Origin: Prostheceraeus crozeri
Taxonomy: Eukaryota > Platyhelminthes > Polycladida > Euryleptidae
Length of the DNA: 64,000 bases
Direction: 5' to 3'
Assembly (NCBI GenBank): GCA_907163375.1
Contig: CAJQUW010003452.1
Coordinates: 57,928-121,927 of the forward strand
Positions 1-64,000 of the stretch are shown here, piece after piece. The notes beneath the pieces are model-generated. The model was not told the DNA's origin and did not search any database. It saw only the letters and a program-made list of their open reading frames with translations. Each line of letters starts with the position of its first letter. The first letter of the stretch is position 1. Made by a program: the position numbers and the translations under genes.

Positions 1-876
1 GCTTTTTGCTTTCTAATCATTAAGGAAAGGCTCCATAATAGATAAAATATAGTAGGCCTACTTTCAAATAATTCTATCTTAACTACTATTTGCTTAAGCT
101 TCTACTTAAATAATATTACTTTCAATCAGTAATTATTACTTTGTTTCTGACCATTGTTATTTTTTTATTCTTGATAATTACTTTGATATTTCATTTTTAC
201 ATATCAGTAATGAAAAGTATCAATTAGAGTGCACAAACCAAAAAATGTCGCAAACTTTTTAATTTTTTCTGTGCTTTATTTTCAAATTCCAAAGCTCCCC
301 TTCAGAATAAAAACTGCACTAGTGGGTGGGGAACATTCATTTGTATTTCCAATAGAAGATAATCAAGAATCATAATGAAAAATCTCGTCCGTTATAACGG
401 ACAGTGGCATCGAAAAGATATCTAGCGTACTTGTCATTTTCTGATCAATTTTGCATGAATGCCATAATTTCGGAAAGTCATGCAAAGTCATCAAAATTGA
501 TCATGCAAAATTGAACCATCAAAGCAGCTCCCGCGAGGGAGTAGTGACGCTAAAACTTTTTTCATTCACATTTCCTCAATTCATTTCTTCACAAGATAAT
601 AATGGACAATTGTGGCTATATAAGTGTAGTGCACGTCTCTAGACTTTTACATTAGCATTAGTTAGTAAAAGTAAGTTACATATAAGTAGCACAGCTGGGA
701 CAATGTTTCAGAATGGTATCCATGCAACCATGGACAATGCAGAAGAAAGTAATGCAAACGTTGCTAGCTTTAATGAAATTGCAAAGGAAAAGGAAAATGA
801 AAGCTTCCTGAACAATATATTGATGATGCATTTACTTGTAATTCTACAGTTTGTCATTTGCGAGCACTTTGTGTAT
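1..876. other. AT-rich flank without a supported gene
   Basis: Short ORFs here have no recognisable domain, splice context or repeat. I see nothing I can name. It is the flank into which the hAT-like shell at 877 inserted. Confidence 0.5.
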
Positions 877-904
877 CAGGGGTCATCAAAAATTGCTTGC
901 AATT

Positions 905-1110
905 AAATTGCTCAGTCCAATTGTAATTGATATTTTTACCAATCAATTAATTTTAATTGAAAGTTTGACCAATCAATTAATTGGCATTGGACTCCTGGGC
1001 AATCAATTAATTGGTAATTGGAATTACAGATAATCAATTAATTGATATTGAAATGCACCCAATCAATTGATTGATAATTGAATTTATCAATTAACTGATC
1101 GATAATTATT
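905..1110. repeat. Left subterminal array of AATCAATTAATTG units
   Basis: A tandem array of roughly 30-bp units built around CAATCAATTAATTG with variable spacers. An inverted counterpart lies at 12165-12350, so this is the subterminal repeat of the outer MITE. The AT-palindromic core would fold or bind a transposase. Confidence 0.75.
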
Positions 1111-1583
1111 AATTAGTCAATGGAAAAACATGTAGGCCTATATTTTTATAAAATAGAGTTAGCCTAGAATAATTGTATTCATATTGGAACTCGATTCATT
1201 CAGTTAACCCATTAACGCCAATGGCATAAATAACCCTCTTCTGCCTGAAGTCATTTATTCTTGTCAGAAAAAATATTTGCTTTGTCCGTTCTCTATAATG
1301 GCAGTATTAAACAATATTATCAAGTTAGAACAACTGTTTCTTATCTTCTTCAAGATTTTTCAATGGATGCATATATGCATCCTTCGGCAAGTTCCCACCT
1401 AATCATCTAGACCTACAATATTTGAAACTAATTTTCTGAACATGCTGATGTTGCTGGTAGATCATCATGGGCCTAAGCCAATATCAAAGCAATCGATTAC
1501 AATTGAAAATCGTTTTATTATACAAACTGCATGCATTGCTGCATGTTAACACTCGATTTTTGAATAATATGGACTAATATGTA

Positions 1584-4500
1584 ACCCTGTGGTAAAGGCG
1601 ACGTCGGGCCAACGTCGGTCCATCGTCGGTCAGCAAATTTTGGTCGGCTGTTGGTTGGCTACTGGTCGGGCAAAAATATTGTGTTGGCTCATGGTTGGCA
1701 ATGGTTGGTTTACTGTCGGCCAAAATTTTATGTGGGTGGATTTTAGTCGAATTTTAGTTGGCCAAGGTCGGCCGAAAATGCTGTGTTGGCACATAGTCGG
1801 CCAATGTCGGCATATGGTCGTCCAATTATCTATGGTTGGATTGTGTCCGTATTTCAATTGACCATGGTCGGACTAGAGTATTGTTGCCTTCCCAATGGCA
1901 AAATCTTAAGAGGGATATCGGACATTATCTGGAAATTCTTTCAGCATCAGAATTTTCTGCAGTGCTGAATCCTCGAATGCCGTTGTACCTGTTCTAGATT
2001 TCGTAGCGAATCATGCATTGTAATGAAAAAATACAACTGCGGTTTTATATGGGCTGAAGCTGGTTATCGAATGTAAAACCCATATTATGCTCATTGCGTA
2101 TTTCCGATCTAGAAGCATGTTATTGATGATCTCTATTATTTTTAAATCATCGGTAGAGTGGCTACAATAAGAAATAGACTCACTTTGAAACAGTCAATAG
2201 ACTACTATATATATGGACCTACGCGGTTCTACTTCAGTAAGCCTATGTTGTTGATTTTCGATTGATACAGTTGTATTCGCTAAATTACTTCACTAAAAAT
2301 TTCTGAACTTTAGATAATGAATCAGAAAGCCGCTGAATCAAACAGATGCGTTAATATCAGCTCACTCAGTCTGTGAGATCTGATCTGACTGCGCTATCCT
2401 TCTATCACTGTAGAAAAATTCAGCGTCAATACAGTTGTGAAGATTCATTCATTTGTCAGAACAGTAGCGGTCGATAATTCCCCGCCGCGTCCTTGCAACA
2501 AACCGTCTATGCCTGTGACTCATAGTGTGCGTGGTCTGCCGTCTGGTGTTCCCTGCTTGTTTCATTGTCCTCGCCGTCAAGTGAAAAACTGCGCAGTAGC
2601 TTTGACTGCTCGTTCAGTCTCTTGCATGGTCTATCACAGCAAAGCGCACAACGAGCTCGGTGTTTTCATTGACAATTATTACCACTAAGCGTCGCCGTAG
2701 CAAAGGATATTTAAATACATATATGCGCCTTCTTTCTTCATCTATCGTCAGTTTCGTGATCGCACCTGTGCTTTTGTCGTTTACTTACTTCATCCATCAC
2801 AGTACATGGAATGTTACTTACGAGACTACCTCACCGAACTGCAGCATTATTGACGTATCGAAGTGATTGAATAACTCTTTCAACGATACTGAATTATCAT
2901 AATATCTCGAAAATTATGAACGCTCGTGTGCAGTCAGTTATCACGTATATGAGAGATTTTCCACGCAAGGAAGCAATCAAATTCCCTCTCAATTTATTTA
3001 TGCAACAGGATTTAAACCATGCATCTCATGTTATTGTGCATCAAACTACATAGAAAGGGTAAGTTTCAAATTGCGAGCTCAATTTTTACTTACAAGTCAA
3101 CATGTAGTCTGCATGCAGCAACTTATGGGTTATCACCCCCACTTTTCAAATTTCTCTAAAACTTTTAAAAAATACATGAACCAATTGTCAAAAAACTTCG
3201 TCATGCGAACGTAGTTGGGTATATTTTCCACCCACAGAAAAAGATTTATGCAAATCGGACAAGTAGCCTACTTTTAAACTAGAGACGATAAAGTCAAATG
3301 TTCCAATATCAACATGCAGGTTGATCTGACTTCGTCTGTACGATGCATTTTGCATTAGTGTACTGTATGCACTGTTCTCTCTGTGTTTTCGTCTCATCCA
3401 CTGCTATTTTAAATCTTCCCACGACCACTATCCGACCACACTTTTTTAAGTTAAATATTTAAGCGGATGTGGCTCTGGCCATAATTGTTACTTCACGAAT
3501 ATCTCAAATCTAGTTCTATTGGCTCATATGATGGGGTCAGAAGAAGTCAGATCAAGCTGTGACATCGCTACATTTCAAGTTATCTTCTTTCAATCAAAAA
3601 GTACTTGCGCAATTTTCATGAATTTTGGCATGCATGTAGAAAATATGCTCAACTAAGTTTACTTCAAGATTTGTGACGATTAATTCACTTTTGTTGATTT
3701 TACACACATTTCTAAACATGGGGGAGGTATCAAGTACCAAAATGTTTTTTTGAAGACTCAAATCAACAAATTTGAATGTTATTTGGATTCATGGATCATG
3801 ATCACGTATAGACCTTCCGCATCTGCTCCTGATTATCTATATCTGTTCTTGTAATTTCGTAATTGCGACTTTAAAATTTATGTTACTAATTAAGTATAGG
3901 CTTCATTCTTCTCAATTACTTCATTTTTAAAACTGATTGACGTGCCTTTTAAATTGTGCAGTGTATTATCAGTGTAATCAATTAAGACTTACTTTTTATT
4001 ACAGACCTAGATTCTGTTACGCAATTTAGAAAAATAATTTTGATGTTTTATGATAACTAGAAAGTTTATTTACATGTTAACTCACTGCTACTCTTTCATC
4101 TCAAAAAGTACTTTTTGATCTGAAATTATTATTGGTATTTTACTTAGGTCTAGGTACAGCTGGTGCATGTTTGCTGAGTCACCATGAATTACATGTACAT
4201 CAAAATATGTCATCACATAAGCGGTTGTCAAGTGGGTATTACATTTGCAGATTTCATCATTTTAATTAATGGATATATTAAAATGAAAGTATTGTTGAAA
4301 TTTAACAAAATAAAGCAATAGTGAATTCATTTATCTATCTAGCCTACGTACTGCCTCCACAAGCAAAGTTGGAATTATTTACTTTTACTATTGACTATTA
4401 TGATAATATAATATATGATTAAATGCTTGATATGATTTAATATGTTTAACTTAACCCTTCAAGCCTTATATTTGCAAACTGAATAGACTTGTAAGACATT

Positions 4501-5687
4501 CTTTGGCTATTCATTACACCTAGTTTCAGATCCTCCAAAATCTGCGAGATTTCTTTCCAAACAATTATATGTTTCTGTATCATTTCTGACAAATGTGTCT
4601 ATTTGGTACAGTTGCCAATAATTGCTTTTGGAATAATCGACATCAATTTCATGAATCCAGTCTTAGTAACGAAAGATGAATGTCATTCTCTAATTCTGGT
4701 GAGCTTTGAGCCTTTTATTCATCATGTGTCAACTTTAACGGATTTTCTTGTAATTGTAGAATAATTTATGAATGAATTTCACATACACCGAAAATGTGCT
4801 TGTTGAAATCATATCTTCAGCAAACAAAACCCATCGCGATGAAATCTCAAAACAACCATTTGGAGTCCATTTGGAGTTCGATTCCAGAACACATGACAAT
4901 CATAACAAGGTGAGTGTATATTTCCTAACTTGGTTATTCTTATTTGTAGTCTGTGCCATGGGGTTTCACGAAGGCCAAGCCAATTGAGTCGGTGACCACC
5001 AGTTTGTCGACGATCAATCCAAGTCAAGCATGTAGTTAGAACAACAATATGTAGTAAGTGTAATAAAAAGCTTTGGTAAAATGAAGGCAAATTTATGCAA
5101 CTTTGGTAAAATATCATCAAAGAACAGATACTGCTCACCGTGTTTCACAAATATGCACGGATGCGCTAATGGTTTTTGAATTATATTTTGACAACATTTT
5201 TTCATACGTTTCTGATAAAACTAACTATTAACCATTTAGAGACAAGGACGAAAGATAGTTAGTTTCATCAGAAACTTCAGGCAAAATGATGACAAAAATG
5301 CCTCAACTTTAAATGCCTAAAAGAGAGTGTAATATTTCACTCAAGTTGCATGGATTTAACTATATTTGGCCACGGCTTTTCATTACACTAACTAGTTATT
5401 GTTCCTCGAACCGCATGCTTGACTTCAGATTGATGGTCGGCAAACTGGTGGTCACCGACTCACTGGCCAACTATGAGCCAACGTTAGGTCGATGGTCGGC
5501 AAATTGGTGGTCACAGACATACTGGCCAACTGTGAGCCGACGTCGGCTTTGGATCGCAATGCGACCATTCGCCGACCGTCGGCATATCAGCGGCCACCGA
5601 CTCACTGGCCAACTGTCAACCAACGTCGGCAGAAAGTCGATTTGGCCGATCGTGCGACCTCAAGCCGACGTCGCCTTTACCACAGGG
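1584..5687. mobile_element. Foldback element with long GGTCGGC-rich inverted ends
   Basis: The ends CCCTGTGGTAAAGGCGAC (1584) and its inverse (to 5687) bound two ~270-bp arms, 1584-1870 and 5420-5687. The arms are made of degenerate tandem GGTCGGCNNNTGG-like motifs in opposite orientation. I could not find a convincing target duplication. The interior 1870-5420 has no recognisable transposase. One exon-like ORF (4772-4909) ends at AAG|GTGAGT but has no other support. The superfamily is unassigned. Confidence 0.6.
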
Positions 5688-6912
5688 AAGAATCCTATCG
5701 GAGCTGGAAGTAAAAAAGTTGCATGTAAAAAGAGGTAACTCATATTCATTCATGGTCACATCATTTATGATGATAAGTATAAAAACAGTTGCGATCTTTG
5801 TTCAAACATAAATGTTTTTCGCATTTGCTACATGAAATGAATGAATATGTGTTACCTCTCGGACATAAAGCACACCGAAGGCGTTTCTCCGTTTGTACAG
5901 GGAAATGGTCATATAGATCGTACCTTGAATCAGAATCAGGTGCTGGTCGTGGAATATCAGTCCTTCTTCTTTTTGTTAGGGTTTCAAGCATGTAAGGACG
6001 AGCAACACATGATGAAGAGTTGACCTTGATCAATCCAGCAGCAACAGAAGCGCTGAACTCTTTCAGTGAAAGAGTTTTATTATTGGTCTGTCCATGTAAG
6101 TGATCATGGTCACGTCTACATATCAACCACGAATTCACAAGAGCAACTTGGCACAAATGGTAGAAAATGCACAAATACCATACAAGGACTGTTCGTGCAA
6201 ATCGAATGCCAGTCAAACTGAAAGACGAGAAAGACTTGTCAAAATCTGGGAGAGGGTCTGTTGATTGGAGAGTAGAAAATTCCAAAGGGATTGCTTTTGT
6301 TCGATGGTTCGACAACCGTTGTGTCAACTTGGTATCTACTCATTCAGCCATAGAGCCTCAGAAAAATGTTCGACGATATGATCGCAGACAGTATTTGTTG
6401 ACGTATCGTGCCCTGATATTGTTACGCAATACAATAAACATATGGGTGGCATAGACTTGTGTGACTCATTGACATCTTTGTACAAATATCCGGTCAGATT
6501 CCAAATCCCCGCTCTTTTAGATCAATTACAAGAGGAAGAGTTGTAAAGAAATTATCTGCGAAAAGCTTGAAATGATGGTTATCAGGCAGAGTTCTAACCA
6601 AGTTCATCACAATGTCATAAACCGTTGTCTTCCCATCCGTTACCTTTCCTCCATAAATTTCGAAGTCATATAGGAATCCAGATGATCCTGACCGACCTCA
6701 GAGCTTGATGTGCCAGCGAGAGGGCTTTTTAGGATTGTATTGTCTCAAAGAAGTTCGCCTTCCTTTGTACGGTACGCAAATTTCATCAAAACTTTGATAT
6801 TCTTCGGGACTGATCTTCAAGAAGCTAGATCGCAGACTTTCTATGAATGGAAGTAATTTCCATATACGATTATTCCTGTCTATTTGATTGTCCATGTTGT
6901 CAACGAAATGTA

Positions 6913-8659
6913 CAGTTTGCGACATTTTATTAGGACCACCCATATTTTTTTAGTTTTCTACACCTAGCTACTTGTTGATGTCATATTATCTTTCACTCTT
7001 GTCAATGCATTAAATAGGCATGTATGCCAACAATATACCACAACATAGACATCTACTGATTAATAACATAGACACTAGACAATCAAATACAAAAATTGAC
7101 CGCGACATATTATTAGGACCACCTTCGACATTTACATAAAAAGTTTTCCTTTGGACATGACAACGCTGCGTTTTTGTTTTGTAATTAGCAACCCAAACAT
7201 CTTATGTAAATCTTATGCAGCCGATGCTTCATGATAGCGCATTAATGTTCTGAATGGTTTACATCGGAGATGGTCCTTCCAACAAAGTGGCGCTGATGTC
7301 ATCAAAACGTCGCTTCACAATACTGACAGTGTGGCAGGGAGCTCCCTCTTGCATAAGCAGTCCGTTGTTTTCCGGAAACCAGCAGTCACGAACTATGGAA
7401 TCACCCTTCTCTGAAGCACTTGTAAGGATGAAGTCGAATCGAGCTAATAGAGCACTCACAAACATGAAGCCTACCAGTTTCCTCGCAAGAAAACAGGCCT
7501 ACAGCATGACCTTTGCTTGGTGTTTGACGGGCTGAAACGCAGGAGCAAGTGATCCACGTGACTGCCACATTCGCTGACGAGTAGTCTGGTGACACTCAAG
7601 GCTCGGCTATACGCAGAATGCCACCATTCACCAGTCATTGACGCTCCAATTGACATGGCGAGTGGCAAAATTAAGCCTATTAGATCTTCATGCATGGGGT
7701 CAATTACGACACTTTCCTTGACCGCAATCCCGCTGGCAATCATTTTATGCATCCCTCGTTGAACAGTGTGTGCCGCTTCGTTGATGTAACGCTTCTACCA
7801 TGGTCTTCGTAGCTGGGACGACGTTATTAGCCACCCTTTTCAAACAGTAGGCCTGCGCTCTTGGAATCGGCCATCTTGTGTCGTAGATTTTCATCATGCT
7901 CCACATCATCGTCGGTTTGCTGCATAAGGATTTCCAGAAGTCATATTCCGTTGAACAAGTAGTGCCGACGACTTTGAAACATAACAACGAGTAGCGATTT
8001 CACGCTGAGAAAACTCTTCGCGAGACAAAGCTTCCATCTACGAGCCACTTATGCTTGTTGTTAGATCCGTTTTTACTCATGAGTAAGATTTAGACTTTCC
8101 ACGTTAGACCTAAACATAAATCGTATTGGTAGATATCCATGTTATCTCAATAGTTCAGATATCTGGTCTCGATGATGCAAAGCAAATCAAGGATCGATTT
8201 GATAATGAATATTAATATCTTTATTGTTGACAGACAACAGTGTGCGTGCGCAGGCGACGACACATACCACACATTAATGATAGTTTCTCACATGCGGCTT
8301 TCTCACAGCAAGCCGACAATGCACAAATAAGGCAACCAGAACACACAATTTGTATTGCTAAGAAATCGACATATAAGTAAATAACTGATGATAGATCTTT
8401 ATCTAGCGTTGTCATGTCTAAAAGAAAGCTTCTTATCTAAATGTCGAAGGTGGTCCTAATAATATGTCGCGGTCAATTTTTATGTTTGAGTGTCTGGTGT
8501 CTGTGTTACTAATCAGTAGATGGCTATGTTGTGGTATATTGTTGGCATACATGCCTATTTAATGTATTGACAAGGGTGAAAGATAATATGACATCAACAA
8601 GTAGCTAGGTGTAAAAAACTAAAAAAATATGGGTGGTCCTAATAAAATGTCGCAGACTG
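6913..8659 (-). mobile_element. Tc1/mariner-type element inside the piggyBac A transposase
   Basis: The ends read CAGTTTGCGACATTTTATTA (6913) and the inverse of CAGTCTGCGACATTTTATTA (to 8659), each flanked by TA (6911-6912 and 8660-8661). The inverted repeats extend inward for about 200 bp to a second copy of the GACCACC motif (about 7120 and 8450). The length of 1,747 bp suits the superfamily. Internal ORFs are decayed. Confidence 0.85.
7259..7987 (-). pseudogene. Tc1/mariner transposase remnants
   Basis: On the minus strand, 7465-7259 reads ...MQEGAPCHTVSIVKRRF...LEGPSP, the typical region of the second catalytic Asp block to the P-SP motif of Tc1/mariner DDE transposases. Upstream pieces (7987-7471) are open in different frames and are only weakly recognisable. 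Frames are broken several times and no helix-turn-helix N-terminus can be read, so this is a dead copy. Confidence 0.6.
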
Positions 8660-10229
8660 TAAGTACCTTATCAATAACTCGAAACGATCACGGGAAATAA
8701 CAGATTGAATCTTCTCATACCCCAGCAAGTTTGACCAATAATCTCGGACCGCCCCCATCTGGACAAGACCCATTCTCAAATAGATATCAATTGCGAGTTC
8801 GATTTCCTTATGGGTAGTACCTAAAACTCGACAGGTTTGCTGAAAATAATAAAGGTTTGTTTGGTTTGAGATTTCAGCGAACATTTCGTCGTTGAAAAAG
8901 TCTTTGAAGTACAAATAAGGAGATTTTATCTCATCAGGAAAGTCTATTTCCCCACAGAAGTCACTAACTTGAGGTTCGAAATCAATTTCCTCCACAGCAG
9001 TCTACTGTCTTCGTTGGTAGCACTTGCTGATTCGTCGTCAGAATCAGTCTCTTCCTGAAGATCGTAGTCAGTGGATAGGACATCGTTGATGGTTTGATCT
9101 ATCGAATTCTTCAATTCATCCCCTTCATCATTCTCGTCCATCAGTTCATCATCGCTTACGTCTGGCTGGATATTGAAGAGTAGATTCAGTGCGTTCTGAC
9201 GGGATTGTCGTGGCTGTCGAACTGAATCCTAAAGAGTAAAAAAGATAACATCTTTTAGTTTTATATTGATAGGCTTAGGCCTTTCTAGACTTGGCTATGT
9301 ACCCATACCGTATCATTGTGAATGAAGATAAGCATATGCTTGTTGGTAGGTCTACCATGGATCATGGGAAATGTCTGTACATGGAAGTATTTGGTCTGAA
9401 CAGAACATAATGGTCACCCTAGCAAATATAAATGCTCTCATATCCTTGAAATAGACGTGACATTGTGCTGTCACAATTTATGTGGGCCTGAGCAGAATTT
9501 AATGGTCACCCTGATAAATTCGAAGGGCACCCATATCACTGTGAATAAATGTATACATCAACAAGAACATTGTTGATATCTTAGTACATAAATGTTGGCC
9601 TGAGCAGGACATTTCCTGAATGGTTTCATTTATGCATCCATACTTTCAGAAGTGACTATTTGCCTAATGATGCACAAATGCAACCACAAGAAAAACAGGC
9701 CAATTATACACAATGAATCAATATCTATTGTATCGATAACCACTTGATTTGCTTACAATTATCGTTTAGATCACTTGGAAGTAGTGGAATTAGCTATATA
9801 ATGCATTGTTATGTGATATAAACACGAGATTCTACTTACCATGACATATGGTCGAAACGAAAATAATCACTTTGGATTCAATACATGCGCCAGCACGTTT
9901 TACTGGCTTCCCCAAATCAGTCACTGTTGTTGAGCCAACGTACGCATCGTGGGTGACTCCTCGAGAGCCAATCAGACGCGGCTATCATGACAATAGACTT
10001 CAACGCTTTGTCAGAATAGGTGGTTGCAAATTTGCATCCATCGGCAGAAGAGGGTTAAAGTACACCGAAAGAGTAACATATTTTTGATCGAAACCTATGC
10101 AGTTCGGCGACAATGACGTTCAAAACGATAAATTCATTTAAAATACCACTGAACCACGTGTATTTCCTCAACATTTTATTTTAGTGTTTCTTTTCCCGCG
10201 ACTTTTGAGACAATTTTCTACCAAAAAAC

Positions 10230-11661
10230 ATGGCGAATGAGTAAGTGTGAAATTATCTACTTTGAATATATTGCATCATCATAACTGTCGGCAAAGTAAT
10301 GAATAATGATACTATTTGAATGAATGTAATGGATATTTGTTTCGTAATTAGTGTGTAGTATGAATAATTGATTATAGAAAAGTGTACTTTATTTAGTACG
10401 CTGTCATTAGGGTTGGCACATGGGACAAATCAAAGTCAGCAGATGAGAATTGCAGAATGCCCTTTTCTAATGACATCAGTTTTAGTCATAGAAATAGATT
10501 GTTTATCTGCAGTTGACTAGAATGGAAGTTGACTCAAGGTCGCGGCACATCCGGGGGAACTAAGTTGGGGCATGAATCACCAATTAAAAGCTTCGATTTA
10601 CACATGTGACTGATTCTAACCCAATCATGCAGACGTTGGCAGGTGCATCTAAGTGAAAATGCGTGCGATTTATGTGCCGTTATTGTGCATTGCATGAAGC
10701 TCCATTTCCGTTCTAGAAATTTCATTGTTATCAATTTCTATGGTTTTAGTTATGTGTAAAAGTACTTCAGGAAAGAGCAGTATCTTAATAATACAAGTTT
10801 ATGGTATTACTATACAGGTTTATTGTCTATAATTGAACCTTCATTAGCAATTTTTCCATAAAATCATGGATGCGCTACGATGGTAATCAATCACCGATCA
10901 TTGACTTTAGCATTACAAGAAGGATGATGTATTTGTACGTTGAAAAATATACAAACAATGATATTGCAACAAAACAAAGTGAAAATAGTTAGTGGTGCTG
11001 GGGATCGAACGCGCGTCGCATAGCCGTGATAGTCGTAGTTTTACCCACTAGACTGTGACACGTTTCTTACGACATGTGAATCTGCTGCTTAGTGTTCTAA
11101 TTGCCTGAATTCCCCAGCTGCTTATTTACTCTTATCCTTCAGGGCCGACAAGTACGTGAGATTCTGCGAGACGGCGACCTTGGCAGAGGCGTTAGACACC
11201 GCTGAAAGTGGGATAAGACGGAGCTCACGAATTCGCGCGATTTATGCAACGCCGCCTAATCTCAATTATGATTTAGATGAAGATAGTGCTCCAGAAGACG
11301 AGTCCGATGAAATAAGTTTGAATAACCTGGGATCGGGTTTGCTGTCTGCTCCGGCTGCAATTGAAATTATTGAAGATGAGGATAGTGATGATGAACCTGC
11401 AGCTAAATGTCCTAAAATTGAAAATTGGGAGGAATCATCGGTTTCAAGCAATCATTCCGTAGTCGCGAACGGAAGTCGACAATTTTGAGATCACCGATCT
11501 TGCAAAATCCATATAGGTATGATCTCAAAGATCATTGGCCGGTGACGATCGAGACACAGAGAAGATGTCAAGGGTGTTCTAATGGCAGATCAAAGCTCAT
11601 CTGCGAAAAGTGCAACGTTGGGCTTCACACTTGGTGTTTAAAAAAATACCACTTACTGTAA
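10230..11661 (+). pseudogene. piggyBac B transposase with deleted catalytic core
   Basis: Exon 1 (10230-10240, ATGGCGAATGA) ends at a perfect GTAAGT donor. A 902-nt intron ends in a CTTATCCTTCAG acceptor (11142). Exon 2 starts in frame and encodes an acidic N-terminal region (about 11143-11430) typical of piggyBac. A frame change follows near 11425, and then the C-terminal cysteine-rich domain (YRYDLKDHWP...CQGC...CEKC...TWC, 11510-11661). The DDD core that should lie between is absent, so this is an internally deleted derivative. The right TIR follows 150 bp downstream. Confidence 0.7.
10991..11061 (-). repeat. tRNA-like (SINE head or tRNA relic) in the piggyBac B intron
   Basis: On the minus strand the segment has an A-box-like CAGTCTAGTGG and a B-box-like GCGTTCGATCC at tRNA spacing, but no clean cloverleaf. 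It lies inside the piggyBac B transposase intron. A tRNA-derived SINE head is the simplest reading; a chance match is possible. Confidence 0.35.
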
Positions 11662-12164
11662 CAGTGACAACTCTACCGACAATGGCATACATATATGCCA
11701 CCTCTGTAGAAAAAAGATGGCGGAACGAAATTTCTCGGAAACGATGAATTTGTAATTGTGAAAAATTTCACCGGTTTTTTTAATCTTGATTGCTAAAAAA
11801 AATCCAGGCGTTAATGGGTTAAAATGCCGGTATTAATATTGTATGATCATTGTGCATTACCATAGTTTTGATGTTCACTGATTTTACTGATTCAGATTTC
11901 AATAATTATCATCGTTTTATGAACTCTCAGCTTAATACTAGGCTACTTTATCAACATAATTTCAAATACCATGGATAATGACTTTCGAAGCTTGACAAGT
12001 AAGGGCAATCATGTTGAAGAATATACAGAAGATCAGAGAGTTGAGAGGTGTCAGATTGAGTCAGCAGAATGAATTTTGTATAGTGGATGCGCAGGAAGAA
12101 GCGAAAATCTTAGTTGAATTGTAATGCTATATATTAGGCCTACAATGGAGTGAAACTTGATAAA

Positions 12165-12350
12165 ATAATTGAACCAATTAATTGATTATGAATCAATCAA
12201 TCAATTGATAGTGGGACATACAGCAATCAATTAATTGATAATTGGAATTGAAAACAATCAATTAATTGATATTGAGTTGAATACAATAAATTAATTGATA
12301 AATGAAATTCAGCGCAATCAATTAATTGACATCAATTAATTGAGGTTCAA
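12165..12350. repeat. Right subterminal array of the outer MITE
   Basis: Tandem units around CAATCAATTAATTG, inverted relative to the array at 905-1110. It leads directly into the terminal sequence ending at 12370. Confidence 0.75.
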
Positions 12351-12378
12351 TTAATTTTTGATGACCCCTGCTGTGTAT

Positions 12379-12939
12379 AGGCTGGCCTATAGCAGACTCA
12401 TCAGGTTGAATTTCAGCCATGTTGTACCCAAGATTACTTCGGCTCATCGGTTCGACTCGGCCTCAATATTTCCAAAATAGAAAGGCTAGTCGCCCGTCTC
12501 GGCAAGTCGCATGCATCTCTACTTCACAGAATATCCAAATAGACTTAATGCTCGCCCATGCAACTGACCGCAGCATTGACAAATAGTTGATTTCTTGCTC
12601 GTAAACTTTCCTCAACTGCAAAAAATATAATCTTCGGATCGAAATAATCGGAAAGCTAATGATGAAGTCAATGCCAGCTTCATAGACTATCAAAACCAAT
12701 TTGCTCACCCATACAAACGACGTTTGACTGTCAAGTTGACCATTCACGAATTCGCTACCACATTTTGGATTACCTGACGGCTGTACTGTACAAGTACAAC
12801 CCCTCAGAATATCGATCTATGTATCGAAAGCGGATGTATTAATTGCAAAGTTAATACTGACTTCATGGACCATCAAAGTCATAGGCTTATATGGCATTAA
12901 ATTTCAATTTTATGAAAGGACAGTTTAATTAAGTTTATC
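12379..12939. repeat. Intergenic stretch with copies of a GGTTTTGATRGTCTATGAAG motif
   Basis: On the minus strand the motif GGTTTTGATAGTCTATGAAG (about 12680) and a weaker copy (about 12870) resemble plus-strand copies at 14570-14780. The 12940-14521 element therefore sits between inverted copies of an older repeat family. No gene seen. Confidence 0.4.
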
Positions 12940-14521
12940 GGAGTTTTCCACTTAATGTGCCTGGTATATTAGCTGGAAAATGACGAAGTTGCAGAATAAG
13001 TTTGTATCAGGTTAATATACCCGGGTATATTAAGTGGAAAAACATCATAAAATATGCATATTCAATATATGAGATGAAATCCGTCACTTAAAGCAACAAT
13101 AATTTATTACAGGTGCTTATAATTTGGTACATGAGCTTGAAACTAAACTATAATGAAAACAAATATACAATTTGAATGTATTTTATTACAATTATTAGGG
13201 TATAAAATGAGCAATACCGCAACAAGCATTTTAATAAAATCTGAATAACAGAGTAACAGTTATTAGGTATAGCCCCTACAGTACAGTTTCAATCCCGGAA
13301 TTATCGCATTTTTACGGGATTCTGAATCCCAGGATCAGGTAACATCTGTTCTTTGGGCAGTCAGGAGCTGTATGAAGATGGAACAACAAGGAACATGGAG
13401 TAACAGATGCAATGCGTGAAGCAAAACTCGATGCAAGAACTAAATATACACTTCCCACAATCACCTCAACAATGGACGCTTGCAAGCTCGAGGCAGAGAT
13501 ACCTCCATATAGAACTGCATAGAATAATATACTTATTGTCTATCGCAACCAATTCATTGATATCAAAAAATAAAATACAGTATGCACTGGCAGTCGAGGG
13601 AAGGAAAGAGAGAAGCGCTGCGTACTGATACCTAATGAATTATAATAATTACAAATGTCTTACTACATTACTACACTGCCCAACACACAGTGTGGCAGAC
13701 AGGCAGGAGTTCTCGAGTAAGTCATCAATTTTTTTTCTCACTCTGCTTATATTTACACTCTACTTTTTTCATTACCTACCATTTGAATATTTTCAACATT
13801 TACATTTGTGTTTTATTCCTATTTTTCACATTGGTTTTACTTACTGAATAGTTCGATTTGCGATTTAATTCATTATTAATTGTGTTTCGCCTAAGATTAG
13901 CCCTTGCTAATTTGATTATGATTATTGCAAAATATCGCGCTTTTACCAGACGCGGGATTTGCATTTCGATTTGAAAATCTTATACCCGGCTTTAATGCGA
14001 CAACGCATATTGTGTGCGGTAACCAAATATTGTTATAACTTCTGTCTGCATGAGAAAAGATAAGTTATTGTTGATTCATGGACATTACAGGCACATGTCT
14101 ATCTGATATCATTAGTTGCATTGTTCAGTATATCGTTCAAAATACTCGTCAAAGAATTTAAACAACGCCTAGTATTGTTTAGCCTACGCTAGCCTACGCA
14201 TACTATCGGTAAATGAATTGAGCCTGCTCATCCCGGCATCAGAAAAAGTCGGGATTTTGAAAACCCTAGTATACAAGTGGTATAGTAAGACTTATTCCTT
14301 CGCCTAATCTTCTTCCGGTGTGAACACATGAGACACCAAGATGAGTGCTTGATTTACAAAAATCATCAGAGGTGTTATTTCCAAGAAAATGGCTGAATGT
14401 TACAGGGACATGATGAAAGTTTGGCGCGAGTTAATATCCCCGGGTATATCAACTGGCACTTATTTCCACTTAATATACCCGGGCATATTAAGTGGAGGGG
14501 TATATTAAGTGGAAAACTCCG
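12940..14521. mobile_element. 1.6-kb TIR element, unclassified
   Basis: CGGAGTTTTCCACTTAAT (12940) is inverted at the right end, terminating at 14521. Further copies of the TATACCCGGGTATATTAAGTGGAAA motif family lie inside both ends (about 13010-13045 and 14440-14510). No transposase ORF is visible, so it is non-autonomous or decayed. I could not establish a target duplication. Confidence 0.55.
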
Positions 14522-15329
14522 GTAATTATTAAATTCAGTTAAATTTTGAGTCGTCTATGTGCATGAACAAGTTGGTTTTGATGGTCTATGGTGTCAGCAT
14601 TACCTTTAAAATTAACTTATGCGCTATTTTCTATACTAGATCGCTATTCTGAGTAGTTTGTGCATCTGTCAGATAATCCACAATGTGTGAAAGAATTTGG
14701 GAATTACCTATTTGACAACCCAGGATTGTTTGTGTGGATAAGCAAATTGATTTTGATCGTCTATGAAGTTTGCATAAACTTTAATAATAACATGATATTT
14801 TCTCTACAGATCACTACACTAAATATGCGAGCAAATTCGGGAAAGACCCATTTATAATCCCGAGTCTTTCGGCGGAACACGTTGGTGTTGATGATCTGTG
14901 GCGCTAGTATGAGCTTTTTACTTAACGTAAACGCTGTTCTGAGTGTCGCACAGCAGTCAGATAATTCTGAGATGCGAGCAAATAATTTGAAAAAAAGTTA
15001 ATGCAAGAGTTAATGCCAAACTTCATCGCCTTCTGATTTCGAGGAAATTTGCGCGCATTACCCATTATCTGGATGGTGTGACTCGATAAAACATTCAATT
15101 ACGGTGTAAATTATTCAACAGAAACAAAATAAAGGATAAGCATCGAATGCCCGGTCTTAGGAGCCGTCCTATAAATGACGCTGGTCATTAGCCAGTTAAC
15201 CGACTAATAGCAAACTAATAGCAAATGATAAATAGTAGCTAAATGAAAGGATACTTTGTGTGTAGTGCTCAATATTGAAAGGTAGGGAGTTAGGTATATA
15301 GTAGGTAGTTAGTACAAAATAGGTAGCTA
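14522..15329. other. Repeat-rich intergenic DNA
   Basis: It holds plus-strand copies of the GTCTATGAAG motif family (about 14570-14960) and a short TAGNTA-rich stretch (15180-15320). No gene can be supported. Confidence 0.4.
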
Positions 15330-15533
15330 GTGAAATCAGAATAATATTCATTGCATGTAACTCGAAGTTTCACGATCTGTAATAAGTTTACAACCGGTCA
15401 TCAGGCATCAATAAAATTATATTTCAAATTCTTTCTATTCAAGTATTTACTATGATGTCTGATGATCAGTTGTAAGCATATTACAGTCCGTGAAACTTCG
15501 AGTTACATGCAATGAATATTGTTCTGATTTCAC
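15330..15533. repeat. Hairpin (foldback MITE) with ~80-bp arms
   Basis: GTGAAATCAGAATAATATTC at 15330 is inverted as GAATATTGTTCTGATTTCAC ending at 15533, with matching arms inward to the CATCAGGCATC / GATGTCTGATG region and a ~40-bp loop. There is no coding capacity. It would form a long stem in single-stranded form. Confidence 0.8.
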
Positions 15534-15630
15534 TAACTATATACCGGGCATGAACTATGCACTCGTATACATATACCTGGGTTATAAGGTCGGCGTGAGG
15601 ATCCTTGGAGTAGATTTATCTGCTCTTAAG

Positions 15631-15662
15631 ATATATATTTATATATATATACATATATACAT
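15631..15662. repeat. AT-dinucleotide microsatellite
   Basis: A short interrupted run of TATATA units. No other feature. Confidence 0.8.
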
Positions 15663-16793
15663 TAATTCGAGGTCCACAAGACATGACTGATGCCTTTCGT
15701 TTAAATTCTGCTGTTCTTTTCCTTCTTGATGTTGATATTTTCTATTGAATTGAGTATCTTTATCTGTTTATCAGCTCATAATATGAGCTGTGCTAAAGAT
15801 CTAGCATCTAAGTTTGAAGCTGCTCCTCTATTCCAGATGTCACCTGAAAGTACAAAGATTAACAGGGAATCTTTGGAGTGCCGAATTATGGCTCTATTAA
15901 AGCCTTCAGACTATTGATTTTGAATTTTCAGCCTGATATCTTATTTGTGTATATAGATAATTTTGAAAATAAAGTCATTCCCTTGACAAGCTTCCCAAGT
16001 TAGGGAGCGAAACCGATTGGGAATGTAAGAGTTTCGAGTTTATCTTGGGGCAATTTTTTTGCTATCATTCAATCATTGTAATTGTCTTATTTACTTATAA
16101 ATATATTTAAGCAATTGTATACAGTAAAGTCACCGTCTTGTCGTCTGAAAACAGAATGATTGAAAACACCCACGTTGTGAAACAGTCTGTCTCAGAGATA
16201 GAAATCGGCCGCTGGACCGGACCGGCCTGTGTTTCAGGTTGGCACAGGCCGGTTTTTACTTTTTTTACTGTTATTGTCTTGCAAAAGTACCAGACAGTAA
16301 TTTCAGATTGTAAAAAAGCTGTTAGCAGAGAAAGTCTACATTGCTACTGAAATTTCATTTAACACTTGGTGCAAAATTCTGCGTATCTTTGTTGTTTTTA
16401 TACTGTTCTTCGTTTTCGAATGGATACCTAGCATGCATGTATTTTTTTCACCCAAGCGACTTCTGTTTTTCATCCAACAGTATATGACGGGTAAATGGTT
16501 TTTACAATAAATCTTTCAGATAACGTAGCCTACATGCATTTTCAATTAATGAAACTGATATTTCGTGAGTATCGAGCGGGTAATGCTTGTTATGTGCAAT
16601 CAATTATCGGTGGGGATAGTACCAAGAACAACAGCGATTTCGTATCGCAGAAGTAATATATTTCCGATGTGATCATTTTACAGCGTTCTTCAGTACAATT
16701 TGAATCGGTATGTACTCACCTTGTTGAAATATTACTTAACGATATCTATAACCATATATTGATGTATACTGGAGACGGGTACCTGTATCATAC
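15663..16793. other. Intergenic DNA upstream of the Polinton
   Basis: Includes a GGCCGG-rich palindromic patch (about 16208-16256) that resembles one at 40030-40130. No gene recognised. Confidence 0.4.
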
Positions 16794-16799
16794 TACCTT
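16794..16799. other. Left 6-bp target site duplication of the Polinton
   Basis: TACCTT immediately before the terminal AGTAGTAAGT. The same six bases follow the right end at 39481-39486. Six-base duplications are the Polinton hallmark. Confidence 0.92.
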
Positions 16800-17473
16800 A
16801 GTAGTAAGTAAAACTCCACCACTGGACCGCGCAAGATGGCCGCCATCGAAAAATGGTCGCTGACGTCCCCCCCTCGGAAGCGACAGAGTGTGAGACTCGG
16901 GTGAGTTGGTTTGACGTGGGCGACCGTCTAGGTTGACGTGGGCGGCCGTCTAGGTTGTCGTGGATGGTGAAACGGAGGCCAGATTCGGATTCAGCGTAAA
17001 AATCTGCATCGGTATGGTGAATTTGAAAGCAATCGGCGAGAAAAAATGTTTCTTCAAAATTTTGGCAGAGTTAAAATTTGGGACGTTTTGGTATGTAGCG
17101 CTCAAACGAAGCATCGGATGGGAAAACGGAGGCCGGATTCGGATTCAGCGTGAAATTCTGCATCTGTATGATGAATTTGAACGCAATCGGAGAGAAAAAA
17201 TTTTCGCTGACGTCCCCCCCCCCTCCGCCAAACTTCCAATTTTGCTTCTAGTGGACGGATTTTGTCGTGCAATAGCTCGTTTGAAAGCTAAGAGTGAGAC
17301 AAATTCACTGAAAGAATCGGCTTGTTCATATCTGTCTTCGTTTAGATGTGAGACGCCATTTAAGATTTTGGGACATTGGCGAAAAACGACAGAGTTAGAA
17401 TTTGGGACGTTTTGGGCTGTAGCTTCAAAACTAAGCATCGGATTGGAAAACGGATTTCAGATTTGGAATCAGC
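16800..17473 (+). repeat. Left terminal inverted repeat of the Polinton
   Basis: Pairs with 39480-38808 at a few percent divergence. The outer ~150 bp includes GATGGCCGCCAT and repeated GACGTGGGCGRCCGTCTAGG blocks. The inner part is a series of ~150-bp degenerate units around GCATCGGATKGGAAAACGGA. Long ORFs through it (for example 16960-17637) are by-products of this repeat, since the same open frames occur on both strands and at both ends. Confidence 0.93.
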
Positions 17474-18023
17474 GTGAAATTCTCTATCTGTATGGTGAGT
17501 TTCATGTCAATCGGAGAGAAAAAATTTTCAACATTTTTCGAAAAAACGACAGAGTTAGAATTTTGGACGTTTTGGTGTGTAGCGCCCAAACGAAGCATCG
17601 GATGAGAAAACGGAGGCCAGATTCGGATTCAGCGTGAAATTCTGCATCGATATGGTGAATTTGAAAGCAATCGGAGAGAAAAATTTTCGCTGACGTCCCC
17701 CCCCCTCTGGACAGCTCGCTTCGATTTTGGCTTCCAGTGGACGGATTTAGTCGTGCCATAGCTCGTTTGAAAGCTAAGAGTGAGACAAATTCACTGAAAC
17801 AAACGGCTTGTTCATATCTGTCTTCGTTTAGATGTGAGACGCCATTTAAGATTTTGGGACATTGGCGAAAAACGACAGAGTTAGAATTTGGGACGTTTTG
17901 GGCTGTAGCTTCAAAACGAAGCATCGGATTGGAAAACGGATTTCAGATTTGGAATCAGCGTCAAATTCTCTATCTGTATGGTGAGTTTCAAGTCAATCGG
18001 ACAGAAAAAATTTTCAATTTTTT
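17105..18023 (+). repeat. ~485-bp tandem duplication extending the left TIR
   Basis: The block from about 17105 to 17589 is repeated at about 17590-18023: the ACGAAGCATCGGATGRGAAAA start, the CCCCCCCC tract, the GTGGACGGATTT segment and the GGAATCAGCG end all recur at an offset near 485. The right TIR has only one copy, so the two ends are asymmetric. Confidence 0.85.
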
Positions 18024-18268
18024 TTCAAGATGATGAATTTTTCGCATTTTTGCCTATTTTTTACCGAAAAACTAGATCGATTCAAGGCTTCGGACCTATT
18101 TCAGTGGACAGACCGCACTGAGATGTACTAGATCCGAAATTTTGAGACGGATGGGAGTCAGGGTTGTGAGTTGAGATGCCATTGAAAACCGTTTTTCCCA
18201 ACCGTTTTGAAAGCCAATTTTCCCATTTCCTAACTTAGGAATTTTTCAGGATTTGACAATTGGCCGAC

Positions 18269-18276
18269 TATAAAAG
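18269..18276 (+). promoter_or_regulatory. TATA box (TATAAAAG) of the coiled-coil gene
   Basis: TATAAAAG lies about 50 bp before a good splice donor (GAG|GTACGT at 18323/18324), so a start near 18300 would give a short non-coding first exon. The homologous gene in the second Polinton has the same order with TATATAAA at 56881. Confidence 0.6.
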
Positions 18277-18323
18277 CACGGAGCATCAACTGAGAAATCA
18301 CTTTTACAAATAACCTGCTAGAG

Positions 18324-18966
18324 GTACGTGAACAGATCCGAGATCCGGCTCCAAATCCGGGTCTGGAAGAAACCGACTTAGAAAATTTCATTGCTGATAT
18401 CAGCTAAGCCGTCAGACTTAGAGGTTCGCCAGGAGATGGCCTTCGTCTCCAGGCCATAAAAGACTCCAAAACTTTAAAGGCTTGTAACTTTGCTTCTACT
18501 AGTCCGTTTGACTTGATTCAAAAAAGGTTCGGTCGCTATTGACCTGCCCTAAGTGATACACTACTTATAAAATTTCATAAGTAGTGCTAAAAAGTTGAAA
18601 ATTTAAATTCACTAGTTTTGGAGGTTTTCTGGGGTTTTCGACCTTGCTGAATTCAACTAAGACATTTATAAAGTTGTGGGAGGCGAGCTTCGGCTTGGAA
18701 TTTGTAACCTTTGTGAACAATCCACTGGTTTTCATGTCAAAATCAGGGTCCGGATACCAACACAGTGATATGACGCACGCTCTGTCCGCGGGAGGTTAGA
18801 TTTGTGGGCCGAGGCCTTGGAGTTGGGATAAGATCCCCTCTAAGTAATGCCTGTAACGGATTCAAAGGTTCGACACTTTCCACCAATCTCACAATTTAGC
18901 TGTATGATTATAAAAATGACTGCCAATGTCGCCTGTTAGTAATTCTATTTCATCCTTCCTTTACAG
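18324..18966 (+). other. 5'UTR intron of the coiled-coil gene
   Basis: Donor GTACGT (18324) and acceptor CCTTCCTTTACAG ending at 18966, 643 nt, just before the ATG at 18983. The second Polinton has a 562-nt intron in the same place (56929-57490), which supports both. Confidence 0.65.
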
Positions 18967-18982
18967 ATACATAAGTTACAAA

Positions 18983-20182
18983 ATGGGAGGAAATTCAAAG
19001 TTTCATTTTAAAAAGTGCCTATGTGGCGAAGTCAAGCGAGGTGGCGAGTTCAAGCGCCATTTAAATAAATTCCCCGACACTCCCGAAGAGCATAAGGAGG
19101 TCGCTGTGGTGAGCGGATGCACATCGTGTATGAAATTCGTCAGGGGAAACCTGAACGAGTTTTTCTATAAGACGCATTCAACATGTCTCATTAAGAAGGT
19201 GAAAAATTATACCACCTCAGAGGTTGGGTTAGCCATCACCCCACTTTTTGAAAAACCTAATCAAGATGAGGAGACAGAGACGCATGCCTCAGAGGTTGGG
19301 AAGGTCATCATCCCACCTGTTGAAAGACCTCAAGTTGACCTAGATGCGGAGACAGAGCTGCAGATGGCAGTTCAAGCCATACAAGACTGCAAGAATGAGC
19401 AGCCAACGACATCTCAACTCAGCTCTTCTAGCTCTGAGTCGGAAATCTCCGAATCTGAATCGAAAACGGAAGAGGCGGTCGTCCTTAACAAACCCGAGGA
19501 GGCGATCATAGCTCCTAAACCCGATAAGACGATTGCGAAGAGTCGGGCAGTGCCAGCGCCAAAAATGCACTCCTCACCTAAAAAAGGGAGAGGTATGAAA
19601 GCCCGAGCCAAGCGGTGGGCTAAGGATGATGGTGTGGCGAGGGTTAGCCAAGAGTATGCCATTAAGAAGCTCAAGGATGAAATGAGCCGTTATAAAAACG
19701 AATGCTCTGCATTAAGGGATGAGAATTTTGAACTCAAAAAGCAGGTGGCGGAAATTAGGAGTCTTAAGGCTCAAGTATTGAAGTTGGAAGGTTTCCAAAA
19801 GAGAGCTCTAGCGAGTGAGAGTCGCGTAGAGGATCAGGCCACATGCATTAAGAACATGAAGGCGAAGGAGACGATGCTCAAACTCCAACATGAGCAGGAG
19901 AAGATGGCTCTTCTTCAGGCGAAGAATAACGCTGTCAAGGAGAGAAGAACAACGCTCCACCTCCCCGTAGTCGGTAGCAAAATTATCGACGATGTAATAA
20001 TGGAGTCGGAGGATTTGGATAAAACGAGCGAGTGCTACGAAGGAGCAATGCCAGATATTCGCTGTCTCCACATAAGCATCAAACACAATGGTGACATCCA
20101 GGAATTGCATCATCGTAAGCGAAAGTTGCCGGTCAAGTACCTGCCTCAGCCACCACCATCGAAGGTTCAACGAACCGGTTGA
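18983..20182 (+). CDS. Polinton zinc-binding coiled-coil protein of unknown function
   Basis: 399 codons from the first ATG after the predicted acceptor; an upstream in-frame ATG at 18926 would lie in the intron. The N-terminus (about residues 5-75) has a Cys/His pattern, C-L-C, H, C-T-S-C, K-T-H and C, that suggests a zinc-binding module. The middle is acidic and Ser-rich (SSSSSESEISESES), then basic (KKGRGMKARAKRW, a likely nuclear signal). It continues as a long charged coiled coil (about 225-330), and the C-terminal ~80 residues form a conserved domain ending in RKRKLP. The homologue at 57510-58663 shares this plan at low identity. No known family is recognised; a nuclear structural or regulatory role would be a guess. 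It is the first gene after the left TIR. Confidence 0.8.
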   Translation: MGGNSKFHFKKCLCGEVKRGGEFKRHLNKFPDTPEEHKEVAVVSGCTSCMKFVRGNLNEFFYKTHSTCLIKKVKNYTTSEVGLAITPLFEKPNQDEETETHASEVGKVIIPPVERPQVDLDAETELQMAVQAIQDCKNEQPTTSQLSSSSSESEISESESKTEEAVVLNKPEEAIIAPKPDKTIAKSRAVPAPKMHSSPKKGRGMKARAKRWAKDDGVARVSQEYAIKKLKDEMSRYKNECSALRDENFELKKQVAEIRSLKAQVLKLEGFQKRALASESRVEDQATCIKNMKAKETMLKLQHEQEKMALLQAKNNAVKERRTTLHLPVVGSKIIDDVIMESEDLDKTSECYEGAMPDIRCLHISIKHNGDIQELHHRKRKLPVKYLPQPPPSKVQRTG

Positions 20183-20193
20183 ATTGATTTATG

Positions 20194-20255
20194 GTAAGTT
20201 AATATCATCTCTATCACTTGAATATAATTTCATCTATTTTCTTTCTATTTTTCAG
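20194..20255 (+). other. 62-nt intron just after the stop codon
   Basis: GTAAGT donor 11 nt after the TGA stop (20180-20182) and a TCTATTTTTCAG acceptor ending at 20255. The homologous gene in the second element has a 60-nt intron at 58668-58727, 4 nt after its stop. It joins the coiled-coil mRNA to the first 138-bp repeat. Confidence 0.6.
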
Positions 20256-20262
20256 ATGCGAC

Positions 20263-20400
20263 GAGAACGAACCAACGGCTCTCATAAGGGCCACCATGGG
20301 GCAAGACAAGATAGAACCTCCAAGCGGTTTGCCCTGGGCAGTCTTTAGACTGGCGAATACTATCATTAAGTTGAATCTGCTATCAGTCAACTTGAACGTT
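20263..20400 (+). repeat. 138-bp direct repeat, copy 1
   Basis: The unit begins GAGAACGAACC and ends CAACTTGAACGTT. It is exactly 138 bp in each complete copy (20263, 20737, 21233, 58766, 59381) and contains GCCACCATGG, an ideal vertebrate-type Kozak context. The frame GAG-AAC-GAA is open through the whole unit (46 codons) in all complete copies of element 1. Copies sit between small genes, upstream of TATA boxes. It may be a promoter module, a micropeptide or simply a recombinogenic repeat. Confidence 0.9.
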
Positions 20401-20417
20401 GCATCGCGTTAGAGGGG

Positions 20418-20424
20418 TATATAA
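20418..20424 (+). promoter_or_regulatory. TATA box (TATATAA) of the 88-aa gene
   Basis: TATATAA 18 bp after 138-bp repeat copy 1 and 39 bp before the ATG at 20457, so the leader would be only about 10 nt. The same box is at 58921-58927 in the second Polinton. Confidence 0.7.
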
Positions 20425-20456
20425 ACCACTGCCTCTCATTTCATTTCATTTCAATC

Positions 20457-20723
20457 ATGCAGACGCCGAACAGTCAATTCAGCTCTCCTCGCGAACCGCA
20501 GTTAAGGCCGCGAAATTTATTTGATGAATTTCTTAGAATAGAGGAGCAAGACAGAGTCCACAACAATCTTGCTCGGATTGGCAATCCGATGACAGCAAGT
20601 GTTGTCAATCCAACGGAATGGCGCTACATTCCATTTTTTAGCCACGTAGCAATTAGTGTGGAAGTCGACACTGCTACCAAGGAGAGAGTCAAAGACTCTC
20701 TCAGCGGAATCGGTAGGGTGTAA
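20457..20723 (+). CDS. Small conserved Polinton protein, 88 aa
   Basis: Starts at the ATG 39 bp after TATATAA. Polar N-terminus (MQTPNSQFSSPREPQ), then EEQDRVHNNLARIGNP and a C-terminal part with EWRYIPFFSHVAISVEVDT, possibly a small beta-rich fold. No cysteines, membrane segment or known family. The second Polinton has a copy (58960-59209) that is nearly identical but broken by a ~17-bp deletion. Its placement between two 138-bp repeats with its own TATA box suggests an independent transcription unit. Function unknown. Confidence 0.6.
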   Translation: MQTPNSQFSSPREPQLRPRNLFDEFLRIEEQDRVHNNLARIGNPMTASVVNPTEWRYIPFFSHVAISVEVDTATKERVKDSLSGIGRV

Positions 20724-20736
20724 GATGACGACTCCC

Positions 20737-20874
20737 GAGAACGAACCACCGGCTGTTTTAAGGGCCACCATGGGGCAAGATTTGATAGAACCTCCTCGCG
20801 GTTTGCCCTGGGCAGTCTTCAGACTGGCGAATACTGTCATTAAGTTGAATCTGCTATCAGTCAACTTGAACGTT
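20737..20874 (+). repeat. 138-bp direct repeat, copy 2
   Basis: Complete copy, open in the same 46-codon frame, differing from copies 1 and 3 at about ten positions, mostly first and third codon positions. It lies 13 bp after the stop of the 88-aa gene. Confidence 0.9.
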
Positions 20875-20939
20875 ATGGAGTCGATTGCCATCCCTGAAGC
20901 ATTCTGATTCGCTGTTGAGCAATTCATTGTTGAAAACCC

Positions 20940-20946
20940 TATATAA
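20940..20946 (+). promoter_or_regulatory. TATA box (TATATAA) of the 75-aa gene
   Basis: TATATAA 48 bp before the ATG at 20988 and 66 bp after 138-bp repeat copy 2. It repeats the module order 138-bp repeat, TATA box, short leader, small ORF. Confidence 0.68.
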
Positions 20947-20987
20947 GCCAGAAGATTGTAGCACTTCTCATTAAATTTTAAGTCACG

Positions 20988-21215
20988 ATGGAAGCAACGT
21001 CTCCTACCAACACCATTCCCAACTTCATCATCCTCGACGAGTGGGATGAAGAGGATGAGAAGAAGGGGAAGATCAAGAGGATCATTTGGACGGATGAGGT
21101 GTGGACTCCTAATACCACCCGCATCCGAAAGGTGCCAGATGCACCACCACGGCTTAGGCGGCACAGGGTCTATGACAACCTAACCGTCATACCCATCGAC
21201 TATTCCAGCCAATAG
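20988..21215 (+). CDS. Small acidic Polinton protein, 75 aa
   Basis: Starts at the ATG 48 bp after TATATAA. The product has an acidic centre (LDEWDEEDEKKGK) followed by a basic, Pro-containing half (RIRKVPDAPPRLRRHRVYDN). No domain recognised. In the second Polinton the TATA box and first half are deleted and only the distal part remains (59251-59360), so the gene is dispensable or lost there. Function unknown. Confidence 0.55.
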   Translation: MEATSPTNTIPNFIILDEWDEEDEKKGKIKRIIWTDEVWTPNTTRIRKVPDAPPRLRRHRVYDNLTVIPIDYSSQ

Positions 21216-21790
21216 TCAACTTAATTGACACCGAGAACGAACCATCGGCTCTCTTAAGGGCCACCATGGGGCAAGACATGATAGAACCTCCACGCGGTTT
21301 GCCCTGGGCAGTCTTCGGACTGGCGAATACTATCATTAAGTTGAATCTGCTATCAGTCAACTTGAACGTTGCAAATGAAGTTCGGTGTAATACTTCCTTT
21401 CGACGGGCATTCCTGTAAAGGGCGGAGGTGAAACCCGTAGCTATGTATACCGCAAGGGACATTCGGCAATGGTCAATCTTGTTAAACCTCTCTGCGTCAT
21501 GTTTGCAAGTGATTGCCTCTGTCTCAACGTAGTATGCATTCGCGCCAGGGCGACATTTAGCCAATTGTCGAAGGTTGCCTAAAACTTTCCTTTGCATACG
21601 TTATGAGAACCATGAGTTCTACCTGTCTCTATCAATGAGATGAATTGATGAATGGAATGAAATGGGAGGACACTCACGCGCCACACGCAACATAACACAC
21701 TTCTCTCTTCCGTAGTCTAACAAGCTCTTTACACATGGATCGCAGTCGATTGCTATCCCAGAATCATGTAAGCTATCTTAATTTTATTTA
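21187..21790 (-). CDS. Possible two-exon Cys-containing protein (uncertain)
   Basis: On the minus strand, about 21790-21617 encodes a Cys-rich segment (DCDPCVKSLLDYGREKC...REC), and 21597-21371 another open segment (AKCRPGANAYYVETEAITCKHD). Both are conserved in the second Polinton (59966-59770 and 59712-59519) with mostly in-frame differences. Joining needs an intron near 21600; a donor-like GGTAGAACTC and an AGTTTTAG|GC acceptor exist, but phases do not agree in both copies. The 3' end runs into 138-bp repeat copy 3. It could equally be untranslated DNA conserved because the copies are recent. Confidence 0.3.
21233..21370 (+). repeat. 138-bp direct repeat, copy 3
   Basis: Third complete copy in element 1, starting 17 bp after the stop of the 75-aa gene. 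Unlike copies 1 and 2 it is not followed by a TATATAA box and small plus-strand ORF. The equivalent in element 2 is 59381-59518. Confidence 0.9.
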
Positions 21791-21958
21791 ACACTATTTC
21801 ACTACCATCATCGCCCATATGAAATGTTATAAGATTTACAAGTTAGACTAAGCGTGCTACTATTTCCAAATGAAAAAGTATACATGGTTAAATCATCCAC
21901 TGAAGCCCCATTCAAGTAAGTCATTATGAAAGCAAAGATAATACGAAATAAAAATTTA

Positions 21959-22405
21959 TTATGGCATGTATTTCAAAAGGTCTTCATCGTCAACATCGTC
22001 CCAGAGTCTGGCTTCACATAGATAACAAAAACAGTTCACTTGCTTTAATCGTTCTTCCACTGCGAGCCTCACTATGTCGATATACTCCCACTCCGCCATA
22101 GTTCATGGCTGGGAGTTAGGGGTGTACCATTCCCATAATTGATGGAGGAATTTGGTGCTGGTGATCTCCATCACATCATCAGTATCGTACTGCAGATACT
22201 TCCACCTCACGCCTGTTAAGTCGGGACACTCCTTCTCACATACACTCTCTTCGTCGTCCGCTGGTAATGACAACTTTCTGATATTGTCCAGTCGGTACAC
22301 CTTCTCTACCTTCCCTTTCGTTGGAGCGTTTGGTGCAACGAGCGCCTTTGGTGTTGAGCATGGTGAAGAGAATTTTGTGTTTGGTGTTGTCGGAGGGCTT
22401 GTCAT
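21959..22405 (-). pseudogene. 148-codon conserved Polinton protein with a premature stop
   Basis: Begins at ATG 22405. The product has a Pro/Thr/Ser-rich start (SPPTTPNTKFSSPCSTP), a basic stretch, CEKECPDLTG, a WKYL segment, and near the C-terminus CFCYLC followed by the acidic WDDVDDEDLLKYMP. An in-frame TGA at 22103-22105 cuts it after NSQP. The second Polinton has the full-length frame (60114-60560). An AATAAA overlaps the stop codon. It is divergent from pPolB and shares a 216-bp promoter region with it. The Cys pairs could bind zinc. No known family. Confidence 0.72.
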
Positions 22406-22621
22406 GTTGACTGTGAATAATAACTTTGAAATGTTTTCTAATTCTTAAGTATCAACAAGCAACCAATCAGAATGAACAGCCAATGAATGATGAGCATGAA
22501 AGGATATAAGCAAAGTGACATTCGTGTCATTTCACTCTGTCTTTGAGACGTGTAAGTAAACTGTTCTCTAGTGAAGTCTCTATCTTGTTGAAGCATCAAC
22601 CTTAAACTTGATTTTATTGAA
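22406..22621. promoter_or_regulatory. Divergent promoter between pPolB and the 148-codon gene
   Basis: Two CCAAT boxes (22463-22467 and 22480-22484) lie between the divergent start codons, and a TATAAG (22505-22510) sits about 115 bp before the pPolB ATG. The boxes are conserved at 60601-60680 in the second Polinton. This suggests joint early expression of both genes. Confidence 0.5.
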
Positions 22622-25600
22622 ATGGTAAGTTGAAGATTTCCTCTCTCATCTCCCTCAAACGTGTGGCTAATAGCATCTTCCTCAATTTCAGGCATCAACT
22701 TCATCACCAACGCCCACCGTTCTCGAGGAAAGTTTAGAGTTGTTGAGTCAAGGTAGGTTGTAACAATACACTGAGACTTTAACAGAGATGATAGAATGAT
22801 TTCTCTTTCAGGTGATATGAGTTCCACCTCAGAACTGTCGCGACATGGCAACGAGTGGGAATGTGCCGACTGCGGACATATGTTTACAAGGAAGCACAGT
22901 CTCCTTCGACACATCAAACAGCGTGTGTGTCAACGCAAAGCGGCGTCAATCTATGGAGGTGAAGTTGATTCTGACGATGACATCTCCTTTCCTTGCGATT
23001 TGTGTCCTCTTTCTTTCGATAGTCACTTTCAGCGATCTTCGCACAGACTTCAACACACGCATGCAAATGATCACTACACCAACGGTACCTCTACCATCTC
23101 CCTCATTAATGTTTCACATAATAATTTAGTACGCCACTACTGCATGGAGTCCAATACTCAAATTGTAGATTTTCCTGAGTGGCTCCTTCAAAATTCTAAC
23201 ATTATCGAAGCGCTCTTCAACAATTTAGACAATTTTAGAATGAAGGCGCTCATCTACCTTAAACTAAAATATATTAAAATAGATTTTCAAACGGGTCAAG
23301 TGACGGAGAGAATATAGTTTCATGTTCCTTCCTCTTCCGCAACCGAAGTTGTAGACTGCGAGTCTTGGCTAAATTTTCACATTCAATGTTTAAAATCAAA
23401 TGTAGATAAATTCAATCAGCGCGACAGCGCTCTCATTTTTGATGGTGTGGACTCAACCATATTCAAAATTTCCCTATTAGAAAGTCATGCAGCTCGAGGC
23501 ACATTTAAACTACCAAAAACGTTTTATAATAAGAAAGCTGTCATCAATGTCGATTGTAAATCACAGTGTTTCAAATATGCAGTCTTATCCATCCTTCACT
23601 ATAATGATATCAACGCGCATCGAGATCGCACCTATAGCTATAGACAGTGGGAGGATGAACTAGACTTTGAAGGTTGTGATAGTAACAACATGAAAATCAA
23701 AGATGTAGAAACGTTCGAAAAACATAATCAGATTAAAATTGTAGTTCACGTGTGGGAGAAGGGGTTGAAGGGTGCCCGCTATAATTCACGTTCAACTTGT
23801 TATGAACGTGTAGTCAACCTCTTATTAGTAAAACAAGATGATAGCGAGGAATGGCACTACTGTGGTATTCCCAAAATCTCTCGCTTGTACACTCACTTGG
23901 GGCACTCTAAAAGAGGTGAACATTTTGTATGCGACCGCTGCATCCGCTCCTTTTGGAGTAAAGATAAATTTGAAACTCACTATGAATGGCGCAAGCGAGG
24001 TAAATTACAAATTGAACGCATGCCCAAAGATAAAATATTTTCACATAGGGATAATGGTGACGAATTAAGTCCCCTGCGTATCATTTACGCAGACATAGAA
24101 TGCTACATTGATGATATCATCCACAAGCCAGCAGCCATATCCTGCTATGAAGTATGGCATGACCACTTTAGGAATAGACAAAACAAAATGCATACTTGGC
24201 AAGGTGAAGATTGCATTTCAAAAGTTCTAGAATTTCTCGATAAAGCTGCTAAATTTCAACAATCATATGATTCCCAATTACAGCGTAAGTCACTACATAT
24301 GTCAGATGAAGACAAACAAAAATTTGAAAGTTGCACATCATGCCCTAAATGTCATAAAACGTCTGATGACGATAAAATTAAAAAAGTGCGTGATCATGAT
24401 CACATCACTGGTAAATTTAGAAACGCACTCTGCTCCAAATGTAACTTTCACTTAGGTTGAGACGTCGTGTACTACCCGTCATTTTTCATAACTTTAAGGG
24501 CTATGACAGTCATATGCTCATAAAAGGAGGGTTGAGCCAGATGAAATCGTGGCAGTTCAATGTTATAGCACAAACGAGAGAAAAATTCATGGCAATGACA
24601 GCAAAAGTACCAGTAGATAAAACTAAAGAAAATAAGACAGTCTTCTTCGAAATAAAATTTTTAGATTCATTTCAATTCATGTCAGCGTCACTAGCTTCTC
24701 TCGCTCGAAATCTCAAGTTTCTTCCCCATAGTCAAACTTTGAAGAAACACTATCCAAACTTAACGGATGACCTGATCACACGCAAAGGAGTCTTTCCCTA
24801 TGCGTATTTTAGCTCAATGTCTAAACTAAATGAAACAACCCTTCCTTCCATTGACAAATTCAAAAACGATTTGACGGGTGAAGATTGTCCAGTAGAGCAC
24901 TATGAACATGCACAAGAGGCATGGTTAAAATTTGACTGTAAAACGTTTGGCGATTATATGATCGCTTACTTAGAATTAGATGTCATTTTGCTGGCTGATG
25001 TCTTTCAGGAATTTCGACGAGTGGCATTAGAAGAAGACAAATTAGATCCTATCCACTTTGTCAGTCTACCAGCCATGTCCTTTAAATCAGCCTTTAAAAT
25101 GACTGGTGAGACCATTCATCTCTTACAAGACCCCGAGATGTATAATATATTTGAGCGCGGAATACGCGGTGGTCTCACATTTGTAAATAAACATCATATA
25201 AAATCTAAAACAGTAGGTGATGATCATATCCACCTAAAGTACTATGACCAAAATAATTTATATGGCAGTTCACTGTCTAAACCACTACCTCATTCCGAGT
25301 TTAGTTGGTTAAAACAAGATGAGCTTGAGTATTACTCCAACCCTTCAAACATTCTGAAGATTCCAGATGAAGGTGATTGGGGATATTATTTTGAAGTGGA
25401 TTTGATTTATCCAAATAGCATTAAAAATAAAATTGCTGATTTCCCACTCGCACCTGAATCTGGTGAAGTGACTGAAGATATGTTTTCACCATTCATGTCA
25501 CAATTTCATAATAACTTAACAGAGTGTGGACAGCCAATGTACAAACCATGCCGCAAACTTTTACTCACTCAATATGATAAGAAAAATTATCTCGTACACT

Positions 25601-26595
25601 TCTGCATACTAAAATTCTATTTAGAAATGGGCATGCTTCTAAAGTCAGTTCACCGCATTATCAAATTTAGACAGAAAGCCTTCCTCAAACCCTACATAGA
25701 TAGTAACAGTCAAAAACGTGCACTAGCCCAAAATAATTTTGAAAAAGATTTTTATAAATATAAGAATAATAGTCTTTTCGGAAAGACCATGGAGGATGTT
25801 AGAAAACGCATAAACTACAAACTAGTCACTGATGATCAAAAATATCACAAATTGACCTCATCACCTCTTTTCATTGATAAAGACATTATCGATGAGGATC
25901 TTGTAGGTGTTAAAATGATAAAATCTGAAGTTGAGTTGTGCAAGCCCATCTATATTGGCCAAGCTGTACTAGATTACTCTAAGCTTGAAATGTACCAACT
26001 CTTTTATAAAATACTAAAACCATGTCCTCTCGTAAAAGAGGTTCGTTTGTTGGGTGGTGATACAGATAGTTTCTTCTTAGGAATTACCACTCAAAAAGAT
26101 TTAAATTTTAATGAAGTAGCTAAGTCATTAGAAAAATATTTCGACACATCTAACTACAATCCCGCTCATCCACTCTTTTCCATACAGAATAAAGCCAAAC
26201 TTGGTTGTTTTAAGGATGAAACAGCAGGAAAGGAAATAGATGAAATGATTCTCCTCCGCCCTAAAATGTATTCCATGAAATTAAAAGAATGTGCAGATAG
26301 TATTAAGCGTGCTAAAGGAATATCAAAATCAATTGTCCAAAAAATGAAACATCGGTCCTATAAGAAGGCCTATAAAAATAAAACTATAACGTTTGTCAAT
26401 ATGACAATCTTAAAATCTCAAGTTCATACTGTGAAAACGCACACGTTCAAGAAACGAGCACTTTCAGCATGGGAGGATAAGAGGTGTTGGATAGGACATA
26501 ACACATCTCTTCCACATGGACATCCTGATACAAACATACCTCCACCCAAAAGAATAAAACTCACGCTACCACATTCAGGAGATGTATTGACATAA
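22622..26595 (+). pseudogene. pPolB: Protein-primed DNA polymerase B (pPolB), one stop and one frameshift
   Basis: Replicates the element by protein priming. Exon 1 is only the ATG (22622-22624); exon 2 is 22692-22752; exon 3 starts at 22812. Both introns (67 and 59 nt) keep frame and recur in the second copy. Two C2H2-like fingers come first (22859-23064), then a conserved N-terminal domain (to ~23480), VINVDCKSQCFKYAVLSILH, another finger, exonuclease motif YADIEC (24086), and an endonuclease-VII-like zinc motif with DHDHITG (~24390-24447). Exo II is HNFKGYDSHM. Polymerase motifs are DQNNLYG (~25246), KNNSLFGK (~25764) and GGDTDS (26053-26070). Breaks: in-frame TAG at 23315-23317 and a 1-nt deletion near 24449. 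Everything else is intact. AATAAA at 26754. Confidence 0.95.
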
Positions 26596-26745
26596 TCAAC
26601 TTTAACTCAGTATTTTGATGTTGCTTTTTGTAGATATACATGGTTGTTTTATGTATCGTATGAGATCGTTTCTTCCTTGTGAATATATGCCTACAGTCAG
26701 CCCATTCCCCCTATGTCTGTGAAAAGACTTTTTCATACACATATT

Positions 26746-26759
26746 TTTATTTCAATAAA
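26746..26759. terminator. Overlapping bidirectional poly(A) signals
   Basis: TTTATT (26746-26751, AATAAA on the minus strand) and AATAAA (26754-26759, plus strand) lie within 14 bp between the convergent pPolB and the minus-strand gene ending at 26775. Each serves one strand. Confidence 0.7.
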
Positions 26760-26774
26760 CATATCACAATGACT

Positions 26775-28325
26775 TCACTTTGTTTTCCGAAACACTAAAG
26801 TTACGAGGGATTTAGTATCTTTCACATGGATGCACTCTTGTAAACCATTGGTAATTTTGATAGCAATAGAGGGTATAGTTTGTTTGACGACGGGATGATA
26901 GAAAATAGATTCAAACATCTTCTCGACTATTCCATATGAAGCGTCTTTATCATGAATGAAATCACGTAAAATGTATTCTTTTTTCTCACCAACAGAAATA
27001 GGTAGAATCAAATCACTTTGAATGTAAAGGTACTGTTCATGTTTATCAAGTGTCATTGGTGTTTCTATACCAATCGTATGCGCAGCAGTAAACACAGTTT
27101 GTAGCATTGAAAAACCAAAGAGTTTTTTCAAATTTTTACTCAATTGACATTGAATGTCATCACCCAGTCTCAGAACAACGCGTTGATTTTCAATTGAAAA
27201 CGGAATGTGGTGTGTCTTTACATCATATTTACTTTTCATCACATGCTTCAACTTCTGTTGTATATAAGGATTTACTACATGAATGAAGCTTTCAACTGTA
27301 TGATATAGACGCGGCATTATATTGATAGCAACTTTAGATTCTTCATAAGACTGGCAAATTTTCTTGATGCGATCACCATAGATGTCCACCCACCATTCAT
27401 CATTAACTGAATCAGCTTTAGTGTGATATTCATGAGAAGCATACACCACACCGCTTCCAATAATAGGTGTTGGATGTCTTACAAAATGACGCAAGGTTGG
27501 AGAGAAATAAACTGTAAGTTTGTCATTATATTTCTGAATGACCAATTTATTTTTGTCCGCCATAATTTTCTCTCCATACTTCTTACCCACAGTCTCATTC
27601 CATCGTTTTACTAACTCAATAAGTGATAAAGGTTGAACACCACGCTTTTTCAAAATGATGCGTTCGTCACATTCTACAACATCTTCATCAAATATTTTAA
27701 ATTTATAATGAAATTTGTTGATTCGATTTGAATAAACTTTTTTAACATTTGCAGTAGCAATTGACGTTAGATGTAGTCCATGGCCAAAACCGAGATGTGG
27801 ATAGAATTCATTATCCAACCTCAGTGTAAGACCTTTAGTAAAAGAATGAAAGCGAAGGAACTGTCTCCCACTCCAATGATAGATAGTAAAATCATAAGCT
27901 TTCTGATTTTTATTCTTCATGATGGAAGTATTACCACTATTGAATGCCTTAATAATTTTCTCATTCCCAAATGGTTCATAATAATCTGATTTTATCTGAA
28001 TCCATTCATAGTTCCACTTTCCATCTGATGTTAAATTGTATGGGAACTGGAATGCATTATTCATCGTTATTCCATCATGGGTGCGAGGAGTCAATATCAT
28101 TTCTTCCAAATCATTCACATTCTGAATATTGCTATCATAGCAAATACTAGAAACGCCCACCCCCCATTCACCTTCTAAATGTAGTGGACGATTTAATTCT
28201 ACTCGATAGTCTGATGGTTTATTTTTGGGAAATTTATTCATAGAAGCATTACTGGGCAAGTAGATTAGAAACGAGTCCTTATTTTCACTTTCCATACTAA
28301 TCACATTGGAAAAATATATTAGCAT
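26775..28325 (-). CDS. Large Polinton protein, paralogue of the next gene
   Basis: 516 codons from ATG 28325; a second ATG at 28295 starts MESENKDSFLIYLPSN and fits the paralogue better. The N-terminus has the pattern S-N-A-S...YRVEL..PL.L.GEWGVGVSSICY, which I associate from memory with uncharacterised proteins of many metazoan Polintons. The rest is beta-rich with no transmembrane helix or catalytic motif. The neighbour 28335-29744 starts with the same pattern and similar length, so the two arose by duplication. They probably form virion or tail-fibre-like parts, but this is inference from their size and their position beside virion genes. Confidence 0.72.
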   Translation of the reverse strand: MLIYFSNVISMESENKDSFLIYLPSNASMNKFPKNKPSDYRVELNRPLHLEGEWGVGVSSICYDSNIQNVNDLEEMILTPRTHDGITMNNAFQFPYNLTSDGKWNYEWIQIKSDYYEPFGNEKIIKAFNSGNTSIMKNKNQKAYDFTIYHWSGRQFLRFHSFTKGLTLRLDNEFYPHLGFGHGLHLTSIATANVKKVYSNRINKFHYKFKIFDEDVVECDERIILKKRGVQPLSLIELVKRWNETVGKKYGEKIMADKNKLVIQKYNDKLTVYFSPTLRHFVRHPTPIIGSGVVYASHEYHTKADSVNDEWWVDIYGDRIKKICQSYEESKVAINIMPRLYHTVESFIHVVNPYIQQKLKHVMKSKYDVKTHHIPFSIENQRVVLRLGDDIQCQLSKNLKKLFGFSMLQTVFTAAHTIGIETPMTLDKHEQYLYIQSDLILPISVGEKKEYILRDFIHDKDASYGIVEKMFESIFYHPVVKQTIPSIAIKITNGLQECIHVKDTKSLVTLVFRKTK

Positions 28326-28334
28326 ACTTTTGCA

Positions 28335-29744
28335 TTAACTCTTCATTCGGAAATGGAGTGTGATACTTGTTACAGCATCTTTATGAAAAGGAATCAACGC
28401 ACCAGCATCGTCATAAATTGCAATATCAATTTGTGGGATGTAGTTTGATTTCAGCTTTGTATAATGCACTTTCTTGAAAGTATGCTCAGATAAAATACTG
28501 CAGCTTTTTGGCTGGTATGGTATCATTGCTAGGAATGGAGCTTCAACATCTCCCACACGTACATCTTCACCAATATTGGAATATATCTGAAAATAGTTAA
28601 TACGACGCGATAGCGACATGTCTGCGCTAGCTTTGGTTACAGTACCACTTTTAAAGATATTTTGATCAAAACCCAAAATGTCCATTAGAGTTTTATCCAT
28701 AATTAGTTCAATACCTTTTCCACTTATAGTGAGAGACAAAACACCTTCTTTTTCAGAAAATGAAATTTGTTGCTCATTAATCACTTCATTCAAATAATCT
28801 ATTGCCATCTTAACTGAAGTGATCATTCGAGGTGTCAACACTCTTGTTCTATGTGAGATTCCACTCAAAGGCTCTACACACTTTCTGTATAAAGATACCG
28901 ACCATTCTGTATCAACTTGATTTGATCCATCACATTTCAAATAGCGCATATCAAATTTTCCATGAACGGCCGCAGAGCGATGTCGTAAGAACTGATGAAA
29001 AACTTCTGAACAAACTAATACTAGATCATCATCATCATCATCATCATCTAATTTACTAATGACTATTTGATCCGTTGATTTCGTATAAGTCAATGTTGCC
29101 ACTTGTTTACCATCAACTCGAAGGAGAAAATTAAATTTCTTCACTAATGTTTCAGGAGTCATGTTTGTCTTTCTTGGCTTAATCACAATCTTCTTCAGCA
29201 ATGTCTTTTCATTTTTCGGAATAAGATCCACATAAAAAGCTTTCTCTTTGTAAATCAAATCTTTACAACCACTTGGGTGGTAATTAACGTTATAATTATC
29301 ATAGCTTGTTAAGGCGCTAGCGAGGTAACCTAAATCATTTCTTAAACTTGGACTTAAACCAACAATCCAATCTTTCTCAACTACATGATGTACATAATTA
29401 TGATCATCATTGTGCGGAGTAAATTGGATGATGTTTCTACCCTCTTTATTCAGGAAATCATATATAAACTTTTTACATGATAAGAGATCTTTCTTTGGCC
29501 ACTGTGGAATGTATACTCGGCACCCCTTTTCACATTGGTAAGCAGCTGTGCGTCTCATATTAATAGTCATCACCTCATGATCAAAAGTATAGACACAGTT
29601 GCTATAAACAAGTTGAGTGACACCCACTTCCCACTTTCCATTTAGCTGTTGTGTATGATCAATGGGAGTAGAAAAGAGTGCGGCTCGATTACTAGCAAAT
29701 CTATTTGCGGCCGCATTGCTAAGCAAAATATGATAAAACGACAT
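28335..29744 (-). CDS. Large Polinton protein, paralogue of the 26775-28325 product
   Basis: 469 codons from ATG 29744. The N-terminus reads MSFYHILLSNAAANRF...QLNGKWEVGVTQLVYS, clearly related to its downstream neighbour. A run of Asp residues (DDDDDDD, near 29040) forms an acidic loop. No known domain or membrane segment. Its stop is 9 nt before the next ATG on the same strand, so the pair is probably co-transcribed from the 35-bp intergenic region 29745-29779. Function unknown; a structural role is possible. Confidence 0.72.
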   Translation of the reverse strand: MSFYHILLSNAAANRFASNRAALFSTPIDHTQQLNGKWEVGVTQLVYSNCVYTFDHEVMTINMRRTAAYQCEKGCRVYIPQWPKKDLLSCKKFIYDFLNKEGRNIIQFTPHNDDHNYVHHVVEKDWIVGLSPSLRNDLGYLASALTSYDNYNVNYHPSGCKDLIYKEKAFYVDLIPKNEKTLLKKIVIKPRKTNMTPETLVKKFNFLLRVDGKQVATLTYTKSTDQIVISKLDDDDDDDDLVLVCSEVFHQFLRHRSAAVHGKFDMRYLKCDGSNQVDTEWSVSLYRKCVEPLSGISHRTRVLTPRMITSVKMAIDYLNEVINEQQISFSEKEGVLSLTISGKGIELIMDKTLMDILGFDQNIFKSGTVTKASADMSLSRRINYFQIYSNIGEDVRVGDVEAPFLAMIPYQPKSCSILSEHTFKKVHYTKLKSNYIPQIDIAIYDDAGALIPFHKDAVTSITLHFRMKS

Positions 29745-29779
29745 TTTTATATTGCTGATCTGCGACTTTGCATAACATC
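29745..29779. promoter_or_regulatory. 35-bp gap between divergent start codons
   Basis: Minus-strand ATG ends at 29744 and plus-strand ATG starts at 29780. A TTTATATT lies within the gap. Core promoters for both directions must overlap the coding sequence of the opposite gene. Confidence 0.5.
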
Positions 29780-30136
29780 ATGAAGACTTGGATTTTGGAC
29801 TCTCTACAATATATCAGAGTTGATCGTGATGGAAACGTGCATTTCAAAAATTCTCATGGTCATACATCAAGAGGTATTACATTAACATGGCGAGAATTTG
29901 TCAACCTCAATGATATCATGAGGGATTTGGAATATTTTGAAACATTAAGATTCATCTCCTTGGGTGATCAAGTTTGGCTTCAACATTACAGAAATGAAAT
30001 TCAAATCTGCCATTCTCATTCCGCAAACTGTTTCTCATTTCGCAAATACAATTGGGAGAAGTATAGAAGATACATACATCACTCCATCATGACATTTATT
30101 CGTCGCGAGTTCATCGCCCTACTATGCAAATCTTAA
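29780..30136 (+). CDS. PC4-like small protein, two putative repeats
   Basis: 118 codons from the first true ATG (29780). It seems to hold two ~45-residue repeats, each three short strands followed by a helix with an aromatic: RVDRDGNVHFKN...RGITLTWREFVNLNDIM, then ISLGDQVWLQHYRNEIQICHS...FSFRKYNWEKYRRYI. This strand-strand-strand-helix layout and the GITLTWREF wording resemble the PC4/Sub1 coactivator domain. That is pattern recognition, not a search result. The whole protein is homologous to residues 1-105 of the next gene, which adds a TBP-like fold. It could be a DNA-binding cofactor of that protein. Confidence 0.55.
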   Translation: MKTWILDSLQYIRVDRDGNVHFKNSHGHTSRGITLTWREFVNLNDIMRDLEYFETLRFISLGDQVWLQHYRNEIQICHSHSANCFSFRKYNWEKYRRYIHHSIMTFIRREFIALLCKS

Positions 30137-30158
30137 TCAGACATGACTACCACGCACC

Positions 30159-31025
30159 ATGAGTTGGAAATTAGATTCCCTACAACGTATTGAAACGGAT
30201 CATGATCGAAACGTCTATTTCAAAGATTCAACTGGAAATGTGAGAAGAGAGTTTGCTTTATCTTATCGTCATTTTCAATCTCTACATCATATCATGAAGG
30301 ATTTGAAATACTTCTATATGAAAAGACATTCACGTATTGGAAATTGCATCTGGTTGCGCGTCAACAATCGGCGAATTCAACTCTATCACTCCCAACTCCA
30401 TACTAACTTCACATTTCATCAAGGTAGTTGGGAAAGTATAAAAGGAAGGTACATCGCTCAATTTACTCATTTTTTCATCATGAAGCGCCATCGCTACACC
30501 ATGGTCAACATTCTCCGTCGCTTCAGACTCTACACCAAAATCGATCTCACAAGATTACACCAACACCTTCCAAACAGCAAGTATTACCCGGGCCGTCCTC
30601 AAATGTTAGTGGTGAAGATGAACAATTCTCGGAATCTTCAACTCTTCCCAAATGGGACTGTACAGATTCTCGGCGCCCTTTCTCATTCATCGGCGCAGTC
30701 AATGCGCTTAGAGCTACAAAGACTACTACGTCGGATATGGAAGAGAGAGAGGTGTGTGATGTCGAATCTGACTGTGGACAATATGGTGATCTCTACTCAA
30801 TTGAGTGAAAGTGTATCATTTTTGAAGATTCGTACCAGCAGTTACAATTTGTGTTATGAACCCGAACTTTTTCCTGCAGCTCTCATTAGTTGTTGGTTAC
30901 CTGTGCATGTTGCAATCTTTCATAATAGTAAAGTGATCATTACTGGACTAAAATCTCATGTGCAAGCAAATGCAATCCTAGACTATCTCATCGAGTATGT
31001 ACGTACCCAGCGGATTGTAAAATAA
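30159..31025 (+). CDS. TBP-like protein with PC4-like N-terminal domain
   Basis: 288 codons, starting 22 nt after the previous stop. Residues 1-105 are homologous to the upstream 118-aa protein. Residues ~115-195 and ~208-285 match the two pseudo-symmetric halves of the TATA-binding-protein core. Repeat 1 has KIDLTRLHQHL and LQLFPNGTVQILGA; repeat 2 has DNMV, SYNLCYEPELFPAALI, VAIFHNSKVIITGLKS. CYEPELFP in particular is close to the TBP signature. Of the four Phe residues that TBP inserts into DNA, three have counterparts (F163, F238, F254); the first is replaced near Pro147. Likely role: recognition of the element's own TATA boxes, or interference with host TBP. AATAAA overlaps the stop codon. 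Confidence 0.8.
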   Translation: MSWKLDSLQRIETDHDRNVYFKDSTGNVRREFALSYRHFQSLHHIMKDLKYFYMKRHSRIGNCIWLRVNNRRIQLYHSQLHTNFTFHQGSWESIKGRYIAQFTHFFIMKRHRYTMVNILRRFRLYTKIDLTRLHQHLPNSKYYPGRPQMLVVKMNNSRNLQLFPNGTVQILGALSHSSAQSMRLELQRLLRRIWKRERCVMSNLTVDNMVISTQLSESVSFLKIRTSSYNLCYEPELFPAALISCWLPVHVAIFHNSKVIITGLKSHVQANAILDYLIEYVRTQRIVK

Positions 31026-31056
31026 AAAACAATTTTTCCAACATGATGTTTTTATT
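31021..31056. terminator. Convergent poly(A) signals overlapping two stop codons
   Basis: AATAAA (31021-31026) overlaps the TAA of the TBP-like gene. TTTATT (31051-31056) overlaps the stop of the minus-strand protease. Only 26 bp separate the two coding regions. Confidence 0.65.
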
Positions 31057-31513
31057 TCAAATCATGATAGAACTTACAAATAAGTTTTTCATTAGAGGAT
31101 GGATTACATGAAAAGTTTTGAATAATAGATGCAAATCGAGATACATGTAAACGTTTTAAGATGAAGTATAGTACAAAAGCACCACACGTTGATGAAAGTG
31201 GATGTTGTAGTATGCGTTCATTTCGCTGATATTGACGCGTATGTTTTCTCAACCACTGCTGTGTTGGTATATTTGGAGGTTGAGCAAGAGAGTCAAATAG
31301 TTCACCACGTCGGTCTTCTCCAATAAAGATCGCTTTCCAATGCTCACCGCCTAAATTCTGCGAATGAGTGTTTAGCACAATAAAGATGGGATAGTGATTT
31401 ACTGCAGGTGGTAAGGTATCGAGTGAATAGACATTATCGAAAGCTTTCAACGTCGCTTCGTCTGCATTACGCTGTACTTTAGTTTTAATATCGTCAGCAG
31501 TCAACCAACTCAT
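31052..31513 (-). CDS. PRO: Adenovirus-type (Ulp1/C5-like) cysteine protease
   Basis: 153 aa; the family usually spans 130-200. It would process capsid precursors during maturation. Catalytic residues visible: His58 (GGEHWKAIFI), Asp74 (ELFDSL), Gln103 (ILQHP, oxyanion) and Cys110 (SSTCGAFVLYF), in the order and spacing of adenain and Ulp1. The start ATG overlaps the MCP stop by one base (TAATG), so the gene follows MCP directly, as in many Polintons. It appears intact. Confident assignment. Confidence 0.92.
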   Translation of the reverse strand: MSWLTADDIKTKVQRNADEATLKAFDNVYSLDTLPPAVNHYPIFIVLNTHSQNLGGEHWKAIFIGEDRRGELFDSLAQPPNIPTQQWLRKHTRQYQRNERILQHPLSSTCGAFVLYFILKRLHVSRFASIIQNFSCNPSSNEKLICKFYHDLK

Positions 31514-32790
31514 TAACGATTATACTGAAGAATCACGTCACGATACTTTGTAATTTCAATATTTGAATCGAAGACTGCATAAATTAATACATTGATGGTC
31601 TCAGGTAGTGTTCTTTTGAACGTCAAATCCAAACGAATATTATGAGGCACGTTCGCTTGACGATAGGGTGCACTAATATCGCTGTCAGCAGTCAAATCAA
31701 ATGCATAAATAGTATATCCACTCTTAAACTCTTTCATAGTCAGTCCGTTGGTGTCATCCGTATTGTAAAAGCCAAAGACATCCATAAAATCAACATAACT
31801 GCGCATAAATTGATCCGAAGCAAAATCTGGTTTGTAGGGTGGACCAGGATGACTCACACCATTTACACGTAAAGCAATTTCACTTAACTGATTGTGTTTA
31901 AAATTGAAAGGATTCTTCTTTATATTACCATTAAATGCATCATTTTCAACCATTGTCACCATAAGGAGCTTCGGTGCTTCCGATGGAAAGAGGCCATCTT
32001 TCATGAAACTCTTTTGATCTTTCGGAATTGTAAAGGTGAGAAGCTTTGTATGCTGAACGGGGTAAATGGCATTTTGGCGGTAAAGACCTTCAGCATGCCT
32101 TCTAATGACACTTGGATTCGGTACTACTCGACGAATGTAAAGTGCAATATCTTCCACATGAATTCTAAAATTGTCAACTTTAGCAAATGCATTCAGCGCA
32201 AATTCAGGCTTATTCAATGTCAGCTTGAGTCGCATGCTGGTATTACAGAGTAAAAACTTTGACTGTCTAAAGAAGTCTAAATTCAGCGGACCATATAGCT
32301 GACATACTTTACTATCTTTAATCATAGCAGATCGCTTTACAAAGCCACTGTTTGTTTCAACATCAAATTTTCCTGCTTCATCTCTGTACCATCCCATGGC
32401 TTCCATATGACTTTTTTGTGCTGCTGGATGAAACTGTGATACATGATTGAAATATGATTTATAGGGATAATCGCTTTGATCACCTTCCACCTGCTGCTCT
32501 CCAATCGTTAGAGAAACATCGCGAAGTAATGTAGTCAATGGTAAATTGTTCAGTCCAACTTAATGTGCATCGTCAATAGCAGTTCCATCTGCTTGCTGAA
32601 TTCTAAACCTCAAATCAACCATTGCATAACTCAAATCTATGTAGTCATCACTACCACCAGGAATAACAAATTCAATGGGGCCAGCATTCTCAGCTGTTCG
32701 AGGATGATAATCTACAATACTTGAACTAAGAATATCTGTCTGTATGGCTTGTTGATCAAACAAACAAAACCCGGAAGTTTTACACTCCAT
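31513..32790 (-). pseudogene. MCP: Major capsid protein (double jelly-roll hexon), one in-frame stop
   Basis: About 425 codons from ATG 32790, of the metazoan Polinton/adintovirus hexon family that appears in animal gene sets as 'F54H12.2-like'. The N-terminal part (ETAENAGPIEFVIPG-like region, IDLSYAMVDLRFRI) and the downstream part (NNLPL...LLRDVSLTIGEQQV, ALYIRRVVPN, FDLTADSD, IRLDLTFKRTLPETINVLIYAVFD) are typical of this protein. A TAA at 32560-32562 interrupts the frame after residue 76; reading continues in the same frame without other damage. The protease follows at once. As read, no full-length capsid protein can be made without readthrough. Confidence 0.85.
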
Positions 32791-32792
32791 GA

Positions 32793-33248
32793 TTAGAAGT
32801 TATGGCAGCGTCGTCGTTTAGCGCCTGATGAATGATTAGAGCCTCTGCGACGTTTGTGTGAATGCCTTTTGACTGAAGATCGCACCTTACCAGCTCCGCG
32901 ATGTTTCCTCCTTCCTTTATTCATTCGTTGAGGTGATTTCTTTCCTTGAGTAACACCAGCGAAGGTCTGCTTCAATGTTTTTAAACCGCGTTCCTTCCCA
33001 CGATTCAACAAACTGCTCTTAAAACTTCTACCTCTGGAAAGATCACTAGCAACATCACCAGCAAAGCCAACGGCATTACTTAAAACATTTCGTTTTAAAG
33101 ATCTACCGACATTGGATATGAGAGGTGCTACAACAGATTTCAGTGCACCAAGTATGCTACCTCCACGTTGGCGGCGAGCGCCGATGTAAATTTGTCCTCC
33201 ACCACTTACATAGGAGGGTCGTGAATAAAATGAGGCAGTTGGATTCAT
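32793..33248 (-). CDS. Basic glycine-motif virion protein (adenovirus core/pVI-like)
   Basis: 151 aa. A Gly-rich start (SGGGQIYIGARRQRGGSILGA), then an amphipathic/hydrophobic stretch (LKSVVAPLISNVGRSL...NAVGFAGDVASDL), then a very basic tail with KKSPQRMNKGRRKHRG and KRHSHKRRRG. This layout resembles the small DNA-condensing or pVI/pX-like proteins of adenoviruses and other Polintons. It lies 2 nt upstream of MCP. Role in packing DNA or lysing membranes is inference. Confidence 0.65.
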   Translation of the reverse strand: MNPTASFYSRPSYVSGGGQIYIGARRQRGGSILGALKSVVAPLISNVGRSLKRNVLSNAVGFAGDVASDLSRGRSFKSSLLNRGKERGLKTLKQTFAGVTQGKKSPQRMNKGRRKHRGAGKVRSSVKRHSHKRRRGSNHSSGAKRRRCHNF

Positions 33249-33289
33249 AGCTCAAACCCTAAACATTGTTAGTTACAACTTTGCATGAA

Positions 33290-34551
33290 TCACTGTCGAT
33301 CACTTAGATGAAAGATGTCGGCACGACGCATCCAAGAGTTCATACTTGAAGGATAACCAGTCCATTTAACAAGACACCATTCTTCACCTTGCCGTTTTTT
33401 ACATCGAATGATTTTCTCTACCAAATATGTTTCACTTTCAGTGACTACCTCAATCTCATCGCGGTAAAAGCTACCCTCAATTTCTTCATTATCGTAATCT
33501 TTCAACTTGTAGGTGGTTGGAGAGTCTTTTTGATTAATCCTTGATACTGTAAATACCTCCTCTGTCCAATTCGGAAGGTACCCTTTAGCAAAAACACTTT
33601 TCACTTTTGAGATACCAACTTTATCACCAATTTTCACATCACTTTTCACATGAGTGCGTTTACGTTGGAATGATTCGCGCACTTTATCTACATTGTCAGC
33701 ATTTACATCTACTGGTCTGAGTCCAATAGAACGATGGATAGAGTGATTGTAGGCATGGAGTGTATCTTGAAGAACCTTTGTCCAATTTTGTGTCAAGTTG
33801 GCAGTAAAATGTCGCCACAAGCGATTTTTTAATGTGCGATTAAAACGTTCAACGAGTGCAGCTTTATAAGCACTCTTTACACTAAACAACTCAATGTCAT
33901 GCCTCTCAAATAATCTTGTCACATGCTGATTTTCAAACTCTTTTCCTTGATCACTCTGAATTCTTTTTGGAATGCGACCTTCTCGAAAAATTGTTTGGAA
34001 TGCTTTTGCTACTCCTTTCCCTTCTTTAGTTTTTAAAGGTTGAGCCCACGCATAACGCGAGAAAATATCAATGACGGTTAAAATAAAATTATTGCCCGAG
34101 TTATGTTTTGAAATGGAGGTAACATCACACAAATCTGCTTGCCACTGTTCATCGATGTCATGAACAATATAATGGCGGGTACTTCTTTTTCGCTTGTTTG
34201 TGGAGTGTATAGGTAGCCTGACCCTTTAACCATCGTTTCACTTGTGATTGTGGAAGACCACTCGCTTTTGATAATTTCTTGATAGATTCAAATCCTGCCG
34301 GATGTTTTACATCATAATAGATTGACTTCAAACGTTCAGCCGATGACGACTGACTCTTTTTCCTCCTTCTCATCTTTTTGTTTTCTTGCCTTTCTACATT
34401 TACAACAACTGCAGCATTTAGCTTTAGCGGTTTTGCGATCGTGTTCACATTGCTTAGGAGTTTCATTGTGAGAGCTGGCGCAGCAAGAGCAAGTGACAAC
34501 GACATTCACCTCTGGCGGCTCATTACATGGCAAGCAACACATCTGCTTCAT
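33290..34551 (-). pseudogene. INT: Retroviral-type integrase with chromodomain, frameshifted
   Basis: Inserts the element. The ATG at 34551 opens a Cys-rich N-terminus (CCLPC, CSCC, CCSCCKC). A frame change near 34360 leads to LKSIYYDVKHPAGFESIKKLS...YTLHKQAKKKYP, the usual N-terminal domain. A second 1-nt shift near 34182 leads to the catalytic core: WQADLCD (first Asp), IQSDQGKEF (Asp at 33950-33952) and ALVERFNRTLK (Glu near 33850). An SH3-like region follows, then a C-terminal chromodomain (YLVEKIIRCK..EEWCLVKWTGYPSSMNSW, 33300-33420). The frame changes could be decay or an unseen intron. It is adjacent to the 230-aa gene, ATG 1 nt after that stop. Confidence 0.9.
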
Positions 34552-34552
34552 A

Positions 34553-35245
34553 TTAATAGTCTGAGAACATGTATTTCCTGTGAGGAGCTGTTTTACGTTT
34601 TCCTTTTACTAGTTTTAGTGGTGATGTAGATCTACGTCGAGTTCTTCCTCTTGTTTGCTTAGTGAGTGTGGGAGGGGATGTAGCAGGTGACGTCTTAAAC
34701 CAATTTGTTGGCATTTTCATCGCCTGAAGCATTGGAGCAATAGCCACTGTTGAATCAAGTTCTTTCAATGTCTCATTATTCAAAGCAAATTTTGGCACAT
34801 TATGCTTTTTCAATAGTTTAAGAAAGTATGACCAACCAGGTGGAACATAGCCCTGACGGCGCTTTCTACGTGTCGCATACTGAATCAAGTCTTCATAACG
34901 TGAAGCATCAATCACTTTATTTTCATCTGTAATGATTTCTCCTCTATCATTTACATTGAGATGGGGCTCAATACTGTTGAAAAGAGATATGGCATGTGCG
35001 CGAGATGCTAAAGGTGTAGCAGTCGATACAGAGTCACGCATCTTATTCTTCAAATTTTTCAATTGCTCAACAGTTTTCGATTGTAATAATACAGCACGAT
35101 GTGGATCTTTGATGTGAATATTTTGCTGATAATCTATTTCTTTCCTATACATTTGATTTGCAAGAGGTTGCTTTACTTGCTGCATGGCAGTCAATTGTAC
35201 ATATTCATCCTGAGGAATAACAATCATGCGAGAATAAGAACTCAT
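34553..35245 (-). CDS. Conserved Polinton protein of unknown function, 230 aa
   Basis: Starts MSSYSRMIVIPQDEYVQLTAMQ, continues with a helical, charged middle (KTVEQLKNLKNKMRDS), an EDLIQYATRRKRR segment and a basic C-terminus (TRGRTRRRSTSPLKLVKGKRK). I recall similar proteins next to the ATPase in other animal Polintons, but not a function. Its first four bases overlap the end of the ATPase gene (ATGA), and its stop lies 1 nt before the integrase ATG. The basic tail suggests nucleic-acid contact. Confidence 0.7.
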   Translation of the reverse strand: MSSYSRMIVIPQDEYVQLTAMQQVKQPLANQMYRKEIDYQQNIHIKDPHRAVLLQSKTVEQLKNLKNKMRDSVSTATPLASRAHAISLFNSIEPHLNVNDRGEIITDENKVIDASRYEDLIQYATRRKRRQGYVPPGWSYFLKLLKKHNVPKFALNNETLKELDSTVAIAPMLQAMKMPTNWFKTSPATSPPTLTKQTRGRTRRRSTSPLKLVKGKRKTAPHRKYMFSDY

Positions 35246-35907
35246 AGTTTGTAGATAATCATGGGAGTTTTCAAAATATCACTTCGAAATCTAAATTCTT
35301 CCGGACACTCTTGCGTAAAGTCAATGAATAAGCAACCGTATGGTTTTTCAGTAGCTGCTTGAAAAATTTCAATTAAGGCTTTTGATCCTCTGGGTGCAAC
35401 TTGTCGCGCTAAAATTTCAAATTGACTTTTATCTCGCGGATTCTTGAAAATAGCATAATAGTGTGTATTCAGGTTTCGTGTACGAGCTTCTTTTCCATCA
35501 GGAAACAAATTTTGTTTGATATAGATGATAAAGCACCTTTTATGATGTGCTGCGCGAGTGAACATATCTGTAACATCTTTTGAATTCTTACTTTCTTTTA
35601 ATAAATCATCCAATACAACAACATCATTAGACTGAAGTTTATCCACTGGAATAATTCCTTCATGTCGAATAAAGTTGCGACTTTGCAATTCCTGAAACAG
35701 CGACGGTTGATAAATACCATAACACCAAATCACTCGATTGATAGGTTCCTTAAACAACTCCCTTCTTTTATCCAATAAATTCAGCGTGAAAACAGTTTTA
35801 CCTGCATGAGATGGACCTGATACAGTCAGAACTTTATCGCATTGAAGTCTGAAATCCATTTTAATACTTTGAGATTCAACATTTGCATAATTAACGCTTA
35901 GACCCAC
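35242..35907 (-). CDS. ATP: FtsK/HerA-type genome-packaging ATPase
   Basis: 221 aa, the usual length for Polinton A32-like ATPases. It would pump DNA into the capsid. Walker A is GPSHAGKT at residues 31-38, Walker B is DVVVLDD at 95-101, and an IYIKQNLF segment in the 120s-130s is the usual polar sensor motif. An ARTRNLNTHYYAIFKNPRD stretch follows, as in the family. The frame is intact. The start overlaps the previous gene by 17 nt and the end overlaps the next by 4 nt. Confidence 0.92.
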   Translation of the reverse strand: MGLSVNYANVESQSIKMDFRLQCDKVLTVSGPSHAGKTVFTLNLLDKRRELFKEPINRVIWCYGIYQPSLFQELQSRNFIRHEGIIPVDKLQSNDVVVLDDLLKESKNSKDVTDMFTRAAHHKRCFIIYIKQNLFPDGKEARTRNLNTHYYAIFKNPRDKSQFEILARQVAPRGSKALIEIFQAATEKPYGCLFIDFTQECPEEFRFRSDILKTPMIIYKL

Positions 35908-36256
35908 AGATATTACCCAATAGGTTGCCCACGACAGGAGCTAACATTGGAAGTATTGCTGAAAGGAAACCGCCCTTTTGTGTTAGAGTTTTCCTCTTTC
36001 TTTGAAGGGTGACTTTAGGATTGGAGATGAAACGCAATTTTGTGGCATATCGCTTAAGTAACTTTCGTTGTTTTGGTGCTAATTTCTTCGTCCTCAACTT
36101 TCTGACATTAGAAATAATTTCACGAATGAATTTATCGTTAGCATGTCGTATAGCATTGTATCGCTGATTTGCTTTCATTCGTCGGAGAGCTTGAATGGCT
36201 GAAGAAAACTTTGAAGACTTTTGACTTTTACGTTTCGTCATTTTACGTTTCGCCAT
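35891..36256 (-). CDS. Small basic Polinton protein with hydrophobic C-terminus
   Basis: 121 aa. The first 95 residues are very basic and helical (MAKRKMTKRKSQKS...RRMKANQRYNAIRHANDKFI...KLAPKQRKLLKRY). The end is a hydrophobic helix (GGFLSAILPMLAPVVGNLLG). This two-part protein is common in animal Polintons and adintoviruses immediately before the ATPase. A capsid-internal, DNA-contacting or membrane-active role is plausible by comparison with adenovirus pVI; not demonstrated. Confidence 0.72.
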   Translation of the reverse strand: MAKRKMTKRKSQKSSKFSSAIQALRRMKANQRYNAIRHANDKFIREIISNVRKLRTKKLAPKQRKLLKRYATKLRFISNPKVTLQRKRKTLTQKGGFLSAILPMLAPVVGNLLGNICGSKR

Positions 36257-36307
36257 TTTCCGTGTTAGTCTTTGCTAAAACCTATCTTTACCACATTTGC
36301 ATAGGTA

Positions 36308-36631
36308 CTAACTATTGCGACATAAGTGACACTCGAAATGAGCAATATCACAGTTGTTACATTTGCAAAGTTGAATGCAATTACGTATGAAACAGCGTTG
36401 ACAAAAAGCGTGCTTACATCTCTTGAAGATGCGCTTTTCATTTCCATCCTTTCGCTTACATACATCACAACACATAGTTTCACCGTTACTGATGTCTATA
36501 GCAAGTCTTTTTGAAGATATGAATTTGCTAGCCTTTTCTAAATAATAGACGCATGTACAGAAGGAATATACTTCGAGAGTGAGCAGACATAGCTCGAAAA
36601 CCAGTTGTGCTACAATCAAGCACCACTGCAT
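36308..36631 (-). CDS. RING-finger protein with N-terminal membrane segment
   Basis: 107 aa from ATG 36631. Residues 3-30 are hydrophobic (CLIVAQLVFELCLLTLEVYSF), a membrane anchor or signal. A RING-HC pattern follows: C55-x2-C58 ... C72-x-H74-x2-C77-x2-C80 ... C91-x2-C94, with extra Cys at 101 and 104. Such proteins act as E3 ubiquitin ligases, often on host membrane proteins; here this is inference from the motif. The start is 2 nt after the stop of the upstream gene. A second, shorter RING-like frame lies at 37715-37915. Confidence 0.65.
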   Translation of the reverse strand: MQWCLIVAQLVFELCLLTLEVYSFCTCVYYLEKASKFISSKRLAIDISNGETMCCDVCKRKDGNEKRIFKRCKHAFCQRCFIRNCIQLCKCNNCDIAHFECHLCRNS

Positions 36632-36633
36632 TT

Positions 36634-37044
36634 TCAATTTTTCTTTATGGAAAGTTGAATGTGAATATCTGAAATCGCTTCAATCACTAGACTGCTACCA
36701 TGATGGTTAAATGCGTTAAGACGTTCAGCAATTTTTATCATATGTCTTTTAAAAAATTCTTCGGGGTGATCTACCACTTCCATTGAATAAGAAGCAAAAT
36801 GGAAAGAGCGACTTTCCACCTCTTCCTTTCCAAAATGACTAAACTTAATTTTCTCAACCAATCGCGCCATGATAATGCTATCAGAGAATGTATTCATTAA
36901 CTCTAGAAATAGAGTGCTAGCATCATCGACTACTGCTTCGATGTCGGTCTCATCTTTATGAAATTTTATCACATAATCTTGAACAGCTCCTTTTAAACTT
37001 TGCCTATGAAAATGTAATGTTCCGCAGTCATTTGAGAAAGACAT
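36634..37044 (-). CDS. Stand-alone paralogue of the pPolB N-terminal domain
   Basis: 136 aa. The segment ELMNTFSDSIIMARLVEKIKF...FHFASYSMEVVDHPEEFF...ERLNAFNHHGSSLVIEAIS aligns by eye with pPolB residues encoded at about 23190-23480 (ALFNNLDNFRMKALIYLKLKY...FHVPSSSATEVVDCESWL...DKFNQRDSALIFDGVD). The order, spacing and hydrophobic pattern agree over about 100 residues. pPolB has further domains; this protein does not. It may compete with or bind the polymerase, or share its partner. No catalytic motif visible. Confidence 0.6.
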   Translation of the reverse strand: MSFSNDCGTLHFHRQSLKGAVQDYVIKFHKDETDIEAVVDDASTLFLELMNTFSDSIIMARLVEKIKFSHFGKEEVESRSFHFASYSMEVVDHPEEFFKRHMIKIAERLNAFNHHGSSLVIEAISDIHIQLSIKKN

Positions 37045-37131
37045 GATCGCCCTTTATCTAACCCATCCATTGCATGAAAACAACAACTCTTCTCATAGTA
37101 ACATTTATTGAATAATAGTAACAAGCATGCA

Positions 37132-37662
37132 TTATAAATCAATGGTTTGAAAGAGATAAAATAGATACAGCTGGTAACTATCATACAGCGAGCAATGATA
37201 ACCATACAGGACTTTGGCAGTGCTGAGGTAAGGAGGAAAGAAGCATTGGTTATGAACGTAGCTACTACAACGAACAGACAAAATAGGAACACACAAATCC
37301 TTAAAACGTTTCGTGACTTCATGATAATGTTGATTCACTCTACTATCCCAAGGTGGGAGCAAAATATCATCAATGATTAGATTGGGAAATACTTTCCTCT
37401 CCTTACCAGGATTATTACAAAAGATGCGTATAACATTGAAAGCAGCTAACCATCGTTTAAAGTCAATAAGAAGAGCACTCTCGCAAGAAAAGCCGTAGTC
37501 TTGCAAATATTTCAGATTAAGTCCATGAATGTGTTTTCTCGCCCATTGATCAACATTGGGATCACAGTTGGCATGTTGATGATAGACACTAACAATCTGA
37601 TATGTCCAATTGTTCATAGCAATAGCACTGAGCTCCTGCACAGGTTCACCCTCACAATCCAT
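37132..37662 (-). CDS. DEDD exonuclease-like (RNase H fold) protein
   Basis: 176 aa from ATG 37662. The frame is open seven codons further up, to a TTTTAG|GC acceptor-like site at 37683/37684, giving a strand ASIIIFMDCEGEPVQE; D2-x-E4 then fits motif I of DnaQ-like exonucleases. WARKHIHGLNLKYL, LLIDFKRWL and IRIFCNNPGKE follow the order seen in such proteins. The last Asp is uncertain. The C-terminus is hydrophobic and aromatic. A role in DNA repair, recombination or host RNA decay would be a guess. AATAAA about 45 nt after the stop. Confidence 0.45.
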   Translation of the reverse strand: MDCEGEPVQELSAIAMNNWTYQIVSVYHQHANCDPNVDQWARKHIHGLNLKYLQDYGFSCESALLIDFKRWLAAFNVIRIFCNNPGKERKVFPNLIIDDILLPPWDSRVNQHYHEVTKRFKDLCVPILSVRCSSYVHNQCFFPPYLSTAKVLYGYHCSLYDSYQLYLFYLFQTIDL

Positions 37663-37714
37663 AAAAATGATGATAGAAGCCTAAAACGGAAATTTACACA
37701 TCTAAGGAAACGTT

Positions 37715-37915
37715 CTATAACATATTACAAAATGAAGAATTACATCGATGCTTTTCACGGCAAAATGCACAAATGATATGATGGCAACGAAGAAGTAAAA
37801 TGTATCTAATAAGACCACGTCTACGACACTCAAAGCACATAAGCGAATTGTCATAGGGTAGAGTTAGGAAAGGACTAGTAATTCTCCTTCTTTGATTTGC
37901 GTTTTGAGGTAGCAT
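37715..37915 (-). CDS. Second RING-like small protein, overlaps the 235-aa gene
   Basis: From ATG 37915 the frame gives a basic start and then CFEC...RCHHIICAFC...C...C: a Cys/His layout like the C3HC4 core of the 36308-36631 protein. An internal ATG would give a 42-aa minimal RING. The first 40 nt overlap the end of the 37875-38650 gene in another frame. It may be a 3' exon of an unseen spliced transcript. The motif is clear; the gene boundaries are not. Confidence 0.4.
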   Translation of the reverse strand: MLPQNANQRRRITSPFLTLPYDNSLMCFECRRRGLIRYILLLRCHHIICAFCREKHRCNSSFCNML

Positions 37916-38650
37916 TCTTCTCCGACTTGCGCTTCGTACCACTGCTGTTGAGGATTTGATCAATTATGTCGTCCACGTTGGGTGGTTTTGGAATATATAG
38001 GATGGATTCCATATGCATGGAGAGAGAGGCTATTTTATTATCCTTGTGCCGACCATAATATAGCCCATTCACTTTGAAAAGGATATCCCAAGTACCTTCT
38101 CCAAGCTCATCGCATGTGATGATTGTTGAATGATCTCCCTCCTTCTTATAGTAAGTACACCAATGTGATACCGGTAGGCAAATTTGATTACCATCCCAAA
38201 TCTTTCTATAGGGAGTATCCTTGTCATCTCTCGCCTTCCACTCTTGAACAAGAGGAGTAGGAATGTCCATATTTAATGTCACGTACTCCTCAATAATATC
38301 AAGTTGGCGGCGAATGTACGGACTCACGGGGATCAGTATGTAGTCCCCATACTGATTGTGCATTATCTTGACATCCCTGGAAGGGAGCATTCCCGTTTGA
38401 AGTACTACGCTATGATCGTCATAACGCAAGACTTGTTTAAATTTACGCTGTAGCGGTGTAGGATTATGTACCTTGGTTGTTTCTTCCACTGGCCTCAGTT
38501 GTAGATGATCTGATCGGAGCGAACCTTGTAACGTTTGACCGTCATTTTGTCCTACTAGTGCAGCAGATGGAGTAGATGCCTGAAAATGAAAAAAGATTGT
38601 ATTAAGTTAACGTTCAAGGGAGGAGAGGGAGGGAAGTAGCGACTTACCAT
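37875..38650 (-). CDS. Two-exon Polinton protein, 235 aa, unknown function
   Basis: Exon 1 is the ATG alone (38648-38650), followed by GTAAGT; a 68-nt intron ends in TTTTTTCATTTTCAG (38580). Exon 2 starts at 38579 in frame with ASTPSAALVGQ, nearly the same start as pPolB (M|ASTSSP). The body is beta-rich (LIPVSPYIRRQL, NQICLPVSHWCTYYKKEGDHSTIITCDE, VNGLYYGRHKDNK) and ends in a basic tail (KRKSEKNATSKRKSKKENY), a likely nuclear signal. The fold could be a single-strand DNA-binding barrel; I have no motif proof. It is the first gene of the minus-strand block, with a TATA box ~100 bp upstream and a GA-repeat leader. Confidence 0.7.
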
Positions 38651-38746
38651 TTTAGTTGGATAATAGAATAGAGAGAGAGAGAGAAAATGTGCGTCCGTCA
38701 CTCGTGTGATTCAACGATGGAATGATTCTCACTATGGAAGGCTTGC

Positions 38747-38755
38747 TATTTATAA
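38747..38755 (-). promoter_or_regulatory. TATA box (TATAAATAG) for the minus-strand block
   Basis: TATAAATAG on the minus strand about 97 bp before the ATG at 38650. A (GA)n tract at 38673-38686 lies in the leader. It is the only clear TATA box ahead of the ten-gene minus-strand block. Confidence 0.6.
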
Positions 38756-38807
38756 AGAAATGCTTGATTCTCATTGGATGATGATCCTCATTAGACAATA
38801 ACATCAA

Positions 38808-39480
38808 GCTGATTCCAAATCTGAAATCCGTTTTCCAATCCGATGCTTCGTTTTGAAGCTACAGCCCAAAACGTCCCAAATTCTAACTCTGTCGTTTTTT
38901 CGACAATGTCCCAAAATCTTAAATGGCGTCTCACATCTAAATGAAGACAGATATGAACAAGCCGTTTGTTTCACTGAATTTGTCTCACTCTTAGCTTTCA
39001 AACGAGCTATTGCACGACAAAATCCATCCACTAGAAGCAAAATTGGAAGTTTGGCGGAGGGGGGGGACGTCAGCGAAAATTTTTTCTCTCCGATTGCTTT
39101 CAAATTCACCAAACAGATGCAGAATTTCACGCTGAATCCGAATCCGGCCTCCGTTTTCCCATCCGATGCTTCGTTTGGGCGCTACAGACCAAAACGTCCC
39201 AAATTTTAACTCTGCCAAAATTTTGAAGAAACATTTTTTCTCGCCGATTGCTTTCAAATTCACCATACCGATGCAGAATTTTACGCTGAATCCGAATCTG
39301 GCCTCCGTTTCACCATCCACGACAACCTAGACGGCCGCCCACGTCAACCTAGACGGTCGCCCACGTCAAACCAACTCACCCGAGTCTCACACTCTGTCGC
39401 TTCCGAGGGGGGGACGTCAGCGACCATTTTTCGATGGCGGCCATCTTGCGCGGTCCAGTGGTGGAGTTTTACTTACTACT
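38808..39480 (-). repeat. Right terminal inverted repeat of the Polinton
   Basis: Inverse of 16800-17473. It ends ...TTACTTACTACT at 39480 and is followed by the TACCTT duplication (39481-39486). It lacks the extra ~485-bp block found at the left. Confidence 0.93.
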
Positions 39481-39486
39481 TACCTT

Positions 39487-41501
39487 GCTCAAATAGCTTA
39501 CATTCTAGACGAAGAAAAATGTTTCAGAATGTTATACCGAAGTTTGGAAAAAATACATAGTAACATTCTCTAACTTATCTTTTTGTCTAAGAAATGGATT
39601 TCTCGTAGATAATCCCGGTCTAAGATTTATAAAAAACTTTTCAGTATAGGTGTTCGAGATTGCTTTACAATTATCGTTATAGTAGTTGTAGCTAACCGTT
39701 ACGCGTACTTATCACATCAATTTTTCGGATAATCAATAATCAGGCTTAGATTTGTTCTCTTCCTATCAGTGAAACGCATTCGTACAAAGAGTACCTTATA
39801 AACATTATATCTGCCATCTCATGCCAGTAACGCGCTTTGTATGTTAAGCCTATGAGTGAAAATATTATTGCGCACAGAAGATTTGTCCGTAGGCCCAAGG
39901 CGTAAATAATCTTAGATCTTGTAGGCCTACTTTGATTTTGAATAATTTTGAAAGGTTAAATATTAGCCTCATCTGCATTTTAATGACTTGCTACTAGTGC
40001 GAAACTGGCCATAAGTGGGATTGTTGCCGGCCTGTGCCTTGAGGTTGCCGGACTGGCCTGAGGTTGGACTGTTGCCGGCCGCCGAACCGGACCGGCCTGG
40101 AAATCTCGGCCGGTTTCCATCTCTGGTCTGTCTTATTAATTCCTGATAGACAGAATTTGTAGCTTTCATGATGGTAAAATAGAGTTGTTCATCTTCTATG
40201 TTGAGGCAAGAATGATAGGCCTACATATTGTAATACATCTCGTCTCCTTCAGAGACTCCTAGATTAAATCTATGACTCGGACTTTCTACAACGTAAAACC
40301 TGATATCAGTGATATATCATATACTTAAGTGGTGAGATTAAGCTGTGTGACAGATCTACATGAAATTCAAAATCGAATTTGATTGTGTGATAAAAATGTC
40401 AGTTGATTGCTTCTAGTGAATGTTAAAAATATTGTAATCCCAACAAAATCCATGTAGAAGCGCTTAGGGAGCTGTGGTGATGGCCTCAGACCCATACCCC
40501 GCATACCCACGGCAACCCTGCAAATAGGACTACGCAATTGCAATTAAGCCTGTAATTAAACTGCTTTACAGTAATCGGTAATGGTATGCAATTAATCACA
40601 CTTTCCCAGTAGTAATCTGCTATATGCCTTCTTAATCTCGAAACGTTCTCGGTATTTGGAAATTTTGAACGAGATTGAGAGGCGAGATCGAGATTGAATC
40701 ACTTATATTTTTGATGTTTTACATTCAAGCGAACTTGTTATTGTTCGTTTCTGACCGAGTGAACGCAACAATGTGTCATTTTCGGGACTACCGAAAGTTA
40801 TATTCTTCTTACTACATTTTTCTTCACACGTAATTGAAGGTGAGTTACATTGGTACAATTTTCTGTCAATCCTCAGATATTTTACAAACAAAGTTAGGGT
40901 ATGTATATGAATCAGTTCCTGGAAATATGTTCATACAGCAACAATGTCTCTGATAATACGGCTATAATAGCTATTCAATTTACAAAGGAAATTTGATACC
41001 GCATTATTTAATAAGACATGCTGTAATCATGCCGTATACGCTAAATGTGTATCTTATACACTGAACATTGTTTCTGCAATAATGCACAATTAGTGACTAT
41101 CAAGTCAATCTATGCACCAAAAAGACTCTAATGGAAGCTGAGCGCACATTATCAAAGCCAATATCATGAATTTACATGCATGAATAAATCTGACATCGAA
41201 TATCATTATTAGGAAATTTCTAAACAGAGCAAGAAACGTACATTATTTAAGCAAAAAATTCTAACAGGACTTGATTTTAAAACACGCCGTGTTTTTTTAA
41301 CAGTAGAAAGAAGTCTGTAAGATAAATCATGCATAATTTGTTAAAGTTGCAAAAAGTATATATAGTATGAGCAATCAAAACCTTGTTGAATGCTATCAGA
41401 ACAAATGTACAAAAACGAATGAAGTAAAATGCATCGCAAATGCGACGCCATCACATATCGCAACTGCTTTCTATCTCGAGTAATAGGAAATTAGATTTCA
41501 G
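39487..41501. other. Intergenic DNA right of the Polinton
   Basis: A GCCGG-rich degenerate repeat patch at about 40010-40130 resembles 16200-16256. The rest is AT-rich with no supported gene. Confidence 0.4.
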
Positions 41502-41703
41502 ATAATACCACCTTGTGGAGTCATAATGAATAAAACGTCACCAGAGGATAATTATTGCGTAAAAGCATTTGCCTTAAGTTTCGTACCCCTTGCACGAAAA
41601 GTGTGCCCTTTTTATAATAGGAACACAGTCTCAAAAGTTGATCCGGTCTCCAAACGATCATTAGAACAGAGAAAATATGAGTTGAAAAACTTACTTAATC
41701 AGG
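41502..41703 (+). CDS. Candidate internal exon of a host gene
   Basis: A TAGATTTCAG acceptor before about 41501 and a CAG|GTGAGT donor at 41703/41704 bracket a fully open frame (IIPPCGVIMNK...KRSLEQRKYELKNLLNQ). The composition is protein-like, with charged helical wording at the end. I do not recognise the family and see no neighbouring exon, so it may be a decoy. Confidence 0.3.
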
Positions 41704-42340
41704 TGAGTGTAAAATGTGTAGATAATAAAAATGCACAAGTGTAGAAAAATATCCGTGAATGATTATTGATCTGATAGACACTTTAACGTGATACGATCGG
41801 ATTCAGACCCGCTAATTATCCGCAATTCAGGATGATAAGTAATATGTGTTAGCTCATCTGCATTTAATCTCTTATCACCAACGTCGATTAAGTATTGATG
41901 CATGTCAGCCATACATCATGAAAGATATACATGTGAAAACAGGACGTGACGTAGGCCTGCACAGCATGACAACAGAACGGTATGACAACATCCGCTTCAT
42001 CATAACTTCGCCGTTGTACGTGTTGCAGGATCCAATAATACGCGGCTGCAGCTATAGGAATCTTACTCAGGATGCTTTCAACTCATTCTGCGACGAGGGA
42101 TTGACATCTCAGTCTCATGAGCAGACACGAGAAAGTGCGGTTCCTCACTTGCTTTGATACTTTGCCGCTGACTTCGACAAAAGCTGAATCAAACAAATGA
42201 ATCACATAAGGTTGGATCTTGAGTCAATCGTAGGGTAGGCCTACCCAAGTTTCTCTGTGTGCTGACTACAAGATCCTGGGGATACAGACCACTACTAGAG
42301 AGAAAATATAATTAAATTGATCATGACAGAATACTTACAT

Positions 42341-42556
42341 ATAGTTCCGTGTGCCCTTGAAATGTTGAAACTGTGATTTGAAAGCGGAGGGACGGCACGC
42401 ACGGATGTTGTATGCCCGTATGGTGTTGTAATTGCAACACTTGCTTCTTTTGCAGTAAAAATCAAGCACTTTGTCAGAATTAGTTGTCTCAGACTGATGA
42501 TTAGACAGGATTCCTCCACCCTGACATGAAATGCAGGCGATTATCAATATGGTCAT
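42341..42556 (-). CDS. Candidate exon, Cys-containing
   Basis: On the minus strand an open frame (with DFYCKRSKCCNYNTIRAYNIRAC) ends at AACTATAT|GTAAGTATTC, a strong donor (about 42342). An acceptor-like CATTTCATGTCAG lies near 42524. A second frame through the same region is also open, so the reading is uncertain. It could be part of a secreted-protein gene together with 42952-43161. Confidence 0.25.
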
Positions 42557-42951
42557 TATTCAACTCCATCAAGCAATATCTAAAGTTAATTGATATTACA
42601 TTGAATCGGCTACTAAACGCTTCGCGCAAATTTTGAGTATGAGATATTTTGAGACAAGACGTCTGAGAGATTTATTGTTTTGAATTATCGAAGTCCCTAG
42701 TTTCCAAGATGTAGAGGCACCGGCTGCATGCGCACATGCACATAACTTTATATATTTGATAGAAGTATTTTGTAAATTTTGGCATGAAGTACTACTTCTC
42801 CGGATCGCGTTGTTTTAGCAGAATGAAATGCTTCATTCAGTAGCTAATTTCCTTCTTCTGTAAAGGGTCAATATCATTTATTCTCTTGAGGAGCAATTTT
42901 GATCGTCTCAAGTGCCGAGGACTCTGGCGAAACTGCCGAGTTGGCACACTT

Positions 42952-43161
42952 TCAATGTAAATAGGACGGGCACACCTCGCCCTTGGCGCAGCTAGGCTGC
43001 TTATCATTTGCACAGCGTTCGGCAGTTGAATGAAAATAATGACGGGGATGACAATCCTCCGTCTTCAGCAGGTTGATGGACATCAGCACTGCGCAATGAA
43101 AAATGACAAAAAGTTTATTCCATTCAAATGAAATTCTTCCATGAAAATTACCAATATCCAT
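42952..43161 (-). CDS. Candidate small secreted Cys-rich peptide
   Basis: 69 codons from ATG 43161. A hydrophobic stretch (KLFVIFHCAVLMSINLL, residues 16-32) could be a signal peptide. It is followed by six-residue-spaced cysteines (EDCHPRHYF, ERCANDKQPSCAKGEVC). No family, splice or promoter support. Confidence 0.25.
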   Translation of the reverse strand: MDIGNFHGRISFEWNKLFVIFHCAVLMSINLLKTEDCHPRHYFHSTAERCANDKQPSCAKGEVCPSYLH

Positions 43162-44984
43162 CGTCTACAATGGAAAAACATGATAAAAGCTGCGGATGAA
43201 GCAATTTGTCTCCTATGTCTGATAGGTTTACTGTTTTCAAATATAAAGAGGTGGAGCCGATAATTGCTTGTCTGTCGTGAAGCAATACGTCGCGTGAGAA
43301 GAAGATAACGAGACGAAAATATTGAGTAAAGAGTTTAAAACAGAGATGATAATGGGTCCATCTTGGACTCCGAGTCAGACCCAAGTGATGCCAAGACCCT
43401 CAGGGCCAGATCCAACCCAGATCCGGTTGAAATTATACAATGAAGGAGGGAGCATCACACGAAGTTTCACAGGTTGTTTCACTTTTCTGGCTCGCTATTT
43501 GAACACCTTTATCAAAGTTTCAATTTGAACTACTTTATCAAGACATTGACGCCATCTGCGTGATGTCCAAGCATGTGGACCCATAGAGTAGGAAGTGTCG
43601 ACCAAAGATATTTAATTGTTTAAATGGGCTAGATGAGAAATAGATGCTTAAATTTGAACCCATTTTAGTACGGTGCTTATCGTGGCAAAAAAGCATTACG
43701 GCAATGGGACGAAATTGCTGTTTTATCAGGTGTACGGTGTAAAATGCGACAAAAAGCCTTGGAGATGGCACATGATGTAACGCATAATTCACTGATATTA
43801 TACGATAAGTTTCAAGATATTTCGTTCAGTAGTTTCTCTGAAAAAAATTGTTAAAGATGAGACCGGTAATACAGCAATTTAATGCAGTACTATCAATTTG
43901 GAAGAAAAAATATTCAGATGAAGACTGATGCGGTATAACTTGATAAACACAAAACTCCCTCTGTAGAATTCATGACATAAGCAATTTCAGTGAGAATCCG
44001 AATATCACCCTGAGAAATTGGCTATTAATAGGGCTCACCCATGTCAACAACGCTCTTCGAGTTATTCACTAGGCTGAAACAACAATATGTAGGCCTATTA
44101 CAAATAATTAGCAGAGGGCATTTCAAGGCCAACTGGAATCGATCGTCGCATGTCTGTCATTGTCAAAGATGTTATCAATGTGCATCTTATAAGATACATA
44201 TTTTGGTATATGTTGTTTGTTTTTATTTGCTTTAAGCCAATTTTATATCAAATTTTCTGATAGTTCATATTTATTTTTTCTGTTGTATCATGTAATTTCT
44301 TACCACAAAATTGTATTCACACGTACGTTAGATTATTTCCAAGCTTGGCATTCGCGCGTGGCCGGGGCCGGTGTACGTTTGGGCACAGTAACGATATACG
44401 TGTACAACCATAGCCAGGTACTGGACTTATTACAAAGAAGCAATCTGGCTGAATGATCACAAGTAAAGGCGTGATTCATTATTCTGCTCAGAGAAGTCAT
44501 TTAGTCATGTATCTGGTGAATCGTAAGTGAACTTCACTCTGCTTTCATCTAAAACTGAAACAATTGGTTTTCATTTGTATTATTCCTATATAGCATGCAC
44601 TCTTCAGATTAAAGAATCAACATAACATAATACAATAAAGTCTAATTGAAAGAATTGTGTCAGCAGTGCTCTTATTTACATCTGAAGACGCTTTTGCAGG
44701 ACATTTGAAAAAGTAGAATGTTGCACTCTTAGGGCCTATTTGTTGCAATTCGGACGCTGCTTTTAGAGATATAGAAATTTCTTGATTTATTATTAAAGTG
44801 CGTTTTAGTTCTGGAATTACTGAAAAGAGGCAATAGAGAGGAATATTTGTTGCTCGCTTACAAATATTTTCAAATTCATGCATTATCAGCTGACTTTCAC
44901 TGGTTTCGTTGCACATAAGGTAAAAACACGTCTATTTCCTATCTAGCCCTTTATAATATTAAATATCTTTGGTTTCGACTTAAA
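43162..44984. other. AT-rich intergenic DNA
   Basis: Several short ORFs (for example 44617-44916 minus) without domain or splice evidence. Nothing I can name. Confidence 0.4.
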
Positions 44985-45785
44985 AAAGTATCTGTATACA
45001 GTGAAAATTTTTATATGAAAAGATTCAGTTTTTTGAGATTACGCTCCCGTGGTCCAAAAAATTATTTGAGCAGTTTCAAAAATGTCAAAATTTTGCCAAT
45101 TTAAATACTACCGAGATGACTCCCCGTTGTAAGTAGTATAAAGCAAGTTGGATATCAAAGGAATGAATATTTACTAATAATCATCCTAAGCGGAAATCAA
45201 GCTGATTATCAAGAAAATCTAATGAACGGCATTATAATGGAAGTCTTCATGAAAAAACGCGATCTTATCCGTGTTTTCTTGGCTGAAATTTCAAGCTTTT
45301 ACTTGACTTTTCACCGGCATGATTTCATGATTCACTAAATTCATGTCTTATTTCTTGAATCTGAATAATGATGTGGACCCATTTATATCTCTCAAAATTA
45401 ATTGCAATCATTGTCTTTGATTATGTGATTTTGCTCTACCAGTGGCAGGTGGCTTATGATCACGCTTAAGAAGATTCTCTTGAGGTTCAGCATGAAAGCA
45501 ATAGCAGCTCATCGAGTTGCTTATTTTACAAACATTGCCTCTCCAAGGCTGTCATGACACGGACGATCTATAAAATAATATCATTTCCTTCTGCTTTATG
45601 CCATCATGATCAGTCAATTCCGTTGTCATTTCTTCAAAACTGCATAAATGTGCATATCTCACATCTGGAAACAATTCCGACTGTATGTCCTTTGAGTTCA
45701 TTTAATAAATTCGAAAGTGTATACACATTGGGGATTTAATAAATGCGGAGCTACCACTCTACCTAACATATTTACTCTATGTGTG
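44985..45785 (+). repeat. Dispersed repeat, copy 1
   Basis: AAAAAAGTATCTGTATACAG (44982) to the TACCACTCTACC region (about 45760) is matched in the same orientation by 53397-54025, at maybe 80-85 percent by eye. A ~200-bp piece (about 45285-45480) is missing or shorter in the other copy. Non-coding, family unknown. Confidence 0.7.
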
Positions 45786-46116
45786 GACCTTTCTTGCCGA
45801 GATTTGTCTTGAGTTGCCTCACTGCCTATTCGCAATTTTCAAAAATTATTGTATAGAAAACCACATTTGATACCTCTTCATTTGCAAAACCTTCCATCGC
45901 GAGAGGTGAAAGTTCAATTATGGGACTTTGGCCTTTACAGAGAGAGTGTAGAATCTAACTTCTTCCTATGATCCTATGCTTCTTCATGTAGCGGACCAGG
46001 AAAGTAAAACACCCTAAGATGATTTGATGATGAATAACATGCTAGATGCACGAAATTGTCAATTAACAACAATGAAATTAAATAAACCATAGATCAACTT
46101 GCCATGCAAAAGATGT

Positions 46117-46188
46117 GCGGCTGGTAGGATTCGAACCTACGACTAAGGTTAACTAGGCCTGTGCTCTACCAACTGAGCTACGAGCCAC
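46117..46188 (-). tRNA. tRNA-like sequence, probably a pseudogene
   Basis: On the minus strand: A-box TAGCTCAGTTGG, B-box GGTTCGAATCC, a perfect T stem (GTAGG/CCTAC), a 4-bp D stem (GCTC/GAGC) and a 6-of-7 acceptor stem. The anticodon stem pairs poorly; the loop CTAGTTA would give AGT (Thr). The poor anticodon arm suggests a tRNA pseudogene or SINE head. Confidence 0.5.
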
Positions 46189-48290
46189 TTATGCGACAGT
46201 GTCAGGATCAAACCCTCACCACCACACATCAGTTGTCATAGCAATTTTAATCAATAAATAAATAACTCGTCACAATTGTGACGAACAAAGAAGCATGAGA
46301 TTACTGTCAAATTTCCGGTCATTTACATGTATGTGCTGGCATGCGGACGCGGTAGGCCTATATATGCCTATGAGAAAATAATATCGTATCCACAATATAA
46401 GAGAAGTATACCGTATTGAATATAATATAGGCATACTACTAGCTATTTGATGATTCATAATGTCGTTTTACGTTTTCTATAAGCGACCCTGGGACTAAAT
46501 TTTAAACGGCATCATAAATTTGTGCAATCTAGTGATCTTCATTAAGCTTAATTAATAGGATTAATAGACGTTTGTGAAGTTTGCACCGCCTCTCAATGCA
46601 CTATCTAGTGCATTATCTACTGATTTCTGCATTGATAGCATATTCTAAAGTTATAGAATATCTAGAATGTGATGCAACCTAAGTTTAAACAAATCTCGCA
46701 GTAAAGTGAGAGTCATCAGCTGTAGATGTTTTTGGACACTTTTTGAAAAAATTTCCTAATTTTGATTAATTCTCAAAAATTAAATTTTTTGGCTGAATTT
46801 CTGAAAAAGCTCCATATATTTTTTGTGATTTTCTGAAAAATTAGTTTTATAGTTTTCTGATTCAAAGAAATAGACTATTTAAAGAACTCAATACAATTTC
46901 TGAAAAATCAAAATTTCAAAACGACTTGATGAAACACATTTCTTAATTACCGTGCATTCAGTTCCCTCCTGTCTCCACGCATTGAGTTATGAGTTAATTG
47001 CATCGAATGAGAGACAAAATTAGAACACTTCCGACTACGAATTTGGCTCAATAAGCAACCATCAAGCTTTAGGTGAGGATCACACGAGCTACGTCCTATG
47101 CAATTTCTTCTCTAGATATTTGATCGACAAATTAACTGTAAGACAAGCATCAACTCAAACCAGATAATTAAAAATGACCATGATTATTAACACATGAAAG
47201 TGTTCATTTTCCCTTGGGCTTCTACGAGTATGTTGAACGACAGCAATGTTGGATTTAGCAGACTCACAACCAATCATCTCTTGTCTAAAATCGGCCATAT
47301 TCATCAATTACACTGCATGGATAAAATTCTGATGAAACAATAGCATATCAGGCTTCTGCTTTCACTATTGTCAAGTGATTGATCAACAAATCTTGCTGTG
47401 ATTCCGATAGAGTATTTTAGATAAATGTTTATTTTTCTCTCAAGTCATTGTTTCAAAGCTTCGTAAGCTATTAAATGATCATTATTGATGATTAAATGCA
47501 AATTAAGTATAGACAAATTCGCTTAATTTAGAAAGAAGCAGGCTTAAAGAGATGACATTCGCAGCCTGCGTACAATACTCCCTGACCGGGTTATAAAAAA
47601 TCAGAAGCGCATGTTTTTCATGCTTTGAAATTACTTACAAACAACAAACAAAAAGGTGATGAGAGACTATTATGTTTCATGAATTTAAATGAGGGAATAT
47701 ATTTACAAAGATGGGATGAAATAAATGACCATGAAAGCATGTTTCGCTTTTCTGGAATGAGAGAACGAAAATATAAGGAATAATGTTTTTCATCGAAGTA
47801 ATTTTTCAAAACTTCCATCAGATGATTTCTGCAACTTATAAACATCAGTGTGAAAATTTGCACGAACATCAGAAAAATATACAGACGAATATACAGAAAA
47901 ATATGTAGACGGATGAACGCGATGACCTATAAATTTATTGAATGTTTGTAATCAAGATGCGCTTAGAAAATTATTAAAACCTACACCTAATTAATAAGAC
48001 GTCCGGAAGTAAAGAATACACGTGCATACATGTGCGAGAAGCATTTAGCATTACGAGTGTATAAGCAAGAAGATTAAAATGTCGATTTAGTGATTATTAC
48101 TTATATCATAAACTAGATCAAACTCAATTTGTATTTTTGCGCATAACGGTAGGAAGGCTTTCATACGAAAGGCAACGACTGAAATATCTTTATTCAATTA
48201 CTAAAGTTATTTCCATGCTAAATGTCAGATAAAATAAATCATCATTTGTTTCAAGTGTGTAGCCCTGAATTACTTGTCTCTCAATTTTGA
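46189..48290. other. AT-rich intergenic DNA
   Basis: Low-complexity patches such as TTTCTGAAAAA (46780-46920). No supported gene or transposon. Confidence 0.4.
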
Positions 48291-48462
48291 GTAGCTGATT
48301 ATGTGCCACTCATTAGTTTTTCCCAAATTCGGCCTCCTTCACTTGCCCAGCAAAAGTGGTTGTGCTGGGTTTGGAGTGATTTGCATTTGAACTTTGAATT
48401 GAGTTTTGCGAGTGAAGGAGGCCGACTTTAATGAAATTGATGAGTTGCACATAATCAGCGAC
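48291..48462. repeat. Hairpin MITE
   Basis: GTAGCTGATTATGTGCCACT (48291) is inverted near 48440-48462, and AATTCGGCCTCCTTCAC is inverted as GTGAAGGAGGCCGACTT. Arms ~60 bp, central ~60 bp. No coding capacity. Confidence 0.7.
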
Positions 48463-48479
48463 TACAAATTATATCAGCA

Positions 48480-48650
48480 AAACATGCATTTCACGACTGG
48501 CATACTCGACATAAAAAGTAAAATATGGTTGCGCTGGCTTGTATTGAACTGAGCTTCAGAAACACGCATTTCAGGACTGGCACACACGACCGAAAAACAA
48601 AAGATGGTTGTGCTTGCTCGCATTCATCTGAGCTTCTGATATCTAGGCCT
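48480..48650 (+). repeat. ~80-bp imperfect tandem duplication
   Basis: CATGCATTTCACGACTGGCA... and CACGCATTTCAGGACTGGCA... recur, each followed by AARATGGTTGYGCTNGCT and GAGCTTC. Non-coding. Confidence 0.6.
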
Positions 48651-48892
48651 ATGTACATGGTGAGAAATCATGTGCTTTTGAAGAATGATATTTTCTGATT
48701 TAGCGAGTGAAGCTACAAATGTTTGATCGATTCGGATGAATATTGACTTGGCACACCCGCTAGTGTGAATTACTGTATTTAGTTCAAAATGGCGTGGGTA
48801 ATGATTGACATTTATTTGAAAATTTGTTGCGCAGACTTCACACCTTCGAATAACCTTTTTTTAAATTTGACTTCTTCATGAAGATTGATTGC

Positions 48893-49690
48893 TTTCATAA
48901 TTGTATTTCAGGATGCCGGTTTCAGTGCGTCATACACGTACCATCATCAGTGAAAATAACAAAGAACAATGGATGCACATTTTATACATGGATGAATTAC
49001 ATGAACAGATGATGATGAAATAATGATGCAGACGAACAAAATGACAATATTTACAATAAAAACAACATCGGTTCCGACTTTAAATTGTTGTTCATTAGTA
49101 CTTTTGTGCTAGATTTGATTAGAAGTGTATCTGAACTTTTTGTATGGAATGTTTGTAATAATATTTCAAAGTTTTGTTCTGTTGGTATGTGTATCTATGT
49201 AATGACATTTCTGATGATGGTCTGCCTTTTAGATGTTCTTTTATGCGTGTGAGTCTCTCCGATGTAGCATTCTTGACAATGTTCACAGTCATATTGATAA
49301 ACAAGAGAAGTGCGCTCGTTAAATGGGACATTATCCTTGTATTGGCAAATATTCTGCGTTTTATAAGTCGTGTAGGCAATTTTTATTTTCGATTCTTTCA
49401 ATACTCCATTTATGCTTCGAATTTTCCTATTTATTTATTTGTACGATTCTTCAACAATAGGTAATTTCCAGAAAACATTCACTTTCTCTTCATCTGAATC
49501 TTTATTTGCTTTTACCTTTTCGAATATTTTTGAATATATTTTGTACAGTATGTAATTTCTGATGTAACAATTTTTCTTAGATAGGCGCTGAACAAACTGT
49601 TTGTTTTCATCACGTTTTCGGGACTCAGTAGGTATTTTTTGGGTGTGGACATAGAGGACCTTGATAGCATTGTGTTTGTAAACAAAAAAT
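48893..49690 (-). repeat. Left arm of the Penelope inverted repeat
   Basis: Inverse of 50779-51572. Encodes on the minus strand LYVHTQKIPTESRKRDENK, then KIAYTTYKTQNICQY and a YDCEHCQECYIGET GIY-YIG start. Translated stretches of more than 80 residues are identical in both arms. Confidence 0.9.
49119..49401 (-). pseudogene. GIY-YIG endonuclease fragment, left copy
   Basis: LVYQYDCEHCQECYIGET holds the YDC..C...YIG part of the Penelope-type GIY-YIG domain. After YIGE the frame shifts and continues as RLTRIKEHLKGRPSSEMSLH, the typical R..EH segment. The domain is therefore broken by a small indel, identically in both arms. Confidence 0.75.
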
Positions 49691-49725
49691 ACATTTTGTA
49701 GAAAAAGTTTGTGGTACAAAGGCTT

Positions 49726-50685
49726 TCAAAATTTCAAGAAGCCATTCAGAAATGTTTTTACAATATGCATCATGCATGGAGAGAATGGTCTTAGTGGTGG
49801 GTTGGTCACACTTTTGTGAATTTCGGGGAGTCCGTACATTCGGCTTGGAATGCAACCGGTGCTTCGAAGACGTTTGTAAAGTTCATCACTTATCTCACGG
49901 TCATTCTTCAATTTTGACAGTTTTCGATTTGTTTGTTCTTCCTTTGCAATAAAGACGCTTTTCTTCTCTTCATCAATTTCTTTGAATTTTGATGTATTCA
50001 GAATCTCCATCATTTTCATCACATAATTGATATAAAAGGAATTATCTTTGCATAATGACTTCAAGGATTTCAAAATTTCGTTGAACTTCCTCGGAACTTT
50101 TGTTTTCCTCTTCGTGATTGATCGTATTATGGATTTGAAAGCATGTTTGACTTCCTCTTCTTCGTCCGGATCGAGCTGTTCTATACTTTTGACGTTGCGA
50201 TAAGTAGCCTCCGCCTCGTTTTTGACCTTCGTTGCGTTTGGTGGATTAGGCCAGCACATTCCGATCCCGTTGCGAAGTGCTTCTTCTTCCAGTGGAGTAA
50301 GTTGTCGATTTGACAGATTGAAGATTGACGTTCTATCGGGCAAGCTTGATTCTTGAGCCTGAGCGTTTTGCAATCGAAGATCTTGTAGTTTCTTCTCATG
50401 TGTCCGCTTGGTTTTTAGAATTGCACCATGATTGTTAGCTGCGGCTAGGGCTCGAAGGATGGTCTGAAGATCTTGGTTTGCTTCTTCAAATAATGCAAGT
50501 CGGTTGTCAGTGTCTTTGTACTTATATACTTCAGTATTCTCTTGATGTACCTTTTTTAGAGTATTACGTTGTCCATGTTTGAGGAGGTGATGAGGATGTT
50601 TCAACTCTCTTGGTAATCGGCATCTTAAGAAATTTGGAATGAGATTGTGCTTTAAGCATTCAGCAGTAAATTCGCTGTGCAGCAA
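49726..50685 (-). pseudogene. Penelope-like reverse transcriptase, N-terminal part only
   Basis: About 319 codons. Family wording: FNLSNRQLTPLEEEALRNGIGMCWPNPP, and near the end the hallmark RLRSTGCIPSRMYGLPEIHK followed by NPPLRPFSPC. The sequence then runs straight into thumb-region text, so the fingers-palm core with the catalytic Asp pair is deleted. The true start is unclear; the upstream frame is open to about 50720. Non-functional. Confidence 0.85.
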
Positions 50686-50778
50686 CGCTTTCTCCGTAAG
50701 ATAATGAGCTGCAAACTTGCTGGAGAGTAAAGAAAGATAATACTTTCATATATACACCAAACATAGCTTATAGTCCTG

Positions 50779-51572
50779 AAAGTTACAAACGCAATGCTAT
50801 CAAGGTCCTCTATGTCCACACCCAAAAAATACCTACTGAGTCCCGAAAACGTGATGAAAACAAACAGTTTGTTCAGCGCCTATCTAAGAAAAATTGTTAC
50901 ATCAGAAATTACATACTGTACAAAATATATTCAAAAATATTCGAAAAGGTAAAAGCAAATAAAGATTCAGATGAAGAGAAAGTGAATGTTTTCTGGAAAT
51001 TACCTATTGTTGAAGAATCGTACAAATAAATAAATAGGAAAATTCGAAGCATAAATGGAGTATTGAAAGAATCGAAAATAAAAATTGCCTACACGACTTA
51101 TAAAACGCAGAATATTTGCCAATACAAGGATAATGTCCCATTTAACGAGCGCACTTCTCTTGTTTATCAATATGACTGTGAACATTGTCAAGAATGCTAC
51201 ATCGGAGAGACTCACACGCATAAAAGAACATCTAAAAGGCAGACCATCATCAGAAATGTCATTACATAGATACACATACCAACAGAACAAAACTTTGAAA
51301 TATTATTACAAACATTCCATACAAAAAGTTCAGATACACTTCTAATCAAATCTAGCACAAAAGTACTAATGAACAACAATTTAAAGTCGGAACCGATGTT
51401 GTTTTTATTGTAAATATTGTCATTTTGTTCGTCTGTATCATTATTTCATCATCATCTGTTCATGTAATTCATCCATGTATAAAATGTGCATCCATTGTTC
51501 TTTGTTATTTTCACTGATGATGGTACGTGTATGACGCACTGAAACCGGCATCCTGAAATACAATTATGAAAT
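50779..51572 (+). repeat. Right arm of the Penelope inverted repeat
   Basis: Same content as the left arm in the opposite direction, ending near CATCCTGAAATACAATTATG. Beyond this point the flanks differ, so the match stops sharply at both ends. Confidence 0.9.
51063..51345 (+). pseudogene. GIY-YIG endonuclease fragment, right copy
   Basis: Same two frames and same break as 49119-49401, in the right arm. Confidence 0.75.
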
Positions 51573-52224
51573 CACTGAGGCGACTTTCTGCAAATGCGAT
51601 CAATCATCTGCCGCCAAATGATTGCTTTCGCTAAGTTTCTTCCGTGGCACATAATTAGACATTGATATTACATCATTTGTAATGGATTTGTGGCTTGATA
51701 TGTTGATATTTTTGAAAGTTATAAAAATTTGTTGCGCTGACCTCACAGCGCAAGCTACTTGAAATTTGATTTGCGTTTTCGGGCCAATGAAGGCTGAATT
51801 TCTTTAAAAAGTGTAACGAGAAATGATGAGCGATCCCAAGTTGTGTGGTTGAGGCAATTTTTGGGAGTGACGCAGTCGAAATAAAAATGGTTGCGCTAAT
51901 TTCACACACATGAGGCAGCCTCACAATCGGAATATCAAGCAGCCAACATGATTTCTGAAGAAAGTAGTAGTAACAATGCTAAAATTTCGTTATTTGCAAG
52001 ACGTTTTGCAGCTACGATCAGACTTGTGTTGTAATTGTAATTGCTTTACATGCACTGTAATACACTGTGTAATGATTACTAAATGTAATTAATCACATTT
52101 TCAGATGAGTAATTTAAGCTGCAATTACATTTTTATACATGTAATTGAGATGTAATTCTATTACTGTACGGTCAGCTCTACTCATCAACACATAATTCAA
52201 ATTCCCTTACTTTCCTCGTCGATA
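51573..52224. other. AT-rich intergenic DNA
   Basis: Contains a TGTAATTNNATTAC-rich patch (52030-52160). No gene seen. Confidence 0.4.
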
Positions 52225-52715
52225 ATGATCCTCCACTTGCTTTCTCGACTGATCCTCCAGCTACTGCCCCATCTGATCCTCCACCTAGTGTCTCAACTGA
52301 TCGTCCAGCTACTGCCCCAACTGATCCTCCAGCTACTGTCTCAACTGATCGTCCAGCTACTATCTCAACTGATCCTCCAGCTACTGTCTTGACTGATCCT
52401 CCAGCTACTGTCTTGACTGATCCTCCACATGTGTCTCAACTGATCCTCCAGCTACTGCCCCAACTGATCCTCCAGCTACTATCTCAACTGATCCTCCAGC
52501 TACTGTCTTGACTGATCCTCCAGCTACTGTCTTGACTGATCCTCCACATGTGTCTCAAACTGATCCTCCACCTACTGTCTCAATTGATCCTCCACCTACT
52601 GTCTCAATTGATCCTCCACCTACTGTCTCAATTGATCCTCCACCTACTGTCTCGACTGATCCTCCAGCTACTGTCTCAACTGATCCTCCACCTACTGTCT
52701 CGGCGGCATGTGCAG
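52225..52715 (+). repeat. 24-bp minisatellite, about 20 units
   Basis: Units of ACTGATCCTCCAGCTACTGTCTCA with CCA/CCT and AGC/ACC variants; a few units are one or two bases short. Because 24 is a multiple of three, parts read TDPPPTVS in frame (52508-52729), but the frame is not kept through the array and there is no start context. Confidence 0.92.
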
Positions 52716-53396
52716 CCGAATGTAAATGATTCACCACACGACGTAGCTCATCTTTCCCATTGCTCCATTTACTATTGGTAGACGACCATTACCAGAAAGA
52801 CTGAAGAAATATTTTGCTGAAGAAGGTTGGGATACACCCTTTAAGCCATTTGGGACAGAAGATGATGAAAGCTCAGCAACATATCACTATACCTTGACCC
52901 AGTGATTTACGCTCAAATGTTGTATGTAATAGTAGTCCAGGAAATCGAAAATGTAAGAACTTGTCTGGAAGATTCAGTCACATGCAATACAAGTCAAAGG
53001 CAATGTGGATCGTTAACAATTGGATAATAAGCTTGTAACAGCGTCTTATCTCCCATCTGAAAGTGTAGAGCTGGAGATCTCTGAGCCCTATGAAAGTTGA
53101 GCAAAAGATTGTTTGAGAGTGTAAGAACTGTCATGGATGCAATCAGACTCAGTATTAATTAAATCCCCTTCGTGTATACAGCTTCGATTTTATTAAATGA
53201 ACTCGAATGACACCCATTACCACATGTGAGATATACAAATTTTTTTGCACTTTTGGAGAAATTTACATCAATTTTACTGATCGTGATGGTAAAACAGAAG
53301 GAATAACAGTATTTAATAAGTCATCCGTGTCATGTAAACATTGGAGAGGCAATATCAGAGTAGGTATACATGTATATATAGGTAGAGTGTCGACTC
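52716..53396. other. Intergenic DNA
   Basis: No supported gene. Confidence 0.4.
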
Positions 53397-54025
53397 AAAA
53401 AAGTATCTGTATACAGTGAAAATTTTTATATGAAAAGATTCAGTTTCTTGTGGAGATTACGCTGCTGTGGTCCAAAAAATTATTTGAACAGTTCTAAAAA
53501 AAGTCAAAATTTTGACAATTCATATATATATATACTATCGAGATGACTCCTCTATGTAAGTAGTATGCAACAAGTTGGATATCAAAAGTAATGAATATTT
53601 GCTAATAAGTATCCTAACTAAGCGAAAATTAAGGTGATTATCACGGGAATTCCATGATCCGTTTGATAATGGAAATCCTCATGAAAAAGTCGACATCCTA
53701 TTCTGCTTTCCTGGTTGAAATTTCATATTTCTAATTCATGAAAGCAATAGCAGGTCATGGAGTTGCCAATTAAAAAATATCACCTCTCCAAGACTGTCAT
53801 GACACGGACAATCTGCAAATGAATATCATTTGCTTCTGCTTTGCTATCATGATCACTCAATTCCGTTGTAATTTCTGCAAAACTGCAAAAATTTGCATAT
53901 CTCACATTTGGTGACAATACCACCTGCATCTCCCTTGAGTTCATATAATAAAATCGAAAGTGTTTACACATTGAGGATTTATAAATGCGGAGTTACCACT
54001 CTACCTTACATACTTACTCTATGGG
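53397..54025 (+). repeat. Dispersed repeat, copy 2
   Basis: Same orientation as 44985-45785. The ~80-bp segment found at 45405-45480 in copy 1 recurs inverted at about 54915-54990, on the far side of the MITE at 54069. Confidence 0.7.
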
Positions 54026-54068
54026 CAGTTGGCTAAATTAGCGATTCGATGAGTTACTATCAATTTAA

Positions 54069-54885
54069 CCCTTAACAAGCCAACGTCTAAACCAACTTGC
54101 CTGGACCAAGGTCGATCATTTTGACCGAACTTCAATATTTCCTATTTTAATCGCTTGAATGATTGAAGCATTGTTCCATGTTGGTCTTTCCCACATCCTT
54201 GTACAAAAGCACTTCAGTTTACCAAATTTCAGAAGCTTGCAATGACTTGAGTTATATTTTTGAAGCATTCGCATGAAAATAACAAAAAAGGATTTTCAAA
54301 GATATTGATGATCATTCACTACATGTAATCTTACTATAGAGCATGCGATAGATCCAACTAGATAGATGCCTTTTACCGCTGGAGGTTTACAAAATTTGGA
54401 GCGCCGTTCGTGCATCCTTTCCACATTCCTAGCACCCTTGTCGGAGACCCTACTACACAATGAGCAGAATAGATTTTGCTCACGAATGTAATTTTCGGAG
54501 CTGTAGCTTTCAGATGTTCACGTAGCGTTTTCGTCCTCTGTGTATTTCTATAATTTTCACTCAGGTCTATATCTCATTATATTTGCCATCTTACAACCAT
54601 AGACTTCCCCTCTTCTTCACAAGCAATGTTGCATTGAAAACGAAAGTTTCATCGTCACTGGTCAAGTCGACGTCATGAACTGGAAGCTTTGTCAACGGTC
54701 GCACTAATCGGTCGCATACGCATTGATAAATAGGATTAATCATCCGAGATTGCATGGCTGATTCAGTTACTCAAAACATGTATTAAAAGTCTCGGAGCGG
54801 CAAGTCCTTGTAGTGAGCCGATTTTAAACAACAATCAAATGATGTAAGAGGTCGGTCATTTTGACCGACGTCGGCCTGTTAAGGG
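54069..54885. mobile_element. piggyBac-type MITE, 817 bp
   Basis: TTAA (54065-54068), CCCTTAACAAGCC, then the inverse GGCCTGTTAAGGG and TTAA (54886-54889). Subterminal GGTCRRTCATTTTGACCGA palindromes occur near both ends (about 54111 and 54850). No transposase. Confidence 0.8.
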
Positions 54886-54889
54886 TTAA

Positions 54890-55323
54890 TGCTTAGCCTT
54901 ATCAATAAGAGTATTTTCTTGAGCGTGTCATATCACAAGCTACCTGCCATTGGAAGAGCAAAATAAACTAATCACAGACAATGATCACTATTAACTATTC
55001 ACTATTAACTCCCCCGGTTTGACCCACATAGAAATCACCACACGACTTGCATCTGAGTACATAGATCACATTACTGGATGTGCAGCTTAGATTTCTGTTA
55101 ATTGTAAAGGTTTTGGTGCCATTGAACTCCTCTGAATGAACGTTGTAATTGACTTCATTTCATTTCTATGTACAACAATGTATATATCTTGTTTGTTTTA
55201 AGTTCAAATACATTTCCCATGAGTAGCCTGCAAGCCAGGCAGAAACCGGTCGGGAAGTAATGACTTTTCTTTGAGTCTTTTCATTTATGGTATTATTTCA
55301 TTTTGATTCATTTTCCTATTTTG

Positions 55324-55357
<34 letters not shown>

Positions 55358-55659
55358 TCTTGCATGTTTCATTAAATATAATATCACAATCAATCTTGTT
55401 AATTTTCAAATAATGATTTTCCATAGTTCTAAAAAGTTTCTTTTCTTCATTTGTTAAAAACTTCAAAATACATTTTGAAAGCCATTTAATTGGAATCATA
55501 CCAGTACTTCGGACTGTCACGGAGTCCATCTTCAGGGTAATTGAATTTGCTGAATGTACATTGATCATATTAGGGAAAAAGCTAGGAAATATAAACCATG
55601 CATGTACAAAATTGTGAGAAGGATATCGAAAATGGAATAGAAATGGTCAACATTGGAAG
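54890..55659. other. Intergenic DNA before the second Polinton
   Basis: Contains the inverted fragment of the dispersed repeat (54915-54990) and an AT microsatellite at 55323-55358. No gene. Confidence 0.45.
55323..55358. repeat. AT-dinucleotide microsatellite
   Basis: About 17 TA units with one interruption. Confidence 0.9.
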
Positions 55660-55873
55660 AACATAAGTAGTAAGTAAAACTCCACTTCTGGATGATGGCC
55701 GCCGTCGAAAAAGTCGCTGACGTCCCCCCCCCTCCTGTCCGTCGAGTCGGTCGTGGTGTGCCGCCGTGTTGCTTCGAGTCTGACGTCCCCTCTGGCCGTC
55801 CGTCGTAGCGCGCGGTGATGTGCTCTCCAGGTTGGCGTGGTGTGCCGGCCAGGTTGGGAGGGTGGACTGTCGT

Positions 55874-56560
55874 AGCTCACCTGAAAAAATCCTAAGTGTC
55901 AGAGTGGTTTTGTATGGGTAAAATTTTGAAAATTTTCCAAAGTGTGGCATTTCGACCTGGGACCCTCACCAAAGTTTGTTTCATCAAATTTCACTGACCC
56001 CCCCCCCCGACAGCAATCTTCTAACTTTGGTTCTAGTGGACGGATTTTGTCTTACAGCTACTCGTTTGAAAGAGGAGAAAAAACTGCTCGACGACATTTT
56101 TGTTGCGAGTCAATCGGACCAGCCGTTCAAAAGTTAGAGCTGTTACAAGATTTTAGGTCGGAGCTCACCTGAAAAAATCCTAAGTGTCAGAGTGACTTTG
56201 TATGGACAAAATATTGAAAATTTTCCAAAGTGTGGCATTTCGACCTGGGACCCTCACCAAAGTTTGTTTCATCAAATTTCACTGACCCCCCCCCCCGACA
56301 GCAATCTTCTAACTTTGGTTCTAGTGGACGGATTTTGTCTTACAGCTACTCGTTTGAAAGAGGAGAAAAAACTGCTCGACGACATTTTTGTTGCGAGTCA
56401 ATCGGACCAGCCGTTCAAAAGTTAGAGCTGTTACAAGATTTTAGGTCGGAGCTCACCTGAAAAAATCCTAAGTGTCAGAGTGACTTTGTATGGACAAAAT
56501 TTTGAAAATTTTCCAAAGTGTCGCATTTCGACCTGGGACCCTGACCAAAGTTTGTTTCAT
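55874..56560 (+). repeat. 288-bp tandem repeats with an adjacent inverted copy
   Basis: Two full units (about 55874-56161 and 56162-56449) and a third partial one, each starting AGCTCACCTGAAAAAATCC. An inverted partial copy follows (about 56580-56700). They replace the ~150-bp TIR units of element 1 but share the CCCCCCCC and GTGGACGGATTTTGTC segments. Confidence 0.88.
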
Positions 56561-56880
56561 CAAATTTCTCCGAACGGTGGGGGGAGGGGGGAGGTCAGTG
56601 AAATTTGATGAAAAACCTTTTGGTGAAGGTCCCAGGTCGAAATTCGGAAGTTTTAAATTTTTCAAAATTTTCACCACACTGGAGCTCCCACACTTAGGAA
56701 TTTTTTCACTTGTGGCATGTTACATAGCCATGTGCTGACCGACCAACTTCCCGTAATCACATGAGAATGGTTGAGGTGTCATATGATAGAAAATGATGAG
56801 ACGAATCGTTTGCAACAAACCGCATGTCGCTACGATGAATACTTTCGGAGATAGAGCCATTTTAAGTTTTCTTCCGAGCA

Positions 56881-56888
56881 TATATAAA
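56881..56888 (+). promoter_or_regulatory. TATA box (TATATAAA) of the second coiled-coil gene
   Basis: 40 bp before the donor GAG|GTAAGC (56928/56929). Same arrangement as at 18269. Confidence 0.65.
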
Positions 56889-56928
56889 CCCCGGCAACGT
56901 AAGTCTGATCACGTCATCGAAAGACGAG

Positions 56929-57490
56929 GTAAGCGACGGTCGTCGCTCTGAGCTCCCGATATCGGGTGTTTCAAAGGACTCTATCTTTTGAAGTAGGCAA
57001 GCTATCTTCTTACTTCAAAGTTTGTGTGATAGAGTTTGATAGTGTCTTTACTACTGACAAAATTTTTTAAAAGTAGTATGAGTAGTAAAATGCGGAATTT
57101 TTTAAAAATTCTTAATTTTCAGTTTTTTCAAAGTTTTAACATGTAGACTAAGGTTTCAAGTATGCTGAGTTAGAATCTGCTATCAGATTTGAAATTTAAC
57201 TAAGTCTAAGGCAGCTTTGAGGGGTTAGATCCCAGCTACTGATCACTACCTTTGACTCGGCGTTGCTGTTACCACTTCGGGGCAGTGACAATGATGTCTT
57301 CAGCTGTAAATAGCGGGTATCGGGGAAGATCTCTCACTTCCCTAGTGATCAGTACAAGGCCTTCGGGCTGTCGACGGGATCGAGTGCCACTCACTACACT
57401 CAAATCTATCATTCCTCACTAAATGTAATGCTTTAGGAATATGACTGTACTACATGATTCCAAACTTATACAAATTTCATTATCTTACAG
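56929..57490 (+). other. 5'UTR intron of the second coiled-coil gene
   Basis: Donor GTAAGC at 56929 and acceptor TATCTTACAG ending at 57490, 562 nt; the ATG is 20 nt downstream at 57510. Confidence 0.62.
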
Positions 57491-57509
57491 TTAACAAGAA
57501 ATCTCAGGC

Positions 57510-58663
57510 ATGGCAAACGATAAGAACCGTAAATTTCATATCAAAATGTGTACCTGTGGGCGAATAAATCGCAGTGCGGACGCCAAGGCGCACGTGAAGA
57601 AGGCGGGCACCGGCCACATGATTATCTTGAATAGGTTGCGTGTGTAAAGTGTAGAGTGTTGAAGGGTGATGAGGATGAGGCGCGTTTTTACAGAGTGCAT
57701 GCTGACCGTAGTGGAGGTTTGGTGAATGACTTGCGATTCACGCAGTTGATTGTGGAAGAGAGGGAGCGAATGTTGGCGATAGAGCGAGAGGGCAAGGTTG
57801 AGAATGTTGTTGAGAATGATGAGTTGGCGAGAGCAGTTGCTTCGTTGGAGGCTGAGATTGGGCGAAAGAGAGTGCTTGAGAGTGATGATGAGGATGATGT
57901 GGATTTAGATAGGGAGCGTGTGAGGAAGTTGAGCTCTTCGTCGTCGGAGGTGTCAAACATTGTCATCACCGACCCCCCGCAGAGCTCATCTTCCCCAAAA
58001 GTGAAGAGTGGTGGGATTCGTAAGAAGTCGGCGAGGTGGTTGAAGGATGAAGAGAAGAAGCATGTATCGCAGCAGATGGCGCATGATTTGTTGGTGAATA
58101 AGTATGAGAGTTTGAAGAAGGTGAAGGATGAAGTCGTGAAGGAGTTGGATGAGTTGAAAAAGAAGGAACTGAAGTCGAAGGAGGTAGCGGATGAGAATAT
58201 TCGAATGAGGCGTAGTGTGACTGATTTGAAGAATAAGACGCGAGAGTTGAAAGAGAAGAATGATGACTGTGAGAAGAGGGCGAGTGCTGCGGAGAGAAGA
58301 ATGAGAGATGCAGAAGCGAAGTTTGAGGAGATGATGAAGGAGATGAGTGTGTTGAGAGCGAGGAATGTTGAGTTGGAGAGGACTGTGGCTCGGCGGGGTG
58401 ATGAGAGGCAGGCGTTTGAGAAGTTGGAGCGCATGAGGGATGAGTGGAATCGTGTGAATGAGGATAGTTTGTTTGAGTTTCACATCCCTATTCGGGATAA
58501 TCATTTGGACGGTGAAGTACTCGTCAACCAAAGTCTGGACGAGTCAATAATTTGCTATAACGGCCATCCAACCAAAAAATGTCTCCATGCCAGCCTGAGA
58601 ATGCGCGGCCATCTCCACAAATTTTCTGTCAGGAAGCGCGCGAGATTACCTAAGGATGGCTAA
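57510..58663 (+). pseudogene. Diverged homologue of the coiled-coil gene, one frameshift
   Basis: The ATG at 57510 opens KFHIKMCTCG, matching KFHFKKCLCG of element 1. One base is missing near 57640, after which the frame continues CVKCRVLKGDEDEARFYRVH, aligning with CTSCMKF...EFFYKTH. Then come an acidic/Ser-rich part (SSSSSEVSNIV), a basic patch, a long coiled coil (about 58060-58430), and the conserved C-terminal domain (FEFHIPIRDN...KKCLHASLRMRGHLHKF..RKRARLP). Codon use is G-rich in the coiled coil (GAG, AAG, TTG), unlike the rest. Overall identity to element 1 is low. The shift may be decay or a sequencing error. Confidence 0.72.
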
Positions 58664-58667
58664 CCTG

Positions 58668-58727
58668 GTAAGTGAAAAGTAAATAAGATAGTATATCCTA
58701 TTCTAATACATATCATTTTCATTGCAG
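58668..58727 (+). other. 60-nt intron just after the stop codon
   Basis: GTAAGT donor 4 nt after the TAA (58661-58663) and TTTCATTGCAG acceptor ending at 58727. Position conserved with 20194-20255 although the sequences differ. Confidence 0.6.
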
Positions 58728-58765
58728 ATCTTTGCCCGCCTTCACCAACCCATCAATTCACTCCC

Positions 58766-58903
58766 GAAAACGAACCATCGGCTCTCTTAAGGGCCACCTA
58801 GGGGCAAGACATGATAGAACCTCCACGCGGTTTGCCCTGAGCAGTCTTCGGACTGGCGAATACTATCATTAAGTTGAATCTGCTATCAGTCAACTTGAAC
58901 GTT
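58766..58903 (+). repeat. 138-bp direct repeat, element 2 copy 1
   Basis: Complete copy, but the GCCACCATGG core reads GCCACCTAGG, so the 46-codon frame has a stop here. From this point on the sequence is nearly identical to element 1. Confidence 0.9.
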
Positions 58904-58920
58904 GCGTCGCGTTAGAGGGG

Positions 58921-58927
58921 TATATAA
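58921..58927 (+). promoter_or_regulatory. TATA box of the broken 88-aa gene copy
   Basis: TATATAA 39 bp before ATG 58960, identical in position to 20418. Confidence 0.68.
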
Positions 58928-58959
58928 ACCACTGCCTCTCATTTCATTTCATTTCAATC

Positions 58960-59209
58960 ATGCAGACGCCGAACAGTCAAGTCAGCTTTAAGGCCGCGAA
59001 ATTTATTTGAGGAATTTGTCAGGCTAGAGGAGCAAGACAGAGTCCACAATAATCTTGCTCGGATTGGCAATCCGATGACAGCAACTGTTGTCAATCCAAC
59101 GGAATGGCGCTACATTCCACTTTTCAGCCACGTGCCAATTAGCTTGGAAGTCGACACTGCTACCAAAGAGAGAGTCAAAGACTCTCTCAGCAGAATTGGT
59201 AGGGTGTAA
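58960..59209 (+). pseudogene. Broken copy of the 88-aa gene
   Basis: Same start as 20457 but a ~17-bp deletion after codon 9 shifts the frame and a TGA follows soon. The remainder is otherwise open in the original frame and differs from element 1 at few positions. Confidence 0.75.
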
Positions 59210-59224
59210 GATGACGTTACTCCC

Positions 59225-59252
59225 GAGAACGAACCAACGGCTCTCTTAAGGG
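59225..59252 (+). repeat. 138-bp repeat, truncated to 28 bp
   Basis: Only the first 28 bp remain; the sequence jumps directly into the distal part of the 75-aa gene, so about 350 bp present in element 1 were deleted here. Confidence 0.8.
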
Positions 59253-59360
59253 ACTCCGAATACCACCGGCATCCGAAAGGTGCCAGATGCACCACGGCTT
59301 AGGCGGCACAGGGTCTATGACAACCTAACCGTCATACCCATTGACTATTCCAGCCAATAG
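59251..59360 (+). pseudogene. Remnant of the 75-aa gene
   Basis: Matches the last third of 20988-21215 up to the TAG at 59358-59360. TATA box, start codon and acidic half are deleted. Confidence 0.7.
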
Positions 59361-59966
59361 TCAACTTAAATTCACACCCCGAGAATGAACCATCGGCTCT
59401 CTTAAGGGCCACCATGGGGCAAGACATGATAGAACCTCCTCGCGGTTTGCCCTGGGCAGTCTTCAGACTGGCGAATACTATCATTAAGTTGAATCTGCTA
59501 TCAGTCAACTTGAACGTTGCAAATGAAGTTCGGTGTAATACTTCCTTTCGACGGGTGTTCCTGTCAAGGGCGGCGGTGAAAGTCATAGCTATGTATACCG
59601 CAAGGGACATTCGGCAATGGTCAATCTTGTTTAACCTCTCTGCGTCATGTTTGCAAGTGATTGCCTCTGTCTCAACGTAGTATGCATTCGCGCCAGGGCG
59701 ACATTTAGCCAACTGTCGAAGGTTGCCTTATAAACTATCCATTGCATACGTTATGAGAACCATGAGTTCTACCTACCTCTATCAATGAGATGAATTGATG
59801 AACGGAATGAAATGGGAGGACACTCACGCGCCACACGCAACATAACACACTTCTCTCTTCCGTAGTCTAACAAGCTCTTTACACATGGATCGCAGTCGAC
59901 TGCTATCCCTATATCAGAAGTGTAAGCTATCTTAATTTTATTTGACACTATTTCATCTACCATCAT
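59332..59966 (-). CDS. Possible Cys-containing protein, second copy (uncertain)
   Basis: Minus strand. An ATG-ATG start at 59966 opens MVDEIVSNKIKIAY...DCDPCVKSLLDYGREKC...REC to about 59770; a second open part (AKCRPGANAYYVETEAITC) spans 59712-59519. A short intron with GTAGGT donor near 59774 and a TTTATAAG|GC acceptor would join them in frame here, but the same sites fail in element 1. The 3' end overlaps the 138-bp repeat copy 3. Low confidence. Confidence 0.3.
59381..59518 (+). repeat. 138-bp direct repeat, element 2 copy 3
   Basis: Complete copy with the GCCACCATGG core and an open 46-codon frame that here continues to 59680 without a stop. Confidence 0.9.
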
Positions 59967-60113
59967 CGCCCATATGAAATGTTATAAGATTTACAAGTTA
60001 GACTAAGCGTGCTACTATTTCCAAATGAAAAAGTATACATGGTTAAATCATCCACTGAAGCCCCATTCAAGTAAGTCAGTATGAAACCAAAGATAATACG
60101 AAATAAAAATTTA

Positions 60114-60560
60114 TTATGGCATGTATTTCAAAAGGTCTTCATCGTCAATATCGTCCCAGAGTCTGGCTTCACATAGATAACAAAAACAGTTCTCTTGCTT
60201 TAATCGTTCTTCCACTGCGAGCCTCACTTTGTCAATATACTCCCACTCCGCCATAGTTCGTGGCTGGGAGTTAGGGGTGTACCACTCCCATAATTGGTGG
60301 AGGAATTTGGTGCTGGTGATCTCCATCACATCGTCAGTATCGTACTGGAGATACTTCCACCTCACGCCTGTTAAGTCGGGACACTCCTTCTCACATACAC
60401 TCTCTTCGTCGTCCGCTGGTAATGACAACTTTCTGATATTGTCCAGTCGGTACACCTTCTCTACCTTCCCTTTCGTTGGAGCGTTTGGTGCAACGAGCGC
60501 CTTTGGTGTTGAGCATGGAGAAGAGAATTTTGTGTTTGATGTTGTCGGAGGGCTTCTCAT
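60114..60560 (-). CDS. 148-aa conserved Polinton protein, intact copy
   Basis: Full-length counterpart of 21959-22405. ATG at 60560; ends WDDIDDEDLLKYMP and TAA, with AATAAA overlapping the stop. The C-terminal third, lost in element 1, contains MAEWEYIDKVRLAVEERL and CFCYLC. Cys pairs in CEKECPD and CFCYLC could form a zinc site. Divergent from pPolB with the same CCAAT boxes. Function unknown; its conservation beside pPolB suggests an early or replication-linked role. Confidence 0.75.
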   Translation of the reverse strand: MRSPPTTSNTKFSSPCSTPKALVAPNAPTKGKVEKVYRLDNIRKLSLPADDEESVCEKECPDLTGVRWKYLQYDTDDVMEITSTKFLHQLWEWYTPNSQPRTMAEWEYIDKVRLAVEERLKQENCFCYLCEARLWDDIDDEDLLKYMP

Positions 60561-60834
60561 GTTGACTGTGAATAATAACTTTGAAATGTTTTCTAATTCT
60601 TAAGTATCAACAAGCAACCAATCAGAATGAACAGCCAATGAAAAATGAATATGAAAGTATATATGTAAAGTGACATTCGTGTCATTTCACTCTGTCTTTG
60701 TGACATATAAGTGAAGTGTTCTCTGGCGAATTCTATATTTGAGGCGTACAAGTGAACTGCTCTCTCGTGAATTCCAAATTTGTGTGAAGTCTCTATCTTG
60801 TTGAAGAATCAACCTTAAACTTGATTTCGTTGAA

Positions 60835-63800
60835 ATGGTAAGTTGAAGATTTCCTCTCTCATCTCCCTCAAACGTGTGGCTAATAGCATCTTCCTCAATT
60901 TCAGGCATCTACTTCATCACCAACGACCTCCCTTCTCGAGGAAAGTTTAGAGTCGTTGAGTCAAGGTAGGTTGTAACAATACACTGAGACTTAAACAGAG
61001 ATGATAGAATGATTTCTCTTTCAGGTGATGTGAGTTCCAGCTCAGGACTCTCGCGACAAGGCAACGAGTGGGAATGTGCCGACTGCGGACATATGTTTAC
61101 AAGGAAGCACAGTCTCCTTCGACACATCAAACAGCGTGTGTGTCAACGCAAAGCGGCGTCAGTCTATGGAGGTGAAGTTGATTCTGACGATGACATCTCC
61201 TTTCCTTGCGATTTGTGCCCTCTTTCTTTTGATAGTCACTTTCAGCGATCTTCGCACAGACTTCAACACACGCATGCAAATGATCACTACACCAACGGTA
61301 TCTCTACCATCTCCCTCATTAATGTTTCACATAATAATTTAGTACGCGACTACTTCATGGAGTCCAATACTCAAATAGTAGATTTTCCTGAGTGGCTCCT
61401 TCAAAATTCTAACATTATCGAAGCGCTCTTCAACAATTTAGACAATTTTAGAATGAAGGCGCTCATTTACCTTAAACTAAAATATATTAAGATAGATTTC
61501 AAACGGGTCAAGTGACGGAGAGAATACAGTTTCATGTTCCTTCCTCTTCCGCAACCGAAGTTGTAGACTGCGAGTCTTGGCTAAATTTTCAAATTCAATG
61601 TTTAAAATCAAATGTAGATAAATTCAATCAACGCGACAGCGCTCTCATTTTTGATGGTGTGGACTCAGCCATATTCAAAATTTCCCTATTAGAAAGTCAT
61701 GCAGCTCGAGGCACATTTAAACTACCAAAAACGTTGTATAATAAGAAAGCTGTCATCAATGTCGATTGTAAATCACAGTGTTTCAAATATGCAGTCCTAT
61801 CCATCCTTCACTATAATGATATCAACGCGAATCGAAATCATACCTATAGCTATAGACAATGGGAGGATGAACTAGACTTTGAAGGTTGTGATAGTAACAA
61901 CATGAAAATCAAAGATGTAGAAACGTTCGAAAAACATAATAAGATTAAAATTGTCGTTCACGTGTGGGAGAAGGGGTTAAAGGTGCCCGCTATAATTCAC
62001 GTTCAACTTGTTATGAACGTGTAGTCAACCTCTTATTAGTAAAACAAGATGATAGCGAGGAATGGCACTACTGTGGTATTCCCAAAATCTCTCGCTTGTA
62101 CACTCACTTGAGGCACTCTAAAAGAGGTGAACATTTTGTATGCGACCGCTGCATCCGCTCCTTTTGGAGTAAAGATAAATTTGAAACTCACTATGAATGG
62201 CGCAAGCGAGGTAAATTACAAATGGAACGCATGCCCAAAGATAAAATATTTTCACATAGGGATAATGGTGACGAATTAAGTCCCCTGCGTGTCATTTACG
62301 CAGACATAGAATGCTACATTGATGATATCATCCACAAGCCAGCAGCCATATCCTGCTATGAAGTATGGCATGACCACTTTAGGAATAGACAAAACAAAAT
62401 GCATACTTGGCAAGGTGAAGATTGCATTTCAAAATTTCTAGAATTTCTCGATAAAGCTGCTAAATTTCAACAATCATATGATTCCCAATTACAGCGTAAG
62501 TCACTACATATGTCAGATGAAGACAAACAAAAATTTGAAAGTTGCACATCCTGTCCTAAATGTCATAAAACGTTTGATGACGATAAAATTAAAAAAGTGC
62601 GTGATCATGATCACATCACTGGTAAATTTAGAAACGCACTCTGCTCCAAATGTAACTTTTCACTTAGGTTGAGACGTCGTGTACTACCCGTCATTTTTCA
62701 TAACTTTAAGGGCTATGACAGTCATATGCTCATAAAAGGAGGGTTGAGCCAGATGAAATCGTGGCAGTTTAATGTAATAGCGCAAACGAGAGAAAAATTC
62801 ATGGCAATGACAGAAAAAGTACCCGTAGATAAAACTAAAGAAAATAAGACATTCTTCTTCGAAATAAAATTTTTAGATTCATTTCAATTCATGTCAGCGT
62901 CACTAGCTTCTCTCGTTCGTAATCTCAAGTTTCTTCCCCATAGTCAAACATTGAAGAAACACTACCCAAACTTAACGGATGAAATAATCACTCGCAAAGG
63001 AGTCTTTCCCTATGCGTATTTTAGCTCAATATCTAAACTAAATGAAACAACCCTTCCTTCCATTGACAAATTCCAAAACGATTTGACGGGTCAAGATTGT
63101 CCAGTAGAAGATTATGAACATGCTCAAGAGGCATGGTTAAAATTTAATTGTAAAGCGTTTGGCGATTATATGATCCCTTACTTAGAATTAGATTTCATTT
63201 TGCTGGCTGATGTCTTTCAGGAATTTCGACGAGTAGCATTAGAAGAAGACAAATTAGATCCTGTCCACTTTGTCAGTCTACCAGCCATGTCCTTTAAATC
63301 AGCCTTTAAAATGACTGGTGAGACCATTCATCTCTAACAAGACCCGGAGATGCATAATATATTTGAGCGTGGAATACGCGGTGGTCTCACATTTGTAAAT
63401 AAACATCATATAAAATCTGAAACAGTAGGTGATGATCATATCCACCTAAAGTACTATGACCAAAATAATTTATATGACAGTTCACTGTCTAAACCACTAC
63501 CTCATTCCGAGTTTAGTTGGTTAAAACAAGATGAGCTTGAGTATTACTCCAACCCTTCAAACATTCTGAAGATTCCAGATGAAGGTGATTGGGGATATTA
63601 TTTTGAAGTGGATTTGATTTATCCAAATAGCATTAAAAATAAAACTGCTGATTTCCCACTCGCACCTGAATCTGGTGAAGTGACTGAAGATATGTTTTCA
63701 CCACTCATGTCACAATTTCATAATAACTTAACAGAGTGTGGACAGCCAAGGTACAAACCATGCCGCAAACTTTTGCTCACCCAATATGATAAGAAAAATT

Positions 63801-64000
63801 ATCTCGTGCACTCCTGCATACTAAAATTCTATTCAGAAATGGGCATGCTTCTAAAGTCAGTTCACCGCATTATCAAATTTAGACAGTAAGCCTTCCTCAA
63901 ACCCTACATAGATAATAACAGTCAAAAACGTGCACTCGTCCAAAATTTTGAAAAGGATTTTTATAAATATAAGAATAACAGTCTTTTCGGAAAGACCATG
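60835..64000 (+). pseudogene. pPolB: pPolB of the second Polinton, several breaks, runs off the window
   Basis: Same three-exon start as element 1: ATG (60835-60837), exon 2 60905-60965, exon 3 from 61025. Zinc fingers, N-terminal domain, YADIEC, DHDHITG and HNFKGYDSHM regions are nearly identical to element 1. Breaks: 1-nt deletion near 61498, 1-nt deletion near 61976, TAA at 63335-63337, TAA near 63887-63889. At 23315 and 24449, where element 1 is broken, this copy is open. The window ends just before the KxxNSxFGK motif is complete. Confidence 0.92.

Follow-up and report, generated by a model that had tools for sequence, protein, structure and literature searches.

A Polinton-encoded TATA-binding protein homologue in the flatworm Prostheceraeus crozeri

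Does a Polinton of the polyclad flatworm Prostheceraeus crozeri encode a TATA-binding protein (TBP) of its own, and if it does, what might the element use it for? The question is raised by a 288-codon open reading frame (ORF) at positions 30159–31025 of the plus strand in a 64,000-nucleotide stretch of contig CAJQUW010003452.1 (assembly GCA_907163375.1, contig positions 57,928–121,927; hereafter the window, to which all positions refer), which carries both TBP repeats from residue ~108 onward. An initial annotation of this DNA had read the two halves of the product as TBP repeats joined to an extra N-terminal domain, and had pointed to well-formed TATA boxes before several genes of the same element. 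In our analyses the Polinton-encoded TBP homologue stood, whereas the fused N-terminal domain and the TATA-box premise did not.

The ORF lies within an element of 22,681 bp (16800–39480) that is a Polinton, having terminal inverted repeats, a 6-bp target-site duplication and an RVE integrase with a chromodomain. The features of the element outside the region of the TBP gene are as follows.

16794–16799: left target-site duplication, TACCTT, 6 bp
16800–17221, plus strand: outer part of the left terminal inverted repeat, beginning AGTAGTAAGT
23318–26595, plus strand: DNA polymerase B region, in two frames and broken here; a motif-based assignment
31052–31513, minus strand: Ulp1/adenain-like protease (PRO); Pfam C48 E 0.0013, below the cut-off, with the homologue in locus L022 above it
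31513–32790, minus strand: region of the probable major capsid protein, split over two frames here and a single open frame of 426 aa in L022
33290–34225, minus strand: RVE integrase with chromodomain; Pfam rve 6.7e-11, Chromo 4.6e-7
34158–34505, other frame: probable N-terminal piece of the integrase, broken here; both pieces lie within one ORF in L022
35242–35859, minus strand: packaging-ATPase-like gene, a weak assignment (Pox_A32 0.031; homologue in L025 AAA_14 0.0011, below the cut-off)
39059–39480, minus strand: outer part of the right terminal inverted repeat, 99% complementary to the left
39481–39486: right target-site duplication, TACCTT, 6 bp

We take 23318–26595 to be DNA polymerase B from its motifs (DTDS and others); searches of Pfam, NCBIfam and PDB returned no polymerase match for it, and its first frame contains an Endonuclease VII domain (Pfam 9.4e-8). 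The capsid region at 31513–32790, which has no Pfam match, is likewise presumed from its position and resemblance. In the window copy, frame breaks affect the genes for polymerase, integrase and capsid region and the partner gene (described below), and the TBP gene is open. The left part of a second, related Polinton occupies ~56000–64000, where blocks 93–98% identical lie ~38.2 kb downstream of their counterparts; it ends at the window edge before its TBP region.

The matches of the 288-codon ORF to TBP far exceed chance. Pfam PF00352 matched it in two stretches (E 1.5e-19, 70.1 bits against a curated cut-off of 22.9), and a phmmer search of PDB returned 35 distinct sequences, every one a TBP or a TBP fusion construct (best E 1.1e-11). 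A profile of the family gave a single alignment with M. jannaschii TBP that spans both lobes (E 5.5e-27), and profile–profile comparison to TBP by hhalign reached a probability of 99.5% across 173 columns. The TBP gene proper is 30480–31025, a part also matched by NCBIfam, because the database relatives with a TBP domain are, among the matches listed, mostly 160–230 aa long and in the majority start near the window's ATG at 30480. Its parts are these.

30480–31025, plus strand: TBP-family gene proper, 181 aa (MKRHRYTMVN...), both lobes; from Pfam, PDB and NCBIfam matches, 105 aligned relatives and AlphaFold2
30495–30740, plus strand: N-lobe, residues 6–87; DNA face altered (L12, P40, M42, Q54, Q62, L64), with N10 and F56 retained
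30771–31007, plus strand: C-lobe, residues 98–176; canonical DNA face (N101, V103, F131, P132, F147, T155) and the TFIIB-contact residues E127 and E129

AlphaFold2, run on the 181-residue protein with 106 sequences, predicted a strand–helix–strands–helix pattern occurring twice, as in a two-lobe saddle (pLDDT 96.3, pTM 0.87), and the predicted protein stops after the C-lobe as a bare TBP core. All 44 PDB matches of this model found by Foldseek at E ≤ 0.001 are TBP or TBP-complex chains, judged by title, with TM to the query of 0.70–0.83. A further 47 matches at E ≤ 0.001 were obtained in the viral structure library BFVD, including giant-virus, asfa-like, irido- and ascovirus proteins. The profile search and the comparison with a TBP saddle that had been proposed as checks thus both bore out the reading of the two halves as TBP repeats, and it is near certain that the Polinton encodes a real TBP homologue.

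The gene also occurs in further Polintons of the same 2.05-Gb genome assembly, as the initial annotation had suggested looking for. In a search with the window protein, all 150 places scored (of 11,860 candidates, the window included) were full-length, stop-free and 98–100% identical to it, so that the genome holds at least 150 near-identical copies. A search with PF00352, for which 150 of 10,983 candidates were scored, placed all 150 above the cut-off, which is likewise a lower bound. Four of these rows are host TBP exons or a TBPL1-like gene, and 20 stretches around others were fetched, chosen by hand for varied frame length. Other Polinton proteins were found beside the TBP in all 20 (polymerase in 19, integrase in 10, capsid region in 10, protease in 10 and ATPase in nine). 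By identity to the window's TBP, the stretches form family A (six, 94–96%), family B (three, 42–43%), family C (one, 39%) and family D (ten, 39–44%, with one partial match at 53%). In the ten family-D stretches (L023, L028–L029, L031–L033, L036–L037 and L039–L040) the polymerase was the sole other Polinton gene found. The TBP frame is interrupted in four of the 20 (L023, L025, L039 and L040). The host's own TBP lies on C9306 (L013, L015), and we take G000:C3829 (locus L014) to be a TBPL1/TRF2-like host paralogue from its resemblance. TBPL1/TRF2 is comparable to the Polinton TBP as a divergent animal TBP paralogue with a candidate in the same genome, and differs from it in being a host gene.

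The 288-aa frame opens with the start of a different, ~216-aa protein. Over this part the protein is 97% identical to the database entry P0004, which runs on in another frame across the TBP gene, up to the motif ...PFSFIGAVNALR...EEGEV...SIE. We refer to the gene of this protein as the partner gene, and its features in the window are as follows.

29780–30136, plus strand: tandem paralogue of the partner domain, 118 aa, 41% identical to P0004
30159–30467, plus strand: start of the partner gene (PUR/Whirly/PC4-like domain), running into the TBP frame here; from P0004, P0007, P0010, P0126 and P0127 and a fold search of the P0004 model
30428–30808, plus strand: partner-gene tail, read in the +2 frame across the TBP N-lobe and open for 126 codons, ending ...SIE

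The end of the paralogue contains the TATGCAAA box of the next gene. What had been taken for an extra N-terminal domain on TBP is instead a separate overlapping gene with its tail in another frame, the relatives of the TBP starting near 30480, and in the window copy the two frames have slipped together, making the 288-aa ORF.

Families B and D, with TBPs ~39–44% identical to that of A, have the partner gene in the frame relation to TBP that is seen in A, and the partner tails of all three have in common an end of the form ...SF..A...(30–40 residues)...SIE and a W..Y....H....S stretch. The second frame is open over the entire TBP overlap in six of six A, two of three B, seven of ten D and none of one C copies, and open back to the partner's start codon in five of six A, one of three B and five of ten D copies. 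Synonymous shuffling of the window TBP's codons left the second frame open across 108 codons in only 0.055% of cases (20000 trials), and codon resampling did so in 0 of 20000. Out of 50000 trials each, the respective counts were 75 and 8 for a family-A copy and 97 and 29 for a family-B copy, and both tests gave 10 to 128 of 50000 for three family-D copies, all of these copies being chosen for having the second frame open. Within the overlap, pN/pS (pairs below 80% identity dropped, save in the +1 control) was 0.62 in A and 0.65 in D for the TBP frame, 0.71 and 1.23 for the second frame, and 1.32 and 0.93 for the third. For family D, pN/pS therefore gives no support to selection acting on the second frame. 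On the sequence evidence as a whole, the overlap of the TBP and partner frames is real and old, and it constitutes a strong natural case of dual coding.

The fold predicted for the P0004 model is PUR/Whirly/PC4-like, a tandem beta-beta-beta-beta-alpha arrangement followed by the long disordered tail. The partner differs from Pur-alpha, Whirly, MRP1-2 and PC4-Sub1 in that its domain has no sequence-profile match, with identity of 6–8%, and in that its tail is encoded over a TBP gene. Judged by this model, it is likely a single-stranded DNA (ssDNA) or promoter-opening partner of the TBP.

Residue conservation was examined in an alignment of 106 sequences, composed of the window TBP and 105 of the 122 TBP-like database proteins retrieved (120 of 739 profile matches being listed); the 17 proteins omitted are fragments, gene-caller truncations and one extended form. 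Yeast DNA-contact positions, as given in Table 1 of PMC12529657, were mapped onto the Polinton TBP by motif. The N-lobe face is unlike that of cellular TBPs at six of eight positions: F99 is replaced by P in 104 of 105 non-gap rows, A101 by M and V122 by Q in all 106 sequences, L114 by Q in 97 of 106, T124 by L or M in 103 of 106, and V71 by M, H or L in 100 of 101. The two retained positions are N69 (N in 94 of 94) and F116 (F in 106 of 106). The C-lobe face is kept throughout (of 106 sequences, F207 in 106, P191 in 106, F190 in 105, T215 in 104, and N159 and V161 in 103 each), as are the TFIIB-contact glutamates (E186 in 105 of 106 and E188 in 106 of 106). Of the four intercalating phenylalanines of canonical TBP, then, F99 is lost and the other three are present in 105–106 of 106. 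Within the protein, conservation is highest at the DNA-contact positions (mean 0.91 versus 0.47, P 1e-8), which make up five of the ten invariant columns (P 5e-4).

Families A, B and D all show the altered N-lobe set at every place that the alignment reaches, apart from a single D copy that has a stop and one residue changed, and family C has K at the V122 position. It was absent from the five PDB TBPs and the nine IMG/VR viral TBPs compared, the latter differing from the Polinton TBP in this respect, and the host's own TBP, judged by eye, appears canonical at these positions. The basic residues of N-lobe helix 2 are mostly lost as well: K or R occurs at yeast positions 133, 138, 141 and 145 in 6 of 106, 10 of 106, 15 of 106 and 33 of 101 sequences, with provisional numbering counted from T124, and 71 of 106 have an acidic residue at the K138 position. 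K or R persists at position 136 in 52 and at position 144 in 64 of the 106, and R98 is retained in 105 of 105. In short, the Polinton TBP resembles cellular TBPs (eukaryotic and archaeal, PF00352) in its two lobes, saddle, C-lobe DNA face and TFIIB glutamates, and differs from them in these N-lobe and helix-2 residues and in being 21–26% identical to the five cellular TBPs compared. In a tree of the window TBP, 30 of the 105 aligned relatives, the five PDB sequences and nine of 12 IMG/VR loci (after removal of two duplicates and a locus with an in-frame stop), the Polinton TBPs form one clade (UFBoot 100) on a long branch apart from cellular TBPs. A recent capture of the host TBP is ruled out by this single long-branch clade and the low identity.

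The TATA boxes mentioned above were not borne out, since TATAWAW within 120 bases upstream was found for 3 of 19 ORFs against 1.2–1.3 expected (P ~0.1), which is no enrichment; the 19 gene starts used for the box tests were listed by hand, and one of the 19 in the TATAWAW run was not an ATG. The top upstream 7-mer in the element was instead ATGCAAA, which precedes six of the 19 genes in sense orientation at −10 to −46, a score matched by 1 of 2000 random-position sets and 1 of 2000 random-ATG sets. The six upstream sites, out of nine copies in the element, are these.

28329–28335, minus strand: ATGCAAA box, −10 of ORF516
29767–29774, minus strand: TATGCAAA box, −29 (core) of ORF469
30123–30130, plus strand: TATGCAAA box, −35 (core) of the partner gene upstream of the TBP
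33280–33286, minus strand: ATGCAAA box, −38 of ORF151
35882–35889, minus strand: TATGCAAA box, −29 (core) of the ATPase-like gene
36296–36303, minus strand: TATGCAAA box, −46 (core) of ORF121

Over the whole 64-kb window ATGCAAA shows no excess (25 versus 24), and the TBP gene in the window element has no upstream box of its own, unless it is cotranscribed with the partner gene. The six other family-A copies, which are not independent of one another, have ATGCAAA before 19 of 48 ORFs, with none in antisense and ~1 expected. Family B has it before none of 25 ORFs. AAGCAA emerged in that family from a de novo count, and its P values are therefore post hoc: it stands before six of nine ORFs in L022 and four of nine in L021 (0 of 3000 random sets each) and two of ten in L024 (P 0.037), largely at the same genes in related copies. 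The combined form A[T/A]GCAA is weak in L024 (2 of 10, P 0.09) and in family C (1 of 11), and the homologue of ORF469 has it in families A, B and C. In five family-D copies it is not enriched (1 of 6, 1 of 7, 1 of 7, 0 of 4 and 0 of 8 ORFs); possibly, the box-bearing genes are missing from those stretches. CATGTGA and GACAGGGA recur upstream of ORFs in family D, and may represent another promoter box or mere redundancy among copies. A[T/A]GCAA can therefore be described as an upstream feature of families A and B and, from sequence, as a candidate TBP site.

An element that carries its own TBP suggests its own way of turning on its genes. We propose, with a probability of roughly 0.7, that the Polinton TBP is a dedicated initiation factor of altered specificity, which uses host TFIIB to start transcription of the element's own genes. 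Under this proposal, the canonical C-lobe would hold half of a TATA-like box and its retained glutamates would recruit host TFIIB and Pol II, and the rebuilt N-lobe (F99 replaced by P, A101 by M, V122 by Q and L114 usually by Q) would shift specificity off plain TATA, plausibly to the A[T/A]GCAA box upstream of structural genes in two families. The altered helix-2 surface of the N-lobe may free the protein from Mot1, NC2, TFIIA and TAF1, and the partner with its disordered tail would likely serve as an ssDNA-binding or promoter-opening helper. According to PMC7221094, the N-lobe basic cluster serves binding of TFIIA, Mot1, TAF1 and Brf. Several observations count against parts of this proposal: losing F99 could abolish canonical bending, A[T/A]GCAA is weak in L024 and family C and not enriched in family D despite the same TBP signature, ATGCAAA also forms the POU octamer core, the TBP gene lacks a box unless it shares the partner gene's transcript, helix 2 keeps some of its basic residues, the TBP frame is interrupted in four of the 20 stretches, and the window copy has several broken genes. 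A more elaborate form of the proposal, which we regard as tentative and with the odds against it, is a self-contained promoter system, in which the N-lobe would have been rebuilt (P99, M101, Q122) for A[T/A]GCAA, effectively a TATA box with GC mid-way, in a TFIIB-recruiting and regulator-avoiding TBP co-encoded with a PUR-like ssDNA-binding partner, in overlapping frames that would predate the split of the three Polinton families. If true, a two-gene transcription switch would be compressed into one stretch of DNA.

The alternative that survives best, and which falls somewhat short of an even chance, leaves the initiation factor in place and assigns A[T/A]GCAA to a host POU factor or to the PUR-like partner, the TBP itself reading AT-rich DNA. 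We take ATGCAAA to be the core of the POU octamer, and ATGCAAAT to be the octamer motif. This alternative would also fit family D, which shares the TBP signature and has no enrichment of the box; family B, however, carries AAGCAA rather than the octamer, and the N-lobe DNA face is changed at most of its positions.

We prefer the initiation factor to an inhibitor, since conservation peaks at the DNA-facing residues and both TFIIB glutamates are kept. As an inhibitor or decoy, the Polinton TBP would occupy host promoters or TFIIB and lower host transcription, without starting the element's genes. The retention of the glutamates while the N-lobe surface for other factors is partly changed, with acidic residues common at the K138 position, is in keeping with this, as is the loss of one intercalating phenylalanine. 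A TFIIB decoy, however, needs no DNA face, yet that face is the best conserved part of the protein and its new residues are near-fixed, and in two families the genes of the element itself are preceded by a specific box; we consider this role unlikely. It is similarly improbable that the 288-aa fusion of PUR-like domain and TBP in one chain is the functional product in the sub-lineage of the window. A 292-codon frame, the fused length, is open at 10 of the 150 scored genome places, the window included, which shows that frames this long have spread; among the copies read, only the window and L027 have the actual fusion. Against it, most of the 150 scored rows have a 234-codon frame, the frames are separate in five of the six other family-A copies and in B and D copies, and a fused partner would forfeit its conserved +2 tail.

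Slighter still are the prospects of a DNA-bending protein for replication, integration or packaging, acting for example at the terminal repeats and not in transcription. The long branch of the family apart from cellular TBPs and the ssDNA-binding-type fold predicted for the partner agree with such a role, and Polintons replicate via protein priming, but it leaves the near-invariant TFIIB-contact glutamates unexplained. A functionless fossil of a captured host TBP, for which the broken polymerase, integrase, capsid-region and partner genes of the window copy might speak, is scarcely credible given the low identity to cellular TBPs, the pN/pS below 1, the 150 stop-free places and a signature kept across families.

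To our knowledge, virus-encoded TBPs are otherwise known only from large DNA viruses and herpesvirus mimics. The Polinton TBP is akin to the TBPs encoded by giant, asfa-like, irido- and ascoviruses as a TBP of a DNA virus or virus-like element, and differs from those of large viruses in that the Polinton measures only 22.7 kb and its TBP is overlapped by the PUR-like gene. Mirusviruses encode a TBP (PMC10132985), and viral TBPs are reported without the N-lobe regulator signature (PMC7221094). KSHV ORF24 is described in PMC12529657 as a viral TBP mimic with a more polar N-lobe DNA face that reads the non-TATA late box TATTWAA, and as having all four phenylalanines, extra domains and no TFIIB glutamates; proteins of this type have an additional C-terminal domain that binds DNA. 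The N-lobe DNA face is thus changed in both proteins, whereas the Polinton TBP lacks F99, has both glutamates and is a bare core ending after the C-lobe. This herpesvirus late-gene mimic is the nearest functional analogue of the Polinton TBP. No description of a Polinton-encoded TBP was found in the literature searched, which included PMC10675990, PMC12220804, PMC13037468, PMC10558129 and PMC7786948, and term look-ups in PMC11071296, PMC11071308 and PMC4642659 gave no match. The presence of the gene in several Polinton families and in so many near-identical copies indicates that small virus-like transposons can bring a TBP-type factor with them. It also makes testable how the genes of such an element are started, how such an element might evade the host's control of TBP, and how specificity may change through one lobe.

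The remainder of the window holds several other features. A 792-nt inverted repeat (48890–49681 and 50783–51574) is 100% complementary between its arms, and the ORF in the 1101 nt between them reads like a Penelope-type reverse transcriptase. A short ORF at 8639–9001 appears to resemble a piggyBac-type transposase. A 24-nt minisatellite array at 52154–52772 codes for a DPPAT-type repeat, and an Rfam tRNA match of 40.8 bits is located at 46118–46186 on the minus strand.
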